DNA of 64,000 bases from Pedobacter jeongneungensis (GTDB lineage Bacteria; Bacteroidota; Bacteroidia; Sphingobacteriales; Sphingobacteriaceae), in assembly GCF_000633455.1 (NCBI RefSeq), contig NZ_AYMG01000013.1, positions 124,001 to 188,000 on the forward strand. Direction: 5' to 3'. The notes under the pieces are model-generated. The model was not told where the DNA came from and ran no database searches. It worked only from the letters and a program-made list of their open reading frames with translations. The number at the start of each line of letters is the position of its first letter. Within the stretch, counting starts at the first letter, position 1. This document shows positions 1-64,000 of the stretch, piece by piece. A program made the position numbers and the translations under genes.

Positions 1-340
1 TATCTCGCAGCACATCATTGTAGATGAAATTTTCTAAAATAAGCCCCTGATTACGGTCTATTTTATCTCCATAAGCGTTAAGAGCCAACTTTTCATGAAT
101 AATTTGAAGTTGATAATGTAGGTTACGAAATCTTGATTCAGTTGACGGAGTAGAGTTAGGGTCACTTAAAACATCCCTGAGTTGTGATTGCTGAGATTCA
201 AAGTCTCGAAGTTTAGTATTGAGATCAGCTGTATCTCTACTATATCTTTCATAAGATTTAATTAGAGATGAGGTTTGCTCAATCTCTTTATTCACTTTAA
301 GAAACTTTTGAATATTCTCATATTCTTGATCATCTTTCAT
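1..340 (-). CDS. Hypothetical coiled-coil-like protein, partial at left edge
   Basis: An open frame runs without a stop from an ATG at 340 down to base 1, so at least 113 N-terminal residues are visible and the C-terminus lies outside the window. The peptide (starts MKDDQEYENIQKFLKVNKEI) is charged, Gln/Glu/Lys rich and has no signal peptide. Its heptad-like spacing fits an amphipathic or coiled-coil helix. It lies 57 bp downstream of the small gene at 398-673 on the same strand, so the two could be co-transcribed. I recognise no family. An accessory protein of a mobile or defence locus beyond the edge is possible but not shown. Confidence 0.5.
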   Translation of the reverse strand, partial: MKDDQEYENIQKFLKVNKEIEQTSSLIKSYERYSRDTADLNTKLRDFESQQSQLRDVLSDPNSTPSTESRFRNLHYQLQIIHEKLALNAYGDKIDRNQGLILENFIYNDVLRD

Positions 341-397
341 CCTATATGGTCATTAAAATTCTTATTATTGAGGCTTTATAGCAACTATTGCTTTCGG

Positions 398-673
398 TTA
401 ATCCATTATGCGCATAGCATCATCAATAGCTTTTACAATATCTGATATGGCTCCTTCAAGTTCTTTTGGAAAGTTCGACCAGTCGAAGTCATCTCTGTCA
501 GACCCTGAACTTGATATTTGAGTAAAAGTGACTTTTTGATTTCCGACAAACCCACTCCAATGAATTGGCGGACTCCATGTTGTATAATTAAATCCTTGGT
601 CGGCGTTTAGGTAGAAATGGCTTTTTAATCTTGAATTACCGTAATCTGTATATTCTCCTGTGACTTGATACAT
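398..673 (-). CDS. Hypothetical small soluble protein (91 aa)
   Basis: A 91-residue protein with no signal peptide or membrane segment. It is rich in aromatic and polar residues (many W, Y, F, S, D), which suggests a small folded beta-rich domain, and ends in an acidic helix-like stretch with EGAISDIVKAIDDAMRI. It precedes the partial gene at 1-340 on the same strand. I do not recognise the family. A complete frame, an ATG start and a composition unlike a shadow frame support it as a real gene. Confidence 0.5.
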   Translation of the reverse strand: MYQVTGEYTDYGNSRLKSHFYLNADQGFNYTTWSPPIHWSGFVGNQKVTFTQISSSGSDRDDFDWSNFPKELEGAISDIVKAIDDAMRIMD

Positions 674-938
674 TGTTTAAAATTTAAATACAATATAGTA
701 ATTGTCACTGATATTTAAGCTCACCGTCTGCGAACTGAGAAAATGTGTGAGAACTGGTAGCTGTATAGCAGCGAGGTTCGATCTATGTTTTAACACAAGC
801 GTTAGCGCAGCATTTTCGATTACGCAGGTGAGCTGAGAAGTGGAATGCGATTAGATTTATTCAGGATAGAGCGAAGCACTCAATCTCCTTATATTTCCCC
901 ATTCTTTTCAACCTATTTTCTAATCCGTTCTGTTTTGT

Positions 939-946
939 TAGTTTTG
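939..946 (+). promoter_or_regulatory. Bacteroidota -7 box upstream of the EVE-domain gene
   Basis: TAGTTTTG matches the Bacteroidota -7 consensus TAnnTTTG exactly and lies 20 bp before the ATG at 967. No clear -33 TTTG is seen at the usual spacing. Confidence 0.45.
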
Positions 947-966
947 AGCTTTAAATTAAGAATAAA

Positions 967-1371
967 ATGAATCATTGGTTAGTAAAATCAGAGCCTTTTA
1001 AATACAGTTGGGAAAAATTTAACGAAGATGGCCGTACCTTTTGGGATGGTGTGCGTAATTATCAGGCGAGGAATAACCTGAAAGCCATGAAAGAAGGCGA
1101 TTTAGTGCTTTTTTACCACAGTAACGAAGGGAAAAACGTAGTGGGCATTGCCAAAGTGGTAAGAGAATTTTACCAGGATCCCACTACTGATGATGCCAAC
1201 TGGGTAGTGGTCGATTTATCGCCGATAGAAAGCCTGAAAAATCCGGTTTCTTTAGAGCAGATCAAAGCTGAACCAAGTTTAACAGATATCTCTTTGGTGC
1301 GCCAGGGCCGTTTATCGGTAATGCCACTTAAAGCTGAAGAATTTGATAAGATTTTGGAAATGGGGGCTTAG
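967..1371 (+). CDS. EVE domain-containing protein
   Basis: A 134-residue protein that is essentially one EVE domain, a PUA-like fold related to human THYN1. The typical N-terminal signature WLVKSEP is at residues 4-10, and the WDGVRNYQARN motif that lines the binding pocket is near residues 26-36. Bacterial EVE proteins are known or suspected to bind modified bases in DNA or RNA; the ligand here cannot be told from sequence. It is soluble and cytoplasmic. It stands alone, with a TAnnTTTG box just upstream. The length is normal for the short single-domain form. Confidence 0.9.
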   Translation: MNHWLVKSEPFKYSWEKFNEDGRTFWDGVRNYQARNNLKAMKEGDLVLFYHSNEGKNVVGIAKVVREFYQDPTTDDANWVVVDLSPIESLKNPVSLEQIKAEPSLTDISLVRQGRLSVMPLKAEEFDKILEMGA

Positions 1372-1503
1372 TCTTAGTCCAAAGTCCTTAGTCGAAAGTC
1401 AGGAGCCTGTTGAACGAGGGGTTATGGTTGTAATAAAGTTTGGAGTTGGGCGTTTGGAGTGGATTGATTGAATTTAGTCCGAAGTCTTGAGTCAGCAGTC
1501 TTT

Positions 1504-1582
1504 AGTCGATTTTAACAATTAACCGATTTAAACAGTTAACCGATTAACCAATCTAAACAATTAACCAACTAAACCGCTCTCG
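1504..1582. repeat. Low-complexity 'TTAACCGAT/AATTAACCAA' repeat tract
   Basis: A run of short degenerate units based on TTAACC separated by A/T-rich bases lies directly before the secreted-protein gene at 1584. Similar tracts occur at about 2164-2222 and 2973-3030, in each case in a gap next to a gene end or start. Gene-free patches of 'agtc/tagtcgaaagtc' repeats sit beside them. No protein is encoded. Confidence 0.6.
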
Positions 1583-1583
1583 A

Positions 1584-2096
1584 ATGAAAATTTTCTTTTT
1601 ATCGCTCTGTTTCTTTATCAGTAATCTGTTTCTCAACAGCGTTAAAGCGCAGGAATTTATCAATTACCAGGTAAAAGTGGTTTCTGATTCTTTACCTGTG
1701 GTAAAAGGTACCATAGAGAAAATTTCTCCTGAAGGTGTCGCTGTGAATGATGGTTATGGGAATTACATCATGCTCCGCGCTAAAAATATCATCAGCATCC
1801 GCTTAAAGAAAAAAGGCATTAATACTGGTAAAGGATTTCTGATCGGGACGCTTGCCGGCGCGGCAATTGGTTCTTTGGCATTTACAGATAACAACAATGC
1901 ATCTGGCAACGAGCAACTTGTGGCATTTTTGGCTGCTACCACTCTGGGGGCTGCAGTAGGTACAACTTATGGCCTTATTGCCGAACTTAAGGCTAAAAAG
2001 ATGTTTTTGAAGATCAATAAAGATGTAAAATTGTTTGCTACTGAGTATAAAAAATTGGAAATCTATTCCAAAGCTCACTATATTGATAAACCTTAG
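1584..2096 (+). CDS. Secreted hypothetical protein with glycine-zipper-like hydrophobic segments
   Basis: A 170-residue protein with a clear signal peptide (residues 1-22, ending in V-K-A-Q). The mature part starts with a small beta-rich domain (about 23-75) resembling the 'sensing' fold in many Bacteroidota exported proteins. Two Gly/Ala-rich hydrophobic stretches follow (about 84-97 and 110-128; GxxxGxxxG-like spacing), suggesting membrane insertion or oligomerisation. The C-terminus is Lys-rich. The next gene (2228-2791) has the same layout of signal peptide, strand-rich domain and RIKK or RTIKKG motif, so the two look like distant relatives. Function unknown. Confidence 0.6.
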   Translation: MKIFFLSLCFFISNLFLNSVKAQEFINYQVKVVSDSLPVVKGTIEKISPEGVAVNDGYGNYIMLRAKNIISIRLKKKGINTGKGFLIGTLAGAAIGSLAFTDNNNASGNEQLVAFLAATTLGAAVGTTYGLIAELKAKKMFLKINKDVKLFATEYKKLEIYSKAHYIDKP

Positions 2097-2227
2097 GCGC
2101 CAGTCGTATTTAGTCCAATTCCTGAGCCGGTAGTCTTTAGTCGATTTACTGGTTTGAAGTTTGGTCTCAGTTAACCAATTAACCGATTAACCAGTTTATA
2201 CAATTAACCAAATGAACCAATAACATC

Positions 2228-2791
2228 ATGAAGTCTATCTATGTTGCCCTCCTCTTTTTCTTCTCCCTAAGCTATGCCATGGCGCAAAATGTGAAGCCCT
2301 ATATTGCTGTGATTAAAACTGAAAAAGGCAAACAAAAAGGAATTTTATATAAAGTAGATTCGGCAAGCGTAATTCTAAATCACGATGGCGAATTTATTAC
2401 CGTTCCCTTAAATGATATTAAAACGGTACAGATCCGAACAATTAAAAAAGGTTATAAAGGGATGAACCTGATAAAAATAGGTACACAGGACCCCGATCAA
2501 TACAAAATAGATAAGCGCGGCAAATTAGTTGATAAATGGGGCAAAGAAGCACCAACCTTAGAAGAAGAAGCTGGAATTACTTTTTTCTCTGTTATTTTTA
2601 CCGCAATTGCCAACGCTGTTGCGCTACCCATCCATGCCATTAACCCAAATGTAGCCAGGTTTAATCTCGATCAAAAAGAAGCCAATAAAATAAACGAGCT
2701 GAGTTATTATTCCATTTATTACCAGGCCAATCCAGATGTTTTGGCAGAACTGCAGCAGTTGAAATCTATTTCATCTACGATTAGACGTTAG
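2228..2791 (+). CDS. Secreted hypothetical protein, relative of the preceding gene
   Basis: A 187-residue protein with a signal peptide (residues 1-19, cleavage after AMA-Q). The N-terminal domain holds the pattern 'KGILYKVDSASVILNHDGE...VPLNDIKTVQIRTIKKG', close in spacing to the matching region of the gene at 1584-2096. This suggests a shared domain that binds or senses something in the periplasm or at the outer membrane. A hydrophobic stretch (about 118-135) could insert into a membrane. No catalytic motif is visible and I assign no function. Confidence 0.6.
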   Translation: MKSIYVALLFFFSLSYAMAQNVKPYIAVIKTEKGKQKGILYKVDSASVILNHDGEFITVPLNDIKTVQIRTIKKGYKGMNLIKIGTQDPDQYKIDKRGKLVDKWGKEAPTLEEEAGITFFSVIFTAIANAVALPIHAINPNVARFNLDQKEANKINELSYYSIYYQANPDVLAELQQLKSISSTIRR

Positions 2792-3033
2792 GCGTTGGGC
2801 GTTTGGCGTCGAATGAAGCTAAATCTGTCTAGATAGATCTCTCCATTTCGCTGCGCTACAGTCGAGATGACGATCATTCTATTGGAGTTTGTCAATGGTA
2901 AGTATTCATGCATTGCTTCGTAGGTCTTCTGCGTTCAGAATGATAAGCAAGTTGAAGTTGTGGCCTAGTGGCAATTAACCATGATCTATCAACCAATAAA
3001 CCATTAACCAGCTTATAAGATTAACCCAATGAA

Positions 3034-4215
3034 CTACTGAACCACATTATTTCTTTTACTCAGCGTAATTCCCAGCGTCATTACAATACTAGAACCCAAT
3101 ACCACAAGGAACAAAAATGGCGTACCCACTTCCTGTATTTTTAGCGATGCAGGCAGGTTGAAATAAAGTAAAATGCTGATCAGTCCGCGGGGGGCGATGT
3201 ATAAAATCGGGCCTAAATTATCCTTTTTAAATATTTTAAGGAAGAGCATCCTGATAAGGTATATCGTGATCAGAATGAAAAAACCATTCGCCAATACAAT
3301 CTTGTTGTTCAATTCGCCAATGTTCATTGTAAAACCGAAAATAACAAAGAAGAAGGTTCGTAAAATAAAGGCACTTTCGGCCGATAACTGGTAAAGCTGC
3401 GATAAATCGGCTGTTAAATTCTTGTATAAAAAGATGCTCCTGAACCAGGCGTGCTGGATGGTATCGGCATTGTTCAGGAATAAACCCGTACTCAAAATCA
3501 GCACCAGCGAAGATAGGTGGTAGGATTGACCGATGGCATAAACCAGAATAAGTATGGCAATAATCAGGAAAAATTTGATGTGGTGTACCAACCTGCCCAT
3601 AATATATAATAGCACCACACAGGCAATGGCCGATAGTAAAAGGATGAGAAAAGTACTTAAACCCAGACCGATAAATGCGGAGGTATTGACTGAATGGTTG
3701 GTAATGGTGAAATTAAAAATGATGATCCCCAGGATATCAGAGAAAGACGATTCGTAGATCACAAACTCTTTATCTTTATTGTTTAAGGCTGCGGCCGATG
3801 GAATGGCAATGGCCGAACTGATTACGCTAAAAGGGATGGCATTGGCAATGCAGGTATATAAATCGTGGTGCGAAATCTGGTAAATGATGGTCGTAATTAC
3901 GCTGATGGTACCGAGCAAAATGGTTAAAGCCGAAAAAAAAGCGCTTTTAATGATCTTGTTTTTTTGTTGATCATATTTAAGTTCGAGGGAGCCCTCAAAA
4001 ACAATCAAAATTAAACCTACTGTACCTAAAGTAGGGAGGATAGATAGAAAATTAAAAGTCTGTATTTTAAGATAATCGACCAGGAAACGCAAACCAATAC
4101 CCAATAAAAGCAGCAATAAAACCGATGGTACTTTGGTTTTACTGGCCACTAAATCAAACAGATAAGAAAAAATAACTAATCCGCTTAAAATAATAAGAAT
4201 GGTATAAGTTGTCAT
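3034..4215 (-). CDS. Cation/proton antiporter (CPA family)
   Basis: An integral membrane protein of 393 residues with about 11-12 hydrophobic segments and no large soluble domain. I place the start at the ATG at 4215 (MTTYTILIILSG), because the longer frame only adds a non-membrane leader. The segment YESSFSDILGI (about residues 162-172 of this start) matches the CPA1/NhaP core 'ES-x-x-N-D': the ion-binding Asp is kept and the Asn is replaced by Ser. The likely role is Na+ or K+ for H+ exchange in the inner membrane, for pH or salt balance. It lacks the cytoplasmic C-terminal domain of many CPA proteins. The next upstream gene on the strand is the thioesterase, about 70 bp away. Confidence 0.8.
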   Translation of the reverse strand: MTTYTILIILSGLVIFSYLFDLVASKTKVPSVLLLLLLGIGLRFLVDYLKIQTFNFLSILPTLGTVGLILIVFEGSLELKYDQQKNKIIKSAFFSALTILLGTISVITTIIYQISHHDLYTCIANAIPFSVISSAIAIPSAAALNNKDKEFVIYESSFSDILGIIIFNFTITNHSVNTSAFIGLGLSTFLILLLSAIACVVLLYIMGRLVHHIKFFLIIAILILVYAIGQSYHLSSLVLILSTGLFLNNADTIQHAWFRSIFLYKNLTADLSQLYQLSAESAFILRTFFFVIFGFTMNIGELNNKIVLANGFFILITIYLIRMLFLKIFKKDNLGPILYIAPRGLISILLYFNLPASLKIQEVGTPFLFLVVLGSSIVMTLGITLSKRNNVVQ

Positions 4216-4284
4216 ATTTTTCAGCGTAGGTAAGCCGCTAAAATAAAACAATCAAGCCAAGCAAGAAGGAATTTAATGTAAAAA

Positions 4285-4806
4285 TTATGCTTTAAAGAAA
4301 AGTGCCTTTAATTCACTGGCATCATCCGGGTTCATTTTTCCACCCAAAACCAGGCGCAATTGCCTGCGGCGCAGGGCACCATCAAACAGATCAGTTTCTT
4401 CGGGTGTTTCTGGTATCAGCTCCGGCACTGGTATGGTCCGCGCACTCTGATCTACCGCAACAAAAGTATAGTAAGCCTCATTACTTTTTTGGCGGGCACC
4501 GCTTGGGATATTCTCGGCCCAAACATCCAAACGCACCTCTACAGAGGTATTAAATGCCCTGGTTACCTTAGCCTCAATGGTAATCACATCGCCTAATTTA
4601 ATGGGATGTTTAAAAGAAACGTTATCAACAGAAGCTGTAACTACAATGCGGTTACAGTGTTTTTGAGCAGAAATAGCAGCCGCAATATCCATCCAGTGCA
4701 GCAAACGGCCGCCCATCAGGTTATTTAACGTATTGGTATCATTTGGCAGTACCAACTCGTTCATGATGGTAAAACTTTCTTTGGCGAATTTCTTTTTAGG
4801 GATCAT
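4285..4806 (-). CDS. Acyl-CoA thioesterase, hotdog fold
   Basis: A 173-residue single-hotdog protein of the acyl-CoA hydrolase (BACH/YciA-type) family, which hydrolyses acyl-CoA to free acid and CoA. Typical features are the N-terminal 'MNELVLPNDTNTLNNLMGGRLLHWMD' region, containing the helix with catalytic Asn/Asp candidates, and 'ASVDNVSFKHPIKLGDVI' for the central strands. I start it at the ATG at 4806: a TACTTTTG box lies 7 bp upstream, and the longer frame adds an unrelated leader. Its link to the distant PKS operon is not supported by position. Substrate chain length is not predictable. Confidence 0.85.
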   Translation of the reverse strand: MIPKKKFAKESFTIMNELVLPNDTNTLNNLMGGRLLHWMDIAAAISAQKHCNRIVVTASVDNVSFKHPIKLGDVITIEAKVTRAFNTSVEVRLDVWAENIPSGARQKSNEAYYTFVAVDQSARTIPVPELIPETPEETDLFDGALRRRQLRLVLGGKMNPDDASELKALFFKA

Positions 4807-4813
4807 TTGAACG

Positions 4814-4821
4814 CAAAAGTA
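4814..4821 (-). promoter_or_regulatory. Bacteroidota -7 box for the acyl-CoA thioesterase gene
   Basis: Read on the minus strand this is TACTTTTG, an exact TAnnTTTG match 7 bp from the ATG at 4806. The mRNA would be nearly leaderless, which supports the shorter start. Confidence 0.5.
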
Positions 4822-4995
4822 ACAAAAATGTATGTTAAATCTTACCTTAAATGGATTCCGGTAGATTTTAATGGGATTTTGCTGATGATTAAATACATTT
4901 ATGAAGATTGTAATTTGTAGGTAAGGAGAAAAATTAGTGGCAATCAATCAAAAAACAATTCAATGCGAATCCTGTTGTCATAAAAAATTAAATTA

Positions 4996-6495
4996 ATGCA
5001 GAACCAGACACTGATCCAGTTTTTTCATTGGTATTATAACGAAGAGCAAAATTTATGGACAAAAGTGGCTTCCGAAGCCGCTCATTTAAAAGAAATAGGG
5101 ATTACTGCGGTTTGGCTTCCGCCGGCTTATAAATCGAACAATGCCGCTTACGATGTGGGCTATGCCACTTACGATTTATTCGATTTGGGTGAATTTGACC
5201 AAAAAGGCGGTGTGAATACCAAATATGGCTCTAAAGATGAATATATCAAGGCTATTGAAGCGCTGCATGATAATGGCATAAATGCCTTAGCCGATGCCGT
5301 TTTTAACCATAAGGCTAGTGGCGATGAAGTGGAAAAAGTGAAGGTGAGAACGGTAAACCCTGATAACAGAAACGAATTTACCAGTGATGTTTTTGAAATA
5401 GAAGCCTGGACAAAGTTTACCTTCCCGGGGCGAAAAGGTAAATATTCTGAATTTATCTGGGACCACAATTGCTTTAGCGGGGTAGACTGGGCCGAAGACC
5501 TTAAGAAATCGGCCATTTATTCTATCCAGAATAATGTAGGTGAAGGGTTTGAAGAAGTTCCTTCTACCGAGCTGGGCAATTACGATTACCTGATGTTTAA
5601 TGATATTGATTACCGTAACCGAGCCGTAGTAGAAGAATTAAAATATTGGGGCGAATGGGTGGTAGAAACCACTAAAGTTGATGGCTTTAGGTTAGATGCG
5701 GTAAAACACATTAATCCTGGTTTTATAACCGAATGGATTGACCATTTGAATCAGAAATTTAACCGCGAGTTTTTTATTGTTGCCGAAGATTGGAATGTGG
5801 TAGATATAGCGGGACAATTGGAATACATTGAGCTTACCGGAGGCCGTACGCAGATATTTGATTCGCTTTTGCACCATAATTTTTTTGTGGCCAGTAAGGA
5901 TGAGAGTTTCGATATGCGAACCATTTTTAATGATACTTTGGTCCAGATTAAGCCCGAACTGGCGGTTACTTTTGTGGATAACCATGATTCGCAACCATTA
6001 CAGGCATTAGAATCTTATGTGGATTTTTGGTTCAGGCCGTTGGCTTATGCCATGATTTTATTGCGTTTACAGGGCATTCCTTGTTTGTTTTTCCCTGATC
6101 TATATGGCGGCATTTACGATGATCAGGATCAGGAAGGGAATGAGGTTCACGTAGAATTGGTAGCGATCGCGGCAGTAGAAACCATGAGTAAAATTCGTAC
6201 TACCTTAGCTTATGGTGAGCAACGCGATTATTTTGATCATGGCAATTGTGTAGGCTGGACAAGGGAAGGGGATGAGGAACATGAAAATAGCGGACTTGCG
6301 GTATTGTTAAGTACAGGCGAAGAAGGATATAAAAAAATGGAAATAGGCAAACGTTTCGCCGGAAAAACCTTTGTTGATGCTTTAGGCTACAGGGAGCAGG
6401 AGGTAATAATCGATGAAAACGGCTGGGCAGAATTTCATTGCAATGCGGGCAGTGTATCGGTTTGGGTGTTAAAGGTGGGCGTATCATTAAGTTAA
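4996..6495 (+). CDS. Cytoplasmic alpha-amylase, GH13
   Basis: A 499-residue GH13 enzyme, closest in layout to subfamily 5 (AmyS-like liquefying amylases), hydrolysing alpha-1,4-glucan bonds. There is no signal peptide, so it should act on intracellular glycogen or imported maltodextrin. The catalytic triad is visible: nucleophile Asp234 in GFRLDAVKH, acid/base Glu264 in VAEDWN, and stabilising Asp331 in FVDNHDS. 'ADAVFNHKA' (about 100-107) is conserved region I. The Tyr usual after the acid/base Glu is Asp here. A C-terminal beta domain ends the protein. It is transcribed alone and followed by a repeat-rich gap. Confidence 0.92.
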   Translation: MQNQTLIQFFHWYYNEEQNLWTKVASEAAHLKEIGITAVWLPPAYKSNNAAYDVGYATYDLFDLGEFDQKGGVNTKYGSKDEYIKAIEALHDNGINALADAVFNHKASGDEVEKVKVRTVNPDNRNEFTSDVFEIEAWTKFTFPGRKGKYSEFIWDHNCFSGVDWAEDLKKSAIYSIQNNVGEGFEEVPSTELGNYDYLMFNDIDYRNRAVVEELKYWGEWVVETTKVDGFRLDAVKHINPGFITEWIDHLNQKFNREFFIVAEDWNVVDIAGQLEYIELTGGRTQIFDSLLHHNFFVASKDESFDMRTIFNDTLVQIKPELAVTFVDNHDSQPLQALESYVDFWFRPLAYAMILLRLQGIPCLFFPDLYGGIYDDQDQEGNEVHVELVAIAAVETMSKIRTTLAYGEQRDYFDHGNCVGWTREGDEEHENSGLAVLLSTGEEGYKKMEIGKRFAGKTFVDALGYREQEVIIDENGWAEFHCNAGSVSVWVLKVGVSLS

Positions 6496-7636
6496 GGTTT
6501 TTAACCACAGATGTACACAGATAAAAACGGATTTTACATCTGTGTTCATCCTTTTTATTTGTGGTTGAATTATTTTCACCCGTGCCGATGGCTTAACTTA
6601 ATGACATTGGGTAAGGTATTTTATCCAATCCTTGGTCTGTATCCTCACAGACCGTTTATGATGATTTTAGATATTGGGTGTATTGTGGGATATTACGCAG
6701 TGTTCTGTGGGGACACAGACCATGGTTATCGGATCTTAATTGGTGTTTAATGGAGATGAATTCTCTAGACGTATCGTCATTCCCAACTTGATTGGGAATC
6801 TTAATGCAATAAGCTATAAGATTGACTGAGCAATAGTGGTCACTCCCTGAGTCTGTATTATAGGTACAATTAATTATAATATTCTTCTACCCCCTCAATC
6901 CCGGCCTCAGCAATGACGACCACACTAACGAACTATGCATTATGTAGATTATTGGCGTCAGCACGGAAATGTCTAATAGTAGCACTGCCCTGAATTAAAT
7001 AAACCTGATCGGAACGAACATCCCGGTTTTTGATTCGATCAAATCAGTACGAACTTACATTGGGATAAAATGTAGAGCAGGACTACCGGAACCGAATCTG
7101 TAGAAACCTGCTTTCCAAATCATTTTAGTTTTAAAGCTCTGTTAAGCCCATGGTGTGTGTCCTCATAGAACATATCGGATTGAAATTATAATTAGATAGA
7201 GGGAAACAATCTTTATAATAAAGCTATAAGCATGAAAGATTGCTTCGGCTCGCTCAATCCCGGCCTCGCAATGACGACCACACTAACAGAACGTATCAGA
7301 TTGAAATTATAATTAGATAGAGGTCTGTGGGGACACAGACCTCGGCAAGGGGATCTTATTTGAGTTTTCTAAAGGAGATTATCCTTAGAGGTATCGTCAT
7401 TGCGAAAAGGCTTTTTCAGCCGACAGCCTGCCCCGATTTTCGGGGAAGCAATCTTTATAATAGAGCTATAAGCATGAAAGATTGCTTCGGCTCTGTTCAT
7501 CCATGGTCTGTGTCCTCACAGAACATTTATCGAACGTATCGGATTGAAATTATAATTAGATAGAGGTCTGTGGGGACATAGACCTCGGCAAAGGGATCTT
7601 ACCTGGTGTTATAAACGATATAAATTCCCTAACCTG
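6496..7636. repeat. Gene-free 1.1-kb gap with dispersed repeats
   Basis: No convincing gene is seen. The region holds several copies of an element built as 'ATTGAAATTATAATTAGATA' followed by a GGTCTGTGGGGACACAGACC palindrome and CTCGGCAAxGGGATCTTA. The fullest copies are near 7291-7356 and 7536-7602; partial ones are near 6706-6740 and 7174-7203. GTCATTGCGA...GCAATCTT palindromes (7396-7455, and a variant near 7228-7280) are mixed in. The 7396-7455 copy has an extra CCCCGATTTTCGGGG hairpin inserted in it. Short open frames here are made of repeat sequence. Confidence 0.7.
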
Positions 7637-8563
7637 CTACAAAAAATTATCCTCAGCCCTGTATGCTGAAATAACCGCCAATTCTCCTTCTTTTCCGCTT
7701 TTAGAATTGCCATGCTCCATACCCATTACGCCCTTATAACCTTTTTGATGTAGATGTTTAAACAGGTTTTTATAATTGATTTCTCCGGTTGTTGGTTCTT
7801 TCCGGCCAGGGTTATCGCCAATCTGGATGTAGGCAATTTCATCCCAGCAGCGATCGATGGTTTTAATTAAATCGCCTTCGGTACGTTGCATGTGGTAAAT
7901 ATCGTACAGGATTTTACAGGAAGGACTTTTAACGGCCTTGCAAACGGCATAAGTTTCATTCGTTTTTTGTAGGAAAAGCTCTGGTGTATCGCTCAAAGTT
8001 TCCAGTACCATAATTAATCCGTGAGGCTCGAAAATTTCGGCACCTGCACGTATGGCATCAATTACATTGGCAAACTGGTTGCCGTAAGGTAAATTACGCT
8101 CATAAAAACCCGGAACCACCGTAAGCCATTTTGCATTGCAACGTTTAGCCGCTTCGACCGATTTTTTACAGGTTTCGATAAATTTATCTTTAAACTCTTT
8201 TTTGCCAGTGGTTAAGGAGGTTTTCCAGTTATCGCCCCCGTCTACCACGAAAACTCCCATTCGCATCCCCAGTTTTGACAATAGATTGCCTATTTTTTCC
8301 TGTTCTTCAACAGAGCGGCCGAGATAGCCATTATCTTCTATAGAACGGAAACCTTTATCGTACATGAACCGGATCTGATCTAAAAAACTTTTGCCGGCAT
8401 GGTTTTCGAACATACCCTGATGCGGCGCATAATCGAGGTTAAAAGTTTTATCGCTTAATTTATCATTTGGTTTTTCAGCAGCAAAAGTATTGGTAAATCC
8501 TGTTCCTGTAGTAATGGCACCGGCAGTGAGCAGGCTATTTCTTATAAATTCACTTCTTTTCAT
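7637..8563 (-). CDS. Exported hydroxypyruvate isomerase-like TIM barrel protein
   Basis: A 308-residue protein of the xylose-isomerase-like TIM barrel family (sugar phosphate isomerase/epimerase), with an N-terminal export signal (MKRSEFIRNSLLTAGAITTG, Tat- or Sec-like, no full twin arginine). Motifs match the hydroxypyruvate isomerase branch: VLETL (metal-ligand Glu), LYDIYHMQRTEGDL (Asp and His), IQIGDNPGRKEPTTGEINY, and GMEHG with the last ligand Glu. It is the last gene of a four-gene operon with ApbE, a Gfo/Idh/MocA oxidoreductase and a SUMF1-like protein. The likely role is isomerisation of a keto sugar or sugar acid in the periplasm; the substrate is unknown. Confidence 0.8.
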   Translation of the reverse strand: MKRSEFIRNSLLTAGAITTGTGFTNTFAAEKPNDKLSDKTFNLDYAPHQGMFENHAGKSFLDQIRFMYDKGFRSIEDNGYLGRSVEEQEKIGNLLSKLGMRMGVFVVDGGDNWKTSLTTGKKEFKDKFIETCKKSVEAAKRCNAKWLTVVPGFYERNLPYGNQFANVIDAIRAGAEIFEPHGLIMVLETLSDTPELFLQKTNETYAVCKAVKSPSCKILYDIYHMQRTEGDLIKTIDRCWDEIAYIQIGDNPGRKEPTTGEINYKNLFKHLHQKGYKGVMGMEHGNSKSGKEGELAVISAYRAEDNFL

Positions 8564-8583
8564 CGGTTTGGTTTTAACAGATA

Positions 8584-9579
8584 TTAGCGTGTAATTAATT
8601 TTTTAAATCCTGTAGTTAGCGTATCGGCTACTTTGCCATCTTTTTGATGATATACAAAATAAGCCTCGAGGTTTTTCCGGCTTTCTACAAAGGCTATGGC
8701 ATCTTTAAGGTGCATGGCCATTAAGGCATTATCGTAGCCATCGGCAGTAATGGCATCATTAGCATAAACCGTAACGCTGATCATCTCATTGTCTAAAGGA
8801 TAACCGGTTTTAGGATCAATCAGGTGCGAAATTTTCTTCTTTCCGCTTTGATGGAATTTGCGGTAGTTGCCCGAAGTGGTAATGGCTCCGGAATTAATTG
8901 CGGCAATATGTCTGATTATGGGCGTTCCGTCTTTATCCGGACCCTCGATACCAATTTTCATGGTTTCGCCATTGGGTTTGGGTCCAGATATCCTGATTTC
9001 GCCACCCAGTTCGGCTACATATTGTTTAATTCCTTTTTGTTCAAGATAAGCTGCAATTAAATCGACGCTGTAACCTTGTGCAATGCCATTTAAATCGATG
9101 TGTACGCATGGTTTTGATTTGATGAGCCATCCATCTTTTAACTTCAGGTTTTTCATGCCCACGCAGCTGAGGATCGATTTGATGGTAGCCGGATCGGGTT
9201 CTGATTTAGCCTCTTTTGGGCCAAATCCCCAGGCCTGAACCAAAGGTGCTACGGTGATGTCGAAAATGCCTTTCGTATCTGCATTGATCTCAAAACTTCT
9301 TTTGAGCACATCGTTCATAAAACGATCGGTTTTGATTTCCTTTTCGGCGGCGTTAAACTGATTTATCAATGTTCCCTTTTTGTAAAGCGACATCGATAAA
9401 TCAATTTCATTTAATAAACTGTCTATGCCCTGTTTGGTTACCAAACTATCGGTGGCATAATACATTATAGCGTAATCGGTCCCCTGTGCATAACCGTTAA
9501 TTTTGTATTGCCGGATTTCTTTTTTCAAAGAAAAAGCCAAAATCGGCGGTAGCAGTAGCAACAAAAATCTATAACGCAT
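8584..9579 (-). CDS. apbE: FAD:protein FMN transferase
   Basis: A 331-residue ApbE-family protein. It transfers FMN from FAD onto Thr/Ser of target proteins outside the cytoplasm, using Mg2+. An N-terminal hydrophobic signal or anchor (residues 3-17) is present. Family motifs are easy to see: DLNGIAQGYSVD (about 168-179), AELGGEIRISG, AITTSGNYRKF, HLIDPKTGYPLDNE and the Mg2+-binding ITADGYDNALM near residues 276-286. It lies between the isomerase-like gene (20 bp) and the Gfo/Idh/MocA gene (9 bp). No protein in this window carries an obvious DxxSGAT-type flavinylation site, so its target is elsewhere or not recognised. Confidence 0.92.
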   Translation of the reverse strand: MRYRFLLLLLPPILAFSLKKEIRQYKINGYAQGTDYAIMYYATDSLVTKQGIDSLLNEIDLSMSLYKKGTLINQFNAAEKEIKTDRFMNDVLKRSFEINADTKGIFDITVAPLVQAWGFGPKEAKSEPDPATIKSILSCVGMKNLKLKDGWLIKSKPCVHIDLNGIAQGYSVDLIAAYLEQKGIKQYVAELGGEIRISGPKPNGETMKIGIEGPDKDGTPIIRHIAAINSGAITTSGNYRKFHQSGKKKISHLIDPKTGYPLDNEMISVTVYANDAITADGYDNALMAMHLKDAIAFVESRKNLEAYFVYHQKDGKVADTLTTGFKKLITR

Positions 9580-9588
9580 CTTAAATAG

Positions 9589-10908
9589 TTAAAGCACTTT
9601 TGCCTGTCCTGGCATAGCGATAGGGTATAAGCCATTCGCATCGGGCATTAGGCGTGGATTGGCATCCCATGCAAAACGCTCTGGCAATAAACTGTTGTTA
9701 GCGGCCAATGCTTCATCCCATTTAATGGTTTGACCAGAGTAGGTAGCATAACGGCCAATAATGGCAGAGAATGTGCTGGTTGCAGCGTAGTCTACGTTAC
9801 TAAATTTATATTCTCCTTTTGAAACCGCATCGAACAGCTCATCGTGTTCGGTTTGGTAAGGATTTGCGTTTCCTTTGGTATTGTGGTTATAAAGTTCTTT
9901 GCCTTTATAATCTTTCATAATGGCCTGGTTACTTCCTGAAAGATAAATTTTACCTTTTGTACCTTGAAAAGATTCATCTACACGGTTGCTGATGCCTTCA
10001 AAATGCCTGCACTGGCTGTTAATTACCGCACCATCGGCATAAGTTAATTCGATAGAGTGGTTATCGTAAATTTCGCCATAATCTTTACCGGTTCTCCAGG
10101 CACGGCTTCCTGTTCCCTGTACTGAAACCGGGTGTGCATTTTTGATCCAGTTGGCAATATCGATATTGTGTACGTGCTGCTCTACAATGTGATCGCCGCA
10201 TAACCAGTTAAAATAATACCAGTTTCTCATTTGGTATTCCATTTCGGTTTGGTTTGCTTTGCGTGGACGAACCCAAACGCCACCGCTGTTCCAATATACC
10301 TGGCCCGACATAATGTCGCCAATGGCACCATCGTTAATGCGTTTCATCGACTCGCGGTAATTGGTCTGGTAACGTCTTTGTAAACCCACTACCACGTTTA
10401 ATTTTTTCTTTTTGGCTTCTTCGGCAGCGGCCAGCACCTTTCTAATCCCCGGAGCATCAACAGCAACAGGTTTTTCCATAAAAATCTGTTTATTTTGTTT
10501 TACCGCTTCTTCGAAATGGATAGGACGGAAGCCCGGAGGAGTGGTTAACAGCACTACATCAGCCAATGGAATGGCTTTTAAGTAAGCATCAAAACCTACA
10601 AACTGACGCTCTTTAGGAACATCTATTTTTGCGCCAAATTTAGAGCTTAAAGATTGGTAACTGCTATCCAAACGATCCTGAAAAGCATCGGCCATAGCCA
10701 CCAGTTTAATATTGAATTTGGTGCTTAAGGCCTGGAAAGCTGCTCCTGTACCACGGTCGCCACAGCCGATTAAAGCTATTTTAATAGTATCTGAGCCTGA
10801 TGCGTAAGCTCCTGCCAATGGAATGCTGCTTAACATGGCACCACCCGCAAGCATGGCAGTTGCCTTTAAAAAATCGCGACGATCTTGTTGGTTAATTGGT
10901 TTTTTCAT
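9589..10908 (-). CDS. Tat-exported Gfo/Idh/MocA family oxidoreductase
   Basis: A 439-residue NAD(P)-dependent sugar dehydrogenase-like protein. The leader has a twin-arginine motif (DRRDFLKA, residues 9-16), so it is probably exported folded with its cofactor. The Rossmann motif is IALIGCGDRGTGAA (about 45-58). EKPVAVD supplies the family Lys that contacts substrate and cofactor, and CGDHIVEQHVHNIDIANW supplies conserved His residues of the C-terminal domain. Related periplasmic enzymes oxidise sugar hydroxyls, or act through a tightly bound cofactor on glycosides. It sits in the operon with the isomerase-like barrel and ApbE, which fits exported sugar metabolism. Confidence 0.87.
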   Translation of the reverse strand: MKKPINQQDRRDFLKATAMLAGGAMLSSIPLAGAYASGSDTIKIALIGCGDRGTGAAFQALSTKFNIKLVAMADAFQDRLDSSYQSLSSKFGAKIDVPKERQFVGFDAYLKAIPLADVVLLTTPPGFRPIHFEEAVKQNKQIFMEKPVAVDAPGIRKVLAAAEEAKKKKLNVVVGLQRRYQTNYRESMKRINDGAIGDIMSGQVYWNSGGVWVRPRKANQTEMEYQMRNWYYFNWLCGDHIVEQHVHNIDIANWIKNAHPVSVQGTGSRAWRTGKDYGEIYDNHSIELTYADGAVINSQCRHFEGISNRVDESFQGTKGKIYLSGSNQAIMKDYKGKELYNHNTKGNANPYQTEHDELFDAVSKGEYKFSNVDYAATSTFSAIIGRYATYSGQTIKWDEALAANNSLLPERFAWDANPRLMPDANGLYPIAMPGQAKVL

Positions 10909-10941
10909 GTGTTTAGTTTTTATTTTGGTTAGATAGGGTTT

Positions 10942-11907
10942 TTAAAAGTCTTTTATAGGTTGTTTGTTGTAGTAAGCATCGATTTCTTCTTTTGATGGTG
11001 TTTTAGCTGGTCGTACTAAACGCATGCCTACAAATGGTGCTTCAGGGAACCACCAATTACTTTTCGGAATCTGTGGGTCCAATTGTTTCCATGATGGATC
11101 GGAAGCCAATCTAACCGTTGAGGTTAAATTGCCGGGTATTTCATCATAAGAGCCACCACGCACAGCATTTGGATAAAGTTTTTCGGGTTGGGCTATCGGA
11201 TTTTCGCTGATTTTATCTTTGCCCTGGTTATAAAAATCGGCCAGGTATTGGTCGTAAGTCCATTCACTAACATTTCCGTGCATATCGAACAAGCCCCAGG
11301 CATTTGGTTTTTTTAGCCCTACCTGATGGGTTTTATTGTTGCTGTTGTCTTTATACCAGGCATAATCGCCCAGTTTAGACACGTCGTTGCCAAAAGAATA
11401 ATTGGTTTCTGTACCGGCTTTACAGGCATATTCCCATTCTGCTTCTGTTGGTAAGCGATAAAATACGCCGGTACGCACATACAGCCACTTACAAAACTGT
11501 ATGGCATTATATTGGGTCATGGCTACTGCGGGTTGATGTTCTTTGCCCATGCCAAAGGTCATATCCAGGTAAGGTTTTGTAGGGCGGGTTACGGCATCAA
11601 CTTCAGCAGGGATAGCGCCTTCACTGGCTTTTTTTTCGTAATCGCGGTAAAGGAAAGGTTCGAAAATATCCCAGGTTACTTCATGTTTTCCGATCCAGAA
11701 AGCATCGAGTTTAACTTCATGTACAGGTTGTTCATCAGGTTTGCCTGCTTTACTTCCCATTTTAAATTTACCTGCCGGAATGGCCTGCATATCGAATTTT
11801 AATTTGGTTCCGTTAATGGATTGGGTGTACGAACCGGTTGAGTTTTGTGCAAAAATATGCACACAGGGACTGATGATTAATGCAGCGGCAATTAATTTTT
11901 TAAACAT
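10942..11907 (-). CDS. Secreted SUMF1/FGE-like domain protein
   Basis: A 321-residue exported protein (signal peptide 1-20, ending IFA-Q) made of one formylglycine-generating-enzyme-like (SUMF1) domain. Motifs are PAGKFKMGS, KHEVTWDIFEPF, YRLPTEAEWEYACKAG, MHGNVSEWTYD, AVRGGSYDE and FVGMRLVR. The paired active-site cysteines of true FGE near the C-terminus are not seen, so sulfatase activation is unlikely. Many Bacteroidota use this fold as a structural or carbohydrate-binding module, as in GldJ/GldK-like proteins. It is the first gene of the four-gene operon, 33 bp before the oxidoreductase. Confidence 0.82.
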   Translation of the reverse strand: MFKKLIAAALIISPCVHIFAQNSTGSYTQSINGTKLKFDMQAIPAGKFKMGSKAGKPDEQPVHEVKLDAFWIGKHEVTWDIFEPFLYRDYEKKASEGAIPAEVDAVTRPTKPYLDMTFGMGKEHQPAVAMTQYNAIQFCKWLYVRTGVFYRLPTEAEWEYACKAGTETNYSFGNDVSKLGDYAWYKDNSNNKTHQVGLKKPNAWGLFDMHGNVSEWTYDQYLADFYNQGKDKISENPIAQPEKLYPNAVRGGSYDEIPGNLTSTVRLASDPSWKQLDPQIPKSNWWFPEAPFVGMRLVRPAKTPSKEEIDAYYNKQPIKDF

Positions 11908-12072
11908 AATTATTGGTTAGAAACAATGTTTTCTAAGTATTTATCTGGTCACTTTCTGAAATACTAAAGTAAATAACCACATTTAAAACAAAGAAAATTA
12001 ATGTAACAATAAAGGTAAGTATTGTAACATTAAAAGTCAAGTTGACAATTAATATTGCTTTAAGAAAGATGC

Positions 12073-13350
12073 TTATCTTCTGTCGGTTACCTTATTGCTT
12101 AAATTGGTAAAACCGATTAATGTATCCCAACGGGCACCAGGACGGCGATAATAAACAAAAACCTGATAGCTGTTTTCAGTCTGGAAGAATGTACCTTCGA
12201 AAAACCGGGTTTCCATTACCTTCGTGTCTTTATTAAACCAGGCATATTCATAGTCATAAAGGCCTTGTTTAAGCATCACATTGCCATAAAATTGCTTTCT
12301 GTTTGCGTCGTACAGGAGTTTGTTTTCATTGCTCATGGTGTAATTGTTAAAGCGGCCCACCACGTAAGTATCTCCATTTGTGCTTGGTGCAGGAGCATTT
12401 AAAGTAAACAGCACACCCATGTATTCCGATTCTGTTTTATCATCCCGTCCGTCGGTATTGCGGATAAAGAAGTTTCCGTTTTCATCGTACTGGTTAGCGA
12501 AAGCGCCTGCCGTTCTTGGTGCATCCTGAAAAAGCATGACGTTAACCGATTCGTTATCACGATAAATATCTTTAACGTTATCGGCTTTATACCTTAAACT
12601 GCGGGTATCAAATTTCCTGAATTCATTATCTCCCCAAAAATCGTTGGTGTTAAGGTCGTTATAAACCAGTTGATTTGGTCTTACAAACGATGGCTTTGTA
12701 TTCAGCTGAATGGTATTGGCATTGAAATTCTGCATCACCACAGCTTTTAAATCCTGATAAGGATTTTGGATAGGGAAGGTATGGTTAATCGTGAAATTGA
12801 TTTTCTGCTTGTAATTCCTGTTTTCTACCTGTAGCGAGTTGGTTACTTCTGCTGCCACGGCCACCTGACTATCGAGCACATAAAAGCGCTGTGAAATCAC
12901 AGGTTTATTTTTGTCGCCATCCAGGTATACTTTTAATACATAATTGCCGCCAATTTTAGGTTGAATCTGTGTATTGGGTAAGCTGATTTCGTAATGTGTA
13001 TATTTCCGGGTGGTATTGGATGAATAGCGGTAATTAAGGATGCGGTCGTCATTAAAACTACCTAAATAATCAATGCTTGAAATTTGTGAAGTTTGCCATT
13101 CTGCATTACAATGCTCAATGGTGTACCAGTAATTTTTGGTTCCGGCAAGCAGGTCATCAAAAGAAAAAGTAATGGTTTCTGACGAATTAAGCATAATCAC
13201 CGGGATGCTTTGCTCTTTATTACTATTGTAGCAAAGCACTGTTTTAATATTTGGAAGATAAATCTTATTCTCGTTGGTAAACTTTTGATCGTTTTGCGCA
13301 AAAGTGAATGTAGAGATGAAAAATAAAACCGGAATTAATATTTTCTGCAT
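12073..13350 (-). CDS. Type IX secretion system plug protein (DUF5103)
   Basis: A 425-residue exported beta-rich protein matching the DUF5103/T9SS plug family. In the T9SS of Flavobacterium, the plug subunit closes the SprA translocon when no substrate is passing. The start is the ATG at 13350 (MQKILIPVLFFISTFTFAQ gives a normal signal peptide); the longer frame adds 11 residues with no signal character. The family pattern is 'NENKIYLPNIKTVLCYNS', 'YWYTIEHCNAEWQTS', 'NYRYSSNTTRKYTHYEISLPN' and a C-terminal 'YDYEYAW...FFEGTFFQTENSYQVFVYYR'. A near-consensus TACTTTTA box lies just upstream. The gene stands alone, as is usual for this family. Confidence 0.87.
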   Translation of the reverse strand: MQKILIPVLFFISTFTFAQNDQKFTNENKIYLPNIKTVLCYNSNKEQSIPVIMLNSSETITFSFDDLLAGTKNYWYTIEHCNAEWQTSQISSIDYLGSFNDDRILNYRYSSNTTRKYTHYEISLPNTQIQPKIGGNYVLKVYLDGDKNKPVISQRFYVLDSQVAVAAEVTNSLQVENRNYKQKINFTINHTFPIQNPYQDLKAVVMQNFNANTIQLNTKPSFVRPNQLVYNDLNTNDFWGDNEFRKFDTRSLRYKADNVKDIYRDNESVNVMLFQDAPRTAGAFANQYDENGNFFIRNTDGRDDKTESEYMGVLFTLNAPAPSTNGDTYVVGRFNNYTMSNENKLLYDANRKQFYGNVMLKQGLYDYEYAWFNKDTKVMETRFFEGTFFQTENSYQVFVYYRRPGARWDTLIGFTNLSNKVTDRR

Positions 13351-13536
13351 GGTTAAAAGTAAAGTTTTATTGGGAAGTGGCAAAGTCTGTTATTAAGTTT
13401 AGCCTCGGATGCGCGGGTTAACACGGAGAATTTTCGGCGTATCGTCATCCTGACCGTAGCGGAGGGATCTGTCTATGAAGGAAATAATTTCCAATAATGC
13501 AGTGATTTTTTCTGCTCACCGGAACCTTGAATACGC

Positions 13537-13600
13537 TGTCATGCTGAGGCACGAAGCATCTGCAACCTATGAAACAGATGCTTCGTGCCTCAGCATGACA
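13537..13600. repeat. 26-bp perfect inverted repeat (palindromic element)
   Basis: The left arm is 13537-13562, the loop 13563-13574 and the right arm 13575-13600. All 26 arm positions pair. The arms begin TGTCATGCTGAGGCACG. It lies in the 366-bp gap between the plug gene and the ABC-F gene, beside a related single-arm element (GTCATCCTGA..., about 13445-13475). It belongs to the same loose family as the GTCATTCTGAGC elements elsewhere in the window. Confidence 0.85.
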
Positions 13601-13666
13601 TAACCAAATATTAATCTCCGTGTTAATCTTTGTCTCCGTTGCAAAAAAAAAATATGGCAAAACAAA

Positions 13667-13698
13667 AAAGCCGTCCCGATGTAAATCGGGACGGCTTT
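13667..13698. terminator. Strong terminator hairpin after the ABC-F gene
   Basis: A 14-bp perfect stem (AAAGCCGTCCCGAT) with a GTAA loop; the T-rich tract on the minus strand follows the stem. It ends the ABC-F transcript, whose stop is at 13717. The A/T tracts on both sides would also allow it to act from the other side. Confidence 0.85.
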
Positions 13699-13716
13699 AT
13701 ATCTATATTACTTAAG

Positions 13717-15624
13717 TTAACCTTCCAGCTCCATAATTTCAGCAGCCAGCGTTTCCCATTTAGTCTGATTGTTGTCCAAATCGGCTTTAGTTGCTAAATA
13801 ACGTTTGTTGGTTTCAGCCAGTTTATCTGCTTTGCCATAAACATTCTCATCAGCCAGTTCTGCTTCAATGTTTTTAACATTTTGCTCCAGCTCAGCAATC
13901 AGTTTTTCTGTTTTTTGTAGCTCGTCATTCAGCTTTTTTAACTGATTAACGGTATTTGGTGTTGCAGGTTTTGGTGCTTCCTTTTGTTTTTCTGGCATTT
14001 TAACCGGAATAGGTTTAGCCACAGGAATGATGCGTTTGCTGTTCCACTCTTCATACTCGGCGTAAGTACCAGGATATTGTTTGATTTTTTCGCCTTCAAT
14101 AAACCAGATTTTGTTGGCCACATTATCAAGGAAATACCTGTCGTGTGATACGGCAATAAAAGTACCTTCAAACTGCTGTAAAGCCTGTATCAGGATATTA
14201 ACCGATTGGATATCCAGGTGATTGGTCGGCTCATCCAGAATCAGGAAGTTCGAATCTGTGGTTAATGATTTTGCCAGCGCCACACGTGATTTCTCACCTC
14301 CTGAAAGCACTTTGATTTTTTTGAAAACATCATCACCTGTAAACAGGAAACAACCTAAAATACTACGTAATTCGGTATCAGTATGTTTGGGTGCAAAAGC
14401 CTGTAACTCCTCTAAAATAGAGTTTTCAAGGTGTAGCGATTCTAACTGGTGCTGTGCAAAGAAAGTGGTGGTAACATTATGCCCCGTTTCACAAAAACCC
14501 TCAAATTTTTCGGCACCTGCAATCATCCTCAACAAGGTAGATTTACCTTTACCGTTTGCTCCGATCAAGGCAATTTTATCACCTTTTTCGATTACTCCTT
14601 CTGCATCATCTAAAATGTGCACATTCGGATAGCTCTTGTTGGCGTGCTCAATGCGTACCACGTGCCTGCCTGATGGCTTAGAGAATTTAAATGCAAAGTT
14701 TACCGTTGGGTTATCGTCATCCACGTCATCAATGCGCTCCATTTTATCTAAAGCTTTCATACGCGATTGCGCCATTTTTGCCTTAGAAGCTTTGGCCTTG
14801 AAACGCTCGATTAAACGCTCTTCCTGTTTGATTTTAGCCTGTTGATTTTTAAACTCGCCTTTCTGGATTTCTCCACGTAAAGCTTTTTCTTCTACATAAA
14901 AACTATAGTTACCGGCATAAACAGTCAGTTTGCCTTTGCGCGATTCGACTGTACGGTTTACAATTTTATCTAAGAAATACCTGTCGTGAGATACAATTAC
15001 TATCGCTCCTTCAAAACCCATTAAATAGTTTTCCAGCCATTTAATGGAAGGTAAATCCATGTGGTTGGTAGGCTCATCCAGTAAAAGGATATCAGGAGTT
15101 TGCAATAAGATTTTGGCCAGCATTACACGCATACGCCAACCTCCGGAGAAGGTATTTAACGGACGTAACTGATCAGCCGTACTAAAACCTAAACCAGCCA
15201 GGATTTCGTTTGCCCTATATTCAATATTATAACCGTCTAAAGCTTCAAATTCCTGTTGTTTATCACTCAGTTTAAATAAAACCTCTTCACTATAATCGGT
15301 TTCGATTTTTTTTAGCAGTTCTTCAATTTCATCGTGCAACTGGTTTTGGCGCTCAAAAGCCTCCATGGCCACATGCAAAATGCTATGGTGTGATTCATAA
15401 GAGAGTAAATCCTGGTTTAAGTAACCTATTTTCAAGTCTTTCGACATCGAAACGGTACCCGAAGTCGGAGCATATTCGCCTACAATTATTTTTAAAAGTG
15501 TTGATTTTCCTGTTCCGTTGGCACCGATCAAACCTGCTCTATCGCCAGGTTTAATATGCCAGTTCGCATCATCGTACAAGGCCCTTGAGCCAATCAGGAA
15601 TGTTAAATTATTTATTGAAATCAT
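13717..15624 (-). CDS. ABC-F family ATPase
   Basis: A 635-residue protein with two fused ABC ATPase domains and no membrane segment, typical of ABC-F translation factors (Uup/YheS/EttA group). Walker A is GANGTGKST in the first half and GANGKGKST in the second. Signatures are FSGGWRMRV and LSGGEKSRVALAK, Walker B is LLLDEPTNH and LILDEPTNH, and a Lys/Arg-rich linker lies between the domains. The C-terminal coiled coil (about 560-630, VNQLKKLNDELQKTEKLIAEL) is that of Uup-type members. The start at 15624 is chosen because the longer frame adds a non-family leader and TACTTTTG lies at 15633-15640. It acts on ribosomes or DNA ends, not in transport. Confidence 0.92.
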   Translation of the reverse strand: MISINNLTFLIGSRALYDDANWHIKPGDRAGLIGANGTGKSTLLKIIVGEYAPTSGTVSMSKDLKIGYLNQDLLSYESHHSILHVAMEAFERQNQLHDEIEELLKKIETDYSEEVLFKLSDKQQEFEALDGYNIEYRANEILAGLGFSTADQLRPLNTFSGGWRMRVMLAKILLQTPDILLLDEPTNHMDLPSIKWLENYLMGFEGAIVIVSHDRYFLDKIVNRTVESRKGKLTVYAGNYSFYVEEKALRGEIQKGEFKNQQAKIKQEERLIERFKAKASKAKMAQSRMKALDKMERIDDVDDDNPTVNFAFKFSKPSGRHVVRIEHANKSYPNVHILDDAEGVIEKGDKIALIGANGKGKSTLLRMIAGAEKFEGFCETGHNVTTTFFAQHQLESLHLENSILEELQAFAPKHTDTELRSILGCFLFTGDDVFKKIKVLSGGEKSRVALAKSLTTDSNFLILDEPTNHLDIQSVNILIQALQQFEGTFIAVSHDRYFLDNVANKIWFIEGEKIKQYPGTYAEYEEWNSKRIIPVAKPIPVKMPEKQKEAPKPATPNTVNQLKKLNDELQKTEKLIAELEQNVKNIEAELADENVYGKADKLAETNKRYLATKADLDNNQTKWETLAAEIMELEG

Positions 15625-15632
15625 TTCGGCTG

Positions 15633-15640
15633 CAAAAGTA
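15633..15640 (-). promoter_or_regulatory. Bacteroidota -7 box for the ABC-F gene
   Basis: TACTTTTG on the minus strand, an exact TAnnTTTG match, 8 bp before the ATG at 15624. Confidence 0.5.
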
Positions 15641-15739
15641 CGAAATTTAAAGGCTTTTTTCAGTTGGAAAGTCAAATAGAAAAACCATGTCATTCTGAGC
15701 TCGGTGAAGAATCTGCTGATATGGAATTATAAAATAAAT

Positions 15740-15769
15740 TTTGATTTCAATAAAACCTTCTTACCTTTG
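15740..15769 (+). promoter_or_regulatory. Promoter of the Rrf2 regulator gene
   Basis: A TTTG at 15740-15743 and a TACCTTTG at 15762-15769 (exact TAnnTTTG) are separated by 18 bp, close to the usual Bacteroidota spacing. The regulator's palindrome follows 2 bp later, covering the expected transcription start. Confidence 0.65.
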
Positions 15770-15771
15770 TA

Positions 15772-15792
15772 CTGTAATAAAAATAATTACAG
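15772..15792. promoter_or_regulatory. Probable Rrf2 operator (autoregulatory)
   Basis: A perfect palindrome CTGTAAT-N7-ATTACAG lies between the -7 box and the Rrf2 ATG at 15794. A near-identical copy lies before the next gene (16221-16240). Placement over the transcription start suggests autorepression. Confidence 0.65.
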
Positions 15793-15793
15793 A

Positions 15794-16204
15794 ATGAGCA
15801 GCAGCCGGTTTCCCATTTCCTTAAACATTTTAACCTTATTAAATGAGGCGAAAGGAAGCGTTGTGAGTTCTGAATATTTGGCAGGAAGTATTAATATTAA
15901 TCCTGTTTTAGTGCGTAAAGAAATCATGAATTTACGTAAACATGGTTTCGTTGATAGTAAAGAAGGGAAGGGCGGGGGATCATTTCTGGCTAAGCGTGCA
16001 GCTGATATTAATTTGGGTGATGTTTATAGGGCCGTTAGAAACAGCAATGTTTTGGGCCAGAGTAAAAATGAACCAAACCCGAAATGCCCGATTGGAAGAC
16101 AGATCAACCAGCATTTAGATTCACTTTATAGTGATGCAGAAAATGCATTAATTGATAATTTATCAAAACAGACATTGGCAGATTTTGCATCAAAATTTGA
16201 ATAA
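15794..16204 (+). CDS. Rrf2 family transcriptional regulator
   Basis: A 136-residue winged-helix regulator starting MSSSRFPISLNILTLLN. The ATG at 15794 is chosen because it follows the promoter and palindrome; the longer frame would read through them. The recognition-helix region is 'SINPVLVRKEIMNLRKHGFV' and the wing is 'EGKGGGSFLAKRA'. Only one Cys is present (PKCPIG), so it lacks the three-Cys Fe-S site of IscR/NsrR and resembles YwnA/CymR-like members. It probably controls itself and the oxidoreductase at 16277. The same pairing of an Rrf2 gene with an NAD(P)-binding oxidoreductase is known in Bacillus (ywnA-ywnB). Confidence 0.87.
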   Translation: MSSSRFPISLNILTLLNEAKGSVVSSEYLAGSININPVLVRKEIMNLRKHGFVDSKEGKGGGSFLAKRAADINLGDVYRAVRNSNVLGQSKNEPNPKCPIGRQINQHLDSLYSDAENALIDNLSKQTLADFASKFE

Positions 16205-16220
16205 AATTTTTTGTTAAAAA

Positions 16221-16240
16221 CTGTAATAAAAATTATTACA
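16221..16240. promoter_or_regulatory. Second copy of the Rrf2 palindrome
   Basis: CTGTAATAAAAATTATTACA differs from the palindrome at 15772-15792 by one internal base and the lack of the final G. It lies 36 bp before the ATG of the oxidoreductase gene, giving that gene its own control site. Confidence 0.6.
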
Positions 16241-16276
16241 ATTTAAAATAGATTTATAAATTAAAAATTGAATAAC

Positions 16277-16927
16277 ATGAAAGTAGCATTAATTGGAGCA
16301 TCAGGCTTTGTAGGTAAAGCCATCTTAAACGAATTGGTAAACCGCGGAAATGAAGTAACCGCCATTGCACGTGATACCGCTAAAATTGAAAACAGTGACG
16401 CAAAAGTAAATAAGGTAGCAGCAGATGTGTTGGATACAGAAAAACTGGCCGATGCTGTAAAAGGTACTGATGCAGTGGTAAGTGCGTTCAATGCCGGTTG
16501 GACTAATCCCAATTTGTACAACGATACTGTACAGGGTGCAGAAGCGATACAGAAAGCCGTAAAATTAGCAGGCGTTAAACGTTATATTTTTATTGGTGGG
16601 GCAGGTACTTTACAGATTGATGGTCACCAAATAGTAGATGGACCAAATTTTCCGGCAGAATATAAACCAGGAGCAACTGCAGTAAGAGATTACTTTAACA
16701 CCTTAAAACAGGAAACCGAATTAGACTGGTTGTTTTTTAGTCCGGCGATTGAAATGCACCAGGGGATTACTACCGGCCGTACAGGGAAATACCGTTTAGG
16801 TAAAACCAGTCCCGTTTTTAACGAAGAAGGCCGTTCTATTTTATCAGTTGAGGATTTAGCTATCGTAATTGCTGATGAACTGGAAAGTAACGCGCACCAC
16901 CGGGAGCAGTTTACGGCAGCGTACTAG
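16277..16927 (+). CDS. NAD(P)-binding oxidoreductase, atypical SDR (YwnB-like)
   Basis: A 216-residue protein with the N-terminal nucleotide-binding motif GASGFVG (residues 7-13) and an atypical SDR/NmrA-like fold ('AVVSAFNAGW', 'YIFIGGAGTL'). The usual SDR Tyr-x3-Lys is not evident, as in the NADPH-binding YwnB/BVR-B group. I start at the ATG at 16277 (MKVALIGASG), not the TTG 9 bp earlier. It is probably regulated by the adjacent Rrf2 protein and may respond to redox or electrophile stress. Substrate unknown. Confidence 0.8.
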   Translation: MKVALIGASGFVGKAILNELVNRGNEVTAIARDTAKIENSDAKVNKVAADVLDTEKLADAVKGTDAVVSAFNAGWTNPNLYNDTVQGAEAIQKAVKLAGVKRYIFIGGAGTLQIDGHQIVDGPNFPAEYKPGATAVRDYFNTLKQETELDWLFFSPAIEMHQGITTGRTGKYRLGKTSPVFNEEGRSILSVEDLAIVIADELESNAHHREQFTAAY

Positions 16928-16942
16928 ATAGGTTTGTTCATT

Positions 16943-17120
16943 GGTTGATGGGCGGGTTGCCTAGGGTTGATGGTCTGATAGTTCATGATTGATGGTTGAA
17001 GGCCGAGTTGACTAGGGTTGATGGTTTGATAGTTCATGGTTGATGGGCGGGTTGCCTAGGGTTGATGGTCTGATAGTTCATGGTTGATGGCCGAGTTGCC
17101 TAGGGTTGATGGTTAATAGT
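16943..17120 (+). repeat. Tandem ~50-bp repeats
   Basis: Three to four imperfect units of GGTTGATGGGCGGGTTGCCT-AGGGTTGATGGTCTGATAGTTCATG follow each other between the oxidoreductase and pyrD. Shorter fragments, some inverted (CATCAACC, AACCATCAACC), continue to about 17250. No gene is seen in this 364-bp gap. Confidence 0.7.
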
Positions 17121-17291
17121 TTTATTGCTCGTAGTCGATAGCACGCTGGGTTATACCTCATGGCTATCAAACCATCGCCCATGAACCATCAACCTAAATT
17201 GGAAGGTAAGAGCTATCAAACCATCAACCAATCAACATTTAACTATTTAACCTTTTTTCCATAATTACCATTAAGTTCTTATCTTCGTGGC

Positions 17292-18320
17292 ATGTATCGC
17301 CTTATTAAACCACTATTCTTCAAATTTGACCCTGAAAATGTACATTATTTTGTAGTAAAGCGGTTAAAATGGTTTAATGATAAGTTTCCTTTAGGTAAAA
17401 CCATTATCAGGAGCAGCTTTGATGTTCATATTAAAGGTTTAGAACGAGAAGTTTTTGGCATAAAATTTAGAAACCCTGTTGGTTTGGCGGCTGGATTTGA
17501 TAAAAACGGCGAATATGTGGAGCCACTCAGCAATTTAGGCTTTGGTTTTATCGAAGTAGGTACGGTAACCCCAATGCCCCAGCCTGGCAATGATAAACCC
17601 CGTATGTTCCGTTTACCCAACGATGAGGCTTTGATTAACCGAATGGGCTTTAACAATAAGGGAGTAGATGTAATGGCCGAACGTTTACGCTTGCTAAAAG
17701 ATAAACATCCTGATATTGTTGTGGGTGGAAATATCGGTAAAAATAAGGCTACCCCAAATGAAGATGCGGTGAGTGATTACATTAAATGTTTCGACCGTTT
17801 GTTTGATGTAGTAGATTATTTTGTGGTGAATGTAAGTTCGCCGAATACCCCGGGCTTACGTGAGCTGCAGGAAAAAGAGCCGCTTAAAAAAATCCTTAAT
17901 ACCTTACAGCAACGCAACCGTAAAAATGATATTTCGCGCCCGATTTTATTAAAAATAGCACCCGATTTAACTGATGCACAACTGGATGATATCATCGAAA
18001 TTGTTGCTGAAACCAAAATTGCAGGTATCATTGCTACCAATACCACCATTAGCAGAGAAAATCTGGCTACTGAGAAAGATTTGAAGGCGGAAACAGGTGG
18101 CCTAAGCGGTAAACCTGTTAAAGAACGCTCTACCGAGGTAATCCGATATCTTTCTGAGAAATCGAATAAAGCCTTTCCTATTATTGGTGTGGGTGGAATT
18201 CATTCGGCTAAAGATGCCAAAGAAAAATTAGATGCTGGTGCTTCTCTAGTGCAGTTATATACTGGCTTTATCTATGAAGGGCCAGGATTGATCAAAAGTA
18301 TTTGTAAGGAATTGGTCTAA
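17292..18320 (+). CDS. pyrD: Dihydroorotate dehydrogenase (quinone), class 2
   Basis: A 342-residue class 2 DHODH, oxidising dihydroorotate to orotate with FMN and passing electrons to menaquinone at the inner membrane (de novo pyrimidine synthesis). The N-terminal amphipathic extension (residues 1-45, with '[13 protein letters not shown]') that docks to the membrane and quinone is present. FMN and substrate motifs are [43 protein letters not shown] (catalytic Ser), TNTT and GVGGI. A near-consensus TATCTTCG box (17280-17287) ends 4 bp before the ATG. It is a single-gene unit, and the length is normal. Confidence 0.96.
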
Positions 18321-18382
18321 TATAGTTGTCACCCTGTCCCGATTTTACATCTGGATCATGGTTCTAGCTTAAGTTTCCTATT

Positions 18383-19525
18383 TTATTTAACCCCAAGCCA
18401 CCATTGTTTAAACAGTTGTTGCCTGTTGTTAAGATATACTACTTCGCCAATCATTGGGCTGGCTAATGAAATGTTGTTCGCTTTGGCAAGTTCCGAAATC
18501 CTGATCAAAGGCTCGTCCCAAGGGTGTTTTCCTAATGTAAATTTAGAATTATGAACAGGTAATATCCGTTTGGCTTTTAAGTCTTTTGCCGCCTGCAGCA
18601 CATCTTCGGGTAAGTTATGTACCGAACGCCACGCTTTATCGTATTGCCCGTTTTCGATAATAGCCAAATCAATCGGACCAAATTTTTTACCCGCCTCGGC
18701 ATAATGGTTATCATAACCGCCATCTCCGCTGTAGTATATTTTCATGGATGGAGATTGGATGATGTACGACATCCAAAGTGTTTTTGCACTACGCAAGCCA
18801 CGACCAGATTCGTGATGGGTAGGGGCGGTGTAAATGGTATAATTCGAGTCTATGTTAACTCGCTCGTTCCAGTCTTTTTCGATCAATTTTTCTTCCGGAT
18901 AACCCCAATATTCGAAATGCGCACCTACACCCAGCCCGCAGATCACATGTTTTACCTTATCTCTTAGCGCTACTACCGTTTGGTAATCCAGGTGATCATA
19001 ATGATCATGCGAAATGATGAGGTAATCAATAGGAGGAATATCCGCTGCAGTATAAATATTGCTCCCTTCGTAGGCTTTTGGGCCCCATGGCAGTGGCGAT
19101 GCACGTTCGCTAAAGACAGGGTCAATCAAAATTCTTTTGCCATCCAACTGGATGAAACATGAGGAATGACCAAACCATACCAGCACATTCGAGTCTAAAG
19201 GTATATTGAAGAGGTTTGTTTTGATAGAAGGAATACGATCTACAGGACTTGTTCTTGGGTGGCTTTTAAACAGTGAAGAATAAATTTCCCCTGCAATACT
19301 ATAGCCTTCCGAAATGGTTGGTTTTTCTATCTGGTTGTGGAATTGTCCATTTTTGTAATGAGATGATTTTTCTATCCGGATCAATCTTTCTCCTGCAGGT
19401 TCAGCACCAAATTGCGGTTGTCGCATATAAAAAAAGATGACAACAGCTAAAATCGCTATGATCGCAAGTAAAGAAAGAAATGTATTTTTTATTATTTTTA
19501 AAAAACGACGCATTTTTGATCTCAT
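18383..19525 (-). CDS. Membrane-anchored metallo-beta-lactamase fold hydrolase
   Basis: A 380-residue protein with one N-terminal membrane anchor (about residues 12-32) and a metallo-beta-lactamase-fold domain. The di-zinc motif ISHDHYDHLD, then APTHHESGRG, SGDGGYD and the late PVHNSKF supply metal ligands. The pattern is that of the UlaG/NAPE-PLD-like branch, whose members hydrolyse phosphodiester or lactone bonds; a phospholipid-like substrate is plausible but not shown. An in-frame alternative start lies four codons in. Its start codon directly abuts the stop of the gene at 19526-20173, so the two are co-transcribed. Confidence 0.85.
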   Translation of the reverse strand: MRSKMRRFLKIIKNTFLSLLAIIAILAVVIFFYMRQPQFGAEPAGERLIRIEKSSHYKNGQFHNQIEKPTISEGYSIAGEIYSSLFKSHPRTSPVDRIPSIKTNLFNIPLDSNVLVWFGHSSCFIQLDGKRILIDPVFSERASPLPWGPKAYEGSNIYTAADIPPIDYLIISHDHYDHLDYQTVVALRDKVKHVICGLGVGAHFEYWGYPEEKLIEKDWNERVNIDSNYTIYTAPTHHESGRGLRSAKTLWMSYIIQSPSMKIYYSGDGGYDNHYAEAGKKFGPIDLAIIENGQYDKAWRSVHNLPEDVLQAAKDLKAKRILPVHNSKFTLGKHPWDEPLIRISELAKANNISLASPMIGEVVYLNNRQQLFKQWWLGVK

Positions 19526-20173
19526 TTATTTTGCAGCCAGTATTTTGATGTCTTCAATCTCTAAAACCTGCTTCTGATAGCCCTTTTGTACCGCATTGAT
19601 CATTGCCTGTGCTACCTGTTTAAGCGTTAGTGATATTTTAGGTAACAGGATAGGGAAAAGCCATATAACAGGTTTAAATAGTGCTTTTACATTTTTTTGC
19701 TGTTTAAATGGTTTCATAAAGCCAGGACGGAAATTATACTGCGCTTTAAATGGAAGCTTCATTAAGGCATTTTCGGTTTTACCTTTGATGCGTGCCCACA
19801 TTATTTTGCCTTTTTCGGTGCTATCTGTATGTCCGCCAGAAACAAAGTTGAAAACCATGTTAGGGTTCCATTTTATTAATTGCCCGGCGAAAGCCATGGT
19901 AGTTTCGTAAGTGATGTAATTGTATTTTTCTTCGTTCATGCCTACAGAGCTGATTCCGGCACAATAAAAACAGGCATCATAATCTGATAACTGATTTTCA
20001 AAAGTTTCGAGTTTCGTAAAATCATTTACAATTAACTCTTTTAACTTAGGGTGCTGAAGATCGTAATGCCTGCGGTTTACAATCAATACTTCTTCTACAA
20101 TCGGGTTTTCTAAACATTCGAACAAAACGCCTTCGCCAACCATTCCGGTGGCCCCTGTAATAATTATCTTCAT
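19526..20173 (-). CDS. NAD(P)-binding Rossmann protein, TIP30-like atypical SDR
   Basis: A 215-residue protein with GATGMVG (residues 7-13) as nucleotide-binding loop and 'VNRRHYDLQHPKLKELIVNDF', 'DYDACFYCAGISSVGM' and 'FNFVSGGHTDS', typical of the HTATIP2/TIP30-like atypical SDR group. It is probably a soluble cytoplasmic reductase or epimerase of unknown substrate. It is the first gene of a two-gene unit with the MBL-fold hydrolase, with no bases between stop and start. 'RPGFMKPFKQQKN' near the C-terminal third is conserved in this group. Confidence 0.78.
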   Translation of the reverse strand: MKIIITGATGMVGEGVLFECLENPIVEEVLIVNRRHYDLQHPKLKELIVNDFTKLETFENQLSDYDACFYCAGISSVGMNEEKYNYITYETTMAFAGQLIKWNPNMVFNFVSGGHTDSTEKGKIMWARIKGKTENALMKLPFKAQYNFRPGFMKPFKQQKNVKALFKPVIWLFPILLPKISLTLKQVAQAMINAVQKGYQKQVLEIEDIKILAAK

Positions 20174-20558
20174 TTTATGATATTAATGGTTAAAACTGCC
20201 TAATTAATATACAATTACGGCTTTTATCAGGTTAAAACAAATTATTTTTTGTTTACCAGTTTTTATAAACGAAGATCGTTGTTAAAAGTAATCAAAGCTT
20301 TGTTGAAAAGTTCAATTTTGCTTTGCTGAAAGGCTCAGGAGGAATTTGGTATAAGGTTTAAATAAATATCGGCAAGGGTATATTTTATTTATTAATGTTA
20401 AGTGGTTAAGTGTTGCCAGGATAACATGATAGAAATTAATACCATTAAGGAGTTAAGAAAATTAAGGGAAGATAAGTCTTAATGTTCTTCACTTCTTAAT
20501 GGTCAGAAGAAACTAATAGAATTGTTATATTACAAAATCCTAAGCATTAATAAATCGA
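20174..20558. other. Gene-free 385-bp gap
   Basis: No gene is seen. The right half contains the first copy (20411-20485) of a repeat that recurs at 21571-21643, on the other side of the gene at 20559-21431. Confidence 0.5.
20411..20485 (+). repeat. Direct repeat, copy 1
   Basis: Begins TGTTGCCAGGATAACATGAT, continues with ACCATTAAGGAGTTAAG and ends GATAAGTCTTAATGT. It matches 21571-21643 at most positions, in the same orientation, and so brackets the gene between them. A related inverted fragment (TTCTTAATTCCTTAATGGTC) occurs near 35511-35531. Confidence 0.6.
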
Positions 20559-21431
20559 TTACTTTTTATGCTTTAGTTTTAATTCAAGAGATTTTATCTT
20601 TTGATTTTGGCTTTTAACTTTTTTATTTAGATCAATTACATAAAGGGTCATCTCTTCCATTTTTTGTAAAAGTTTAAGCTGAAAATCTTTCATGTTTAAT
20701 CCATCATTAATCATTTCCTTTTCTGAAGCAACTTCAGGAAGATGCTGTTTAGTTGTTACAAATTTCTCTAAGTCTTCTAGCTTCATTAGCTTATAATCAT
20801 CATTGAAAACAAAATCGCAGCCCTGATTTATACATACTTTTACTTCCTGGGCTCTAATTGTCCCACTTACATCCAGTTTTACGGTTGGATTGGCCACACC
20901 TACACCTACATTTCCATCACCACGAATAATAAATGGAATGTAATTGCTCGCTCCAATATCTCTGACTTTAAAGAATGAACTTCTTAAAGCATTTTCGCCG
21001 GTGCCAAAAGAATATACATCAATAGTTAGTCCATTAATTTGATCTATACTGCCTGGAATATTTAAAAGTAATTTGGAACAATCCAATGTTTTAGCACTAA
21101 AATCAGCATTTGTATTGTTTAGATTCCCTGAATGCCAAATCCTGTTCCAGCCCTTCCATGAATAATCCCAGCGACCGAAATAAAGTTCGTTTGTAGAAAT
21201 TGGATTAGTAATACTCATGTAGTTGTTAATGTCAAATCCAAAATTTAACCCTTGGTAAAAATTGGACCCAAGTGTATTGTTTGTTGGATTAACTGCCATC
21301 CATTGGCCATTAATAGTTGAAAACGAATTTTGGTTAGTTTCTACGTTTTCTTTAGAGTATTGCGCTTTTACTGTTAATGAACTGATTAAAAAAACAATAA
21401 TAATTGATAGCTGGTGTCTTGTAGAATTCAT
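20559..21431 (-). CDS. Secreted tail-fibre-like (shufflon-type) protein
   Basis: A 290-residue protein with a signal peptide (ending LTVKA-Q). The C-terminal third carries a pattern common in Bacteroidota exported fibre-like proteins: 'GDGNVGVGVANPTVKLDVSGTIRAQEVKV', then 'YKLMKLEDLEKFVTTKQHLPEVASEKEM', then a Leu/Lys-rich coiled coil ('LLQKMEEMTLYVIDLNKKVK'). This resembles the phage tail-fibre/endosialidase chaperone-like C-terminus, which trimerises. The role is unknown, perhaps a surface fibre. The start is either the ATG at 21431 or one four codons upstream. It is flanked by direct repeats. Confidence 0.7.
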   Translation of the reverse strand: MNSTRHQLSIIIVFLISSLTVKAQYSKENVETNQNSFSTINGQWMAVNPTNNTLGSNFYQGLNFGFDINNYMSITNPISTNELYFGRWDYSWKGWNRIWHSGNLNNTNADFSAKTLDCSKLLLNIPGSIDQINGLTIDVYSFGTGENALRSSFFKVRDIGASNYIPFIIRGDGNVGVGVANPTVKLDVSGTIRAQEVKVCINQGCDFVFNDDYKLMKLEDLEKFVTTKQHLPEVASEKEMINDGLNMKDFQLKLLQKMEEMTLYVIDLNKKVKSQNQKIKSLELKLKHKK

Positions 21432-21570
21432 GTTTTGAGTCATTAATTTGTTTGAAAATATAAATTTAAGATAGGAAAAAAAAGAATTTAAAAATTGATA
21501 TTAAAAACTTGATGATCTTAGTCGTTTAGCGGTAGGATAATTGTCGGAGAAGCTATAACTAAGATGGTTG

Positions 21571-21643
21571 TGTGTCGCCAGCTTGATAATGAAAATAATA
21601 CCATTAAGGAATTAAAATAATTAAGAGGGATAAGTCTTAATGT
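21571..21643 (+). repeat. Direct repeat, copy 2
   Basis: The partner of 20411-20485. It shares ATACCATTAAGGA-TTAA and GATAAGTCTTAATGT with small substitutions and has the same orientation. Confidence 0.6.
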
Positions 21644-21661
21644 AGATTTTAGCGCATAAAA

Positions 21662-21690
21662 AAAGCATCCTTTGATCAGAAGGATGCTTT
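21662..21690 (-). terminator. Terminator after the small basic protein gene
   Basis: An 11-bp perfect stem (AAAGCATCCTT / AAGGATGCTTT) with a 7-base loop. On the minus strand it is followed by a run of T. It lies 22 bp past the stop at 21712. Confidence 0.8.
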
Positions 21691-21711
21691 AAAAATTTTT
21701 AGTTCTAAAAA

Positions 21712-21882
21712 CTATTTTGCTAAACCAGCCAAAACAGCATTGTTTTTAGCTAATTGATCGTTTTTAGGTTGTGCAGAACGGCTACCTAACTCGATGTTAG
21801 TTGCTCTCTTTAAAAATGCTACCTCCTGGTGAGCTGTATTTTTATTTCTTCTGTCTTTTCTTTTTAATCTGGTAACTGCCAT
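21712..21882 (-). CDS. Small basic protein, 56 aa
   Basis: An ATG-started frame of 56 residues: MAVTRLKRKDRRNKNTAHQE, then VAFLKRATNIELGSRSAQPK and a 16-residue tail ending in LAK. The first third is strongly basic, as in nucleic-acid-binding or ribosome-associated proteins. It has its own strong terminator 22 bp after the stop and lies 35 bp after tRNA-Cys on the same strand, so it is very likely a real and well-expressed gene, perhaps co-transcribed with the tRNA. I do not recognise the family by name. Confidence 0.7.
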   Translation of the reverse strand: MAVTRLKRKDRRNKNTAHQEVAFLKRATNIELGSRSAQPKNDQLAKNNAVLAGLAK

Positions 21883-21917
21883 GGTAATAACCTTTTATTA
21901 TATTTTATTTGTACAAA

Positions 21918-21991
21918 TGGAGGTCGAGAGCGGATTCGAACCGCTGTAGAAGGTTTTGCAGACCTCTGCCTAGCCACTCGGCCACTCGACC
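21918..21991 (-). tRNA. tRNA-Cys (GCA)
   Basis: The minus strand folds as a full cloverleaf. The acceptor stem GGTCGAG pairs with CTCGACC, the anticodon loop is CTGCAAA (anticodon GCA), and the T arm contains GGTTCGAATCC. The discriminator base is T, as is usual for tRNA-Cys, and CCA is encoded. Confidence 0.95.
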
Positions 21992-22050
21992 TTTAAATTC
22001 AAGGCTGCAAAAATAGCAATTATTAGTTAGCCCGCAAATAATATCTCAAT

Positions 22051-22797
22051 TTAATTTCGAACTCGCACTAACTCAGCGCAAAAGATTGATGCACTTACGG
22101 CCACGTTTAACGATTCAGCTTCGCCAATCCTCGGAATGGTAACCGGTTTATCTATTTTTTTAATCACTTCTGGTGATATTCCTTTCCCTTCATTACCCAA
22201 AACTACCAATCCTTCACTGCCCCATTGGGTTTTATAAATCGATTCGCCATCTAACAATGCTCCAAATACAGGGATGGTATTATCAGCTAAAAACCCAGGT
22301 AAATCAGCTTCGAAAACATTTACCCTTGCCAGAGAGCCCATGGTGGCCTGTACTGTTTTGGGATTAAACACTTCCACACAATCAACCGAGCAAATGATAT
22401 TTTTAAATCCAAACCAATCTGCTGTACGAATAATGGTACCCATGTTGCCTGGATCCTGCACGCCATCTAAAACCAAAGTAAACTGATTTTTCAACTCTTT
22501 TTGATCTAATTCCTTGTTTTTAGGGATGTGAACAAGTGCTAAAAAGCCCTGTGGAGTTTGCAGCGTACTAATCTTGTCTAATTCAGCGTTCTTTACTTCA
22601 AATAAGTTTATATTTGCGGGCAATTTGGGTAACAAATTGTATTGTTCGCTGTTGTAAAATATGGTATGAATGTGGTAACTTGACTGAATAAACTCTTTTA
22701 TAGATTTTATGCCTTCAACAATAAATAAACCATGCTCTTTACGGTATTTTTTTTGATGTAACGACTTTATAAAACTAATCTGTGATTTTGAAAGCAT
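22051..22797 (-). CDS. TrmH/SpoU family RNA methyltransferase
   Basis: A 248-residue SPOUT-class 2'-O-ribose methyltransferase. The N-terminal substrate-binding domain (about 1-95; 'KYRKEHGLFIVEGIKSI') is followed by the knotted SAM-binding domain with the three family motifs: DPGNMGTIIRTADWFG (N-x11-R type, about 116-131), LGNEGKGIS, and IPRIGEAESLNVAVSASI. It probably methylates rRNA or tRNA; the exact site cannot be told. Its start codon overlaps the 5' end of the divergent outer membrane protein gene. Confidence 0.9.
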   Translation of the reverse strand: MLSKSQISFIKSLHQKKYRKEHGLFIVEGIKSIKEFIQSSYHIHTIFYNSEQYNLLPKLPANINLFEVKNAELDKISTLQTPQGFLALVHIPKNKELDQKELKNQFTLVLDGVQDPGNMGTIIRTADWFGFKNIICSVDCVEVFNPKTVQATMGSLARVNVFEADLPGFLADNTIPVFGALLDGESIYKTQWGSEGLVVLGNEGKGISPEVIKKIDKPVTIPRIGEAESLNVAVSASIFCAELVRVRN

Positions 22798-25211
22798 ACC
22801 AATACTTAATAAATATTAAACTGAAAAGCACTGCAATATTACTATTTATTATTGTTTTAATTCAGGCCTGTTCATCAACAAAATACATTGCAGACTATCA
22901 ATCGATCGTAAAAAAGGTTACTATTGATAGTGTTGATGCGAAATTTGAAGAGCAAGCTTATAATTATGTTCAGAAAGATCTCAGGCCTGCCTCTAAGCTC
23001 AGTATCCAGGTACCATTATATAACTTGTTTAATACCAAAGATGGAAGGTATAAAACGAGTGATATTAAACCATTTGGCACGCCACCAGCCATTTTAGACA
23101 GTACTTTGGTCGAAATTTCGAGAACCCAGATACAGAAATTCTTAAAAAGTAAAGGTTACCGTCAGGCAGAAGTTACTTCTTCCATAAAAGTGGCTGATAA
23201 AAAGGCAGAAGTTATTTTCAGCGCTAAACCTGGACCAGCGTATTTTATCGATAAGCTAACCGATTCCATTCCGAATGCAAATATTAAAAACCTTTACGAA
23301 TCGAATAAGGCGAACATCACCCATTTACACAAAGGCATGCAATATGATGAGGACTCCCTAACTTACGAAAGGGAACAGATTTACCGCATCATGAAAGAAA
23401 ACGGTTATTTTTATTTTTTAAGGCCTTATGTAAATTTCGACGTGTATGGTGCAGAGGCGAGTTCGAAAACCAATAAAATTGACTTGAACCTGAATGTAAC
23501 TGATCCGAACGAAGGCCCGCACAAGCAGTTTAATATCGGATATACCCACATGATTATCGCTCCAAATCCTGATGGTTTTCCTGATTCGGTGCGTTACAAA
23601 TTAAATAAAGATACTGTCAATGGAATCATATTTACCGATTTCTCTAAACGTTACAGGAGAAATCCGATTGTAAGGTATGATTTCTTAAAACAAGGCGAAC
23701 TTTACGATATCCGCAATGAAAACCTGACATACGATCGTTTATACGAATTGAATATTTTTAAAAACGTAAAGATCGATTATTTTAGAAGGGATAGTACCTC
23801 GAATAAAGTTAATGCCGTAATCCAGCTTATTCCACAGAAAGTAATGAGTAACCGGATAGAGGGTGAGGTACCGTTTAATGGTGGTACAGTTGGCTTTAAC
23901 TTAAGTAATACCTACACCAATAACAATATTTTTAGAGGTGCGGAGCGGTTCGAACTTCAGGTAAAAGGTGGTTTGCAATCCAGAATAGGCAATGGAGCTA
24001 AACCTTTCAGTGACATTTACCAGCGTGATTTTTCGATCAGTGGAAGTATTACAGTACCAAGGTTAATGATTCCTTTTTATAATCCTACTTTAGGAGGAAA
24101 TGGAATGCCTCATACTACTTTTTCGAGCAGTTATATTTATGCTTTACAGAAAGATGTTTCGGTGAGGAGGATTTTTATCAATTCCATTACTTATGATTGG
24201 GTAGAAACGAAATCTAAGTTGCACTCTTTTACGCCTTTAAACTTTGAATACCGTTTTGGCTATCTGGATCCTAATGTAGATGCACAAACCGTATTAAATA
24301 ACCTTTATTACTCTACATTATTGGGCCGTAAAGATTTAACCCTGGGTATGAAATATACTTATACCTTAAATGCGAATAAGCTAAATGAATACCGTTCTTT
24401 CGTTTATTTAAGGGCAGGAATGGATATTGCCGGAAATATGCTACAGGGGATATCCAAATTAGCAGGCTCTAAGCACGATCCTGCCAATGGTGATCCGGCT
24501 AAGATTTTGGGTTTACCATTTAATCAATATATGCGGCCAGAGGTTGATATAAGGTGGTATAAACACTTAGGAGGTGAAAGACAGTTTGTTGCACGTTTAA
24601 ATGCCGGCGTGGCTTACGCTTACGGAAATTCGGTTTTAACTGGTATTCCTTTTGAAAAACAGTTTTTTGCAGGTGGATCTAATGGCGTGAGGGCCTGGCA
24701 GGCGAGAACCATCGGTCCTGGAAATTATGACAGAGGACTTTTAAGGAGTGATACCTTGCGTAAAGCATTTTATGGACTTGATCAGCTTGGAACCATGCGG
24801 ATTGAAACCAATTTTGAATACCGCTTTACTGTGGCTAAGAAATTTTTTGGGGCCACTTTAAAAGGAGCGGCCTTTGTTGATGTTGGTAATGTATGGAATC
24901 TTCGTAAAGGCGAATCGATTCTTCTTGCAACTCCGGCGCTTGATGAACAAACCGTGTTTAAATTAAGCAAATTTGCCCAACAATTAGCTGTGGGTACCGG
25001 CTTGGGGTTAAGGTACGATGTGCAATATTTTGTATTTAGGTTCGATGTTGGCCTGAAACTTAAAGATCCTCAGTTTACGGGCTCCGATCAATGGGTAATC
25101 AGTAAGTTTTTCTCTGGCGCTAGAGATTTTAAAAATAATTATAACTCAACACACGGTCCTGATACCTATCGTTTCCTTCAGTATAATTTTGGTATTGGTA
25201 TGCCGTTTTAA
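22788..25211 (+). CDS. BamA/TamA family outer membrane lipoprotein
   Basis: About 807 residues: a lipoprotein-type signal with lipobox LIQAC followed by SS, POTRA-like domains (about 40-340), and a C-terminal 16-strand barrel of the bacterial surface antigen family ending in 'FGIGMPF' with the terminal aromatic residue of outer membrane barrels. It probably assembles or exports outer membrane proteins. Sphingobacteriaceae carry such accessory BamA/TamA-like copies besides the core one. No ATG is in frame before the signal peptide: the candidates are TTG at 22788 (used here) and GTG at 22782, and both overlap the divergent methyltransferase gene. The stop codon abuts that of the convergent next gene. 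Confidence 0.85.
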   Translation: MKAYQYLINIKLKSTAILLFIIVLIQACSSTKYIADYQSIVKKVTIDSVDAKFEEQAYNYVQKDLRPASKLSIQVPLYNLFNTKDGRYKTSDIKPFGTPPAILDSTLVEISRTQIQKFLKSKGYRQAEVTSSIKVADKKAEVIFSAKPGPAYFIDKLTDSIPNANIKNLYESNKANITHLHKGMQYDEDSLTYEREQIYRIMKENGYFYFLRPYVNFDVYGAEASSKTNKIDLNLNVTDPNEGPHKQFNIGYTHMIIAPNPDGFPDSVRYKLNKDTVNGIIFTDFSKRYRRNPIVRYDFLKQGELYDIRNENLTYDRLYELNIFKNVKIDYFRRDSTSNKVNAVIQLIPQKVMSNRIEGEVPFNGGTVGFNLSNTYTNNNIFRGAERFELQVKGGLQSRIGNGAKPFSDIYQRDFSISGSITVPRLMIPFYNPTLGGNGMPHTTFSSSYIYALQKDVSVRRIFINSITYDWVETKSKLHSFTPLNFEYRFGYLDPNVDAQTVLNNLYYSTLLGRKDLTLGMKYTYTLNANKLNEYRSFVYLRAGMDIAGNMLQGISKLAGSKHDPANGDPAKILGLPFNQYMRPEVDIRWYKHLGGERQFVARLNAGVAYAYGNSVLTGIPFEKQFFAGGSNGVRAWQARTIGPGNYDRGLLRSDTLRKAFYGLDQLGTMRIETNFEYRFTVAKKFFGATLKGAAFVDVGNVWNLRKGESILLATPALDEQTVFKLSKFAQQLAVGTGLGLRYDVQYFVFRFDVGLKLKDPQFTGSDQWVISKFFSGARDFKNNYNSTHGPDTYRFLQYNFGIGMPF

Positions 25212-25787
25212 TTAACCGAAAAGGCTTAATGCTTTAGGTTTTGTAGCGGGATCTTTAAAATAAAATTCTTTGTAAGGTTGCCATCTTTTGTCCTGGTGTT
25301 TATAAACAGAAAAAGAAGCAACGTGGAATTCGCGTTTAAATTTTTTGTCTCTAAACTCCTCGGTAATCTGTTTAAAAACGGGAGACTTAAGATCTTTAAA
25401 AGCCAGCGTTAAATGTGGGTTAAATTTATTGGTGTCTCTTTTCTCTTGCAATTTTAAAGGCAGTAACGCAGTTCTGATCTGTTTTCCTAAGTTCATTATG
25501 CTTTCGTTTTTTTCTACATCAAGGAAAAAGGTATGTTCGGGGAAGGAACTGAAATTTTTTAATACCTGTGTAAACGGAATATTGAATGAGGCTTCTTCCA
25601 ACACTTTGAAAAACCTGCTTTCTGCTTCAAACGATGATAATTTAACTGGTGGATACAAAGTAATATGTGCCGGTCTTTTTAGGGATTCGTGCACATTAAA
25701 TTTCTCAGAAATGTAGTTTCTGATCTCATCAATATCTTCTACAATAGAAATGGGTGGAATTATACATACTAAAAATAGATTTTCCAT
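25212..25787 (-). CDS. 2'-5' RNA ligase / cyclic phosphodiesterase family protein
   Basis: A 191-residue 2H-phosphoesterase-fold protein. Both signature H-x-T motifs are present: HITLYPPVK (about residue 40) and HLTLAFKDL (about residue 125), which form the active site for 2',3'-cyclic phosphate or 2'-5' bonds. No fused domains are seen. The start is the ATG at 25787; a TAAATTTG box (exact TAnnTTTG) on the minus strand at 25791-25798 implies a nearly leaderless mRNA. It is convergent with the BamA-like gene, stop to stop with no gap. Confidence 0.85.
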   Translation of the reverse strand: MENLFLVCIIPPISIVEDIDEIRNYISEKFNVHESLKRPAHITLYPPVKLSSFEAESRFFKVLEEASFNIPFTQVLKNFSSFPEHTFFLDVEKNESIMNLGKQIRTALLPLKLQEKRDTNKFNPHLTLAFKDLKSPVFKQITEEFRDKKFKREFHVASFSVYKHQDKRWQPYKEFYFKDPATKPKALSLFG

Positions 25788-25790
25788 AAA

Positions 25791-25798
25791 CAAATTTA
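25791..25798 (-). promoter_or_regulatory. Bacteroidota -7 box for the 2'-5' RNA ligase-like gene
   Basis: TAAATTTG read on the minus strand, 3 bp from the ATG at 25787. Confidence 0.45.
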
Positions 25799-25911
25799 CT
25801 AAAAATATTAGTATAATGAAAGTGAAAAATCATTAAAATGATTGGTTATTGCCCTACTCGCTAGAAACGGGCGAGAGCGTGAAGATCTGACTACCCAACT
25901 CCGTGATTCCT

Positions 25912-26220
25912 GTCTTTACGAGCCATTTATATTTTTGCCACGGAGTCACGGAAAACACGGAGGAATTTATAACTCAGATCGGTGTTGCCTTGGTTGGTGT
26001 CTTTACGAGCCATTTATATTTTTGCTACGGAGGCATGGAAAACACGGAGGAATTTATAACTCAGATCGCTATTGCCTTGGTTCCTGTCTTTACGAGCATT
26101 TATATTTTTGCCACGGAGGCACGGAAAACACGGAGGAATTTATAACTCAGATCGCTATTGCCTAGGTTCCTGTCTTTAAGAGCCATTTATACTTTTGCCA
26201 CGGAGGCACGGATTAGCACG
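25912..26220 (+). repeat. 87-bp tandem repeat, about 3.5 copies
   Basis: Units start at 25912, 25999, 26086 and 26172 with GTCTTTACGAGCCATTTATA. Each contains GCCACGGAGGCACGGAAAAC and AATTTATAACTCAGATCG. The period is 87, 87 and 86 bp. Because 87 is a multiple of three, one frame stays open through the array, but it encodes only the repeat and shows no gene-like features. Confidence 0.85.
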
Positions 26221-26296
26221 AAAAAATTGGATGGCTTAGTACCAGTGAGAATTGTGGATTTTATGGCGATTATGCTATCGCCGTGGTTCGTGTCTC

Positions 26297-27452
26297 TACT
26301 TCCTTGGTCTGTGTCCTCACAGACCAATTATTTTTGTTACGCCAATGGAAGCGAAAAGTTTGCCATGGATTAACACGGAGAAGCCTATTAAAATATCCGG
26401 ATAAATTTTGGATTTCGTGTGATTGTCCCATGTTCAATAAACCTGACCGACAGCGTTATCCCGATTTAAGTTCAATTTATTTTATCGATCTTTTATCGGG
26501 ATTAAGCAAAGGGCGGACTGGCAGAACCGAAGAATCACCGAAATTGCTTTTCTGAAAAATAAATAAATTCTGCAACTACAATCAATCTTCGTTTCTCTTT
26601 TTTACGCTTTGCTTAACGATTTGTATACCTTGGAATAAGATTGCTTCGCCGGCTGAAAAAGCCTTCTCGCAATGACGATTTACGCTAATGATTCAAAAAC
26701 ATCAAATGAGGTTTTTCAAGCCATCAAAAATACTTTCGAAAAAAGTAGAAAGGTTTAAGCCGTTGCTATGGTTAAAGTAAACAAATACCAGGAATACGAT
26801 CACCACAAATATGATGAGTTTACGGAAGGCAAAGGCAATAATGATGAGTACAATCGGGATAATAAAAAGCTACTTCCTTGGTCTGTGTCCTCACAGACCA
26901 TATATTGTTGTTGCGCCAATGGAAGCGGAAAGTTTGCCACGGATGCACGGATTAACACGGAGAAGCCTATTAAAATATCCGGATAAATTTTGGATTTCGT
27001 GCGATTGTCCCATGTTTAATAAACCCGACCGACAGCGTTACCCCGATTTAAGTTCAATTTGATTTATCGAAAACTTATCGGGGTTAAGCAAAGGGCGGGA
27101 CTGGCAGAACAGAAGCACCACAGACACTGCTTTTCTAAAAAAATAAATCATGCAACTACAAGCAGTCTTCGTTTCTCTTTTTTACACTCTGCTTAACAAA
27201 TTCCCAAACCTTACAGTAAAGATTGCTTCGCCGGCTGAAAAAGCCTTCTCGCAATGACGATTTACGCTAATGATTCAAAAACATCAAATGAGATTCTTCA
27301 AGCCATCAAAAATACTTTCGAAAAAAGTAGAAAGGTTTAAGCCGTTGCTATGGTTAAAGTAAACAAATACCAGGAATACAATCACCACAAATATAATGAG
27401 TTTACGGAAGGCAAAGGCAATAATGATGAGTACAATCGGGATAATAAAAAGC
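26297..27452. repeat. Tandem duplication, unit about 575 bp, including a gene 3' end
   Basis: 26297-26871 and 26870-27452 are two copies in the same orientation. Each holds CTACTTCCTTGGTCTGTGTC at its left (first copy at 26297, second at 26870), a middle with TCCGGATAAATTTTGGATTT, a GATTGCTTCGCC palindromic element (26639 and 27221), and then the 3' end of the gene at 27284-27814. The left part has drifted in sequence and small indels change the period from 573 to 582 bp. Confidence 0.8.
26702..26871 (-). pseudogene. Truncated copy of the C-terminus of the membrane protein at 27284-27814
   Basis: About 170 bp match the last 56 codons of the intact gene. The translated end is the same (...FFESIFDGLKNLI and stop). 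All four base differences that I can see fall in third codon positions and are silent. No start codon or signal peptide is left, so it cannot make the full protein. Confidence 0.7.
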
Positions 27453-27814
27453 CATAAACTGTTTATGGCATAAGGACTTAAATCGGTATCTTTTTTATAC
27501 ACATAAACCAGCTTACTGTGCGTACCAGTATCGTTCTGGTGTTTGATGTAAACAAATGTCGATTTATCGATGGGTAATGGCAGCACAGCAATGCCATCGT
27601 TAAACTTTAATATTTGTGTAAAACCACTTACGCTAAAGGTGTAAGTTCCATTGATGTTCTCGTTGGGCGTATTTAACGAATCGGCAGCAATAATGGCCAG
27701 TTTGTTGTTTTTAAGCAGATTTTCTTTTACGAGAAAATTGTTGATTGCCGCATTTTGAGCAAAGCCAAAAAAACCGGTTAAACACAAGGATAATAAGAGT
27801 AAGATTCGTTTCAT
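27284..27814 (-). CDS. Exported protein with a C-terminal membrane segment
   Basis: A 176-residue protein with a signal peptide (residues 1-19, FGFA-Q), a beta-rich periplasmic domain (about 20-115, 'INGTYTFSVSGFTQILKFNDGIAVLPL') and a long hydrophobic stretch (about 118-155) that fits two closely spaced membrane segments. Its start overlaps the stop of the patatin-like gene by 4 bp (ATGA), so translation is probably coupled. Function unknown. The 3' third is duplicated downstream at 26702-26871. Confidence 0.7.
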   Translation of the reverse strand: MKRILLLLSLCLTGFFGFAQNAAINNFLVKENLLKNNKLAIIAADSLNTPNENINGTYTFSVSGFTQILKFNDGIAVLPLPIDKSTFVYIKHQNDTGTHSKLVYVYKKDTDLSPYAINSLWLFIIPIVLIIIAFAFRKLIIFVVIVFLVFVYFNHSNGLNLSTFFESIFDGLKNLI

Positions 27815-30129
27815 TCGATAGAACGTTTATTGTAAATTAAATAACCGATATGCAATAATACACCATTTCTTTTAATCGCATCATTATATAAATTATAACT
27901 TAAGCTTACAGGGCCAAGCGGAGAATGATAAACTAAACCTGCCGTACCTGCGTAACGTAATTTGGTAATGGCTTTTGCGTAATCTACATCCTGGAAACTG
28001 TTCAGCTCAAACTCTTTATGAGGCAAAAATAAATATCCTTCCAATCTAAAATCAAGATTTTTTTTAACATTATAAATGTTTTTTATTCCACCGGCAGCAT
28101 AAGTGGTGGCCCTGAATTTATCCAGGAACAGGGATCTGCTGTCCTGTAACGGATAAAAGGCCGGAGCAGTTAACAAGGTAGCGTAATAATTGCTAAATAA
28201 AGGCTGATTGGAAATAACCCCCTCTATGATATAACCCAAAGTATATTTCTTGAGGTGTAAAAAATAATTTTCCTGCGTGAGTTTTATACTGCCCCAATGG
28301 TGCAAACGACTAAATTCGGGACTTTTTACAAAACCAGGGGTATTGCGAAAAATATTGCCGGGATCGTAATTTTCGCGACCTGTAGTATAATTAAAACTTA
28401 ACGAAAAACTCTGTCCGTTTGTGGCATATTGCTTTCGGTTGAGCGAATTCTTTTCAAAATTTAATGAACCTCTAAAGCCATTAAAAATGGTTTCGTCCAA
28501 TACGTCACCAACGTTGAAGGTATTATTTGGGCTATAGTGGTCGCTATTGTTGATAAAGGTGGAGTGGAGGACAATTTTACTATTGTAATTTAAAGGCATC
28601 CCCACCATCAGATCGATTTTCCGGTCAGATTGTTCAATATAAATGGGGCGGGGATTTTCGATAAAAATCTGACTGGTGTTATAGTAATTCCAGTGGTTAT
28701 AAGTTAATTCTGCAGCGAGGAATAATGGCAGTTTGGTTGGATAATCCACTCGTCCGTTTACCTGAACGGATTCGTAAAAACGGCCTGAATAAAAACTGGT
28801 ACCAAAAGTGTAAGATTTCCTGTTGAGGTAATTATATTGTGCACCGAGAAAAACATTGCTGATTGGCCTGGTGGAAATATTTCCGCCCAGATCGAGTTTA
28901 AAACTTTTCTTGGGTTGTGCCACTACCTCGAAAGTATAACTATCTGTTGCTGCCTGATAGGATATTTTAGGATAAACTGTTTCGAAAGTCTGGTCGGCAA
29001 CTAATTTGTAATAACCACGTCTGATATCTTTAAGGTTGAAAGTGGTTTTGTCACTTTTAAAAAGCCTTTCTACATATTTCTTTTGTTGTGCGTTAACACC
29101 TGATACAGTAACATTGCTAAACTTTAATTCAGGTTTTCTTGCATTAAATTTTTCTCTTCTTTTTGCCAGTTCGTCGTCGTTTACCCGTTTGCTGATCAAA
29201 GCTTTAATTCTCGGCATATCGGCCATTGTTGCATAGTAGCCCTTTTTAATTAACTCTGCCACTGGTGCAAAGTTGGTTACGCTGTAATTGGCCAGATCAG
29301 GCTGGATGTAAACCCCATTTTTGCCGATCATGGTAGAATCTGATTTGGAAAGAAACATATACACCAAAAAACGGTTCATCAGGCGGTCGTCGATGTTTTT
29401 GGGATATTCGTTATAGGTTTTTGAAGAAACGTTGGCTCCGATTACATAATCGGGTTTAAAATCCCTTTCCATTACGTCAGCAGGGAAGTTATTGTACAAG
29501 CCACCATCAAAAACATATTTTCCATCCAGTTTAATAGGGCGGTAAACAATGGGTACGGTCATTGTAGCCCTTACTGCTTCGGCCAAACTGCCTTTGCTTA
29601 CGGTGATGCTTTTTTGCGACAGTACATCAGCAACCATACAACGGTAGGGTACAAAAAGGTTATCGAAATTATCTTTAGAAACCGCTGATGCCTGAGAGAA
29701 AAGCTCTAAAAAGGCAAAATTTAAGGGTATATCGTTAATGAGGTTAGAGCGGAAACTGAAATGGAAACCCGTATCAATAGCTACTTTTGCGGTAAGCATA
29801 GAGGCATTTGGGGCATTTTTCTGAAAATAATAGGTGTAATCGCTGGTATACCGCCCGTTTACCCAATTTTGGAAATCGTTACTGAGCGCTATTTCTTCGA
29901 TCTGTTTCGGGCTATAACCTGCAGCATACATGGCCCCAACAATACCGCCCATTGATGTTCCCGTAATATAATCGATTGGGATATGGTTTTCTTCGAGGGC
30001 TTTTAAAGTGCCAATGTGCGACAATCCTTTTGCGCCACCACCACTAAAAACAAGGCCAACTTTTTGCGCCTGCAATTGGTTACAGCACAGAACGAAAAGG
30101 ATCAGCAAAAATCTTTTAAATGTTACCAC
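27811..30129 (-). CDS. Patatin-like phospholipase fused to an outer membrane barrel
   Basis: About 772 residues. After a signal peptide (MVTFKRFLLILFVLCCNQLQAQ) comes a patatin domain with oxyanion loop SGGGAKGLSHIG, nucleophile GTSMGG and catalytic DGG (DGGLYNNFP). A POTRA-like segment (about 335-420) and a C-terminal 16-strand barrel follow. This order matches the PlpD-type (type Vd) design, in which a lipase is carried to the cell surface or periplasm. Only a GTG at 30129 gives a sensible signal peptide; the ATG farther upstream would overlap the tspO coding region and bury the signal. An ACCCCTA/TAGGGGT hairpin covers this start. Confidence 0.87.
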   Translation of the reverse strand: MVTFKRFLLILFVLCCNQLQAQKVGLVFSGGGAKGLSHIGTLKALEENHIPIDYITGTSMGGIVGAMYAAGYSPKQIEEIALSNDFQNWVNGRYTSDYTYYFQKNAPNASMLTAKVAIDTGFHFSFRSNLINDIPLNFAFLELFSQASAVSKDNFDNLFVPYRCMVADVLSQKSITVSKGSLAEAVRATMTVPIVYRPIKLDGKYVFDGGLYNNFPADVMERDFKPDYVIGANVSSKTYNEYPKNIDDRLMNRFLVYMFLSKSDSTMIGKNGVYIQPDLANYSVTNFAPVAELIKKGYYATMADMPRIKALISKRVNDDELAKRREKFNARKPELKFSNVTVSGVNAQQKKYVERLFKSDKTTFNLKDIRRGYYKLVADQTFETVYPKISYQAATDSYTFEVVAQPKKSFKLDLGGNISTRPISNVFLGAQYNYLNRKSYTFGTSFYSGRFYESVQVNGRVDYPTKLPLFLAAELTYNHWNYYNTSQIFIENPRPIYIEQSDRKIDLMVGMPLNYNSKIVLHSTFINNSDHYSPNNTFNVGDVLDETIFNGFRGSLNFEKNSLNRKQYATNGQSFSLSFNYTTGRENYDPGNIFRNTPGFVKSPEFSRLHHWGSIKLTQENYFLHLKKYTLGYIIEGVISNQPLFSNYYATLLTAPAFYPLQDSRSLFLDKFRATTYAAGGIKNIYNVKKNLDFRLEGYLFLPHKEFELNSFQDVDYAKAITKLRYAGTAGLVYHSPLGPVSLSYNLYNDAIKRNGVLLHIGYLIYNKRSIE

Positions 30130-30158
30130 CCCTAAAAATAGGGGTTTTTCTTTTAAAA

Positions 30159-30632
30159 TCAGTTCAATATAAAAATGTTGTATGTTAAAAATGATGCAAA
30201 ACTTACCCAAATAAAATATGGAATAAATATTAATCCTGCCCATTTATTGATTTTGTAAAAGGTTGTGGCATTGATTACAATAAACACGAGCAGTAAAATG
30301 ATTTCGGCCAGGGCAAAACCCACTTCGTGCAGGTAAAAGAAAATGAAGGACCAGGCTAAATTTAAAATCAATTGAATGAGGTAAATGGCTACAGTACGTG
30401 GAAAATGCACGATTTTATCGCGTCTCACCCAAACCAGGTAAGCCGCAATACCGATTAATACATAAAGGGTAGTCCAAACAGGGGCAAAAAGCCAGTTTGG
30501 AGGATTAAATGAAGGTTTGTTGAGTGTTGGATACCAGGTTTTAACTGATTGGGCTGTTGCCCATCCGCCCAGGGCACCAACACCCAGCGTAATGGCTATA
30601 TTAATGATAAAAGCTACCGGTTTAAATTTCAT
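30159..30632 (-). CDS. tspO: TspO/MBR family tryptophan-rich sensory protein
   Basis: A 157-residue membrane protein with five predicted transmembrane helices. The family motifs are 'WYPTLNKPSFNPPNWLFAPVWTTLYVLIGIAAY' (residues about 33-65) and 'LNLAWSFIFF' (about 107). TspO proteins bind porphyrins and cholesterol-like ligands and take part in oxidative or light-stress responses. Its stop lies 29 bp before the start of the patatin-like gene, so they may share a transcript. Confidence 0.93.
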   Translation of the reverse strand: MKFKPVAFIINIAITLGVGALGGWATAQSVKTWYPTLNKPSFNPPNWLFAPVWTTLYVLIGIAAYLVWVRRDKIVHFPRTVAIYLIQLILNLAWSFIFFYLHEVGFALAEIILLLVFIVINATTFYKINKWAGLIFIPYFIWVSFASFLTYNIFILN

Positions 30633-30675
30633 GCCGTAAATTTGAGTTTAAACATTGGCAAAACCTAAAATGTTT

Positions 30676-32025
30676 TTATCTGCCAATGCCCGGAACAACG
30701 GCTAAACTTTCATTGTCTTCGTTTCCAACACTTTGTACAGCAAATAAATAATTGTCTTTACTGTAAGGCAACCTTAATTCGGTGGCAGAAGTGAAAAATT
30801 TCTTTTCCCAAACGGGGCTGCTGGTTTCGCGCATCAACACATAATAGCCTTTTACCGTGCCGTTTGCAGGTGCTTTCCAATATAAATAGGTAGAGTTGCT
30901 CAGGTTTTTGACGTCTACTTTTACTTCGGTAGGAACAGATGGGGCTTTTGCCAGATTGGCCAGAACGGCAATATTTACGCCTGTATTTTTGCGCAGGTAT
31001 TCGAAATCCATAAACTCCTGCAAATCGCCATACCTGATGCCTTTTTCGGTTCTGAGATCCTGGTGCTGGTGATCGAAATTTTCGTTCATTTCGGTAATGC
31101 GCACCGCTGTAAAACCATTTTCTACAAATGGGGTATGGTCGCCACCACGTAGAAACCTGTCGTTCCTGTAAATCAGTTTTACTTCGAGCTGATCTACATA
31201 ACGCTCGCCGATTTCTTTAACGTAACGGGCCAATTGACGGCTTTTTCCATCATTTTCCAAACCAAACTGGCGGATGCTTTTCGCATTTTTATCCAGGTCG
31301 AAGCTGGGCAATCCCTCGCTAAATACCCTTAATCTTGTATTGTCTATAATCTGCGTTTCGCTACTGTTATTGCTGCCAATCATGTCGTTATTCAGCATGG
31401 CATCTACATTCCAGTTTTCTTTTTTTGCTTTTGCAGCCATAAAGCCAGATCCCAATAAAGATTGTTCTTCTCCGCTTACGGCTACAAATATAATGGTGGC
31501 AGCAAATTTATATTGGCTCATAATCCTGGCCGCTTCAATTACACCTGCTACACCGCTGCCATCATCGTTAGCCCCTGGCGCATCGCTGGTTCTGTTCATT
31601 ACATCGGTAACACGGCTATCGAGGTGACCGCTCACCACATATACGCGTTTATCGTTTGCATCGGTACCTTTTAACACAGCAACAGCATTACCTAATAATG
31701 TGGGCTGATCTACTCTTTTGCCGTCGGGGTTAAAAGTGGTGGTATCTAAATAGGCGGTTAACCTGCCATCACTTTGCTTTGCAAACTGGTTAAACTTACT
31801 CACCACCCAATTTCTGGCTGCACCAATGCCTTTAGTTTTGCTTTTAATATCGCTTAATGTATTTCGTGTGCCGAAAGCAACCATTTTTGAGATATACGAC
31901 TTTAAAGAATCCTGATTAACTGCTTTAACCATTTTATCGATATCCTGATTGCGGATGACTACGGTTTGCGCTTTTATCGATAGACTTATTGAAGTAAAAA
32001 GTATAATTGAGTAGATTTTTTTCAT
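30676..32025 (-). CDS. M28 family metallopeptidase with C-terminal FN3-like domain
   Basis: A 449-residue secreted aminopeptidase-like protein (signal peptide ends IKA-Q). I start at the ATG at 32025. The zinc-site residues are visible: SGHLDS (His), PGANDDGSG (bridging Asp), SGEEQSL (Glu pair), NNDMIG (Asp) and the late His in GGDHTPF or FDHQHQD. The C-terminal 90 residues form a fibronectin type III-like module. It probably trims peptides in the periplasm or outside the cell. It stands alone between tspO and the M16-like gene. Confidence 0.88.
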   Translation of the reverse strand: MKKIYSIILFTSISLSIKAQTVVIRNQDIDKMVKAVNQDSLKSYISKMVAFGTRNTLSDIKSKTKGIGAARNWVVSKFNQFAKQSDGRLTAYLDTTTFNPDGKRVDQPTLLGNAVAVLKGTDANDKRVYVVSGHLDSRVTDVMNRTSDAPGANDDGSGVAGVIEAARIMSQYKFAATIIFVAVSGEEQSLLGSGFMAAKAKKENWNVDAMLNNDMIGSNNSSETQIIDNTRLRVFSEGLPSFDLDKNAKSIRQFGLENDGKSRQLARYVKEIGERYVDQLEVKLIYRNDRFLRGGDHTPFVENGFTAVRITEMNENFDHQHQDLRTEKGIRYGDLQEFMDFEYLRKNTGVNIAVLANLAKAPSVPTEVKVDVKNLSNSTYLYWKAPANGTVKGYYVLMRETSSPVWEKKFFTSATELRLPYSKDNYLFAVQSVGNEDNESLAVVPGIGR

Positions 32026-32125
32026 CTGTATCGCCAAAAATTAATTAGATAGCTAATATATTGAATGATAAACTAAAAAATCGGACAGAAATGCGTTTTT
32101 CTGTAACATTTTAAGCATAAAAAAA

Positions 32126-32149
32126 GCCCTTTGAAATTAATCAAAGGGC
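32126..32149 (-). terminator. Terminator after the M16-like gene
   Basis: A 9-bp stem (GCCCTTTGA / TCAAAGGGC) with a 6-base loop. On the minus strand a T-rich tract follows. It lies 21 bp past the stop at 32170. Confidence 0.8.
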
Positions 32150-32169
32150 CACATTTGTTTGGTTTAACA

Positions 32170-32790
32170 TTATTTTGCAGCAGTTGAAGCAATTTCTTGT
32201 GTTTTGCTCCAGTTACCAAAAGCTTTTTTAGCTGATGATTTTGCAGCACTTAATTCTACATCACCTGCAATGGTTAAAAATGTTTTCTCAGGAGAAATCT
32301 GGCTGTAAAAACTTTTTACATCAGCTAAGGTTAAAGCATTGATTGAAGTTTCATTTACCGATTGATCATAATCATAATCGTGGGCTTTTAAGCTGGTAAT
32401 CAATTTAGCTTTTGCTGTATTGAAAGTTTTTTGATCGATTGTTGCATTTTGGATCAAAGAAGCCATTTCAGTTAAATCTTTATCCAGATCAGCACTGGCA
32501 GTAGCCAGTTTGCCGCTGTTATCTTTAAAACTGATGTTTGTGTTTTTGTTAACATTTTCGTTTAATACAGCATTTAATAACTCAACTACTCCATCTTTTT
32601 TACTGTCGAATGCTTTAGCATCCAAGGTAAAGCTTGAGTAAGCTTTTGGCGATCTGTCATTTTCAGAAATGATGATGTTCATGCCATTTTTAAGTTTGTA
32701 GCCCACCGGCTCTTTAAAGGTTTGTGCTTTAGCAGTATAAACCGAAAGGATGGATAGGGTTGAAAGTGCAATTGCTTTAATGGTGTTCAT
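32170..32790 (-). CDS. Secreted M16-like (insulinase fold) protein without zinc ligands
   Basis: A 206-residue exported protein (signal peptide ends AKA-Q; ATG at 32790 used). The start of the mature part, 'VGYKLKNGMNIIISENDRSPKAYSSFTLDA', and the later 'LTLADVKSFYSQISPEKTFLTIAGDVE' match the fold pattern of M16 peptidases. The HxxEH zinc motif is missing: the corresponding helix reads 'GVVELLNAVLNENVNKNTN'. It is therefore a non-catalytic relative and may be a partner subunit or an extracellular binding protein. The length is about half that of an M16 domain pair. It is transcribed alone and ends in a clear terminator. Confidence 0.7.
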   Translation of the reverse strand: MNTIKAIALSTLSILSVYTAKAQTFKEPVGYKLKNGMNIIISENDRSPKAYSSFTLDAKAFDSKKDGVVELLNAVLNENVNKNTNISFKDNSGKLATASADLDKDLTEMASLIQNATIDQKTFNTAKAKLITSLKAHDYDYDQSVNETSINALTLADVKSFYSQISPEKTFLTIAGDVELSAAKSSAKKAFGNWSKTQEIASTAAK

Positions 32791-33039
32791 TTTATTTTTT
32801 TTAAATAATAGGGTTAACTTTTGTTGGATAATGTTGAACAAATCTAGGGCTGATTGGCTTCTTGGCCAATATCAAGGCGTTAGAAAGGCAGGAATCATAG
32901 ACGAACGGGCGTATATACGTGATGAAAGTAGGATCGGATTTCTGCAAATATAAATTTTATTCATTTTGTTCATTATTTATTCGTTGAAAATATTCCTGTT
33001 GGTTATGCTTAGTTTTATTTGTGACGTTAATCTGATATT

Positions 33040-33735
33040 ATGAATTGCTTAATCGTTGATGACCATGTAATTGCAAGGAATACCATAAGTCATTTTTTGA
33101 AGATTGATCCTTCTTTGAAATTGATTGCCGAGTGCGAAAATGCAGCAGATGCTTATCAAAATTTAGCTATCCATAAAATAGACCTTTTGTTGCTGGATAT
33201 TGAAATGCCAGGAATATCGGGAATAGAGCTGGTTAAGGGATTGGGAGAAAAAAGACCGTTAATTATATTTATCAGCTCGAAAAAAGATTACGCTGCAGCA
33301 GCATTCGACCTTAATGTTGTTGATTTTATAGCCAAACCAGTAACGCCCGACCGATTTTTAATGGCAATTAACAAGGCAAAGGAAATTTTTCACCTGAGTA
33401 ACCTGTTTATTGGCAACAACCCGGATGACTTTGTTTTTATCAGGGATTCGGGGGTAATCAGGCGGATCAAACTGGATGATATTAATCACCTGGAAGCGCA
33501 GGGCGATTATGTGAAAATTTATATGGCTGAAAAAACGTATTCTATACACTCCTCTTTAAAATCGATCGAAGATAAACTTCCTGTTAAAAATTTTGTCCGC
33601 GTTCACCGGTCTTTCATTATCAATATTGGCAAAATAGATACCATAGAAGGGAATACTTTAATTATACATAAGCAGTTTGTTCCAGTATCAGATGCCTATA
33701 AATCTGTTTTAAATAAACGGATGCATATATTATAG
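33040..33735 (+). CDS. LytTR family response regulator
   Basis: A 231-residue two-domain regulator. The receiver (residues 1-118) has the acidic pair VDDH (7-9), phospho-acceptor Asp in LLDIEMP (about 55) and Lys in IAKPVTP (about 98). The C-terminal LytTR DNA-binding domain (about 135-231) carries 'HLEAQGDYVKIY' and 'FVRVHRSFIINIGKID'. The normal partner would be a 7TM or 5TM LytS-like kinase, but none is adjacent. The only neighbour on the strand is the pseudoreceiver-HPt gene, 6 bp downstream, so the two form one unit. Confidence 0.92.
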   Translation: MNCLIVDDHVIARNTISHFLKIDPSLKLIAECENAADAYQNLAIHKIDLLLLDIEMPGISGIELVKGLGEKRPLIIFISSKKDYAAAAFDLNVVDFIAKPVTPDRFLMAINKAKEIFHLSNLFIGNNPDDFVFIRDSGVIRRIKLDDINHLEAQGDYVKIYMAEKTYSIHSSLKSIEDKLPVKNFVRVHRSFIINIGKIDTIEGNTLIIHKQFVPVSDAYKSVLNKRMHIL

Positions 33736-33741
33736 CGGTTT

Positions 33742-34512
33742 ATGGAGGTAAATGATGAAAAACACCAGGCACCGGATATTCAACTTGATGTATTGGTTAT
33801 TGGTGTGGCGGATCATAAACAGTTATCCGGTTATCTTGAAGAGTACGATGTAACTTATAATATTGCGGCAAACAGAGCGGAGGTAATTAAAAAACTTAGT
33901 GATTTTACTTTTAAGCTTATTTTAATCGATATGGAGTCGCCTGAGCTTGAGGGGAACAATATAGTAGAACTGATTAAAAACGATTTACTTTTAAATATAC
34001 CGATAGTGGCCATTATTGCAGATGGCGAGGAGAAAATAAAAACAGGATTTTTTAATAAAGGGATCAGTGGCTGTTTTACCAGGCCGATCTCAAAAATTGA
34101 ATTAGTTGGTATTTTAACCCAGTTTTTACAAAAAGAAGTTTCATCTTGTGAACATATTCAAACCAGGGCATACGAAACCATCGATTTAAGCTATTTAAGA
34201 GAAATTAGTATGGGTGACTCTGATTTTGAGCGTGAAATGGCCGAAAAGTTTATAACAATTATTTCTGATGAGTTAATCCATTTAGTTAATAGCCTGGAAA
34301 AGGAAAATTACGAAGAATTAAAGCGTACAGTACATAAAATGAAATCAACTGTTTATTTAATGGGTTTAAGGCCAAGATTAAACTTAGCTCTTGAATCTGT
34401 TGAATATGATAACCTCACTCAGGATGAGTTTAAGCATCATATAGATTTGATTGTATCCGTCTGTAAAAAGGCCAAAGAAGAGGTTTGTGTATTTTTGGAT
34501 CATTCAATATAA
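33742..34512 (+). CDS. Degenerate receiver plus HPt domain protein
   Basis: A 256-residue protein. The N-terminal domain (about 12-130) has a receiver fold but is incomplete: the usual acidic pair is replaced (VLVIGVADH), the phospho-acceptor position is kept (LIDMESP) and the conserved Lys is Arg (FTRPIS). The C-terminal HPt domain (about 150-250) keeps the phospho-accepting His in TVHKMKSTVYLMGL. It thus looks like a phosphotransfer protein with a pseudoreceiver, perhaps passing phosphate to or from the LytTR regulator in the same unit. No kinase is encoded nearby. Confidence 0.75.
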   Translation: MEVNDEKHQAPDIQLDVLVIGVADHKQLSGYLEEYDVTYNIAANRAEVIKKLSDFTFKLILIDMESPELEGNNIVELIKNDLLLNIPIVAIIADGEEKIKTGFFNKGISGCFTRPISKIELVGILTQFLQKEVSSCEHIQTRAYETIDLSYLREISMGDSDFEREMAEKFITIISDELIHLVNSLEKENYEELKRTVHKMKSTVYLMGLRPRLNLALESVEYDNLTQDEFKHHIDLIVSVCKKAKEEVCVFLDHSI

Positions 34513-34551
34513 CAATCTCTTCTTTGGTGTTGTTGTTCTTGCTAAATCTTA

Positions 34552-35385
34552 TCAGGCATACAGGTGACCAGATGTGGGGATTGACTTTGAATCGCCAATA
34601 AATTCTTTTATTTCTTTGATGGTTTCTTCTGGTGCGCTAATGTGCGGAAAGTGGCCGGTAGCTTTCATAACCACCAAAAAGTTTTCGGGAGTGTTTTTGT
34701 AGATAAATTCGCCAGCTGATAACGGAGCCATAATATCGTTTGAACTCTGTAGTGTTAAACTTGGTACTTCGAGGTCTTTTAATTTATCCCTGTAATCGGC
34801 TTTGAAGGTGGCCATTGCAAAAGCCAGTGCCACGCTCGGATCTGTTGCTTCGAAACACTCCTGTAAAAAATCAGAGAGTTCTGGTTTGGATGGGGTATCC
34901 ATCACCACAGGGGCCAATTGTTTACTCCAGCCAACATAATCTTCAGCTATGTGTTCAAAAATGGTTTCAAGATCTCCAATATTAAAACCGCCGATATAAT
35001 CGCGGTCGTTTAAATACCTCGGCGATGGTCCGATAAATATCAATTTTTTAAATGCTTCCGGTAGCTGTAGTGCGGCAATCATGCCGATCATGCTACTTAC
35101 CGAGTGGCCGATAAAGATAACATTGGAAAGCTCGAGGGTTTCGATAATATCGATTACATCACAGGCGTAACCTTCTAAAGTAGCGTATTTGCGTTTATCA
35201 TATTGGCTGAGGTCCGAATCGCCAGAGCCTACGTAATCAAATAATATTACCTTATAATCTTCCAGAAAAGCATCTGTAATGTATTTCCAGGAACTTTGCG
35301 CACAGCCAAAGCCGTGGGCTAACATGATTACCTGGCTACCTTCGCCAAGGATTTTTACATTATTTCTGATGAGTATAGGATGCAA
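34552..35385 (-). CDS. RsbQ/KAI2-like alpha/beta hydrolase
   Basis: A 277-residue hydrolase of the RsbQ/D14/KAI2 group. HGFGCAQ, the nucleophile elbow GHSVSSMIG, the acid in SSNDIMAP and the His in GHFPHISAPEE form the triad. In Bacillus, RsbQ acts with RsbP as an energy-stress sensor; no RsbP-like PAS-phosphatase gene is adjacent here. It is predicted to hydrolyse or bind a small hydrophobic signal. It converges with the pseudoreceiver-HPt gene and stands alone on its strand. Confidence 0.85.
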   Translation of the reverse strand: MHPILIRNNVKILGEGSQVIMLAHGFGCAQSSWKYITDAFLEDYKVILFDYVGSGDSDLSQYDKRKYATLEGYACDVIDIIETLELSNVIFIGHSVSSMIGMIAALQLPEAFKKLIFIGPSPRYLNDRDYIGGFNIGDLETIFEHIAEDYVGWSKQLAPVVMDTPSKPELSDFLQECFEATDPSVALAFAMATFKADYRDKLKDLEVPSLTLQSSNDIMAPLSAGEFIYKNTPENFLVVMKATGHFPHISAPEETIKEIKEFIGDSKSIPTSGHLYA

Positions 35386-35694
35386 GATGTTTAATTTTTA
35401 AATTCTGATTCAAGTTAAACAATGTAACGGTTTTTTTATAAAAAAATAAAAAATGAACAAAACGCACTGCGGGGGTCTGTGAACAGGCATTACGACTTTC
35501 TATTTTAATGTTCTTAATTCCTTAATGGTCAATTATTTGTTGGGTTTTATTATTACGAAATTAAGGGCTTTAAGGTTTTAGAAATGAAAAATTAAATGCT
35601 GAAGATCATTAACTCAATACTGTAAAAGCACACATTTTGCTCATAATCATTATCTTGCATGTAATCAGCTAACCGAAAAAAACTAATATCCCTA
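35386..35694. other. Gene-free 309-bp gap between divergent genes
   Basis: It holds an inverted fragment of the CCATTAAGGAATTAAG repeat near 35511-35531 and otherwise A/T-rich DNA. No clear promoter consensus is seen for either neighbour. Confidence 0.4.
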
Positions 35695-37773
35695 ATGAAA
35701 AAGTTCGTCCCAATTTTTCTTGTTTCATGTTTATTCTTTATAAATGCACATAGCCAGGTTAATTTAAAAGCTTTTAGACCCAATGGAACCACTGTTTCGG
35801 CGCGGCAAAAAGAACTGGTGCTTAACTGGCCGACTGGCAATGGCGGTATTGGTAAAATGGTTTTGAACCTCGATAATGCGAAACCCTTATTCAGCAGTTT
35901 ACAATTGGGAAAAAAGGGTGCTTTAAAAGAGATCGCAGCCAATCTTGATCCTGCATTTGTTTTGAGGGTGGGTAAGCGTACTTTAAGTCCGGAAAGTGGA
36001 GGGTGGGATGTATTTTTTGATCGGGTACCCACACGGCCTTACACTACAAATGTTGTAAAATTCGAAAAAGGAAGTGTCAGTGTTTCTACGCAGGGTTCTC
36101 AGACTATCGTAAAAATAGCAGGTGTAAAATCTGAGTCCTTTAACGGTGTTTTAGAAATTACCCTTTATAATGGAAGTCCCTTGTTCAACGTGGCCGCAGT
36201 GGTATCTACCCAAAAAGATTCTACAGCAATTTTATACGATGCCGGATTGGTAAATAAAAAAGAAGTATGGACCAATGTGGCCTGGAGCGATGTAAAAGGA
36301 AACCTTCAGACGGAAAAAGGAACTAAAACCGATCCTGCTAAAAACCTCGAAGTAAAATACCGTACTGTTATTGGCGAAAATGCTGGTGGAAGTTTAGCTG
36401 TTTTTCCGGCACCACACCAGTATTTTTATCCATTGGACGAAGCCTTTAACCTCAAATTTACCTGGAAAGGCAGTAATTATTTAAATTTATTACCCGATTA
36501 TGGAATTGGCATCCGTCAGGATCCTTTGGGTGATAAACGTTATGTGCCCTGGTTTAATGCGCCACCAAATACCAAACAGCGTCTCAATTTTTTCTGTTTA
36601 TTGAGTACCGGGAAAGCAGATGCCATTTTAACCGAAGTAAAGAAGTTTACGCACAACGATACTTATGTGCCATTGGCGGGTTACAAAACCATGGCAAGTC
36701 ACTTTCACAACGAGTTTATTTCTGACGTGGTGTTAAGTGGAAAAACTATTCCCGAAAAACCCGAATTTGTGGAGGTGCTGAAGAAAACAGGATTAAATAT
36801 TGTGAAGTTGGCAGAGTTTCATGGTCCTGGGCACCCAAAAGGGCCAGATTCTATACGGTTAAATGAATTGGATGCACTGTTTAAGCAAACAAACAGACTC
36901 TCAGATAATGATTTTCTGTTATTACCGGGTGAAGAAGCAAATAATTTTTATGGAGGGCACTGGCTGGCCTTTTTTCCAAAACCGATTTACTGGATCATGT
37001 CGCGCAAAAATGATCTTCTTTTCGAAAGCAACGATCCAAAATATGGTAAAGTGTACCGTGTAAATGATAAGGTTGAAATGCTCAAGTTATTGGAACAGGA
37101 GCATGGCCTGGCGTGGACGGCACATGCCAGAACGAAAGCTTCAACAGGTTATCCGGATAAATATAAGGAAGAAGATTTTTTCAAATCGGAAACCTTTATG
37201 GGGGCTGCATGGAAGGCTATACCAGCAGATCTTTCATTGCCAACCTTAAGTAAAAGGGTGCTGAACCTGATGGATGATATGGCCAATTGGGGTTTAAAAA
37301 AACATGTGATTTCGGAGGCTGATATTTTTACCATTACCGAACAGAATGAAATGTATGCACATTTAAATGTGAACTATTTGCAATTGGATAAAGTGCCGAA
37401 TTATGCCGATGGCTGGCAACCTGTTTTAGATGTAATTCGAAAAGGTAAGTTCTTCGTGTCGACAGGAGAAGTGTTGATCCCTGCATTCAATATCAATGGA
37501 AAAGGTGCAGGAGAAACATTAAAAATTGATGTTGGTGGTAAAGCAACGGTAAATATGCAGCTCAACTGGACCTTCCCTTTAAGTTTTGCGGAAATTGTAT
37601 CAGGTGATGGTGAAAAGGTGTACCGTAAACGGATTAACTTAAGTAGTACAATGGCATTTGGTAAAAAAGATTTTAGCTGGCAGATTGATTTAAAAGGCCG
37701 CAAATGGGTTAGGGTAGAGGTCTGGGATATCGCAACCAATGGTGCATTTACGCAGATGGTATGGTTGGAGTAG
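35695..37773 (+). CDS. Secreted PHP-like metallohydrolase (CehA-like)
   Basis: A 692-residue protein with a signal peptide (residues 1-20, AHS-Q). The first half is a beta-sandwich-like domain. The second half has a PHP-like order of metal-binding residues: 'ASHFHNEF' (about 335), 'KLAEFHGPGHPKG', 'LLPGEEANNFYGGHWLAFF' and 'GLAWTAHART', followed by 'VDTG'-like features near the end. This resembles CehA/McbA-type metallohydrolases, though the motifs diverge. It probably hydrolyses a phosphoester or glycoside-derived ester outside the cytoplasm; the substrate is unknown. The closest genes are divergent or far, so no operon is seen. Confidence 0.6.
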   Translation: MKKFVPIFLVSCLFFINAHSQVNLKAFRPNGTTVSARQKELVLNWPTGNGGIGKMVLNLDNAKPLFSSLQLGKKGALKEIAANLDPAFVLRVGKRTLSPESGGWDVFFDRVPTRPYTTNVVKFEKGSVSVSTQGSQTIVKIAGVKSESFNGVLEITLYNGSPLFNVAAVVSTQKDSTAILYDAGLVNKKEVWTNVAWSDVKGNLQTEKGTKTDPAKNLEVKYRTVIGENAGGSLAVFPAPHQYFYPLDEAFNLKFTWKGSNYLNLLPDYGIGIRQDPLGDKRYVPWFNAPPNTKQRLNFFCLLSTGKADAILTEVKKFTHNDTYVPLAGYKTMASHFHNEFISDVVLSGKTIPEKPEFVEVLKKTGLNIVKLAEFHGPGHPKGPDSIRLNELDALFKQTNRLSDNDFLLLPGEEANNFYGGHWLAFFPKPIYWIMSRKNDLLFESNDPKYGKVYRVNDKVEMLKLLEQEHGLAWTAHARTKASTGYPDKYKEEDFFKSETFMGAAWKAIPADLSLPTLSKRVLNLMDDMANWGLKKHVISEADIFTITEQNEMYAHLNVNYLQLDKVPNYADGWQPVLDVIRKGKFFVSTGEVLIPAFNINGKGAGETLKIDVGGKATVNMQLNWTFPLSFAEIVSGDGEKVYRKRINLSSTMAFGKKDFSWQIDLKGRKWVRVEVWDIATNGAFTQMVWLE

Positions 37774-38865
37774 TTTTGCTGTCACTCTGAGCGATGAAAC
37801 ACAGAAAATCTATACGATTGTCATCCTGAGGGATAATTTATTTTATAAAAATCAATATTGATGACAGAAAAATCCTAGCGCAATGATAAGCCGCCAAATT
37901 CGTCATTGCGAGAAGGCTTTTTCAGCCGACGAAGCAATCTTACAACGATCGCTACCTCGCGTCGCATTAAGGTTATTCATTTTTGCAGTTGTTTTTAAAG
38001 GCATTCATGAGCTCACTTCGTTCGGTTAGCTTCGTGCCTCGCAATTATGACTCTTTTCATTTATTCTGTCAATGGTAGCGTAATCGAAGGGCATTCGAGC
38101 GTATAATGCACTTTGGTAAATTGTCATTCCCAACCCGATTGGGATCTTAATGAACCATGTTTTAAGCATTACGATTCCCGCCTGCGCGGGAATGACGACC
38201 TTTTTAAGGATGGAGCCTACGCATTTGCCACGGATGCTCTGAATACACGGAAAATTCCCCGCGGTTTATCACCCTTAGCATTATATCGTCCTCATCTCGA
38301 ATGCAGTGGAGATGACGACCATTCTATTGAAATCTGTCAATGGTAGCGTAGTTAAAGGATCTTTACTACGCAATTTACTTAGCGCTATTATTTTATTCGG
38401 TATTTACAGCATAAGTTGTTTGATGTTTTTTGGAGCGCAGTGCCAGTAGTGTGTAGGATAAGTTCCGTCCTGCTGTGCGTTGCTCCCGAAGAAACCTGTG
38501 AAACAAGCAAGCACACAATAAAAAGTAAAAACTAGTGCTTAAATCGGGATCCACTTCCATCAGGGCTATTTAACAACGGACTGTTAGCATATTAACCACA
38601 GATGAAAAAGATGCACACAGATAAAAATCCATGTTTCTATGTCTCCGGGGCAAAAAAGTAGTTTTATTGTTTTTGATGGGACACCAAACAATGAAAAGAA
38701 TAATGGTTGTTTTAGGTGTTGTTGTCATTCTGAGCGCAGCGAAGAATCCCTGAGTGATGAAGCAGAACTTTTAACATGCCTCTAAGTAAAGTTGGTATGT
38801 TTATTAAACAGTAGTGCTGGTATGAAACAGATTCTTCACTGCGTTCAGAATGACAATAAGTTTCA
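37774..38865. repeat. Gene-free 1.1-kb gap with palindromic elements
   Basis: No gene is seen. It contains a GTCATTGCGAGAAGGCTTTT...GAAGCAATCTT palindrome (37902-37941), a GATGACGACCATTCTATTG element (38311-38346) also present near 2862-2903, single arms of GTCATCCTGAGG type near 37818-37850, and the inverted repeat 38722-38856 that ends at the PKS operon. Confidence 0.7.
38722..38856. repeat. Imperfect inverted repeat next to the end of the PKS operon
   Basis: The 27-bp arms 38722-38748 and 38830-38856 (TTGTCATTCTGAG...) pair at 25 of 27 positions; the two exceptions are G-U-type pairs in RNA. It starts 9 bp past the stop of the last operon gene, so on the minus strand it could stop or stabilise the operon's mRNA. 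Confidence 0.65.
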
Positions 38866-39375
38866 CTATGCTGCATCAATCTTAAACCTCCTGATAGCCA
38901 GATAAAAAAAGGTAATAGAATATAAACCCGCCAACAATCCTGCGCATGCAGCGGATGGAGTAATCCCGAAATCGTGGTCAGGCGGGAAAGAGAAATGTAG
39001 CGTAAGCATCAGGGCAAATACAATTGCAATGCTATACAAACCGTTTAGGCCAGCTTTTTTTAAGATGAAAGGATAACCCGAAATTTTATCATCCACCTTA
39101 AAGTTAATTGCACCTGAATGTTGCAGCTCTTTTATTTTTTTCAAAATATCGAGGGTAATCATAAAGGGAAGCAGTAAAGACATGGGCAGTAAAAACCTGG
39201 CCAAATTTTGCTCACCGCTGAACAGGTGCACCGAATTTTGGGCTTTAAATGCAAAATAAGGTATTACCGTATTCAATACTGTGTTTGGGATAAGGTGTAA
39301 AAGCAGGTTTTTGCGCACAAACTTTCGCCAGTTCGATACTTTTATCTCTTCATTGTGCTCCACGTAATCAGGCAT
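38866..39375 (-). CDS. Small membrane protein at the end of the PKS-glycolipid operon
   Basis: A 169-residue protein with four hydrophobic segments (about 25-45, 62-80, 108-128 and 137-158). There is no signal peptide, and the N-terminus is polar (MPDYVEHNEEIKVSN). I do not recognise the family. It overlaps the preceding acyltransferase gene by 8 bp, so translation is coupled and a role in the same pathway is likely, for instance as a membrane partner for synthesis or transport of the lipid. No transporter motif is seen. Confidence 0.65.
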   Translation of the reverse strand: MPDYVEHNEEIKVSNWRKFVRKNLLLHLIPNTVLNTVIPYFAFKAQNSVHLFSGEQNLARFLLPMSLLLPFMITLDILKKIKELQHSGAINFKVDDKISGYPFILKKAGLNGLYSIAIVFALMLTLHFSFPPDHDFGITPSAACAGLLAGLYSITFFYLAIRRFKIDAA

Positions 39376-40636
39376 TGGCCAATTCGTTTAAATTTTCCTT
39401 AATCAGTTCCATGGCCCTGTCTTTGATCTGCCAGGCTTCAAATTCCCTTAAAAATGACTCGTTCGACATGAAAGAGAAATCCAGTTGTCCGTTAAAAGTG
39501 CTGCACACTAAAGTATTGGCATTTTTCCATGGAAAGGCAACGGTTGGGCTATAAATGGTTTCTATGGAAAAATCCTGATAATCCTTTGGTATATTTAAAA
39601 GCCCCATGTTGCTTAGAGTTACATCGTGGGTACCTTTTGTTGTTTTTAAGAAACCGATCATTTTATTTACCGACGAGTGGAAATACTCGCTGATGTTTAA
39701 CAGGTCGTAAACTTTCATTTCGGCTATTTTTGCATCCAGATCGTTTTTTAACACCTGAGCTTTGGTCCAGAATCTATTTTCTATTTGATCGAGTCTAAGC
39801 TCCGCAATGGGCGCAAAGGCAAACATGGTGTCCTGTTTAATGGCTTCTACAAAACGCCTGATATCAACCGGACAGATCACTTTGCCATGAGCTTTAGTGC
39901 CTTGAACATGTTTGAAAGCTTCCATAAAGGCCACACAGATGGCAGCATGCACCGTTGTGTTTTCTTCCTTGCATTTCTGCAATAGTTTTTTGGTGTTTTC
40001 GACACTAATTTTCCAGTGAACGGCATAATTGTTCCGATCTACTTGATTGTTGGAAGTGGCTTTAAAAAAGAAAAACAAGCGACCCAGGGCTGCAAAAATC
40101 TTTCCTTTAAAGTGACCGAGTTTGGAGATGGAAAAATCTTCCGGCATCAGATCGTTTACTGACAAAAACGAAGGATAAGGCGCCAGATTTTGTTGGGGAT
40201 TATCGATCAATGTCATCAGTTCGCGCATCAGATTTAAAATGGTTGTTCCATCACAGATGCAATGCGGAAGTACGAGTAAAAGATCTGATTCGGTTTCGCC
40301 TTTTAGCCAGACTAATCTTGCCAATGGTTGGTTCGGGGAATCAAAAAGTTTATACCATTCAGTTTTAGATTGTATTAACCAATCTTCATCTGTTAAACGA
40401 TCGGTAATCCTGACCGGTATTTTACTGATGTTTTCATGATGTACGAAATAGGGTGTTTTGCCTGTAGCATCGATATTCATCTGCAATAGCGGATGTTTCT
40501 GCTGGATTTTCTGCAATGCCCTGTGCAGGTTTTCTTCATTGATCTGGCCAGAGATTTTGGCGCCAAACACACAGTTTAATGGTGTTTTAGCATCCACATG
40601 CATAATCCTTTCTCCTAAAATTAATCTTCTTTTCAT
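39368..40636 (-). CDS. HxxxD acyltransferase, condensation-like (PapA/AATase type)
   Basis: A 422-residue protein of the condensation-domain-like fold used by PapA-type and alcohol acyltransferases, which move acyl groups from CoA or ACP to hydroxyls. The catalytic motif is PHCICDG (His125, Asp129). The C-terminal half has the matching 'LSNMGLLNIP' and 'STFNGQLDFSF' features. No adenylation or ACP domain is attached, so it is not an NRPS module. It is a paralogue of the interrupted gene just upstream, with a 4-bp ATGA overlap. A role in placing a PKS-made or other acyl chain on the glycoside is inferred from context. Confidence 0.82.
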   Translation of the reverse strand: MKRRLILGERIMHVDAKTPLNCVFGAKISGQINEENLHRALQKIQQKHPLLQMNIDATGKTPYFVHHENISKIPVRITDRLTDEDWLIQSKTEWYKLFDSPNQPLARLVWLKGETESDLLLVLPHCICDGTTILNLMRELMTLIDNPQQNLAPYPSFLSVNDLMPEDFSISKLGHFKGKIFAALGRLFFFFKATSNNQVDRNNYAVHWKISVENTKKLLQKCKEENTTVHAAICVAFMEAFKHVQGTKAHGKVICPVDIRRFVEAIKQDTMFAFAPIAELRLDQIENRFWTKAQVLKNDLDAKIAEMKVYDLLNISEYFHSSVNKMIGFLKTTKGTHDVTLSNMGLLNIPKDYQDFSIETIYSPTVAFPWKNANTLVCSTFNGQLDFSFMSNESFLREFEAWQIKDRAMELIKENLNELANA

Positions 40637-41922
40637 GCGGTTGCGTTTAAAATTTCAACGGGTTGCTCTACCTGGCTTTTAAGGATGGAAATCATCTTTT
40701 CTTTAATGGCTTCGGCTTCTACAAAAGGCACATAACCTTCGCTGGCTACAAATGTGAAATCCATTTGGTTGCGATAAGTGGACACAATCATCGTAGTGGT
40801 GTTACCCAAAGGCCCCATTACCGAAGGGCTAAATATGCTTTCTACTTCAAAATGCTGGTATTGATGTGGGATATCGATTTTACCAAGGTTAGAAAACATA
40901 CAATCATTACTTGATTTGCCGTATTTTAAGAAATTGGTGAAATTATGAAGTGCCGGATGGCAGGCTTCCATCATCATCATCAGGCTGTAAGGATTCAGTT
41001 TGGAAGATTTGTCATTTACATCTTTCTGTAGAGCTTTAACGTTCTCTCAAAAGTCTTTCTCTGGCAGCAGGGAAAGTACAATCATTAATCCGAAGGCGAA
41101 AATGTGGTCTTTTTTAATAATTGGGTTAAAGTTCCTGATATCAACCGGAAGTGAGATTTTGTTAAAGGCTTTTTCTTTTCTTACTTCTTTGAAAGCGGTT
41201 AAAACGGCGGCACTTAAAAGTGTATTTACCGTAAACTGATTGCTTTTGCAAAAGCGGATAATATCTTTTGTCAATTCCTGATCAAATCTCCAGTGGAACA
41301 TAAAATCTTTTTTACGCTCTACAGCTACTTTTTTGATCGGGATGATCCAAAGGGCGAGCGTGGCAATTTTACCAATCAGTCCGTTTTTGGTGCGGTTGCG
41401 GTAACTGTTCAATACTTTTGCAGGAATGACATCTTCCACACCCATAATCGGGATTTCCCTGCCGATATCGGTATCAGGATCATCCAAAAGCTGCAGTAGT
41501 TCTGTTAAAATAGAAAGGGCAGCAGTGCCATCACAAAGGCAATGGTGGTATACCATCAAAAATTCGGATACCTCTTTTCCTTTTAGCCAGGTAATGCGGC
41601 AAAGCGGTGCAGTTGTAGCATCAAAAACAGTTTTCCACTCATGGGTAGATTCCTGCTCCCAATGATCATCACCTAAACGCTCCACAATGCGAATGGGTAT
41701 TTTAAAGGCTTCGTTAAGGTTGGTTACAAACCAGGGCTTTTTGTCTTCATCAAAACGTATTGCTGCAGTTAACCAGGGGTGTTTTTTCTGGATTTTAAAT
41801 AAGGCAAACCTTAAATCATCTTCCTTGATTTCTCCCCTGATTTTGAAAGGTATTACAATGTTAAACGGATTTTTTCCATCTCCGTATAACATTCTTTCGC
41901 CGAATAGCAGTTTTCTTTTCAT
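40633..41922 (-). pseudogene. HxxxD acyltransferase, interrupted by an in-frame TGA
   Basis: The reading frame runs from the ATG at 41922 with the catalytic HHCLCDG motif (His127, Asp131). It meets TGA at 41047-41049 (codon 292) and then stays open in the same frame for a further 137 codons to 40633. The downstream part still matches the paralogue ('FSNLGKIDIPHQYQHFEVESIFSP', 'STYRNQMDFTF'). Aligned to the paralogue the stop sits at Trp (F-W-T-K against F-*-E-N), so TGG to TGA explains it. It would be a 429-codon gene if read through. It may be a recent pseudogene, a sequencing error, or two pieces that work together. The N-terminal piece holds the catalytic motif. Confidence 0.8.
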
Positions 41923-42066
41923 TTAGGTTAGTGTTGTAATGCGTTCCGTCATTCCCAACTTGATTGGGAATCGTAATGCAATAAGCTTTAAGATTCCCAC
42001 CTACGTGGGATCCGATAGCTATCGGATGACGATCGCTTTTTATAATTTACGCCTGTAAAATCGCCA

Positions 42067-43269
42067 TCAAACCGTTTCCACGGCCTGTGCTGTTTTAGCA
42101 AAATCCTCCAGCAATTGCACCGCTTTATCATTTCCACCCGCCTCGATAAAGGTTTCTTTTATTTTTTGTGCGGCCTGGCGGTATTTAGGATTTTCTAAAA
42201 GCTTAAAAACAGTTTCTCTTAAGTCGCTGATGCGTAATCGTTTGTAACGGATGCTTACGCCACAACCTGCCTGTTCAATTAATTTAGCAGTATGAAAATG
42301 ATCGTAGGCAATAGGTGTGATCAACATCGGTAAACCATTGGTGAAGGTATCGTTTACGGTATTGAAACCACCGTGACAGATTACAGCATCCATGTGCGGC
42401 ATCAGCTCTGATTGTGGCACAAAACCACTTACGATAAAATTATCAGGCCATTTTTCAAAAATATCGGGATTGGTTGCGGCCACAATGGTTACGGGCTGGT
42501 TTTCGAAAGCAGTAATCAGTTTCTGGAAAAATTCCTTACGGATATCAACCAGTAAAGTACCCAATGAGACAAATATTTTTGGCGTAGTGGCCTGGCTTAA
42601 ACGTTCCCAATCAAAAGGGGCTAAATTTGGCCGGCCTTTTACCGGGCCAACAAAATGCATGTGCGATGGTTTTTCTTCAAAACCTGCAAAAGCTTGTGAA
42701 GTGAAAACCATATTTAGCTCGTGCGAATGGATGTGGATATCGTCACTATAAATACCCACTTCTCTTTGTAAACCTTTAATCAGGTTTTGTTGCCATTCGA
42801 ATATTTTAGGGGCGCTGGTTGCCGTATCGCCCATTACATCTGGTGGTACAGGAGTGGTGGTAACCGAGGGAATGCCTTTTAAATGAGCGCTTAATGCACC
42901 AGCGAAAGTAATACAATCGTTGATGATGACATCTGGTTTCCAAACATCTACAAAGTTGTTCAATCCTTTCATCATCATTTTGGCAAAAGGAACATAGGTT
43001 TCTTCGAGTGCCAGTTTCATCACCTCTGGTCCAGAGCAAGCCGGGCCGTCATCCTGACGTTTTAAAATGCGTTGTATTTCATCAGCATACTCGGCCAGAT
43101 CTTCTTCAGGGTAAATAAATTCGCCACCTTCGGGTAAATGTACCTGAGCAAGCGGGGTAATGCCAAGCCACTTTACTTCATGGCCGCGGGCCAGTAAACT
43201 TGCGCCAATGCTTAAAGTTGGACTGATATGGCCAAAAAAGGGCGGGACAACGAAAAGGAATTTTGACAT
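42067..43269 (-). CDS. UGT-like glycosyltransferase 2 (GT1/MGT type)
   Basis: A 400-residue GT-B fold glycosyltransferase of the macrolide/zeaxanthin glucosyltransferase type. The N-terminal acceptor domain begins FLFVVPPFFGHISPTLS with the catalytic-base His. The C-terminal sugar-nucleotide site is HGGFNTVNDTFTNGLPMLITPIAYDHFHTA. Where its neighbour has Asp-Gln this one has Asp-His, and the Glu after NTV is replaced by Asp. In plant enzymes a Gln to His change at this position goes with a shift from glucose to galactose; whether this holds here is not known. It starts 10 bp after glycosyltransferase 1. Confidence 0.88.
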   Translation of the reverse strand: MSKFLFVVPPFFGHISPTLSIGASLLARGHEVKWLGITPLAQVHLPEGGEFIYPEEDLAEYADEIQRILKRQDDGPACSGPEVMKLALEETYVPFAKMMMKGLNNFVDVWKPDVIINDCITFAGALSAHLKGIPSVTTTPVPPDVMGDTATSAPKIFEWQQNLIKGLQREVGIYSDDIHIHSHELNMVFTSQAFAGFEEKPSHMHFVGPVKGRPNLAPFDWERLSQATTPKIFVSLGTLLVDIRKEFFQKLITAFENQPVTIVAATNPDIFEKWPDNFIVSGFVPQSELMPHMDAVICHGGFNTVNDTFTNGLPMLITPIAYDHFHTAKLIEQAGCGVSIRYKRLRISDLRETVFKLLENPKYRQAAQKIKETFIEAGGNDKAVQLLEDFAKTAQAVETV

Positions 43270-43279
43270 AGTGTATAAT

Positions 43280-44479
43280 TTAACTGATGAATACGTTTGA
43301 GGTTTTGTTGCTTAAAGCTTCCAGTAAATCGGCGGCACTTTCTGTTCCGCCAGCTTCTATAAAGGACTGTTTAATTTGTTCGGCAGCTATTTTATAACTG
43401 TCGTTATGCAATACTTTGTTTACCGCTTCTTTAAGGTGACTGGCTTTAAAACGGTTAAAGTTTAAGCGTTCTCCGGCACCAACCCTGAAAACACGTCCGG
43501 CTACATGGCTTTGATCGTAGGCAATCGGGATCACTATCATAGGCAGTCCGTTCATTAAAGTTTCGCAAACGGTATTGTGTCCTCCATGGCAAACCACGGC
43601 ATCAAGGTGTGGCAAAAGTTCCAGTTGTGGTACCTGGCGCTGCACGGTAAAATTAGCAGGCCATTCTTCGAATAGTGCCGGATCGGAAACCACCACCACA
43701 TGCATATCTTCATCGGCAAAAGCCTCGATTACTTTGGCAAAAAAAGCTTTTTTATGTTCGTGATCGAAGGTGGTACCAATGCTTACCAATATTTTAGGTT
43801 GGCTGGTGTGAAATGCTTCCCAGCGAAAAGGAATGGAGGTTTTGCGGCGGTTAAAAACAGGCCCTACAAATTTAAAATGCTCGGGTAAATCCATTTCCCC
43901 GAAAAAATCTCTGGAGGTAAATACCAATGTGGCAAGATCGGAGCAGGCAATGGAGCCGCTTGTAGTGATGCCGAATTCTTTTTGCAGTTCCACAATCTGG
44001 TTTACTTCCCACTCGTGTACTTTTGGCAACTCATCCATTACTTTTATAGCAGCAGGAGCGGTAACAGAAGTAACGTAAGGGTAGTTTTTGTTGGTTGCCG
44101 CAATGGCACCGGCAAACATCTGGTGATCGGTAATCACCACATCGGGCTTAAACTGATCGAGTAAACTGGCAATACCTTCGTAACTGTGTCGGTTAAGCGG
44201 AATTAATACCTCTTCGTATAAAAATTTAATACTATCGATGCCATAAACAATCTTTTTGGTGATGATGTCGAGGTATTTTTCGGAATCTTTTTTCTGCTGG
44301 TCGTTCTGGTCGTAACTGATCACGAGGAGTTCGCCTCCCTCAGGAAGTTTTTCGCCCAGTGATTGGTCTAAAGTAATCCATGCCACACGGTGGCCTCTTT
44401 CTAATAAAGCGGCACCCATACTCAAAGTTGGGTTGATGTGGCCGGTTAGGGGAGGAACAACGAATACAAGTTTTGCCAT
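43280..44479 (-). CDS. UGT-like glycosyltransferase 1 (GT1/MGT type)
   Basis: A 399-residue GT-B enzyme. LVFVVPPLTGHINPTLS holds the base His, and the donor site CHGGHNTVCETLMNGLPMIVIPIAYDQSHVA keeps the canonical Glu and the Asp-Gln pair expected for a UDP-glucose-like donor. Acceptors of this family are lipophilic (macrolides, carotenoids, polyketides), which suits a lipid chain made by the PKS. It is soluble but probably associates with the membrane. It is 10 bp from the hydrolase gene and 10 bp from glycosyltransferase 2, with which it shares length, domain order and roughly the same motifs, so the pair likely arose by duplication. Confidence 0.9.
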   Translation of the reverse strand: MAKLVFVVPPLTGHINPTLSMGAALLERGHRVAWITLDQSLGEKLPEGGELLVISYDQNDQQKKDSEKYLDIITKKIVYGIDSIKFLYEEVLIPLNRHSYEGIASLLDQFKPDVVITDHQMFAGAIAATNKNYPYVTSVTAPAAIKVMDELPKVHEWEVNQIVELQKEFGITTSGSIACSDLATLVFTSRDFFGEMDLPEHFKFVGPVFNRRKTSIPFRWEAFHTSQPKILVSIGTTFDHEHKKAFFAKVIEAFADEDMHVVVVSDPALFEEWPANFTVQRQVPQLELLPHLDAVVCHGGHNTVCETLMNGLPMIVIPIAYDQSHVAGRVFRVGAGERLNFNRFKASHLKEAVNKVLHNDSYKIAAEQIKQSFIEAGGTESAADLLEALSNKTSNVFIS

Positions 44480-44489
44480 GTGTTTAATT

Positions 44490-45254
44490 TTATGTTTCCT
44501 GGAAGAAGTTTAACAATGTTTCAGCAATTACCAATGGTTGTTGGATCGGGATATTATGATCGCCCAGTACAGCAATTAACGATGCATTTTCGATCAGCCC
44601 ATCAAGGTATTTCCCTGCATTTAAACAATTAGAATCGGTACCATATAATAATAGGGTAGCTTGTTTTATGGTTGCAATTGCCGGGCTGCCGAAAAAGTCT
44701 TTTTCGAGCTCCATATCAGTTTTAATCGAAGTTTGATAAAAAAGGTACTCGTACATGCGGTGGTTGCGTTCCATTTGCCTTTTACCCATTTTCACTTTGG
44801 TGGTATCGGTAAAATTTTCGACGTAATGCTCCAGAAATTCGCGGCTGTACTCATCAATAATTCCCCTGGTTTTATCATCATTCGGATCCGGTGCTTCAAT
44901 AATGGCCAGTTTGTTAATGCGTTCCGGAAAGCGGATGGCCATTTTTAAGGCAATCAATCCACCGAAACTATAACCGCCTAAATGAGCCTGCTTAATGTTT
45001 AATATCTCCATTAAGGCAAACAGATCGTTGGTCATACTTTCTAAATCGTATCCCTCCAAAGCCTTTTCGCTCATGCCATGACTTTTTAAGTCGTACAGTA
45101 CGACATGATATTTTGTGGCCAACAATGGCGCGATATTAAAATAATAGACAGAAAGGTTACTGAACATCCCGTGAACGAGCACGATGGTTTCAGCAGCGCC
45201 TTTGTTGAGCTCCTGAATGTGAACCGATTTGCCGCTTACGGTTATGACTGGCAT
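44490..45254 (-). CDS. Alpha/beta hydrolase of the PKS operon (possible release enzyme)
   Basis: A 254-residue alpha/beta hydrolase with HGMFSN, nucleophile Ser96 in GGYSFGG, a late acidic residue in YGTDSN and His in GDHNIPIQQP. It overlaps the ACP gene by 13 bp. The PKS has no thioesterase domain, so this protein is the best candidate to release the chain from ACP by hydrolysis or transfer. It has no signal peptide, so it acts in the cytoplasm. It could instead be an editing hydrolase; sequence cannot decide. Confidence 0.8.
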   Translation of the reverse strand: MPVITVSGKSVHIQELNKGAAETIVLVHGMFSNLSVYYFNIAPLLATKYHVVLYDLKSHGMSEKALEGYDLESMTNDLFALMEILNIKQAHLGGYSFGGLIALKMAIRFPERINKLAIIEAPDPNDDKTRGIIDEYSREFLEHYVENFTDTTKVKMGKRQMERNHRMYEYLFYQTSIKTDMELEKDFFGSPAIATIKQATLLLYGTDSNCLNAGKYLDGLIENASLIAVLGDHNIPIQQPLVIAETLLNFFQET

Positions 45255-45541
45255 TCTTCGATATAAGAAATGATCATGCCCAGGTTTAAATTGATCAGCT
45301 GATCTAAATCCATTGATGATAACCAGCCCGTAAAATCGATCTGCTCACCAAAATGTGCTTTGATTTTTTCGGAGAAGGATACGATTTCGATGCTGTCCAT
45401 TTCAAGGTCTTTGGTGAAAGAACTTTCGGGTGTGATATCCATTTCTTCAACAAATTCTTCGCCGATTACTTCAGTGATAAATTTTTTCATGAGGTCGAAA
45501 ATTTCTTCGCTGCTCAGTTTCTTAGTTGTTATACTGTCCAT
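45242..45541 (-). CDS. Acyl carrier protein
   Basis: A 99-residue discrete carrier protein with phosphopantetheine site Ser50 in EMDSIEIVSF. It is acidic, with the 'SSFTKDLEMDS' helix-II signature of ACPs. It overlaps the PKS-B stop by 13 bp and the hydrolase start by 13 bp. The C-terminal tail after about residue 80 is longer than a minimal ACP. It may carry a starter or the finished chain to the glycosyl- and acyltransferases; the PPTase domain of PKS-B can activate it. Confidence 0.9.
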   Translation of the reverse strand: MDSITTKKLSSEEIFDLMKKFITEVIGEEFVEEMDITPESSFTKDLEMDSIEIVSFSEKIKAHFGEQIDFTGWLSSMDLDQLINLNLGMIISYIEECQS

Positions 45542-48500
45542 CCGATGATATAGTTTTTATGTTTGATTGTTTTTATTGTAATGTTATTAATGCATAATTC
45601 TTCGCCGTTTACTTCTGCTACGGTATAGGCTTTCGGGTTACCCTGTAAGCCTTTACCCAGGTATTTTCCATAAGCTTCTTTGGCTACCCAGAAACGGGTT
45701 GCCCATTCAATTTTATCGCGGTTTTGAAGCAGCTCTATTTCGTGATCGTTAAAAACGAGATCAAAAAAGCCTGGGCTGCGTTCTTCAATGTGCTCGATAT
45801 CGATGCCAACCGGTTCGTTAAAACGGGCTATGCCAACGGAATCGGTGCCTTTATGCGCAATGGAAATGTTGATATTATCTGTTAAACCACCTTTAACATA
45901 AGGTTTGCGGTGTTCGTCTGAATAAATTTCGAAGGTAATCGGATAACAGGCCTGGTTTTTCTGCGTGTTCAGTAAATTCCGAACGGCATCTTTTGCTGCA
46001 ACGCGACTGATCATCCAGGTTCTTCTTTTATTGGGCAAAAGGTTGTTATGGTGTTTCTTTTCTGTTTGGTTGAAATATCTTTTCAGGATAAAATCCCACG
46101 ATACCACACGCGAATAAGCATTTCCGAAAAGAAAAACGCCAGGGGCAACCTCTTCTGATAAACGGTTGTGGAGCGGAGACATCGACACGTTCCAAAGCGG
46201 TTCGTCTATTTCCAGTCTGCGGTTCTGCCAGCCAGAGATAATGAGCCACGTAATGCCACCTCTTTTCATCACTATATCGGCCGTAGCAAATTCGTCGTTG
46301 ATTTCGGTAAGCACACAGGTACATTCGAAAGTACCTTTCTGATCGGCCATATCGCCAAAGAATTCAATCTCCTGGATCTTAACAGGGAAAGCTATCCGAT
46401 CTTTTTCTAAAGTGAGCTGCAACCACAAACCAAACAATTGACCAGCATTATCGAGCAATGAGCCTTTTCCGCCTGATGCTTCGATGATGCCTGTAATTCC
46501 TTTTTCGCCAACTGCAACCAGTTTTTTGATACCCTGATAATCTGGTCCGTGGAACATGTGGGCATCGTAAATCTGTGCAGAAGTACGGTCGATATCTAGT
46601 AATTTGCCAATATCGAAAGTTCTGTTTGGAGCGGAGTTTAACTGCGTAGCCAACTGTACTTCTGCATTTGCAAAACGTTCGAGGTTAAGGTAAAACCTTT
46701 GTTCATCTTTCCACTCGCCGGTTACGGTTTCCTGAAAAGGTTTAACCACATTCATCCATTGGAAAACGCGCATATTCATAATTTTGTGCACTTTTTCCTC
46801 TGGCGATTGCGCATTTGCAATTTCGGCAAACACTTCAAAAATCATGGTCATCGGGATCACCGGATCCATATCTTCTACCGTTGGCCAGCCTTTTGGCTGT
46901 CTTAATAGCGAGTGATCGATGAGATAGGGACAGTTCTCCAAACTCACATCCAGCGTTTTGCTAAAGGCTTGTCTAACGGGTTTTACCGGTGCGGCCGGCG
47001 CCCAGTTAACCGGCTGATCAACCTGGAAGGCTGCATTTTCGAAAAGTTCGATCATTTCGCTCTGCATGTTGATCATTTCCACTACATTCTCGTTAAAAGC
47101 CTGTAAAACGGGGTGTTTGGCTTCTACAAAAGTTTTAGGCTGCACAGGTTGATTTTGCTTAATGGTTAAACCTTTAAGTGTTTGCAGGTTATGGATAATC
47201 GGCGAGCCGAGTTCGAGTTTGATGCCTTTGTTTTTTTGAGGCGGCGTTGATTTAATGTTGCCCAGGTAATTTAGGCCGATTTCTTTTCCTTCGACAAAAA
47301 GTGCAGCCAAAACCCTTTGCAACTGCGTAATACCCGAACGGATAGGCACGTTGGCGCTAATGGTGCTAAAATCTTTCCCCCTTAAAGTATCGTCGATAAA
47401 ACCAACTAAACCACCAGAACCAACCTGGATAAATACACGTGCGCCCTCGGCATACAGTTTTTCGGTAAGCTCGCGGAAACGCACCGGTTTAATCAGGTGT
47501 TCGGCACTTAACTGGCGAATGGCTTCGAAACCTTCTGGATAAGTTTCTAAAGTAGTAGCCGACCAAAGTGGTGTAGTGGTTTTCCTGAACTGCATGTCCT
47601 GCATGCCCTCGAGGATCAATCCCAGTTTATCGGCCACAAATGGTGAATGGAAACCCGATTGAAAAGGCAGAATCTGATGAAAAATCTGTTTCACCTTTAA
47701 TATTGGTACCAGCTCATCAAGCGCGTTTTTACTGCCACAAAGAATTACCTGTTGCGGACAGTTATCGTTCGAAAGGTACAAATCGGAAATACTTTCTATA
47801 ATGGGTTGAAGGGTAGCTAAACCGGCACCAACGGCAATAAAGCGCGAATCTTTGAGTTCAAAAGTTTCGGGGTTAAGTACATTCAGTAAATTCATTACCG
47901 AACTTTCTTCTGCCAGTTCCGAAGATCTTGCTGCAAGCCATTCGCCGAGGCTGTGGCCTGCGTTCATGTCAGATTTAACACCTAATTGTTTTAAAGCCTG
48001 GTCTAAAACGCTGCTTTTGTTCAGGATATTGAGCGCTTCGCTCAAAAGACCATCCTGTTTTTCGTTTTCTTCGATACTGATGTTGAAATAATCGGCTACC
48101 GATTTAATTTCGCCATCGGCAAGCCCGTCTAAACCCGGAAAAACGAAGGCTATTTTGCCATCGTTGGCCAATAACGGCGAATTGGTATACCAGATATCCT
48201 GTTTATTTCTCCATGGAGCATTTTTAGCTACAATTTTAAGTGCTTTTTTGATCCTTTCTTCACTTGGATTGAATAATACCAGACGGAAATTGCCTTGTCC
48301 GGTGCTATAATCGCCGTTTTCGAGCGATTGAATCAAATTTTCGTGACTTTGCCTGGCAATTACCAAAACCTTATCTTTTTTAGGTGTATGGTAGGCAGTT
48401 AATACCACATGGGCATTAATTCCACCAAAACCAAAGGCATTTACGGCCGCTAGTTTTGGTAAGCCCGATTGATTCCAGTCTGCAGCTTTCTGCACCGCCG

Positions 48501-49764
48501 AAAAACGGGTTTCTGCTAGTTGCGTAACGGGTTCATCACAATGTAAAGTAGGAGGGATGATGCCATGATACAGTGCCAAGCTCGATTTAATTAAGCCGGC
48601 AATTCCTGCAGCAGGCATCGCATGGCCGATATTTGATTTAACCGAACCGATACCCGCTTTTGGCAGATCTGCATCCTGACCAAAAAACTGTTTCAGGGTT
48701 TCTACCTCGATTTTGTCGCCAAGCGGTGTACCGGTACCATGGGCTTCTAAATAGCCGATATTTTTACTTTCTAATTCTGCATTTTTCCAGGCTTCGGTAA
48801 TGGCTTTTAACTGGCCTTTAACCGACGGGCTCATTACACTGGTGCCGCTGCCATCGCTACTGATGCCCACACCTTTAATTACTGAATAGATTTTATCCTG
48901 GTCGCGGATGGCATCTTCGAGGCGTTTGAGTACAACAAAACCACAACCTTCGCCAATAATCAGTCCATCGGCATTCTGATCGAAAGGTTTTATTTTTTCT
49001 TGTTTGGATAAAGCACCCAATTGAGAAAATATGCTCCAAAAAGCAGCATTCTGACCTAAATGTACACCGCCTGCAATAATCATATCGCAACGGCCACTAT
49101 TTAGTTCCTGCACGCCATGATCAACCGCGATGAGTGAACTGGCACAGGCAGCATCCAAAGTAAAAGCCAGTCCGCCTAAATTAAGGCGATTGGCTACCAA
49201 CGAAGCCACTAAATTAGGGATCAGACCCATAGCGGTATCAGCACTAAAACGGCCTTTGCGCAATTGGAATTCGTGTTTTACCTTTTCAATTTCTGCATCA
49301 GTAAGTTGCGGCATTAAGTCTTTTAATACACTCGAAATTTGCTCGCCAGTTCTTACAATTTCGATGGCGCGGGTTGCCCCAGGCCCCGCATAATTGCCTT
49401 TGCCAATAATGATCCCAGTTTTATCGAGGGAATATTTTTTTTCGAATACAGATGCATCCTCTAATGCCTGGTGAACCAGATCTAAGGTTAACAGATGATC
49501 GGGTTCGGTACCTTCAACAGCTAAGGGTAAAATCCCGAAGCGCTGCGGATCAAAATGATGATCGGGAATAAAGCCTCCTCGGTTGCAATAAAAACGATCT
49601 ACCCCGCTCACTGCTTTGTCGAAATGCACAGGATCAATCCGATCAGCCGGAACCTCTTGTGTAGAATCTACGCGGTTGATAATATTCTCCCAAAAGGCCT
49701 GCAAATCTTTCGCACCCGGAAAAATGCATGACATTCCAATAATTGCTACGTCGCTTTTCTTCAT
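45529..49764 (-). CDS. Iterative PKS protein B: KS-AT-DH-phosphopantetheinyl transferase
   Basis: A 1411-residue protein. KS (about 3-455) is complete: Cys207 in DAACASS, His342 in EAHGTGT and His381 in NIGHAMPAAG. AT (about 535-830) keeps Ser605 in GHSLGEW and His706 in GFHSP. The oxyanion loop reads GLDG (544-547) where most have GQGS, and the Arg that holds the malonyl carboxylate is not seen, so loading of a non-malonyl acyl group is possible. A double-hotdog DH (about 935-1190) has His951 in LIDHSLLRQPKGW and the Asp1105/Gln1109 pair in DNAGQ. The C-terminal Sfp-type PPTase (about 1245-1411) has SIAHKG, GIDIE (1320-1324) and WVAKEAYGKYLGKG. There is no ACP in this protein, so it must work on the carriers of protein A or the free ACP. 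Confidence 0.92.
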   Translation of the reverse strand: MKKSDVAIIGMSCIFPGAKDLQAFWENIINRVDSTQEVPADRIDPVHFDKAVSGVDRFYCNRGGFIPDHHFDPQRFGILPLAVEGTEPDHLLTLDLVHQALEDASVFEKKYSLDKTGIIIGKGNYAGPGATRAIEIVRTGEQISSVLKDLMPQLTDAEIEKVKHEFQLRKGRFSADTAMGLIPNLVASLVANRLNLGGLAFTLDAACASSLIAVDHGVQELNSGRCDMIIAGGVHLGQNAAFWSIFSQLGALSKQEKIKPFDQNADGLIIGEGCGFVVLKRLEDAIRDQDKIYSVIKGVGISSDGSGTSVMSPSVKGQLKAITEAWKNAELESKNIGYLEAHGTGTPLGDKIEVETLKQFFGQDADLPKAGIGSVKSNIGHAMPAAGIAGLIKSSLALYHGIIPPTLHCDEPVTQLAETRFSAVQKAADWNQSGLPKLAAVNAFGFGGINAHVVLTAYHTPKKDKVLVIARQSHENLIQSLENGDYSTGQGNFRLVLFNPSEERIKKALKIVAKNAPWRNKQDIWYTNSPLLANDGKIAFVFPGLDGLADGEIKSVADYFNISIEENEKQDGLLSEALNILNKSSVLDQALKQLGVKSDMNAGHSLGEWLAARSSELAEESSVMNLLNVLNPETFELKDSRFIAVGAGLATLQPIIESISDLYLSNDNCPQQVILCGSKNALDELVPILKVKQIFHQILPFQSGFHSPFVADKLGLILEGMQDMQFRKTTTPLWSATTLETYPEGFEAIRQLSAEHLIKPVRFRELTEKLYAEGARVFIQVGSGGLVGFIDDTLRGKDFSTISANVPIRSGITQLQRVLAALFVEGKEIGLNYLGNIKSTPPQKNKGIKLELGSPIIHNLQTLKGLTIKQNQPVQPKTFVEAKHPVLQAFNENVVEMINMQSEMIELFENAAFQVDQPVNWAPAAPVKPVRQAFSKTLDVSLENCPYLIDHSLLRQPKGWPTVEDMDPVIPMTMIFEVFAEIANAQSPEEKVHKIMNMRVFQWMNVVKPFQETVTGEWKDEQRFYLNLERFANAEVQLATQLNSAPNRTFDIGKLLDIDRTSAQIYDAHMFHGPDYQGIKKLVAVGEKGITGIIEASGGKGSLLDNAGQLFGLWLQLTLEKDRIAFPVKIQEIEFFGDMADQKGTFECTCVLTEINDEFATADIVMKRGGITWLIISGWQNRRLEIDEPLWNVSMSPLHNRLSEEVAPGVFLFGNAYSRVVSWDFILKRYFNQTEKKHHNNLLPNKRRTWMISRVAAKDAVRNLLNTQKNQACYPITFEIYSDEHRKPYVKGGLTDNINISIAHKGTDSVGIARFNEPVGIDIEHIEERSPGFFDLVFNDHEIELLQNRDKIEWATRFWVAKEAYGKYLGKGLQGNPKAYTVAEVNGEELCINNITIKTIKHKNYIIGWTV

Positions 49765-49787
49765 CTGCTGTTTGGTTATGCGATTTT

Positions 49788-52700
49788 CTATGTCCAGGTG
49801 TTTCCAGCCATGATTAATACCTGGCTTTCTTTACCATATTTTAGTTCGTTCAAGAAAGTTTCCATTCCATCCTGTAACGGAATCAATGCAATTCCTCTGC
49901 GTTGGTATTCTTTTTCTAATGTTGGCGAAACCATACCCGCACCTTTCCATGGGCCCCAGTTAATTGCCATTACCTTGCCTTGAATCTTCTGTTTTAAGGC
50001 CCAGGCATATTTGTCCATTACACTGTTTGCTGCGGCATAATCGGTTTGCCCACGGTTTCCGTAAACCGAAGCGATACTCGAGAAAAGGATCACAAATTGA
50101 GTTTCTGGTCTTAATTGCTCAGCTAATACCCTTAATGGGGTTACTTTGGTGTCGAAAACACGTCCGAAAGATTCGGATGTTTTACTGTGGAACAATTTAT
50201 CTTCCAGTAAACCTGCACCATGCACTATACCATCTATACGGCCATAATCCTCATAAACCTGAGTGATTAAACGGGTTAATGCTTCTTCGTCTTTAAGGTC
50301 TAGCGATTCGTAAACTACAGTAGAACCACCTTCTTCTAAAGTTGCAATGCAACGTAAAATCTGGTTGTTTTTATAAATCCGGTTGGTTTCCTGTTCTATC
50401 TCGGCTGGTTTTTTAATTTCTCCCTGTTTAATCAGGTATTGCCTGATCTCATCTTTGGTTTTTAACGAAGAACTGGCTTCATTTGCCGATGCGATCGGGT
50501 TTGCCGAACGGCCTACCAAAATGTATCTGCAAGGATAATCTTTCGCGAAATGAATCATCAACTCGGCTGTAATGCCTTGTGCACCACCCAAAACCATCAC
50601 TACTGCATCTTTATCCAAATGGATGTGCGCATCGGTTTCGGTACTTAATTGATGCGGTACAAGTTCCATAATGTGTCTTTTATGGTCGTTGTAAATGATT
50701 TCCGAAGGTTTATCCGGATTCAGGATTTCGTTTAAGGTAATGTTGGTGATTTCATCAGGTGTCATTTTGGTTTCCAGGCTGATGAAACGGCATTTGGTAT
50801 GTTCGTATTCGCGGTCTAAACTTTTAAAGAAACCGGAGTAACCCTGATAATGTCTCAGGAAAGAAATATCCGATTGATCGTTAAAATATTGTTTGGTATC
50901 TGCAATCAGGTACACCCATTTTACAGTATCAAAGTTTAGTTTTTTTATGGTGGCGAAATGATCGAGAATGCCCACTTTTTGCTGTGCTTCGAACATGTTC
51001 AGGATAATAAGGCCCTGGTAGCCATCCAGTGAATCTTCAAAGTTCACCAGATCGGCAATGGCACCATGTTTCTCCAGCACTTTTTTGATTTTAAGTGCTT
51101 GTCCGCCGCCGTCATCGGTTAAGGCAAAACGCTGTCCTTTTAGTATGGCTGCTTCGGTAATGGTCAATGCAGCAGGAGTTAGCTCAAATCTCAAACGCGA
51201 TAATTTTTCTTTAACGGTTTGATCATCGATGCTCTCCTCAATAAGCTTTTTTGCTTCTGTAAGCACCTCCGAGCTTTCCGCTTCAACATCGGCGATCCAG
51301 TTTACCAGCGCATTTAAGGTTTTAATTGCAGCCAGTTTTTCCATTAAATCATCAGCTTTTTCACTTTGTGAGCCAAAACCGATTTTTTCTTTAAGTGAGG
51401 CAATAATTTCCATTCTTTTGATTGAATCGATGCTTAAATCAGCTTCAAGATCTAAATCCATACCCAGCATTTCTTTTGGATAGCCCGTTTTTTCACTTAC
51501 AATTTCAAGAATGGCCGATTTTAACTGGTCGATGGAGAATTTTGCAGGCTCAGCCTGGCTTGTTGCTACTGGATTAGGGGCACTAATCTCTTTTGGCTGT
51601 TCAGTATTTTCTGTAATCCAGTTTACGAGAGTAGCTAAAGTTTTAAGTCCGGCAAGCTGCTCCATAATTTTATCTTCCGGAAGGTTTAATTGAGAAAAAC
51701 CACCCAGTTCGGTACGTAAAGCACCAATAATTTCTACGCGTTTGATGGAATCGATACTTAAATCGGCTTCCAGATCCATTTCCATACCTAACATTTCTTG
51801 TGGATAGCCGGTTTTATCGCTTACTAGCTGCAAAAGCACCAGTTTTATGTCTTTTTGTGCAACAACAGGTGTGATTACTTCGATTGTTTGTGCCTGTGGC
51901 ACTTCTTGTTTTGCTGTGATCTGATTTTCGATGCGGACAGGCTGAGGTGCCTGATATGATGTTAAAGGCTGGTTCATGATTTGCGAAGGCATTGCGGGAG
52001 CCTGCCCCAGGAAGGAAAGCATTACATCGCGTTGTGCCTGAATCAGCATTTTCATGCTATGCAGGTACTCCTGCATCATCAGATCTTTGGCCGAGCCATT
52101 AACCTGTTGATTTTCGGTTAGGGTAGAGGTGTTGTTCATAAGGATAATCGGTTTAGTAATAGGTGATGCACCATTTGCCGGAAGTTTACCTGTTGATGGA
52201 ACAGCGTGTTGACCGTTAACGTACCAGATAGCCGGACTTTTTTTATAGATAGAAAGTTCATCCAGTTTGATGGTTTTAACTGAACGGCCTTCGAATAGCT
52301 TTTCTAGTTTGATTTCGCGGCCAGTAGCCATATAGCCAGCTAGTGTGCCCAATAAATTGCTGAGTTTGTTCTGACCTTGATCTTCGGTGTGTAAAATCAC
52401 TTCGTCTTTGCCGATGCAGGATTTGGTTAAGCCGCTTAGCACCTTGCCAGGGCCAACTTCTACGAAAACCCTGGCTCCGGCGGCATACATATCCCTAAGC
52501 TCATCAACAAAAAGGACAGGTTTTATCAAATGGTCGGTTAAACGTTCTTTTACAGCGGCAGCTTCAACAGGGTATTCTTTTGCAGTGGTGTTAGACCATA
52601 CCGGAATTTTTAGATCATTAAAGTTTACTCCAGAAAGCACTTTTTGGTAAAGTCGTTTCGATTTAGCCACCAATGGGCTATGGAAAGCGCAGGCTACTTC

Positions 52701-55700
52701 AAGCGGACGGAAAGATATTTTAGCTTCTTTTAAAAGCGCGGCCAATTGGCTAATGGCTGCAGTGCTACCTGCAATTATACATTGCGTTGGTGCATTAAAG
52801 TTTACCGGGTAAACATCTTTGATATTGCCCAGGTATTGTGTAAGGTCTTCCTGTTTTGCGCTCACGGCAAGCATCGTGCCCGGATCGCCGTTTTCTACCG
52901 CATTTAAAATAGCTTTTGCTCTTTCTGCACTCAAGTGAACCAAAGCTTCTTCTTCAAAAGCACCAGCAAAGCAAAGTGCTGGCAATTCTCCATAACTGTG
53001 GCCCGCAACCATATCAGGTACAATACCCAATGATTTTAAGAAATTGGCAATGGCCAGATCAACAATACCCAATAGCGGTTGCGCCATGCGGGTATCTTTT
53101 ATGCGTTCTTTTTGCGCTTTTGCATCGGCATCATTAAATACGGTATTCGGGAAAAGGATTTTTTCGTATTCAGGATAGGCTTTCAATAGTTTTCTCATTT
53201 CAGGGAAAACCACGAAAAGATCTCTGGCCATGTTTACGCGTTGGCTTCCTTGCCCTGGGAACATAAAAGCAACTTTGCCATCCTGTTTTTGAGTAAGGTA
53301 AGTGTCTTTGCTTTCTACGCCTGATAGAACAAGATCAATTTTCATTACCAGATCTTCGGCATGATTGGCTACGATGCTTAATTGAACAGGTTTGGTATCA
53401 GCAGTTGCTAAGCTATAGGCAATATCTTTCAGTTCGATCTGATCGTTCAGTTCTAAAAGGTTTTTTACCGAAATAATACTTGCTTTAGCTTCTTCATACG
53501 TATCACCTCTGAAAACAAAAAGTTCAGAAGGCCATGATTTTAAGATCGAATTTGTGTTTTCTATATTTTGCGCACTTTCCAATACGGCATGGAAGTTGGT
53601 TCCGCCGAAACCAAAGGCACTTACACCCGCATATCGTTTTTCTTCCATCCATAAACCAGCTTCCGTATGGAAAGCAAATGGACTGGTTTGAGCATTGTAG
53701 AAACTATTTGGTGTTTTTAAATTGATGGTAGGTGGTTTAATGCCATGGTAAACTGATAAGGATGCTTTGATTAAACCCGCAATTCCGGCAGCACATTTGG
53801 TATGGCCAATCTGTGTTTTTACAGAGCCTAAATGTGTCTGCCCTACGGTTGCGCCTGATTGGTTGAGCATATCGGTTAGTGCGCTGATTTCTGTTTTATC
53901 ACCAACTACGGTACCCGTACCATGTGCTTCTACCAAACCAACCAGTGATGGTGTAATTCCAGCCTGACTGTAGGCTCTTTCTAAAGCATTTACCTGTCCG
54001 TTTTTGCGTGGTGCAGTTAAACCAAGGCTTTTGCCGTCGCTTGAGCCACCTACACCTTTAATAATCGAATAAATCGTATCACCATCGCGTAAAGCATCCT
54101 CGTATCTTTTTAATACGATCATGGCAATACCTTCGCCAAGGGCAATTCCATCGGCTTCGGCATCAAAAGTGGCACATCTTCCTTTTTTAGAGAGGGCGTG
54201 TGTGCTCGAGAACATGAGGTAATCGTTAATGCCGTTGTGCAGATCTGCTCCACCGGCCAAAACCATATCCGATTTCTCTAAAAATAACTCCTGACAGGCC
54301 AGATCGATTGCTGCCAAAGATGAAGCGCATGCCGCATCAACGGTATAATTTCTGCCGCCTAAGTTTAACCTGTTGGTGATCCTGCCCGAAATTACGTTTG
54401 CCAAAATGCCAGGGAAAGAATCTTCAGTGGTTTTTGGCAATACGGCATCTACTTCAGCTGGCATTTCGCCGAAAACTTGTTTGTAAAAGCCCCTAAAACT
54501 GTAGCTGTTAGCCAGATCGTTTCCACCTTCGGCACCAATAATTACCGAAACATTTTCGTTATCCACACCGCCATCGGCATAACCTGCGTGCTGCATGGCC
54601 TGTTTGGCTACCATTAAGGTAAGCAGTTGGGTAGGTTCTATGGCCGCAAGCGACTGCGGTGGAATACCAAATTCTAAGGGGTCAAAATCTATCCTTGGGA
54701 TAAAACCGCCCCATTTAGAGTGCGACATATCGCCATCAGTAGAATCGGGGTTATAATAGAGTTCTTTGTTCCATCTTTCATCCGGTACTTCGGTTACCGA
54801 ATCCTTACCCAAAATAATATTGCGCCAGTATTCTTCGAGGTTTTTAGCCCCTGGAAAGATACAGGCCATTCCCACAATGACCACATCAAGGGCTTTCGCT
54901 TTATTTTGTGGGGGTATTGGGAGTGTGGCATTTAATATGTGCGTATAGTTATGGGCGGCTACATCCTGATGCAAATCAAGCAGCGACATTACCTCTTTAT
55001 GCATAGGGGCAATCTGACCAATCATGTACATACCCAGATCAGTTTGTTCTGCCTCGTCGATTTTTACCAGATCATCGCCACGTCTTTCAATTCCCTTTGC
55101 AGCAATTCGCAAACGGCCAACATTAAGCGACTCGAGTTTAGCCCAGATTTCTTTTTTATCCATTCCTTCTGCCTGAAGTTTCTTTTTTTCTTCATTAAAG
55201 AAAGTGGTAAATGAAGAATTTAAACACCTGGTTTCATGTCCTGGAGCGGTTTCAAGCAGTACAGTTTCGTTTGCCAGCATGGCTTCCTGCTGGAATTTGT
55301 TTAAAATGGCACCAGTACTTACCGCTTCTTTGGTATATAAGTATGCAGTGCCCATTAATACACCGATTTTCATTCCTTTGGCAGCCAAAGGAGCAGCCAT
55401 TACCGAAATAAAAGCGGTAGAAAAAGCATCATGAATGCCGCCGGCAAAGAAAACACTAATACTTTCCGGATTTTCTTCTTTTAATAAACGTTCGATCTGT
55501 TTTTCCCATAGTACCATGCTTGATAGGGGGCCAACATGACCGCCACATTCGCGGCCTTCGAACACAAAACGTTTAGCACCTTCTTTTAAAAACATGTCTA
55601 AAAGAGAGGCAGAAGGCACGTGTAGGAAGGTTTTTATACCAGCTTTTTCAAAGGGTTTAGCCTGCGAAGGTCTGCCGCCTGCAATTAACAAAACAGGTGG

Positions 55701-56819
55701 TTTAGCTTCTAAAATATATTCCTGTTGCTCATCTCTCAGTTCTTGCGGCGCAAAACCTAAAATACCAACGCCCCAGGTTTTTTCACCCGCCAGTTTTTTG
55801 GTGTCTTCGATCAGGTTTTTTGCCGATACACCTTTTAATAAGGAAAGCGCAATAAATGATAAAGCTCCAGCTTCCGAAACGGCATCAGCAAAGGGCGCTA
55901 CATCGCTTACCCTGGTCATTGGACCTTGCGCAATAGGATAGGTGATGTTCAGATCTTGTGCAAGTGAGTTATTCGCTTTTATTACATTGATGGCTTTTGC
56001 TTGTTTTAAATGACCATAAATGGCTTCTTTTATGCCGAAAACCAATTTATCAAGCTTTTTATATTTGGTAACCAGGTCAATCGATAACGCAATATCTTGA
56101 CCCATTGGAAGATAATTGCTTTCCAGATCGTAACCTTTAAAATATTGCTGAAGACCATTGTAATCTGTATCTTCTGCCAATGCCGGTGAATTTGGACGGG
56201 CCAATACGCGGCAGTTATCAATCAGTTTAGTTTCCGTTCCACTTAATTTGCCGCAAACCGCTTTTAAATCTTCGGGTGCGGAACACTCGGGGAACAAAGC
56301 CAGTTGACTATCAAAAATAATGCCTGCTGCGCCCTGAGCCATTAAAGAGGCAGCAGTATGGATGCCCACACCGCCCTGAACCCAAACCGGAATGTTAACT
56401 GCTTTAATAATGCGTTGAAAAAGCACAAAAGAAGATTCGTAAGCCACACGTCCGGCGCCTTCATTTCCTTTTACGATAATTCCATAAGCGCCGTTTTTTT
56501 GTGCAGCTATAGCCGATTTAAGATCGAAAACCTGATGGATGATTTTTGCGGTAGTTTTGCTTTTTAGCGAAAGATCATAAGGCGCAATTACTAAACTTAC
56601 CTGTTCAGGAAGGGTGATATTGGCCATTTCAACTGAATTGATACTTACACCGAAATTGGATATGCCGGAGGCGATAAGTGATTCGATAGCATGTTTAGCT
56701 TCAATTAAACGATGTCCAAGGCTGAGAACCGGAAAGCAATCTGCTTTTTGTAAATTGGAAACCAATCTTTGATCTGGGATTTCGAATGGAGTTACTCCAA
56801 TAATGGCGTATTTGTTCAT
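49788..56819 (-). CDS. Iterative PKS protein A: tandem ER-KS-AT-ACP-ACP-KR
   Basis: A 2343-residue protein of the Pfa/secondary-lipid synthase type. Residues 1-640 form two consecutive nitronate-monooxygenase-like FMN barrels (KGNEGAGRVA... and FEGRECGGHVG...), the PfaD-like enoyl reductase. KS (about 643-1080) is intact (Cys831, His966, His1006). AT (about 1180-1500) has GQGS, Ser1275 in GHSYGE, Arg1300 and His1380, fitting malonyl. Two tandem ACPs (Ser1691, Ser1799) share the Pfa-like LSIDSIKR site. After a linker there is an active-looking KR (about 2070-2330: GGAQGIT, Ser2248, Tyr2261, Asn2265). It lacks the many ACPs, the KS-CLF pair and the duplicated DH of PUFA synthases. It lies 23 bp before protein B; together they have all the steps for a reduced or partly unsaturated chain. 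Confidence 0.92.
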   Translation of the reverse strand: MNKYAIIGVTPFEIPDQRLVSNLQKADCFPVLSLGHRLIEAKHAIESLIASGISNFGVSINSVEMANITLPEQVSLVIAPYDLSLKSKTTAKIIHQVFDLKSAIAAQKNGAYGIIVKGNEGAGRVAYESSFVLFQRIIKAVNIPVWVQGGVGIHTAASLMAQGAAGIIFDSQLALFPECSAPEDLKAVCGKLSGTETKLIDNCRVLARPNSPALAEDTDYNGLQQYFKGYDLESNYLPMGQDIALSIDLVTKYKKLDKLVFGIKEAIYGHLKQAKAINVIKANNSLAQDLNITYPIAQGPMTRVSDVAPFADAVSEAGALSFIALSLLKGVSAKNLIEDTKKLAGEKTWGVGILGFAPQELRDEQQEYILEAKPPVLLIAGGRPSQAKPFEKAGIKTFLHVPSASLLDMFLKEGAKRFVFEGRECGGHVGPLSSMVLWEKQIERLLKEENPESISVFFAGGIHDAFSTAFISVMAAPLAAKGMKIGVLMGTAYLYTKEAVSTGAILNKFQQEAMLANETVLLETAPGHETRCLNSSFTTFFNEEKKKLQAEGMDKKEIWAKLESLNVGRLRIAAKGIERRGDDLVKIDEAEQTDLGMYMIGQIAPMHKEVMSLLDLHQDVAAHNYTHILNATLPIPPQNKAKALDVVIVGMACIFPGAKNLEEYWRNIILGKDSVTEVPDERWNKELYYNPDSTDGDMSHSKWGGFIPRIDFDPLEFGIPPQSLAAIEPTQLLTLMVAKQAMQHAGYADGGVDNENVSVIIGAEGGNDLANSYSFRGFYKQVFGEMPAEVDAVLPKTTEDSFPGILANVISGRITNRLNLGGRNYTVDAACASSLAAIDLACQELFLEKSDMVLAGGADLHNGINDYLMFSSTHALSKKGRCATFDAEADGIALGEGIAMIVLKRYEDALRDGDTIYSIIKGVGGSSDGKSLGLTAPRKNGQVNALERAYSQAGITPSLVGLVEAHGTGTVVGDKTEISALTDMLNQSGATVGQTHLGSVKTQIGHTKCAAGIAGLIKASLSVYHGIKPPTINLKTPNSFYNAQTSPFAFHTEAGLWMEEKRYAGVSAFGFGGTNFHAVLESAQNIENTNSILKSWPSELFVFRGDTYEEAKASIISVKNLLELNDQIELKDIAYSLATADTKPVQLSIVANHAEDLVMKIDLVLSGVESKDTYLTQKQDGKVAFMFPGQGSQRVNMARDLFVVFPEMRKLLKAYPEYEKILFPNTVFNDADAKAQKERIKDTRMAQPLLGIVDLAIANFLKSLGIVPDMVAGHSYGELPALCFAGAFEEEALVHLSAERAKAILNAVENGDPGTMLAVSAKQEDLTQYLGNIKDVYPVNFNAPTQCIIAGSTAAISQLAALLKEAKISFRPLEVACAFHSPLVAKSKRLYQKVLSGVNFNDLKIPVWSNTTAKEYPVEAAAVKERLTDHLIKPVLFVDELRDMYAAGARVFVEVGPGKVLSGLTKSCIGKDEVILHTEDQGQNKLSNLLGTLAGYMATGREIKLEKLFEGRSVKTIKLDELSIYKKSPAIWYVNGQHAVPSTGKLPANGASPITKPIILMNNTSTLTENQQVNGSAKDLMMQEYLHSMKMLIQAQRDVMLSFLGQAPAMPSQIMNQPLTSYQAPQPVRIENQITAKQEVPQAQTIEVITPVVAQKDIKLVLLQLVSDKTGYPQEMLGMEMDLEADLSIDSIKRVEIIGALRTELGGFSQLNLPEDKIMEQLAGLKTLATLVNWITENTEQPKEISAPNPVATSQAEPAKFSIDQLKSAILEIVSEKTGYPKEMLGMDLDLEADLSIDSIKRMEIIASLKEKIGFGSQSEKADDLMEKLAAIKTLNALVNWIADVEAESSEVLTEAKKLIEESIDDQTVKEKLSRLRFELTPAALTITEAAILKGQRFALTDDGGGQALKIKKVLEKHGAIADLVNFEDSLDGYQGLIILNMFEAQQKVGILDHFATIKKLNFDTVKWVYLIADTKQYFNDQSDISFLRHYQGYSGFFKSLDREYEHTKCRFISLETKMTPDEITNITLNEILNPDKPSEIIYNDHKRHIMELVPHQLSTETDAHIHLDKDAVVMVLGGAQGITAELMIHFAKDYPCRYILVGRSANPIASANEASSSLKTKDEIRQYLIKQGEIKKPAEIEQETNRIYKNNQILRCIATLEEGGSTVVYESLDLKDEEALTRLITQVYEDYGRIDGIVHGAGLLEDKLFHSKTSESFGRVFDTKVTPLRVLAEQLRPETQFVILFSSIASVYGNRGQTDYAAANSVMDKYAWALKQKIQGKVMAINWGPWKGAGMVSPTLEKEYQRRGIALIPLQDGMETFLNELKYGKESQVLIMAGNTWT

Positions 56820-56897
56820 GGCTTTAGATTTTAATCTTTCTAATCTGTTTGGTGGATTTTTCTAAGCGAAACATAATGGTTCTTTATGCCTGCCGTA

Positions 56898-56940
56898 ATA
56901 CACAATAAGACAGCTTTTTAGCGCCGCTATTAGTGTGTAT
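56898..56940. promoter_or_regulatory. Nested palindromes before the PKS operon
   Basis: ATACACA (56898-56904) and TGTGTAT (56934-56940) form an inverted repeat that encloses an 11-bp palindrome TAGCGCCGCTA (56919-56929). The site is about 80-120 bp before the first ATG, in the leader or promoter region of the 18-kb operon. No exact TAnnTTTG box is seen on the minus strand nearby. Confidence 0.4.
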
Positions 56941-57424
56941 GATTAATTAGACCAAGATACGAATTGATTATGGCAGATTGTTTTAAATAAAGGGGAATGA
57001 ACGAACTGAACGGGAGGACTCCTTTAAACCTATTCATGAACAAAAATGAATTTTATGAACAGATAAGTCCTTGTTATTATGATTTTTTATTGTTTTTTAG
57101 TAAGATAAACTGTTAAAACAATTAAATGTTAGCTGGATATTAAGATCAAATTAATTTTTTAAATCTTTAATTTATAAAAAAATTGATTTATAGTGTTTTA
57201 TAACGAATTTTTTAGTTTTTAATCTGTTTTAAGCTTTATATTTTTATTGTTTTTCAATAAAAAGGTGTTTAAGTACTTAACAATGATAAAATTGGATATC
57301 TGTATTTTATGTTGAATAAATATTTTAAATTTTTAATAAAAATAGTTATGTATTTTAAATTAGTGTTATTTGTAGTTTAAATTAATTAATATTGCAGGGT
57401 TTTTGTTTGTAGATATTTGAGAAT
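56941..57424. other. AT-rich gene-free stretch before the PKS operon
   Basis: From about 57040 to 57420 the sequence is very A/T-rich with many A and T runs, unlike the DNA on either side. No frame of meaningful length is seen. It may hold the operon's promoter and upstream activating region, or mark an old insertion boundary. Confidence 0.4.
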
Positions 57425-58070
57425 TATCCGTGGTGTAAGATGTTACCATCTTACGCCTGATCAAATCTTTTAGAATAATACGCTAAGTCGGGTGGAAACA
57501 CCTGACTTCACAAATCCCGTCGATTAACATGATTTACGCTGAAATGAAATCTGCGTATTTCGCGTAATCTGCGGGACAAAATATTAGAATCAATAATCTT
57601 TAATGCTATCTATCCGTGGTGTGAGATGTTACCATCTTACACTTAATCAAATGTTCCAGAATAATACGCTAAGTCAGGTGGAAACACCTGACTTCAAATC
57701 CCGCCGATTAACATGATTTACGCTGAAATGAAATCTGCGTATTTCGCGTAATCTGCGGGACAAATTATAAGATTCAATAATCTGTAAATGCTATCTATCC
57801 GTGGTGCGAGATGTTACCATCTTACACTTAATCAAACCTTTTAGAATAATATGCTAAGTCGGGTGGAAACACCTGACTTCACAAATCCCGCCGATTAACA
57901 TGATTTACGCTGAAATGAAATCTGCGTATTTCGCGTAATCTGCGGGACAAATTATTAGATTCAATAATCTTTAATACTATCTATCCGTGGTGTTAGATGT
58001 TACCATCTTACACTTAATCAAATCTTTTGGGATAATACGCTAAGTCAGGTGGAAACACCTGACTTCACAT
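57425..58070 (+). repeat. 186-bp tandem repeat, about 3.5 copies, with hairpins
   Basis: Units start at 57425, 57611, 57796 and 57982 with TATCCGTGGTG. Each full unit has a GTAAGATG-TTAC-CATCTTAC stem-loop, an AAGTCAGGTG-GAAA-CACCTGACTT stem-loop (10-bp stem, GAAA tetraloop), and a GCGTATTTCGCGTAATCTGC tract. The fourth unit stops after the second hairpin. No gene is encoded. The 1.3-kb gap thus holds the PKS leader, the AT-rich stretch and this array. Confidence 0.85.
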
Positions 58071-58108
58071 CAAAGACTAGGATCTGTTGCATTCAGTTAA
58101 TTCTATCT

Positions 58109-59473
58109 CTAAAAACGGTTTGCCTTTCTAAAATTAAAAATTGAAATAACCATTAAAATAGAGGCAAACAGTACTATCGATAGTAGATTGATCCAAACAG
58201 ATGGTACTTGCTGCCGGATATATTTTTCGGGTTTGTAATTTTTAATATTGGTATCATTTACGCCCTGGTTGAGGAAAATGTTAGGATAAAAATGCAGCCT
58301 GATCTGTTCGTGATATTTTCTAACTGCATCCTGAAAATCCAGGTGATTATCCAGGTCAGATCCTGCCATTTTATTGATCCCCAACTGGGTTTGTATGGGA
58401 GGGAAGAATAAAGCAACCATTTGGGTAAAGTGTTGTCTGGATTCGAGTTTATGCTGAATGGCCAATCTGCTTGTCAAAGCCTGGTCATCGCCCATTTGCT
58501 GCATGGCATAGTACCAAAACCAGCTAAATGTTTTTTTCTGCGGGAAAGGATATTTTTTAAGTTGTGGATAATGTTCGAAAAAAGGTTTCATGGTTACTTC
58601 TTTTGCCATATCCCACTTTTCGTGGTAACCCTCGCGCTGATTGATTACATTTTGTAAAGCTTCTGGTATCGGATATTTCCTGGTTAGGAAAAGATTGAGG
58701 GATGCCGGGATAACGATGCAGATGAGTACCCAAACTGCCACCATTGCCGAAGCATTAAAATTAGAAGATTTGTTGAGCGAAATGAAAAAGAAAGATACCG
58801 CAAACCAAAAAAACAGATACAAAATGGTTAAGGCAAATACAGCTAAAAAAGTAAAATCGACCGGTAGGTTTAAATAAAATTTAGCGACCATAAGTAATAT
58901 AATAGCTACCCCAATAATGACCACTACCCTGATTGAAAATTTTCGCCTGATAATGACAAACGATTTCCCCGTTTGCGATTTTAACAGCGACCAAACACCA
59001 CTTTCCTGCTGTTCGGAAAGCAGGTTGTAAGTGAAAGCGATAATCACCAGCGGGAACAGGAAGATAAAAACAAAGCTTAGGTCCATATTGCCCATGAGCA
59101 AACTGACCGGATTATTGATGTCGGTATCGTAAAGTTGTCCTTCCAAACCCAGCATAGTTACTAAAATCAGGTAAGGATTTACATCTCTTTGTCCGTTTGC
59201 AAAAGCCGACCAGGGATCCGGTGTATTGACCACTGAGAATTTATTTTGGAAAAAAAACAGGCCAATATCTTTACCAAAGTGATCGATATTATTGAGGGTG
59301 TTTTTCTTTTGCAAAACAGCTGCTTTTTCAATTACTGCCTGTTGTTTGGCTATAAATGTTTTGCCAAAATACAATCCGGCAAAGCCTGTTACGAGCAATA
59401 CAATAATCCCGATCCACGCCTGGCTATTTCTGAAAAAGAGTTTAAATTCGAGTTGATATATACTTTGTTTCAT
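58109..59473 (-). CDS. ABC-2 type permease (DUF3526), second copy
   Basis: A 454-residue membrane protein starting MKQSIYQLEF at 59473. It has an N-terminal membrane helix (about 20-40), a large extracytoplasmic loop, and a C-terminal helix, with further membrane helices in the middle third ('FVFIFLFPLVIIAFTYNLLSEQQESGVWSLLKSQ', the ABC-2 signature region). The layout fits the DUF3526 family of ABC-2 exporter permeases. It is a paralogue of the gene just upstream and would form a transporter with it and the ATPase at 63444. It is the last gene of its operon. Confidence 0.8.
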   Translation of the reverse strand: MKQSIYQLEFKLFFRNSQAWIGIIVLLVTGFAGLYFGKTFIAKQQAVIEKAAVLQKKNTLNNIDHFGKDIGLFFFQNKFSVVNTPDPWSAFANGQRDVNPYLILVTMLGLEGQLYDTDINNPVSLLMGNMDLSFVFIFLFPLVIIAFTYNLLSEQQESGVWSLLKSQTGKSFVIIRRKFSIRVVVIIGVAIILLMVAKFYLNLPVDFTFLAVFALTILYLFFWFAVSFFFISLNKSSNFNASAMVAVWVLICIVIPASLNLFLTRKYPIPEALQNVINQREGYHEKWDMAKEVTMKPFFEHYPQLKKYPFPQKKTFSWFWYYAMQQMGDDQALTSRLAIQHKLESRQHFTQMVALFFPPIQTQLGINKMAGSDLDNHLDFQDAVRKYHEQIRLHFYPNIFLNQGVNDTNIKNYKPEKYIRQQVPSVWINLLSIVLFASILMVISIFNFRKANRF

Positions 59474-59474
59474 G

Positions 59475-60923
59475 TTAAGATATTGTTTTAATCCATCTGG
59501 TGGCATATTGGAGCAAGAAAATTGTGGTCAGGAGCCAAAAGCTTAAAGCGCTAAGTGCCAATAATTCATTTGAAATTACGGTGTGCAATTTCCCGAAACG
59601 GTAATTAAAATCGGGCTGCTCTGCCCAGTTTTTCTTACTGATGGCCAAAGGTTTTTCGTTTTCACCGGGCGCAATGTTGCTGATCTTTTCGATCTGCAGT
59701 TTATTCATCTTTTGGGCAAGCTGGTAACGATAGGCTTCTGCCTGGTTCTGAAAATCGACAAAAGTGTTGAAATCAGATGCGGTTAAAGCCATCGAAATAT
59801 GCTTTAATGCCAGATATGGATTAAAGAAACCTGCCACTGTAGTAATTTCGTTCTGTTTTTCGAAAGTTTTGTTCAGTGTTTTCTGGTGATTGCTGTAAAT
59901 TTTAGAAGTAATCTTTTCTCCTTCGGCCATAATATAGCCACCATAATTAAAAGGAAGTTTTTTTACATCATCAACACCATACATCTGGAGCAGGGAATCT
60001 TTAATGGCAGCATAATGCGAATCATCGGGATTGTGGCTATCGCCCTGTTTACTAATATCGCTCGCAATGGCATCGGCAAATTCTATTTTAGCTGGCGAAG
60101 GGTGGATTTTTACACCAACAGCCTGGGTTATTCTTGGCATAATTACCATAAAAAATATCCAGCAGGCCAATAAGGTAATTAAAGCTGCTTTAGAACTGCG
60201 GGCAAAGGCCGAAACTAAAACGGTAAGGGCTGCAATAATGAAAAAATAAACCGCGTAACTTAAAATGAGCATCAATAAGCGTAAACTGGAATCAGTACTA
60301 ATCTGCCAATGGCTTAAAGATGACCACAGTAGGATGGTAAGCAGGATGAGCGGAAGAAATATAGACAGGCATACTCCGATGATCCCCAATGTTTTGCCCC
60401 AAAGCAATTGCTTCCAGCTTACATCTTGGCATAACAGGATTTTTAGGGTTCCTGATTCCCGTTCAGCGGAAATGCTGTTGTAGCCCATAAAGAAAATCAA
60501 TAGAGGTACCAGCAGCTGCAACACCATGGCCACACTGATTTCGCCAAAACGCAACATGCCGTTAGAGAAACCCGCTTCGCTGAAATTTACGGTGTTCTGT
60601 TTGTGTGCTTCTAAAAAGATCGATACACCTGCAAAACTTTCGATCCCAAAATCGAAGAAACTCAGTTCGTGTTTTTCGCGGAAGGCGAGGTAACCGTAAT
60701 GTGCCATCCGGTGCGGGTGTTTATCGGGCTTTGCCAGCCATTGCTTCCTTACCAATTCTTTATAATGCAGGCGCTGATTGTTCTGTGTTTTATAATTTTG
60801 CCAGCCAATATAAGTGGCCAGGCAAAGCGATAAACCCAATAAAAGGGTTAGGGCCAGGGTGCCTTTATTATTAAAAGCTGCTTTAAAGGTCTGTTTGGCT
60901 ATCGTAATAATTCTATTCGGCAT
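59475..60923 (-). CDS. ABC-2 type permease (DUF3526), first copy
   Basis: A 482-residue membrane protein with the same plan as its neighbour: a helix near residues 20-40, a long extracytoplasmic domain, a helix group in 'LLVPLLIFFMGYNSISAERESGTLKILLCQ' (ABC-2 signature), and a last helix near the C-terminus. It starts at base 60923, sharing one base with the stop of the receptor gene, and ends 1 bp before the second permease start. Function in export or in membrane assembly linked to the TonB receptor is inferred only from the operon. Confidence 0.82.
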   Translation of the reverse strand: MPNRIITIAKQTFKAAFNNKGTLALTLLLGLSLCLATYIGWQNYKTQNNQRLHYKELVRKQWLAKPDKHPHRMAHYGYLAFREKHELSFFDFGIESFAGVSIFLEAHKQNTVNFSEAGFSNGMLRFGEISVAMVLQLLVPLLIFFMGYNSISAERESGTLKILLCQDVSWKQLLWGKTLGIIGVCLSIFLPLILLTILLWSSLSHWQISTDSSLRLLMLILSYAVYFFIIAALTVLVSAFARSSKAALITLLACWIFFMVIMPRITQAVGVKIHPSPAKIEFADAIASDISKQGDSHNPDDSHYAAIKDSLLQMYGVDDVKKLPFNYGGYIMAEGEKITSKIYSNHQKTLNKTFEKQNEITTVAGFFNPYLALKHISMALTASDFNTFVDFQNQAEAYRYQLAQKMNKLQIEKISNIAPGENEKPLAISKKNWAEQPDFNYRFGKLHTVISNELLALSALSFWLLTTIFLLQYATRWIKTIS

Positions 60924-63427
60924 TATATTTTATACATTACGTTAAACATTACGTTTCTTGGCGTGCCTGGAAAAAGGCGGAGGTAATTTTGGGCACCCAC
61001 CCAATAGGTTTTATTGAGGATGTTGTTCATATTTACAGCCAGCTGAACTTTAGCGCCTGCAGGCGAATAATAAAGTGCGGCATCAAAAAGAGTATATGCT
61101 GGAAGTACAAAATCCCTGATGTACAATGGAAGTTTATTGCCGCTGTATTGCACACCTGCACCAAGACCAATGCCCTTTAACTTTTGTATTTCAAAATTAT
61201 AGCGTGTCCAAATACTGGCACTGTGTTTTGGCGTATTCTGTACCCGTTCTCCAATTAAGGCAGGATTAAAATCATCTTTGATAATGGCGTCCACATAACT
61301 ATAACCTGCATTAAACTGCCAGTTCGGTCTGATAAAACCGGATGCTTCCAGCTCTACACCCCGGCTGCGCTGCGCACCGCGCTCAATTAAACGGTTTACA
61401 TCCAGAGGATCGTTGGCATTCATCAGCAGGTTTTTTTGGTTAATCTCGAAAATTGAAACATTTACCATCAGGTTTTTATTCAGCCATTCTGATTTTGCAC
61501 CGATTTCTTTTAAATCACTTTCTAAAGGTTTAAAATTGCTGCCTGCTGGCGGAGGTACAATAACCAGTGTAGAAGTATTGCCCTGTGGCTGGTAACCCTG
61601 TAAATAAGTTCCATATAGGTTAATATTTGGGTTGATGGCATAAGTAATTCCAATCCTCGGTAAAAGTTTATGCTGGTCAACCCTTTTTTCGGTAGCGAGT
61701 TTATAATTGCTGTAATCTTCGTACCATTCCTGTCTCAGGCCCAGCGTTAACGTCAGCTTTTCATATTTGATCTGATCTTGCAGATACACCGCATTGATTA
61801 GGTTGTAGGCTGGCGGAATTTCTGTTTTCGTAAAAATATAATCGCTTAAATTCTTGATGGTATAGGTTGGATTGGCCAGGTTAAAGTGCTCTACATTGGG
61901 CACTGGCGCATTTACACCATTTACTACTTTAAACTGATAGAGGTCTTTTTTGGTGGGATCATATCTTGCGGCGATGGTACCATCTTTTAAGCGGTATCCC
62001 TGGGCCGAATTTTCGCCACCACCGCGCAGTTTCTGGGTGTTGATCCTGTCGTAGCCTATAACCAATTTATGGTTTAATCCAAAAGTATTGGCATTGATGC
62101 TAAAATAGCTGCTCAGGTTATCGGTACGCCATTTTTGTTGTCTCTGAACCGTACGCATGGCCGCCAGGGTAGGGATAGGCTGGTTATTTTCATCCACTCC
62201 AAAGGCATTGGTGGTTCGGTGTTCTAACAGATCTTCTGTCCAGTTTTGCTTCATGTAAGCCACATTAAATACGATATCATTAGTAAGGCTATGCGAAAAA
62301 TTGGTCATCAGCATTAAATCCTGACTGTTAAAACGGTCGTTGCTGGCGCCCATGTTAAAACTGATTGGTGTACTTTTTAAATCCGTTTGTCCGGCGATGG
62401 CTCCGAAAATAGCCTGACCGCGATCTAACCTCGAATTACTGTTGTTCATCACCACCTCCACATTTAAACTGGTACGGTCGTTAGGGATGTAGGAGAAGGA
62501 AGGCGCGATAATATAACCTTTTCTATATTGCAGGTCTCTGAAACTTTTGCTGTCTTCGTATCCCAGGTTAAGGCGGTAAAGCAGCGTTTTCTCTGTATTT
62601 AGCGGTCCTGTAAGATCTAACGCGCCACGGATAGTGCTGAAACTTCCTGCCGAAAGGCTGATCTCTTTGCGGTCTTCGGTGAGTGGCTTTTTAGTCACCA
62701 GGTTAATGCTTCCCCCAGGGTCGACGCTCGAAAAGGTGGCACTTGCCGGACCTTTTATCACTTCTATCCGCTCCAAATTATTCGTTAAAGGCTGGTTAAA
62801 ATAATACTGATGGGTACGCATACCGTTAATAATGGCCCCTTCTTCGTTCTGGTTAATCCCCCTAATGGAAAATTGATTGTAATAACTGCTCTGCGATACA
62901 CTTGTGACGTTTTTTACTGCATCAGCAAGTACCGCGGCCTGCCTGTCGGCTATTAATTCTTTAGAAACTGAAGAAATGGCCTGTGGAATATCCTTGTTTA
63001 AAGTAGCCGTTTTGGTAGCAGAAAATGAATAATTGCCATAATATTTTTTGCCGTTGGTACCAATTACTTCCACCGTTTGCAATTCTTCATTGCTGGGTTG
63101 AAGCATAATGGCATCCAGTTTTAAATCATTGGTATTAATAGTGTAAATCTGGCTAAAACTGCTGTAACCGATGGCACTTATCGTGAGGGTATAATTAGCC
63201 GTTTTAGGTAAAATAAGGGAAAAATTACCAAGCGAATCGCTGCTGGTATTCAATTGATCTTTGCCGTTCCTAAATTTAACGGTTGCTTTGTAAATGGCCT
63301 GGTTTTGGGCATCGGTTACCCTTCCGCTTACCTTCACCTGAGCGAAACCGAATAGGCAAATTGCATTAAAAAGCAGTAATAAAGCAAACTTATGGAAAAT
63401 AGAAAAACCTCTATATGTTGGGTTCAT
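60923..63427 (-). CDS. TonB-dependent siderophore-type receptor
   Basis: An 834-residue outer membrane receptor. I start at the ATG at 63427, which gives a signal peptide ending LFGFA-Q. The mature N-terminus is a carboxypeptidase-like regulatory domain (about 30-115, 'VSGRVTDAQNQAIYKATVKF'), followed by the plug ('DIPQAISSVSKELIADRQAAVLADAVKNV', 'QFSIRGINQNEEGAIINGMRT', 'IEVIKGPASATFSS', 'GGSINLVTKKP') and a 22-strand barrel with a terminal aromatic-containing strand. The plug resembles the FhuA/FpvA siderophore family. It lies between an ABC ATPase and two ABC-2 permeases in one operon. Confidence 0.9.
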   Translation of the reverse strand: MNPTYRGFSIFHKFALLLLFNAICLFGFAQVKVSGRVTDAQNQAIYKATVKFRNGKDQLNTSSDSLGNFSLILPKTANYTLTISAIGYSSFSQIYTINTNDLKLDAIMLQPSNEELQTVEVIGTNGKKYYGNYSFSATKTATLNKDIPQAISSVSKELIADRQAAVLADAVKNVTSVSQSSYYNQFSIRGINQNEEGAIINGMRTHQYYFNQPLTNNLERIEVIKGPASATFSSVDPGGSINLVTKKPLTEDRKEISLSAGSFSTIRGALDLTGPLNTEKTLLYRLNLGYEDSKSFRDLQYRKGYIIAPSFSYIPNDRTSLNVEVVMNNSNSRLDRGQAIFGAIAGQTDLKSTPISFNMGASNDRFNSQDLMLMTNFSHSLTNDIVFNVAYMKQNWTEDLLEHRTTNAFGVDENNQPIPTLAAMRTVQRQQKWRTDNLSSYFSINANTFGLNHKLVIGYDRINTQKLRGGGENSAQGYRLKDGTIAARYDPTKKDLYQFKVVNGVNAPVPNVEHFNLANPTYTIKNLSDYIFTKTEIPPAYNLINAVYLQDQIKYEKLTLTLGLRQEWYEDYSNYKLATEKRVDQHKLLPRIGITYAINPNINLYGTYLQGYQPQGNTSTLVIVPPPAGSNFKPLESDLKEIGAKSEWLNKNLMVNVSIFEINQKNLLMNANDPLDVNRLIERGAQRSRGVELEASGFIRPNWQFNAGYSYVDAIIKDDFNPALIGERVQNTPKHSASIWTRYNFEIQKLKGIGLGAGVQYSGNKLPLYIRDFVLPAYTLFDAALYYSPAGAKVQLAVNMNNILNKTYWVGAQNYLRLFPGTPRNVMFNVMYKI

Positions 63428-63443
63428 GAAATGAATTCGTTTT

Positions 63444-64000
63444 TTAAATGGTTTGTAAGTATAATTCCTGGAGATCGGCAGCACTGATTTCGCTGGCTTT
63501 TAACGTATGGATCAGTTCGCCCTGTTTCATAATACCGATATGCGAACCCACGTTTACCGCATTAAAAATATCATGCGTTGCCATTAAAATAGATTTGCCT
63601 TCTGCGGCCAGCTGTTTAACCAGTTGTGTAAATTCGGCCGTCGCTTTAGGATCCAGTCCGCTGGTGGGCTCATCCATTAAAATAATCTTAGCATTTTTGG
63701 CCAGTGCAATGGCGATGCCTACTTTTTGACGCATGCCTTTGCTAAAGCCCGATAAATGTTTGTTGTGAGCAGTTTCCTGTAAACCGCATTGATTTAAAAA
63801 ATTGATTAAACTTTGGTTATTATAGCTGAATCCGGCCAGCTTAGAAAAATAATCGAGGTTTTCGATGGCCGAAAGGTTTCCGTAAAGCATCACCACTTCG
63901 GGGATGTAGGCCAGGTGTTTGCGGCGTTCATCATCGTGTGAGGAAATTTCTTTGTTGTCGATTAAAATTTTTCCCGCACTGGGTTCGATAAAACCTAAGA
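63444..64000 (-). CDS. ABC transporter ATP-binding protein, partial at right edge
   Basis: The frame is open from 63444 to the window edge (at least 185 residues; the N-terminus with Walker A lies outside). The visible signature FSKGMRQKVGIAIALAK replaces the usual LSGGQ by FSKGM, as is common in ABC-2 exporters. Walker B is IILMDEPTSGLDP and the H-loop is ATHD. The C-terminus is short. The ATG inside the frame at 63896 is not the true start, because the sequence upstream (LGFIEPSAGKILIDNKEIS) is clearly ABC ATPase. It is the ATPase for the two DUF3526 permeases. Confidence 0.9.
   Translation of the reverse strand, partial: LGFIEPSAGKILIDNKEISSHDDERRKHLAYIPEVVMLYGNLSAIENLDYFSKLAGFSYNNQSLINFLNQCGLQETAHNKHLSGFSKGMRQKVGIAIALAKNAKIILMDEPTSGLDPKATAEFTQLVKQLAAEGKSILMATHDIFNAVNVGSHIGIMKQGELIHTLKASEISAADLQELYLQTI

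Follow-up and report, generated by a model that had tools for sequence, protein, structure and literature searches.

Do the nine closely packed genes that occupy positions 38866-56819 of the minus strand in a 64,000-nucleotide stretch of Pedobacter jeongneungensis DNA (the whole of which is termed the window) constitute a single pathway, and if so, what does it make? A first-pass annotation had read them as a possible undescribed pathway for an acylated glycolipid, in which a chain made by a Pfa-like polyketide synthase (PKS) is glycosylated, possibly twice, and then esterified. In operon order, the genes encode PKS1, PKS2, a free acyl carrier protein (ACP), an alpha/beta hydrolase (ABH), two glycosyltransferases (GT1 and GT2), two acyltransferases (AT1 and AT2) and a membrane protein. 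Open reading frame positions agree with these coordinates and with the strand. When AT1 is counted as one gene, successive gaps are 23, -13, -13, 10, 10, 144, -4 and -8 bp, i.e., neighbors overlap or lie within 23 bp of each other apart from one 144-bp gap, as had been claimed. Searches with Pfam and NCBIfam recovered the proposed domain orders (ER-KS-AT-ACP2-KR and KS-AT-DH-PPTase), and the free ACP, the alpha/beta hydrolase, two UGT-like glycosyltransferases and the membrane protein were all identified as well. The initial observation was essentially right, with the description of one gene, AT1, corrected below.

Evidence that these genes belong together comes from their conservation within the Bacteroidota. 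Of 301 genomes sampled across the family, 39 have PKS2; within the genus, 52 of 146 genomes carry the acyltransferases. The order of the cassette is the same in all 15 same-genus relatives examined, a recurrence that places the arrangement far beyond chance; one of the 15 (G018) has an added third acyltransferase and no match to the membrane protein. The same order was found in other genera of the family (including G314, with three acyltransferases), in Chitinophaga sp. CF418 and in families f22 and f26, and Dyadobacter frigoris carries nearly the same cassette, with three acyltransferases and no match to the membrane protein. In genus g38, the cassette is split into PKS1-PKS2-ACP and ABH-GT1-GT2-AT-AT-MEM segments located approximately 15-25 kb apart, with nothing lost. 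Flanking genes are held in common among close relatives only, and the cassette persists where every flank differs, indicating a sharply bounded unit. Upstream ABC-2/DUF3526 and TonB genes were considered as pathway members and rejected, as they are common to one close relative only; no additional neighbor recurs beyond one clade. In a PKS2 tree built by a quick method, families f22 and f26 cluster with genus g39, inside the window's own family, and this placement indicates horizontal transfer of at least PKS2. Judged by shared gene content and order, the nine genes are one functional, conserved unit.

The synthase was then considered domain by domain. PKS1 (2343 aa; 49788-56819, minus strand) includes by Pfam an enoyl reductase (ER), a ketosynthase (KS), a malonyl-type acyltransferase domain (AT), two ACPs and a ketoreductase (KR). 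Its N end consists of a PfaD/FabK-like FMN enoyl reductase and a partial second NMO-like repeat; profiles assign the reductase to NMO/FabK, and a FabK match was found in the PDB. The KS motifs are ACASS, HGTG and GHTKCAAG, with Cys-His-His present. The AT has Ser1275, an Arg at +25 and an AFHS motif, as in malonyl transferases, and the ACP motifs are located at 1690 and 1798. Against the NCBIfam model TIGR02813 (omega_3_PfaA), PKS1 scores 1045 bits, above the cut-off of 1010. This score and the PfaD-like reductase both speak for a polyunsaturated fatty acid (PUFA) synthase that supplies membrane lipids.

The second synthase protein does not agree with that assignment. PKS2 (1411 aa; 45529-49764, minus strand) comprises a KS with a complete Cys-His-His, an AT, a PKS-type dehydratase (DH) and an Sfp-type phosphopantetheinyl transferase (PPTase), as identified by Pfam and motifs. 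PfaC, in comparison, is defined by a KS-CLF (chain-length factor) and two FabA-like dehydratase/isomerases. Pfam and motif checks revealed no second KS-like domain in PKS2 that would correspond to a chain-length factor, and Pfam gave no match to the FabA family. The single DH belongs to the PS-DH family in 13 of 13 homologs, with the window's own protein falling just under the Pfam cut-off; its PDB matches are CurK and CurF, and the His and Asp are invariant. Lacking both the FabA-type dehydratase/isomerase and the chain-length factor, the synthase is unlikely to yield a polyunsaturated product. In addition, the glycosyltransferases and acyltransferases are inseparable from the synthase in the Bacteroidota. 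A PUFA synthase is therefore very improbable, and the label 'Pfa-like' in its PUFA sense is not sustained, all the more as an AT is fused to the second KS.

A more limited likeness to the Pfa synthases (types A-E, Shulse and Allen 2011) nonetheless exists. Both share a KS-MAT-ACPn-KR protein, a PfaD-type ER, a PPTase and a second, non-malonyl AT resembling PfaB. The cassette differs, besides its dehydratase type and the absent chain-length factor, in having the ER as an N-terminal fusion in PKS1, the AT and PPTase fused into PKS2, a free ACP, and tailoring by glycosyl- and acyltransferases. The Sfp match of the PPTase is weak, and the genome carries two further PF01648 matches; as the earlier reading held, it is possible that the pathway is self-sufficient through its own PPTase.

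The second AT appears to have a different role from that of PKS1. It retains Ser and His, but has Leu in place of the malonyl Arg and no GQGSQ motif, and the Gln-Arg pair is absent from all 15 aligned sequences, which represent several phyla. Judged by these motifs, the domain is not a malonyl transferase. PfaB, a demonstrated terminal acyltransferase, has also lost the Gln-Arg pair (PMC12895367). The shared loss suggests that the PKS2 AT moves finished chains in a PfaB-like terminal transfer; its nucleophile motif is GHSxG, versus GYSxG in PfaB.

A free ACP (99 aa; 45242-45541, minus strand; Pfam PP-binding) follows PKS2 in the window, as it does in 73 of the 80 named loci in the cross-phylum scan described below (best 80, one genome per species). 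For release of the chain, the heterocyst glycolipid (hgl) synthases provide a point of reference: these Pfa-related PKSs make a long chain that is then glycosylated, and a thioester reductase releases the alcohol. No thioester reductase domain was found in any cassette protein with Pfam or NCBIfam. The cassette differs from hgl systems in having a hydrolase in place of that reductase, as well as two GTs and two acyltransferases. This hydrolase (254 aa; 44490-45254, minus strand), identified by Pfam and its Ser-His, is predicted to be a thioesterase or transesterase. S96 and H233 are invariant among 16 sequences, and some Bacteroidota copies have no obvious catalytic acid in the usual place; fold searches with the model (pLDDT 86) matched generic esterases and hydrolases. 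The enzyme may release the chain, or may transesterify as Chp2 does, which is described in PMC4183827 as a separate enzyme of acyltrehalose synthesis that shifts acyl groups by transesterification. At the other end of the operon, the membrane protein (169 aa; 38866-39375, minus strand) has four long predicted helices and is the final gene in most Bacteroidota cassettes. It has no reliable Pfam match, and its model (pLDDT 80) gave no match in the PDB.

Two glycosyltransferases lie downstream of the hydrolase: GT1 (399 aa; 43280-44479, minus strand), of the MGT family by NCBIfam, and the UGT/MGT-type GT2 (400 aa; 42067-43269, minus strand), which is 41% identical to it. In a GT tree, in which long branches make the rooting uncertain, GT1 takes the place of the single core GT of other phyla, whereas GT2 proteins form one Bacteroidota-only clade (support 100/100). 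By this phylogeny, GT2 is a Bacteroidota-only duplicate. In genus g39, GT1 and GT2 are fused into one 812-aa protein. Together, the tree and the fusion suggest that GT1 would act first on the chain and that GT2 would add a second sugar, in support of the proposed double glycosylation. Because MGT-type glycosyltransferases, like HxxxD acyltransferases, act on a variety of substrates, the sequence does not reveal the sugar or the acceptor.

The cluster did not prove to be unique. A plasmid protein search revealed two Streptomyces plasmids (NZ_CP108492.1 and NZ_CP108735.1) with genes in the order PKS1-PKS2-ACP-ABH-GT, followed by a methyltransferase. Over the aligned stretches, identity to the Streptomyces equivalents is 43.6% for PKS1, 36% for PKS2 (a match that spans 98%), 27% for the ACP, 28% for ABH and 32% for the GT compared with GT1. 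These plasmid clusters include one GT and the methyltransferase without acyltransferases or the membrane protein, whereas the cassette in the window has two GTs. We then scanned one genome per species with a Streptomyces reference sequence and retained the best 80 loci, a design in which locus counts are no measure of abundance. Most of the 80 belong to Streptomyces and Amycolatopsis; Kibdelosporangium, Actinomadura, Kutzneria, Myxococcota, Acidobacteriota, Gemmatimonadota and Bacteroidota are also represented. The core of PKS1-PKS2-ACP-hydrolase-GT is complete, in the same order and on the same strand, in 68 of these 80 named loci. Among the 12 incomplete loci, ten stop at a contig edge and two, both from Gemmatimonadetes, have no detectable GT. 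A methyltransferase accompanies 37 of the best 80 loci, while acyltransferase matches among them are restricted to the two Bacteroidota loci. The core appears to be common in Actinomycetota and is found in several other phyla.

This distribution bears on the identity of the product. The actinobacterial clusters consist of exactly PKS1-PKS2-ACP-hydrolase-GT, often with a methyltransferase, a content that calls to mind glucolipsin, cycloviracin, fattiviracin and similar glycosyl-hydroxy-fatty-acid macrodiolides and oligomers. In such a pathway, the hydrolase and acyltransferases would join two glycosylated chains rather than attach separate fatty acids, and the Bacteroidota would make a two-sugar variant. 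Those compounds contain long hydroxy or trihydroxy fatty acids that bear glucose and are joined by esters, some with O-methyl sugars (PMC4365757). Among known products they are the best fit to the actinobacterial gene content, which we regard as a lead. The core is also carried by Kibdelosporangium and several Amycolatopsis, and the cycloviracins come from a Kibdelosporangium (PMC4365757). However, most carriers of the core are not known macrodiolide producers, and the genomes compared exclude the producing strains. A search of open-access literature found no gene cluster for glucolipsin, cycloviracin or fattiviracin, and to our knowledge none is known. We consider such a product for the window's cassette unlikely.

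In mycobacterial lipid synthesis, the chains that PapA-type enzymes transfer come from the carrier domains of PKSs. By that precedent, the acyltransferases could give the PKS chain directly to a separate glycoside that GT1 and GT2 build on another scaffold, in the manner of the mycobacterial acyltrehaloses, and Chp2-like transesterification (PMC4183827) would be a possible role for the hydrolase. Yet in Actinomycetota and the other phyla, the core has a GT and no detectable acyltransferase homolog; the simplest reading is therefore that this GT glycosylates the PKS chain directly. Assembly on a separate glycoside is thus distinctly unlikely, and glycosylation of the chain, followed in the Bacteroidota by acylation, is preferred.

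The two acyltransferases of the window differ in their state. AT2 (422 aa; 39368-40636, minus strand) is intact and PapA5-like, with an HCICD motif; it matches PapA5 in the PDB (8s6l, E=4e-22), and its match to NCBIfam PRK09294 is under the cut-off. AT1 (40633-41922, minus strand), likewise PapA5-like and with an HCLCD motif, is interrupted by an in-frame TGA at 41047-41049 and appears as two open reading frames in the same frame (41047-41922, 291 aa, and 40633-40980, 115 aa). Of the two acyltransferases originally reported, one is therefore whole and the other broken. Mycobacterial PapA5 esterifies lipid hydroxyls, and the placement of PapA5-like enzymes late in the operon supports the suggestion that the glycosylated chain is subsequently esterified. 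The cassette resembles the mycobacterial acyltrehalose and PDIM pathways in that PapA5-type HxxxD acyltransferases adjoin a lipid-making PKS, but it differs in PKS architecture and in phylum.

The interruption of AT1 raises the prospect that the pathway is decaying in the window strain, with little or no product. Other broken copies exist among the 52 genus members with acyltransferases, namely an AT1 in G006 and an AT2 with a stop in G873. However, all cassette genes other than AT1 are intact in the window strain, and AT1 itself has a single TGA, at codon 292, in a frame otherwise open over 429 codons. The gene is also 429 codons long in six close relatives, which encode Leu or Ile at the TGA position, and in comparison with these relatives the two sides of the stop exhibit similar identity and a similar synonymous excess. 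A Trp-to-stop change was rejected on the basis of the Leu or Ile. The intact neighbors, the residues in the relatives and the equal conservation of codons past the stop point to either a very recent change or an error in the sequencing, and we regard decay as quite improbable. With AT1 truncated, the window strain may make a product that is short of one acyl group, provided that the stop is neither an error in the sequence nor suppressed.

A pathway for an acylated glycolipid remains the best reading of the nine genes, a probable one that the comparative evidence has strengthened. From the observed gene content, domains, catalytic motifs, co-conservation, and GT duplication and fusion, we infer all of the chemical steps that follow, along with their substrates and order. 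The PKS1 AT would load malonyl units, and the chain would grow on the two ACPs of PKS1, activated by the fused PPTase, through the action of KS, KR, the PKS2 DH and the PfaD-like ER, with a hydroxyl retained in the final round or rounds. The PKS2 AT would unload the completed chain from the synthase, our best guess for the acceptor being the free ACP, and the alpha/beta hydrolase would release the chain or transesterify it. GT1 would attach a first sugar to a hydroxyl and GT2 a second, after which the two PapA5-like acyltransferases would esterify free hydroxyls of the sugar or chain. The membrane protein may anchor the product or pass it on.

No described product or name for this gene set was found in open-access papers, and a 2026 survey of PUFA-synthase hybrids includes neither 'Bacteroid', Pedobacter nor Chitinophaga in its text (PMC13291983). 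The description of the pathway as undescribed stands to that extent, but it may overlap with a synthase type already listed. Shulse and Allen (PMC3098273) distinguish 20 secondary lipid synthase types, 14 of them without a known product, among which the uncharacterized Type N occurs in Chitinophaga pinensis and Chryseobacterium gleum. On comparison with this text description, the cassette synthase may be, or may overlap with, Type N: the hosts of both are Bacteroidetes, and a Chitinophaga (L188) carries a cassette of the window's type. The text description of Type N does not mention tailoring genes, which the window's cassette has (PMC3098273). The novelty would lie less in the single locus than in a conserved, apparently uncharacterized pathway family. 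We propose, with somewhat less than even confidence, a widespread and unnamed glycolipid class built on the five-gene core in Actinomycetota, Bacteroidota, Myxococcota and others. In this class, a PfaB-like AT would pass finished chains on to a free ACP. In Bacteroidota, a second GT and PapA5-like acyltransferases, two or three in number, would have evolved and would yield a doubly glycosylated, multiply acylated lipid. If so, one pathway family spanning several phyla would make glycolipids not yet linked to genes, and the Bacteroidota cassette would be a compact nine-gene system for finding the first of them. The proposal would also set a glycolipid branch apart from the PUFA synthases that share its PfaA annotation in NCBIfam, test the PfaB-like AT as a general device for terminal transfer, and illustrate a lipid pathway that diversifies through duplication of tailoring genes and movement between families.

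Some minor features of the locus deserve mention. Promoter and terminator scans gave nothing above chance level, and the sole match in an Rfam scan was a tRNA. The GC content of the cassette is 42.4%, versus 39.7% for the window. The 144-bp gap between GT2 and AT1 (41923-42066) differs from relative to relative, and in the window it contains a palindromic repeat with 36 exact copies genome-wide.

Among relatives, breaks in the genes of the cassette were found in the tailoring genes, and none was seen in the PKS2 genes examined. The gene for AT1, the first acyltransferase, is broken in the same-genus relative G006 (L040:3695-4971), and that for GT2, the second glycosyltransferase, is broken in the relative G002 (L047). 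In six loci that are neither actinobacterial nor from Bacteroidota (L170, L176, L178, L184, L186 and L187), the core contains two tandem alpha/beta hydrolases rather than the usual one.

The genes that flank the cassette are common to close relatives only. A 692-aa protein encoded next to it (35695-37773), for which no Pfam match was found, is kept in this position solely in the close clade, and two ABC-2/DUF3526 permease-like genes with a TonB-dependent receptor (58109-63484) are common at this site to one close relative only. The intergenic region upstream of PKS1 holds a tandem repeat (57425-58069) with a 186-bp unit, 3.5 copies and 92% match; other tandem arrays have units of 87 bp (25907-26212) and 44-51 bp (16942-17121).

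A palindromic 24-bp element, TTCCCAATCAAGTTGGGAATGACG, is located at 41947-41970 and 6775-6798, and 36 exact copies were counted genome-wide, against 0 copies of the reversed control. The copy at 41947-41970 partly occupies the only large gap of the operon.
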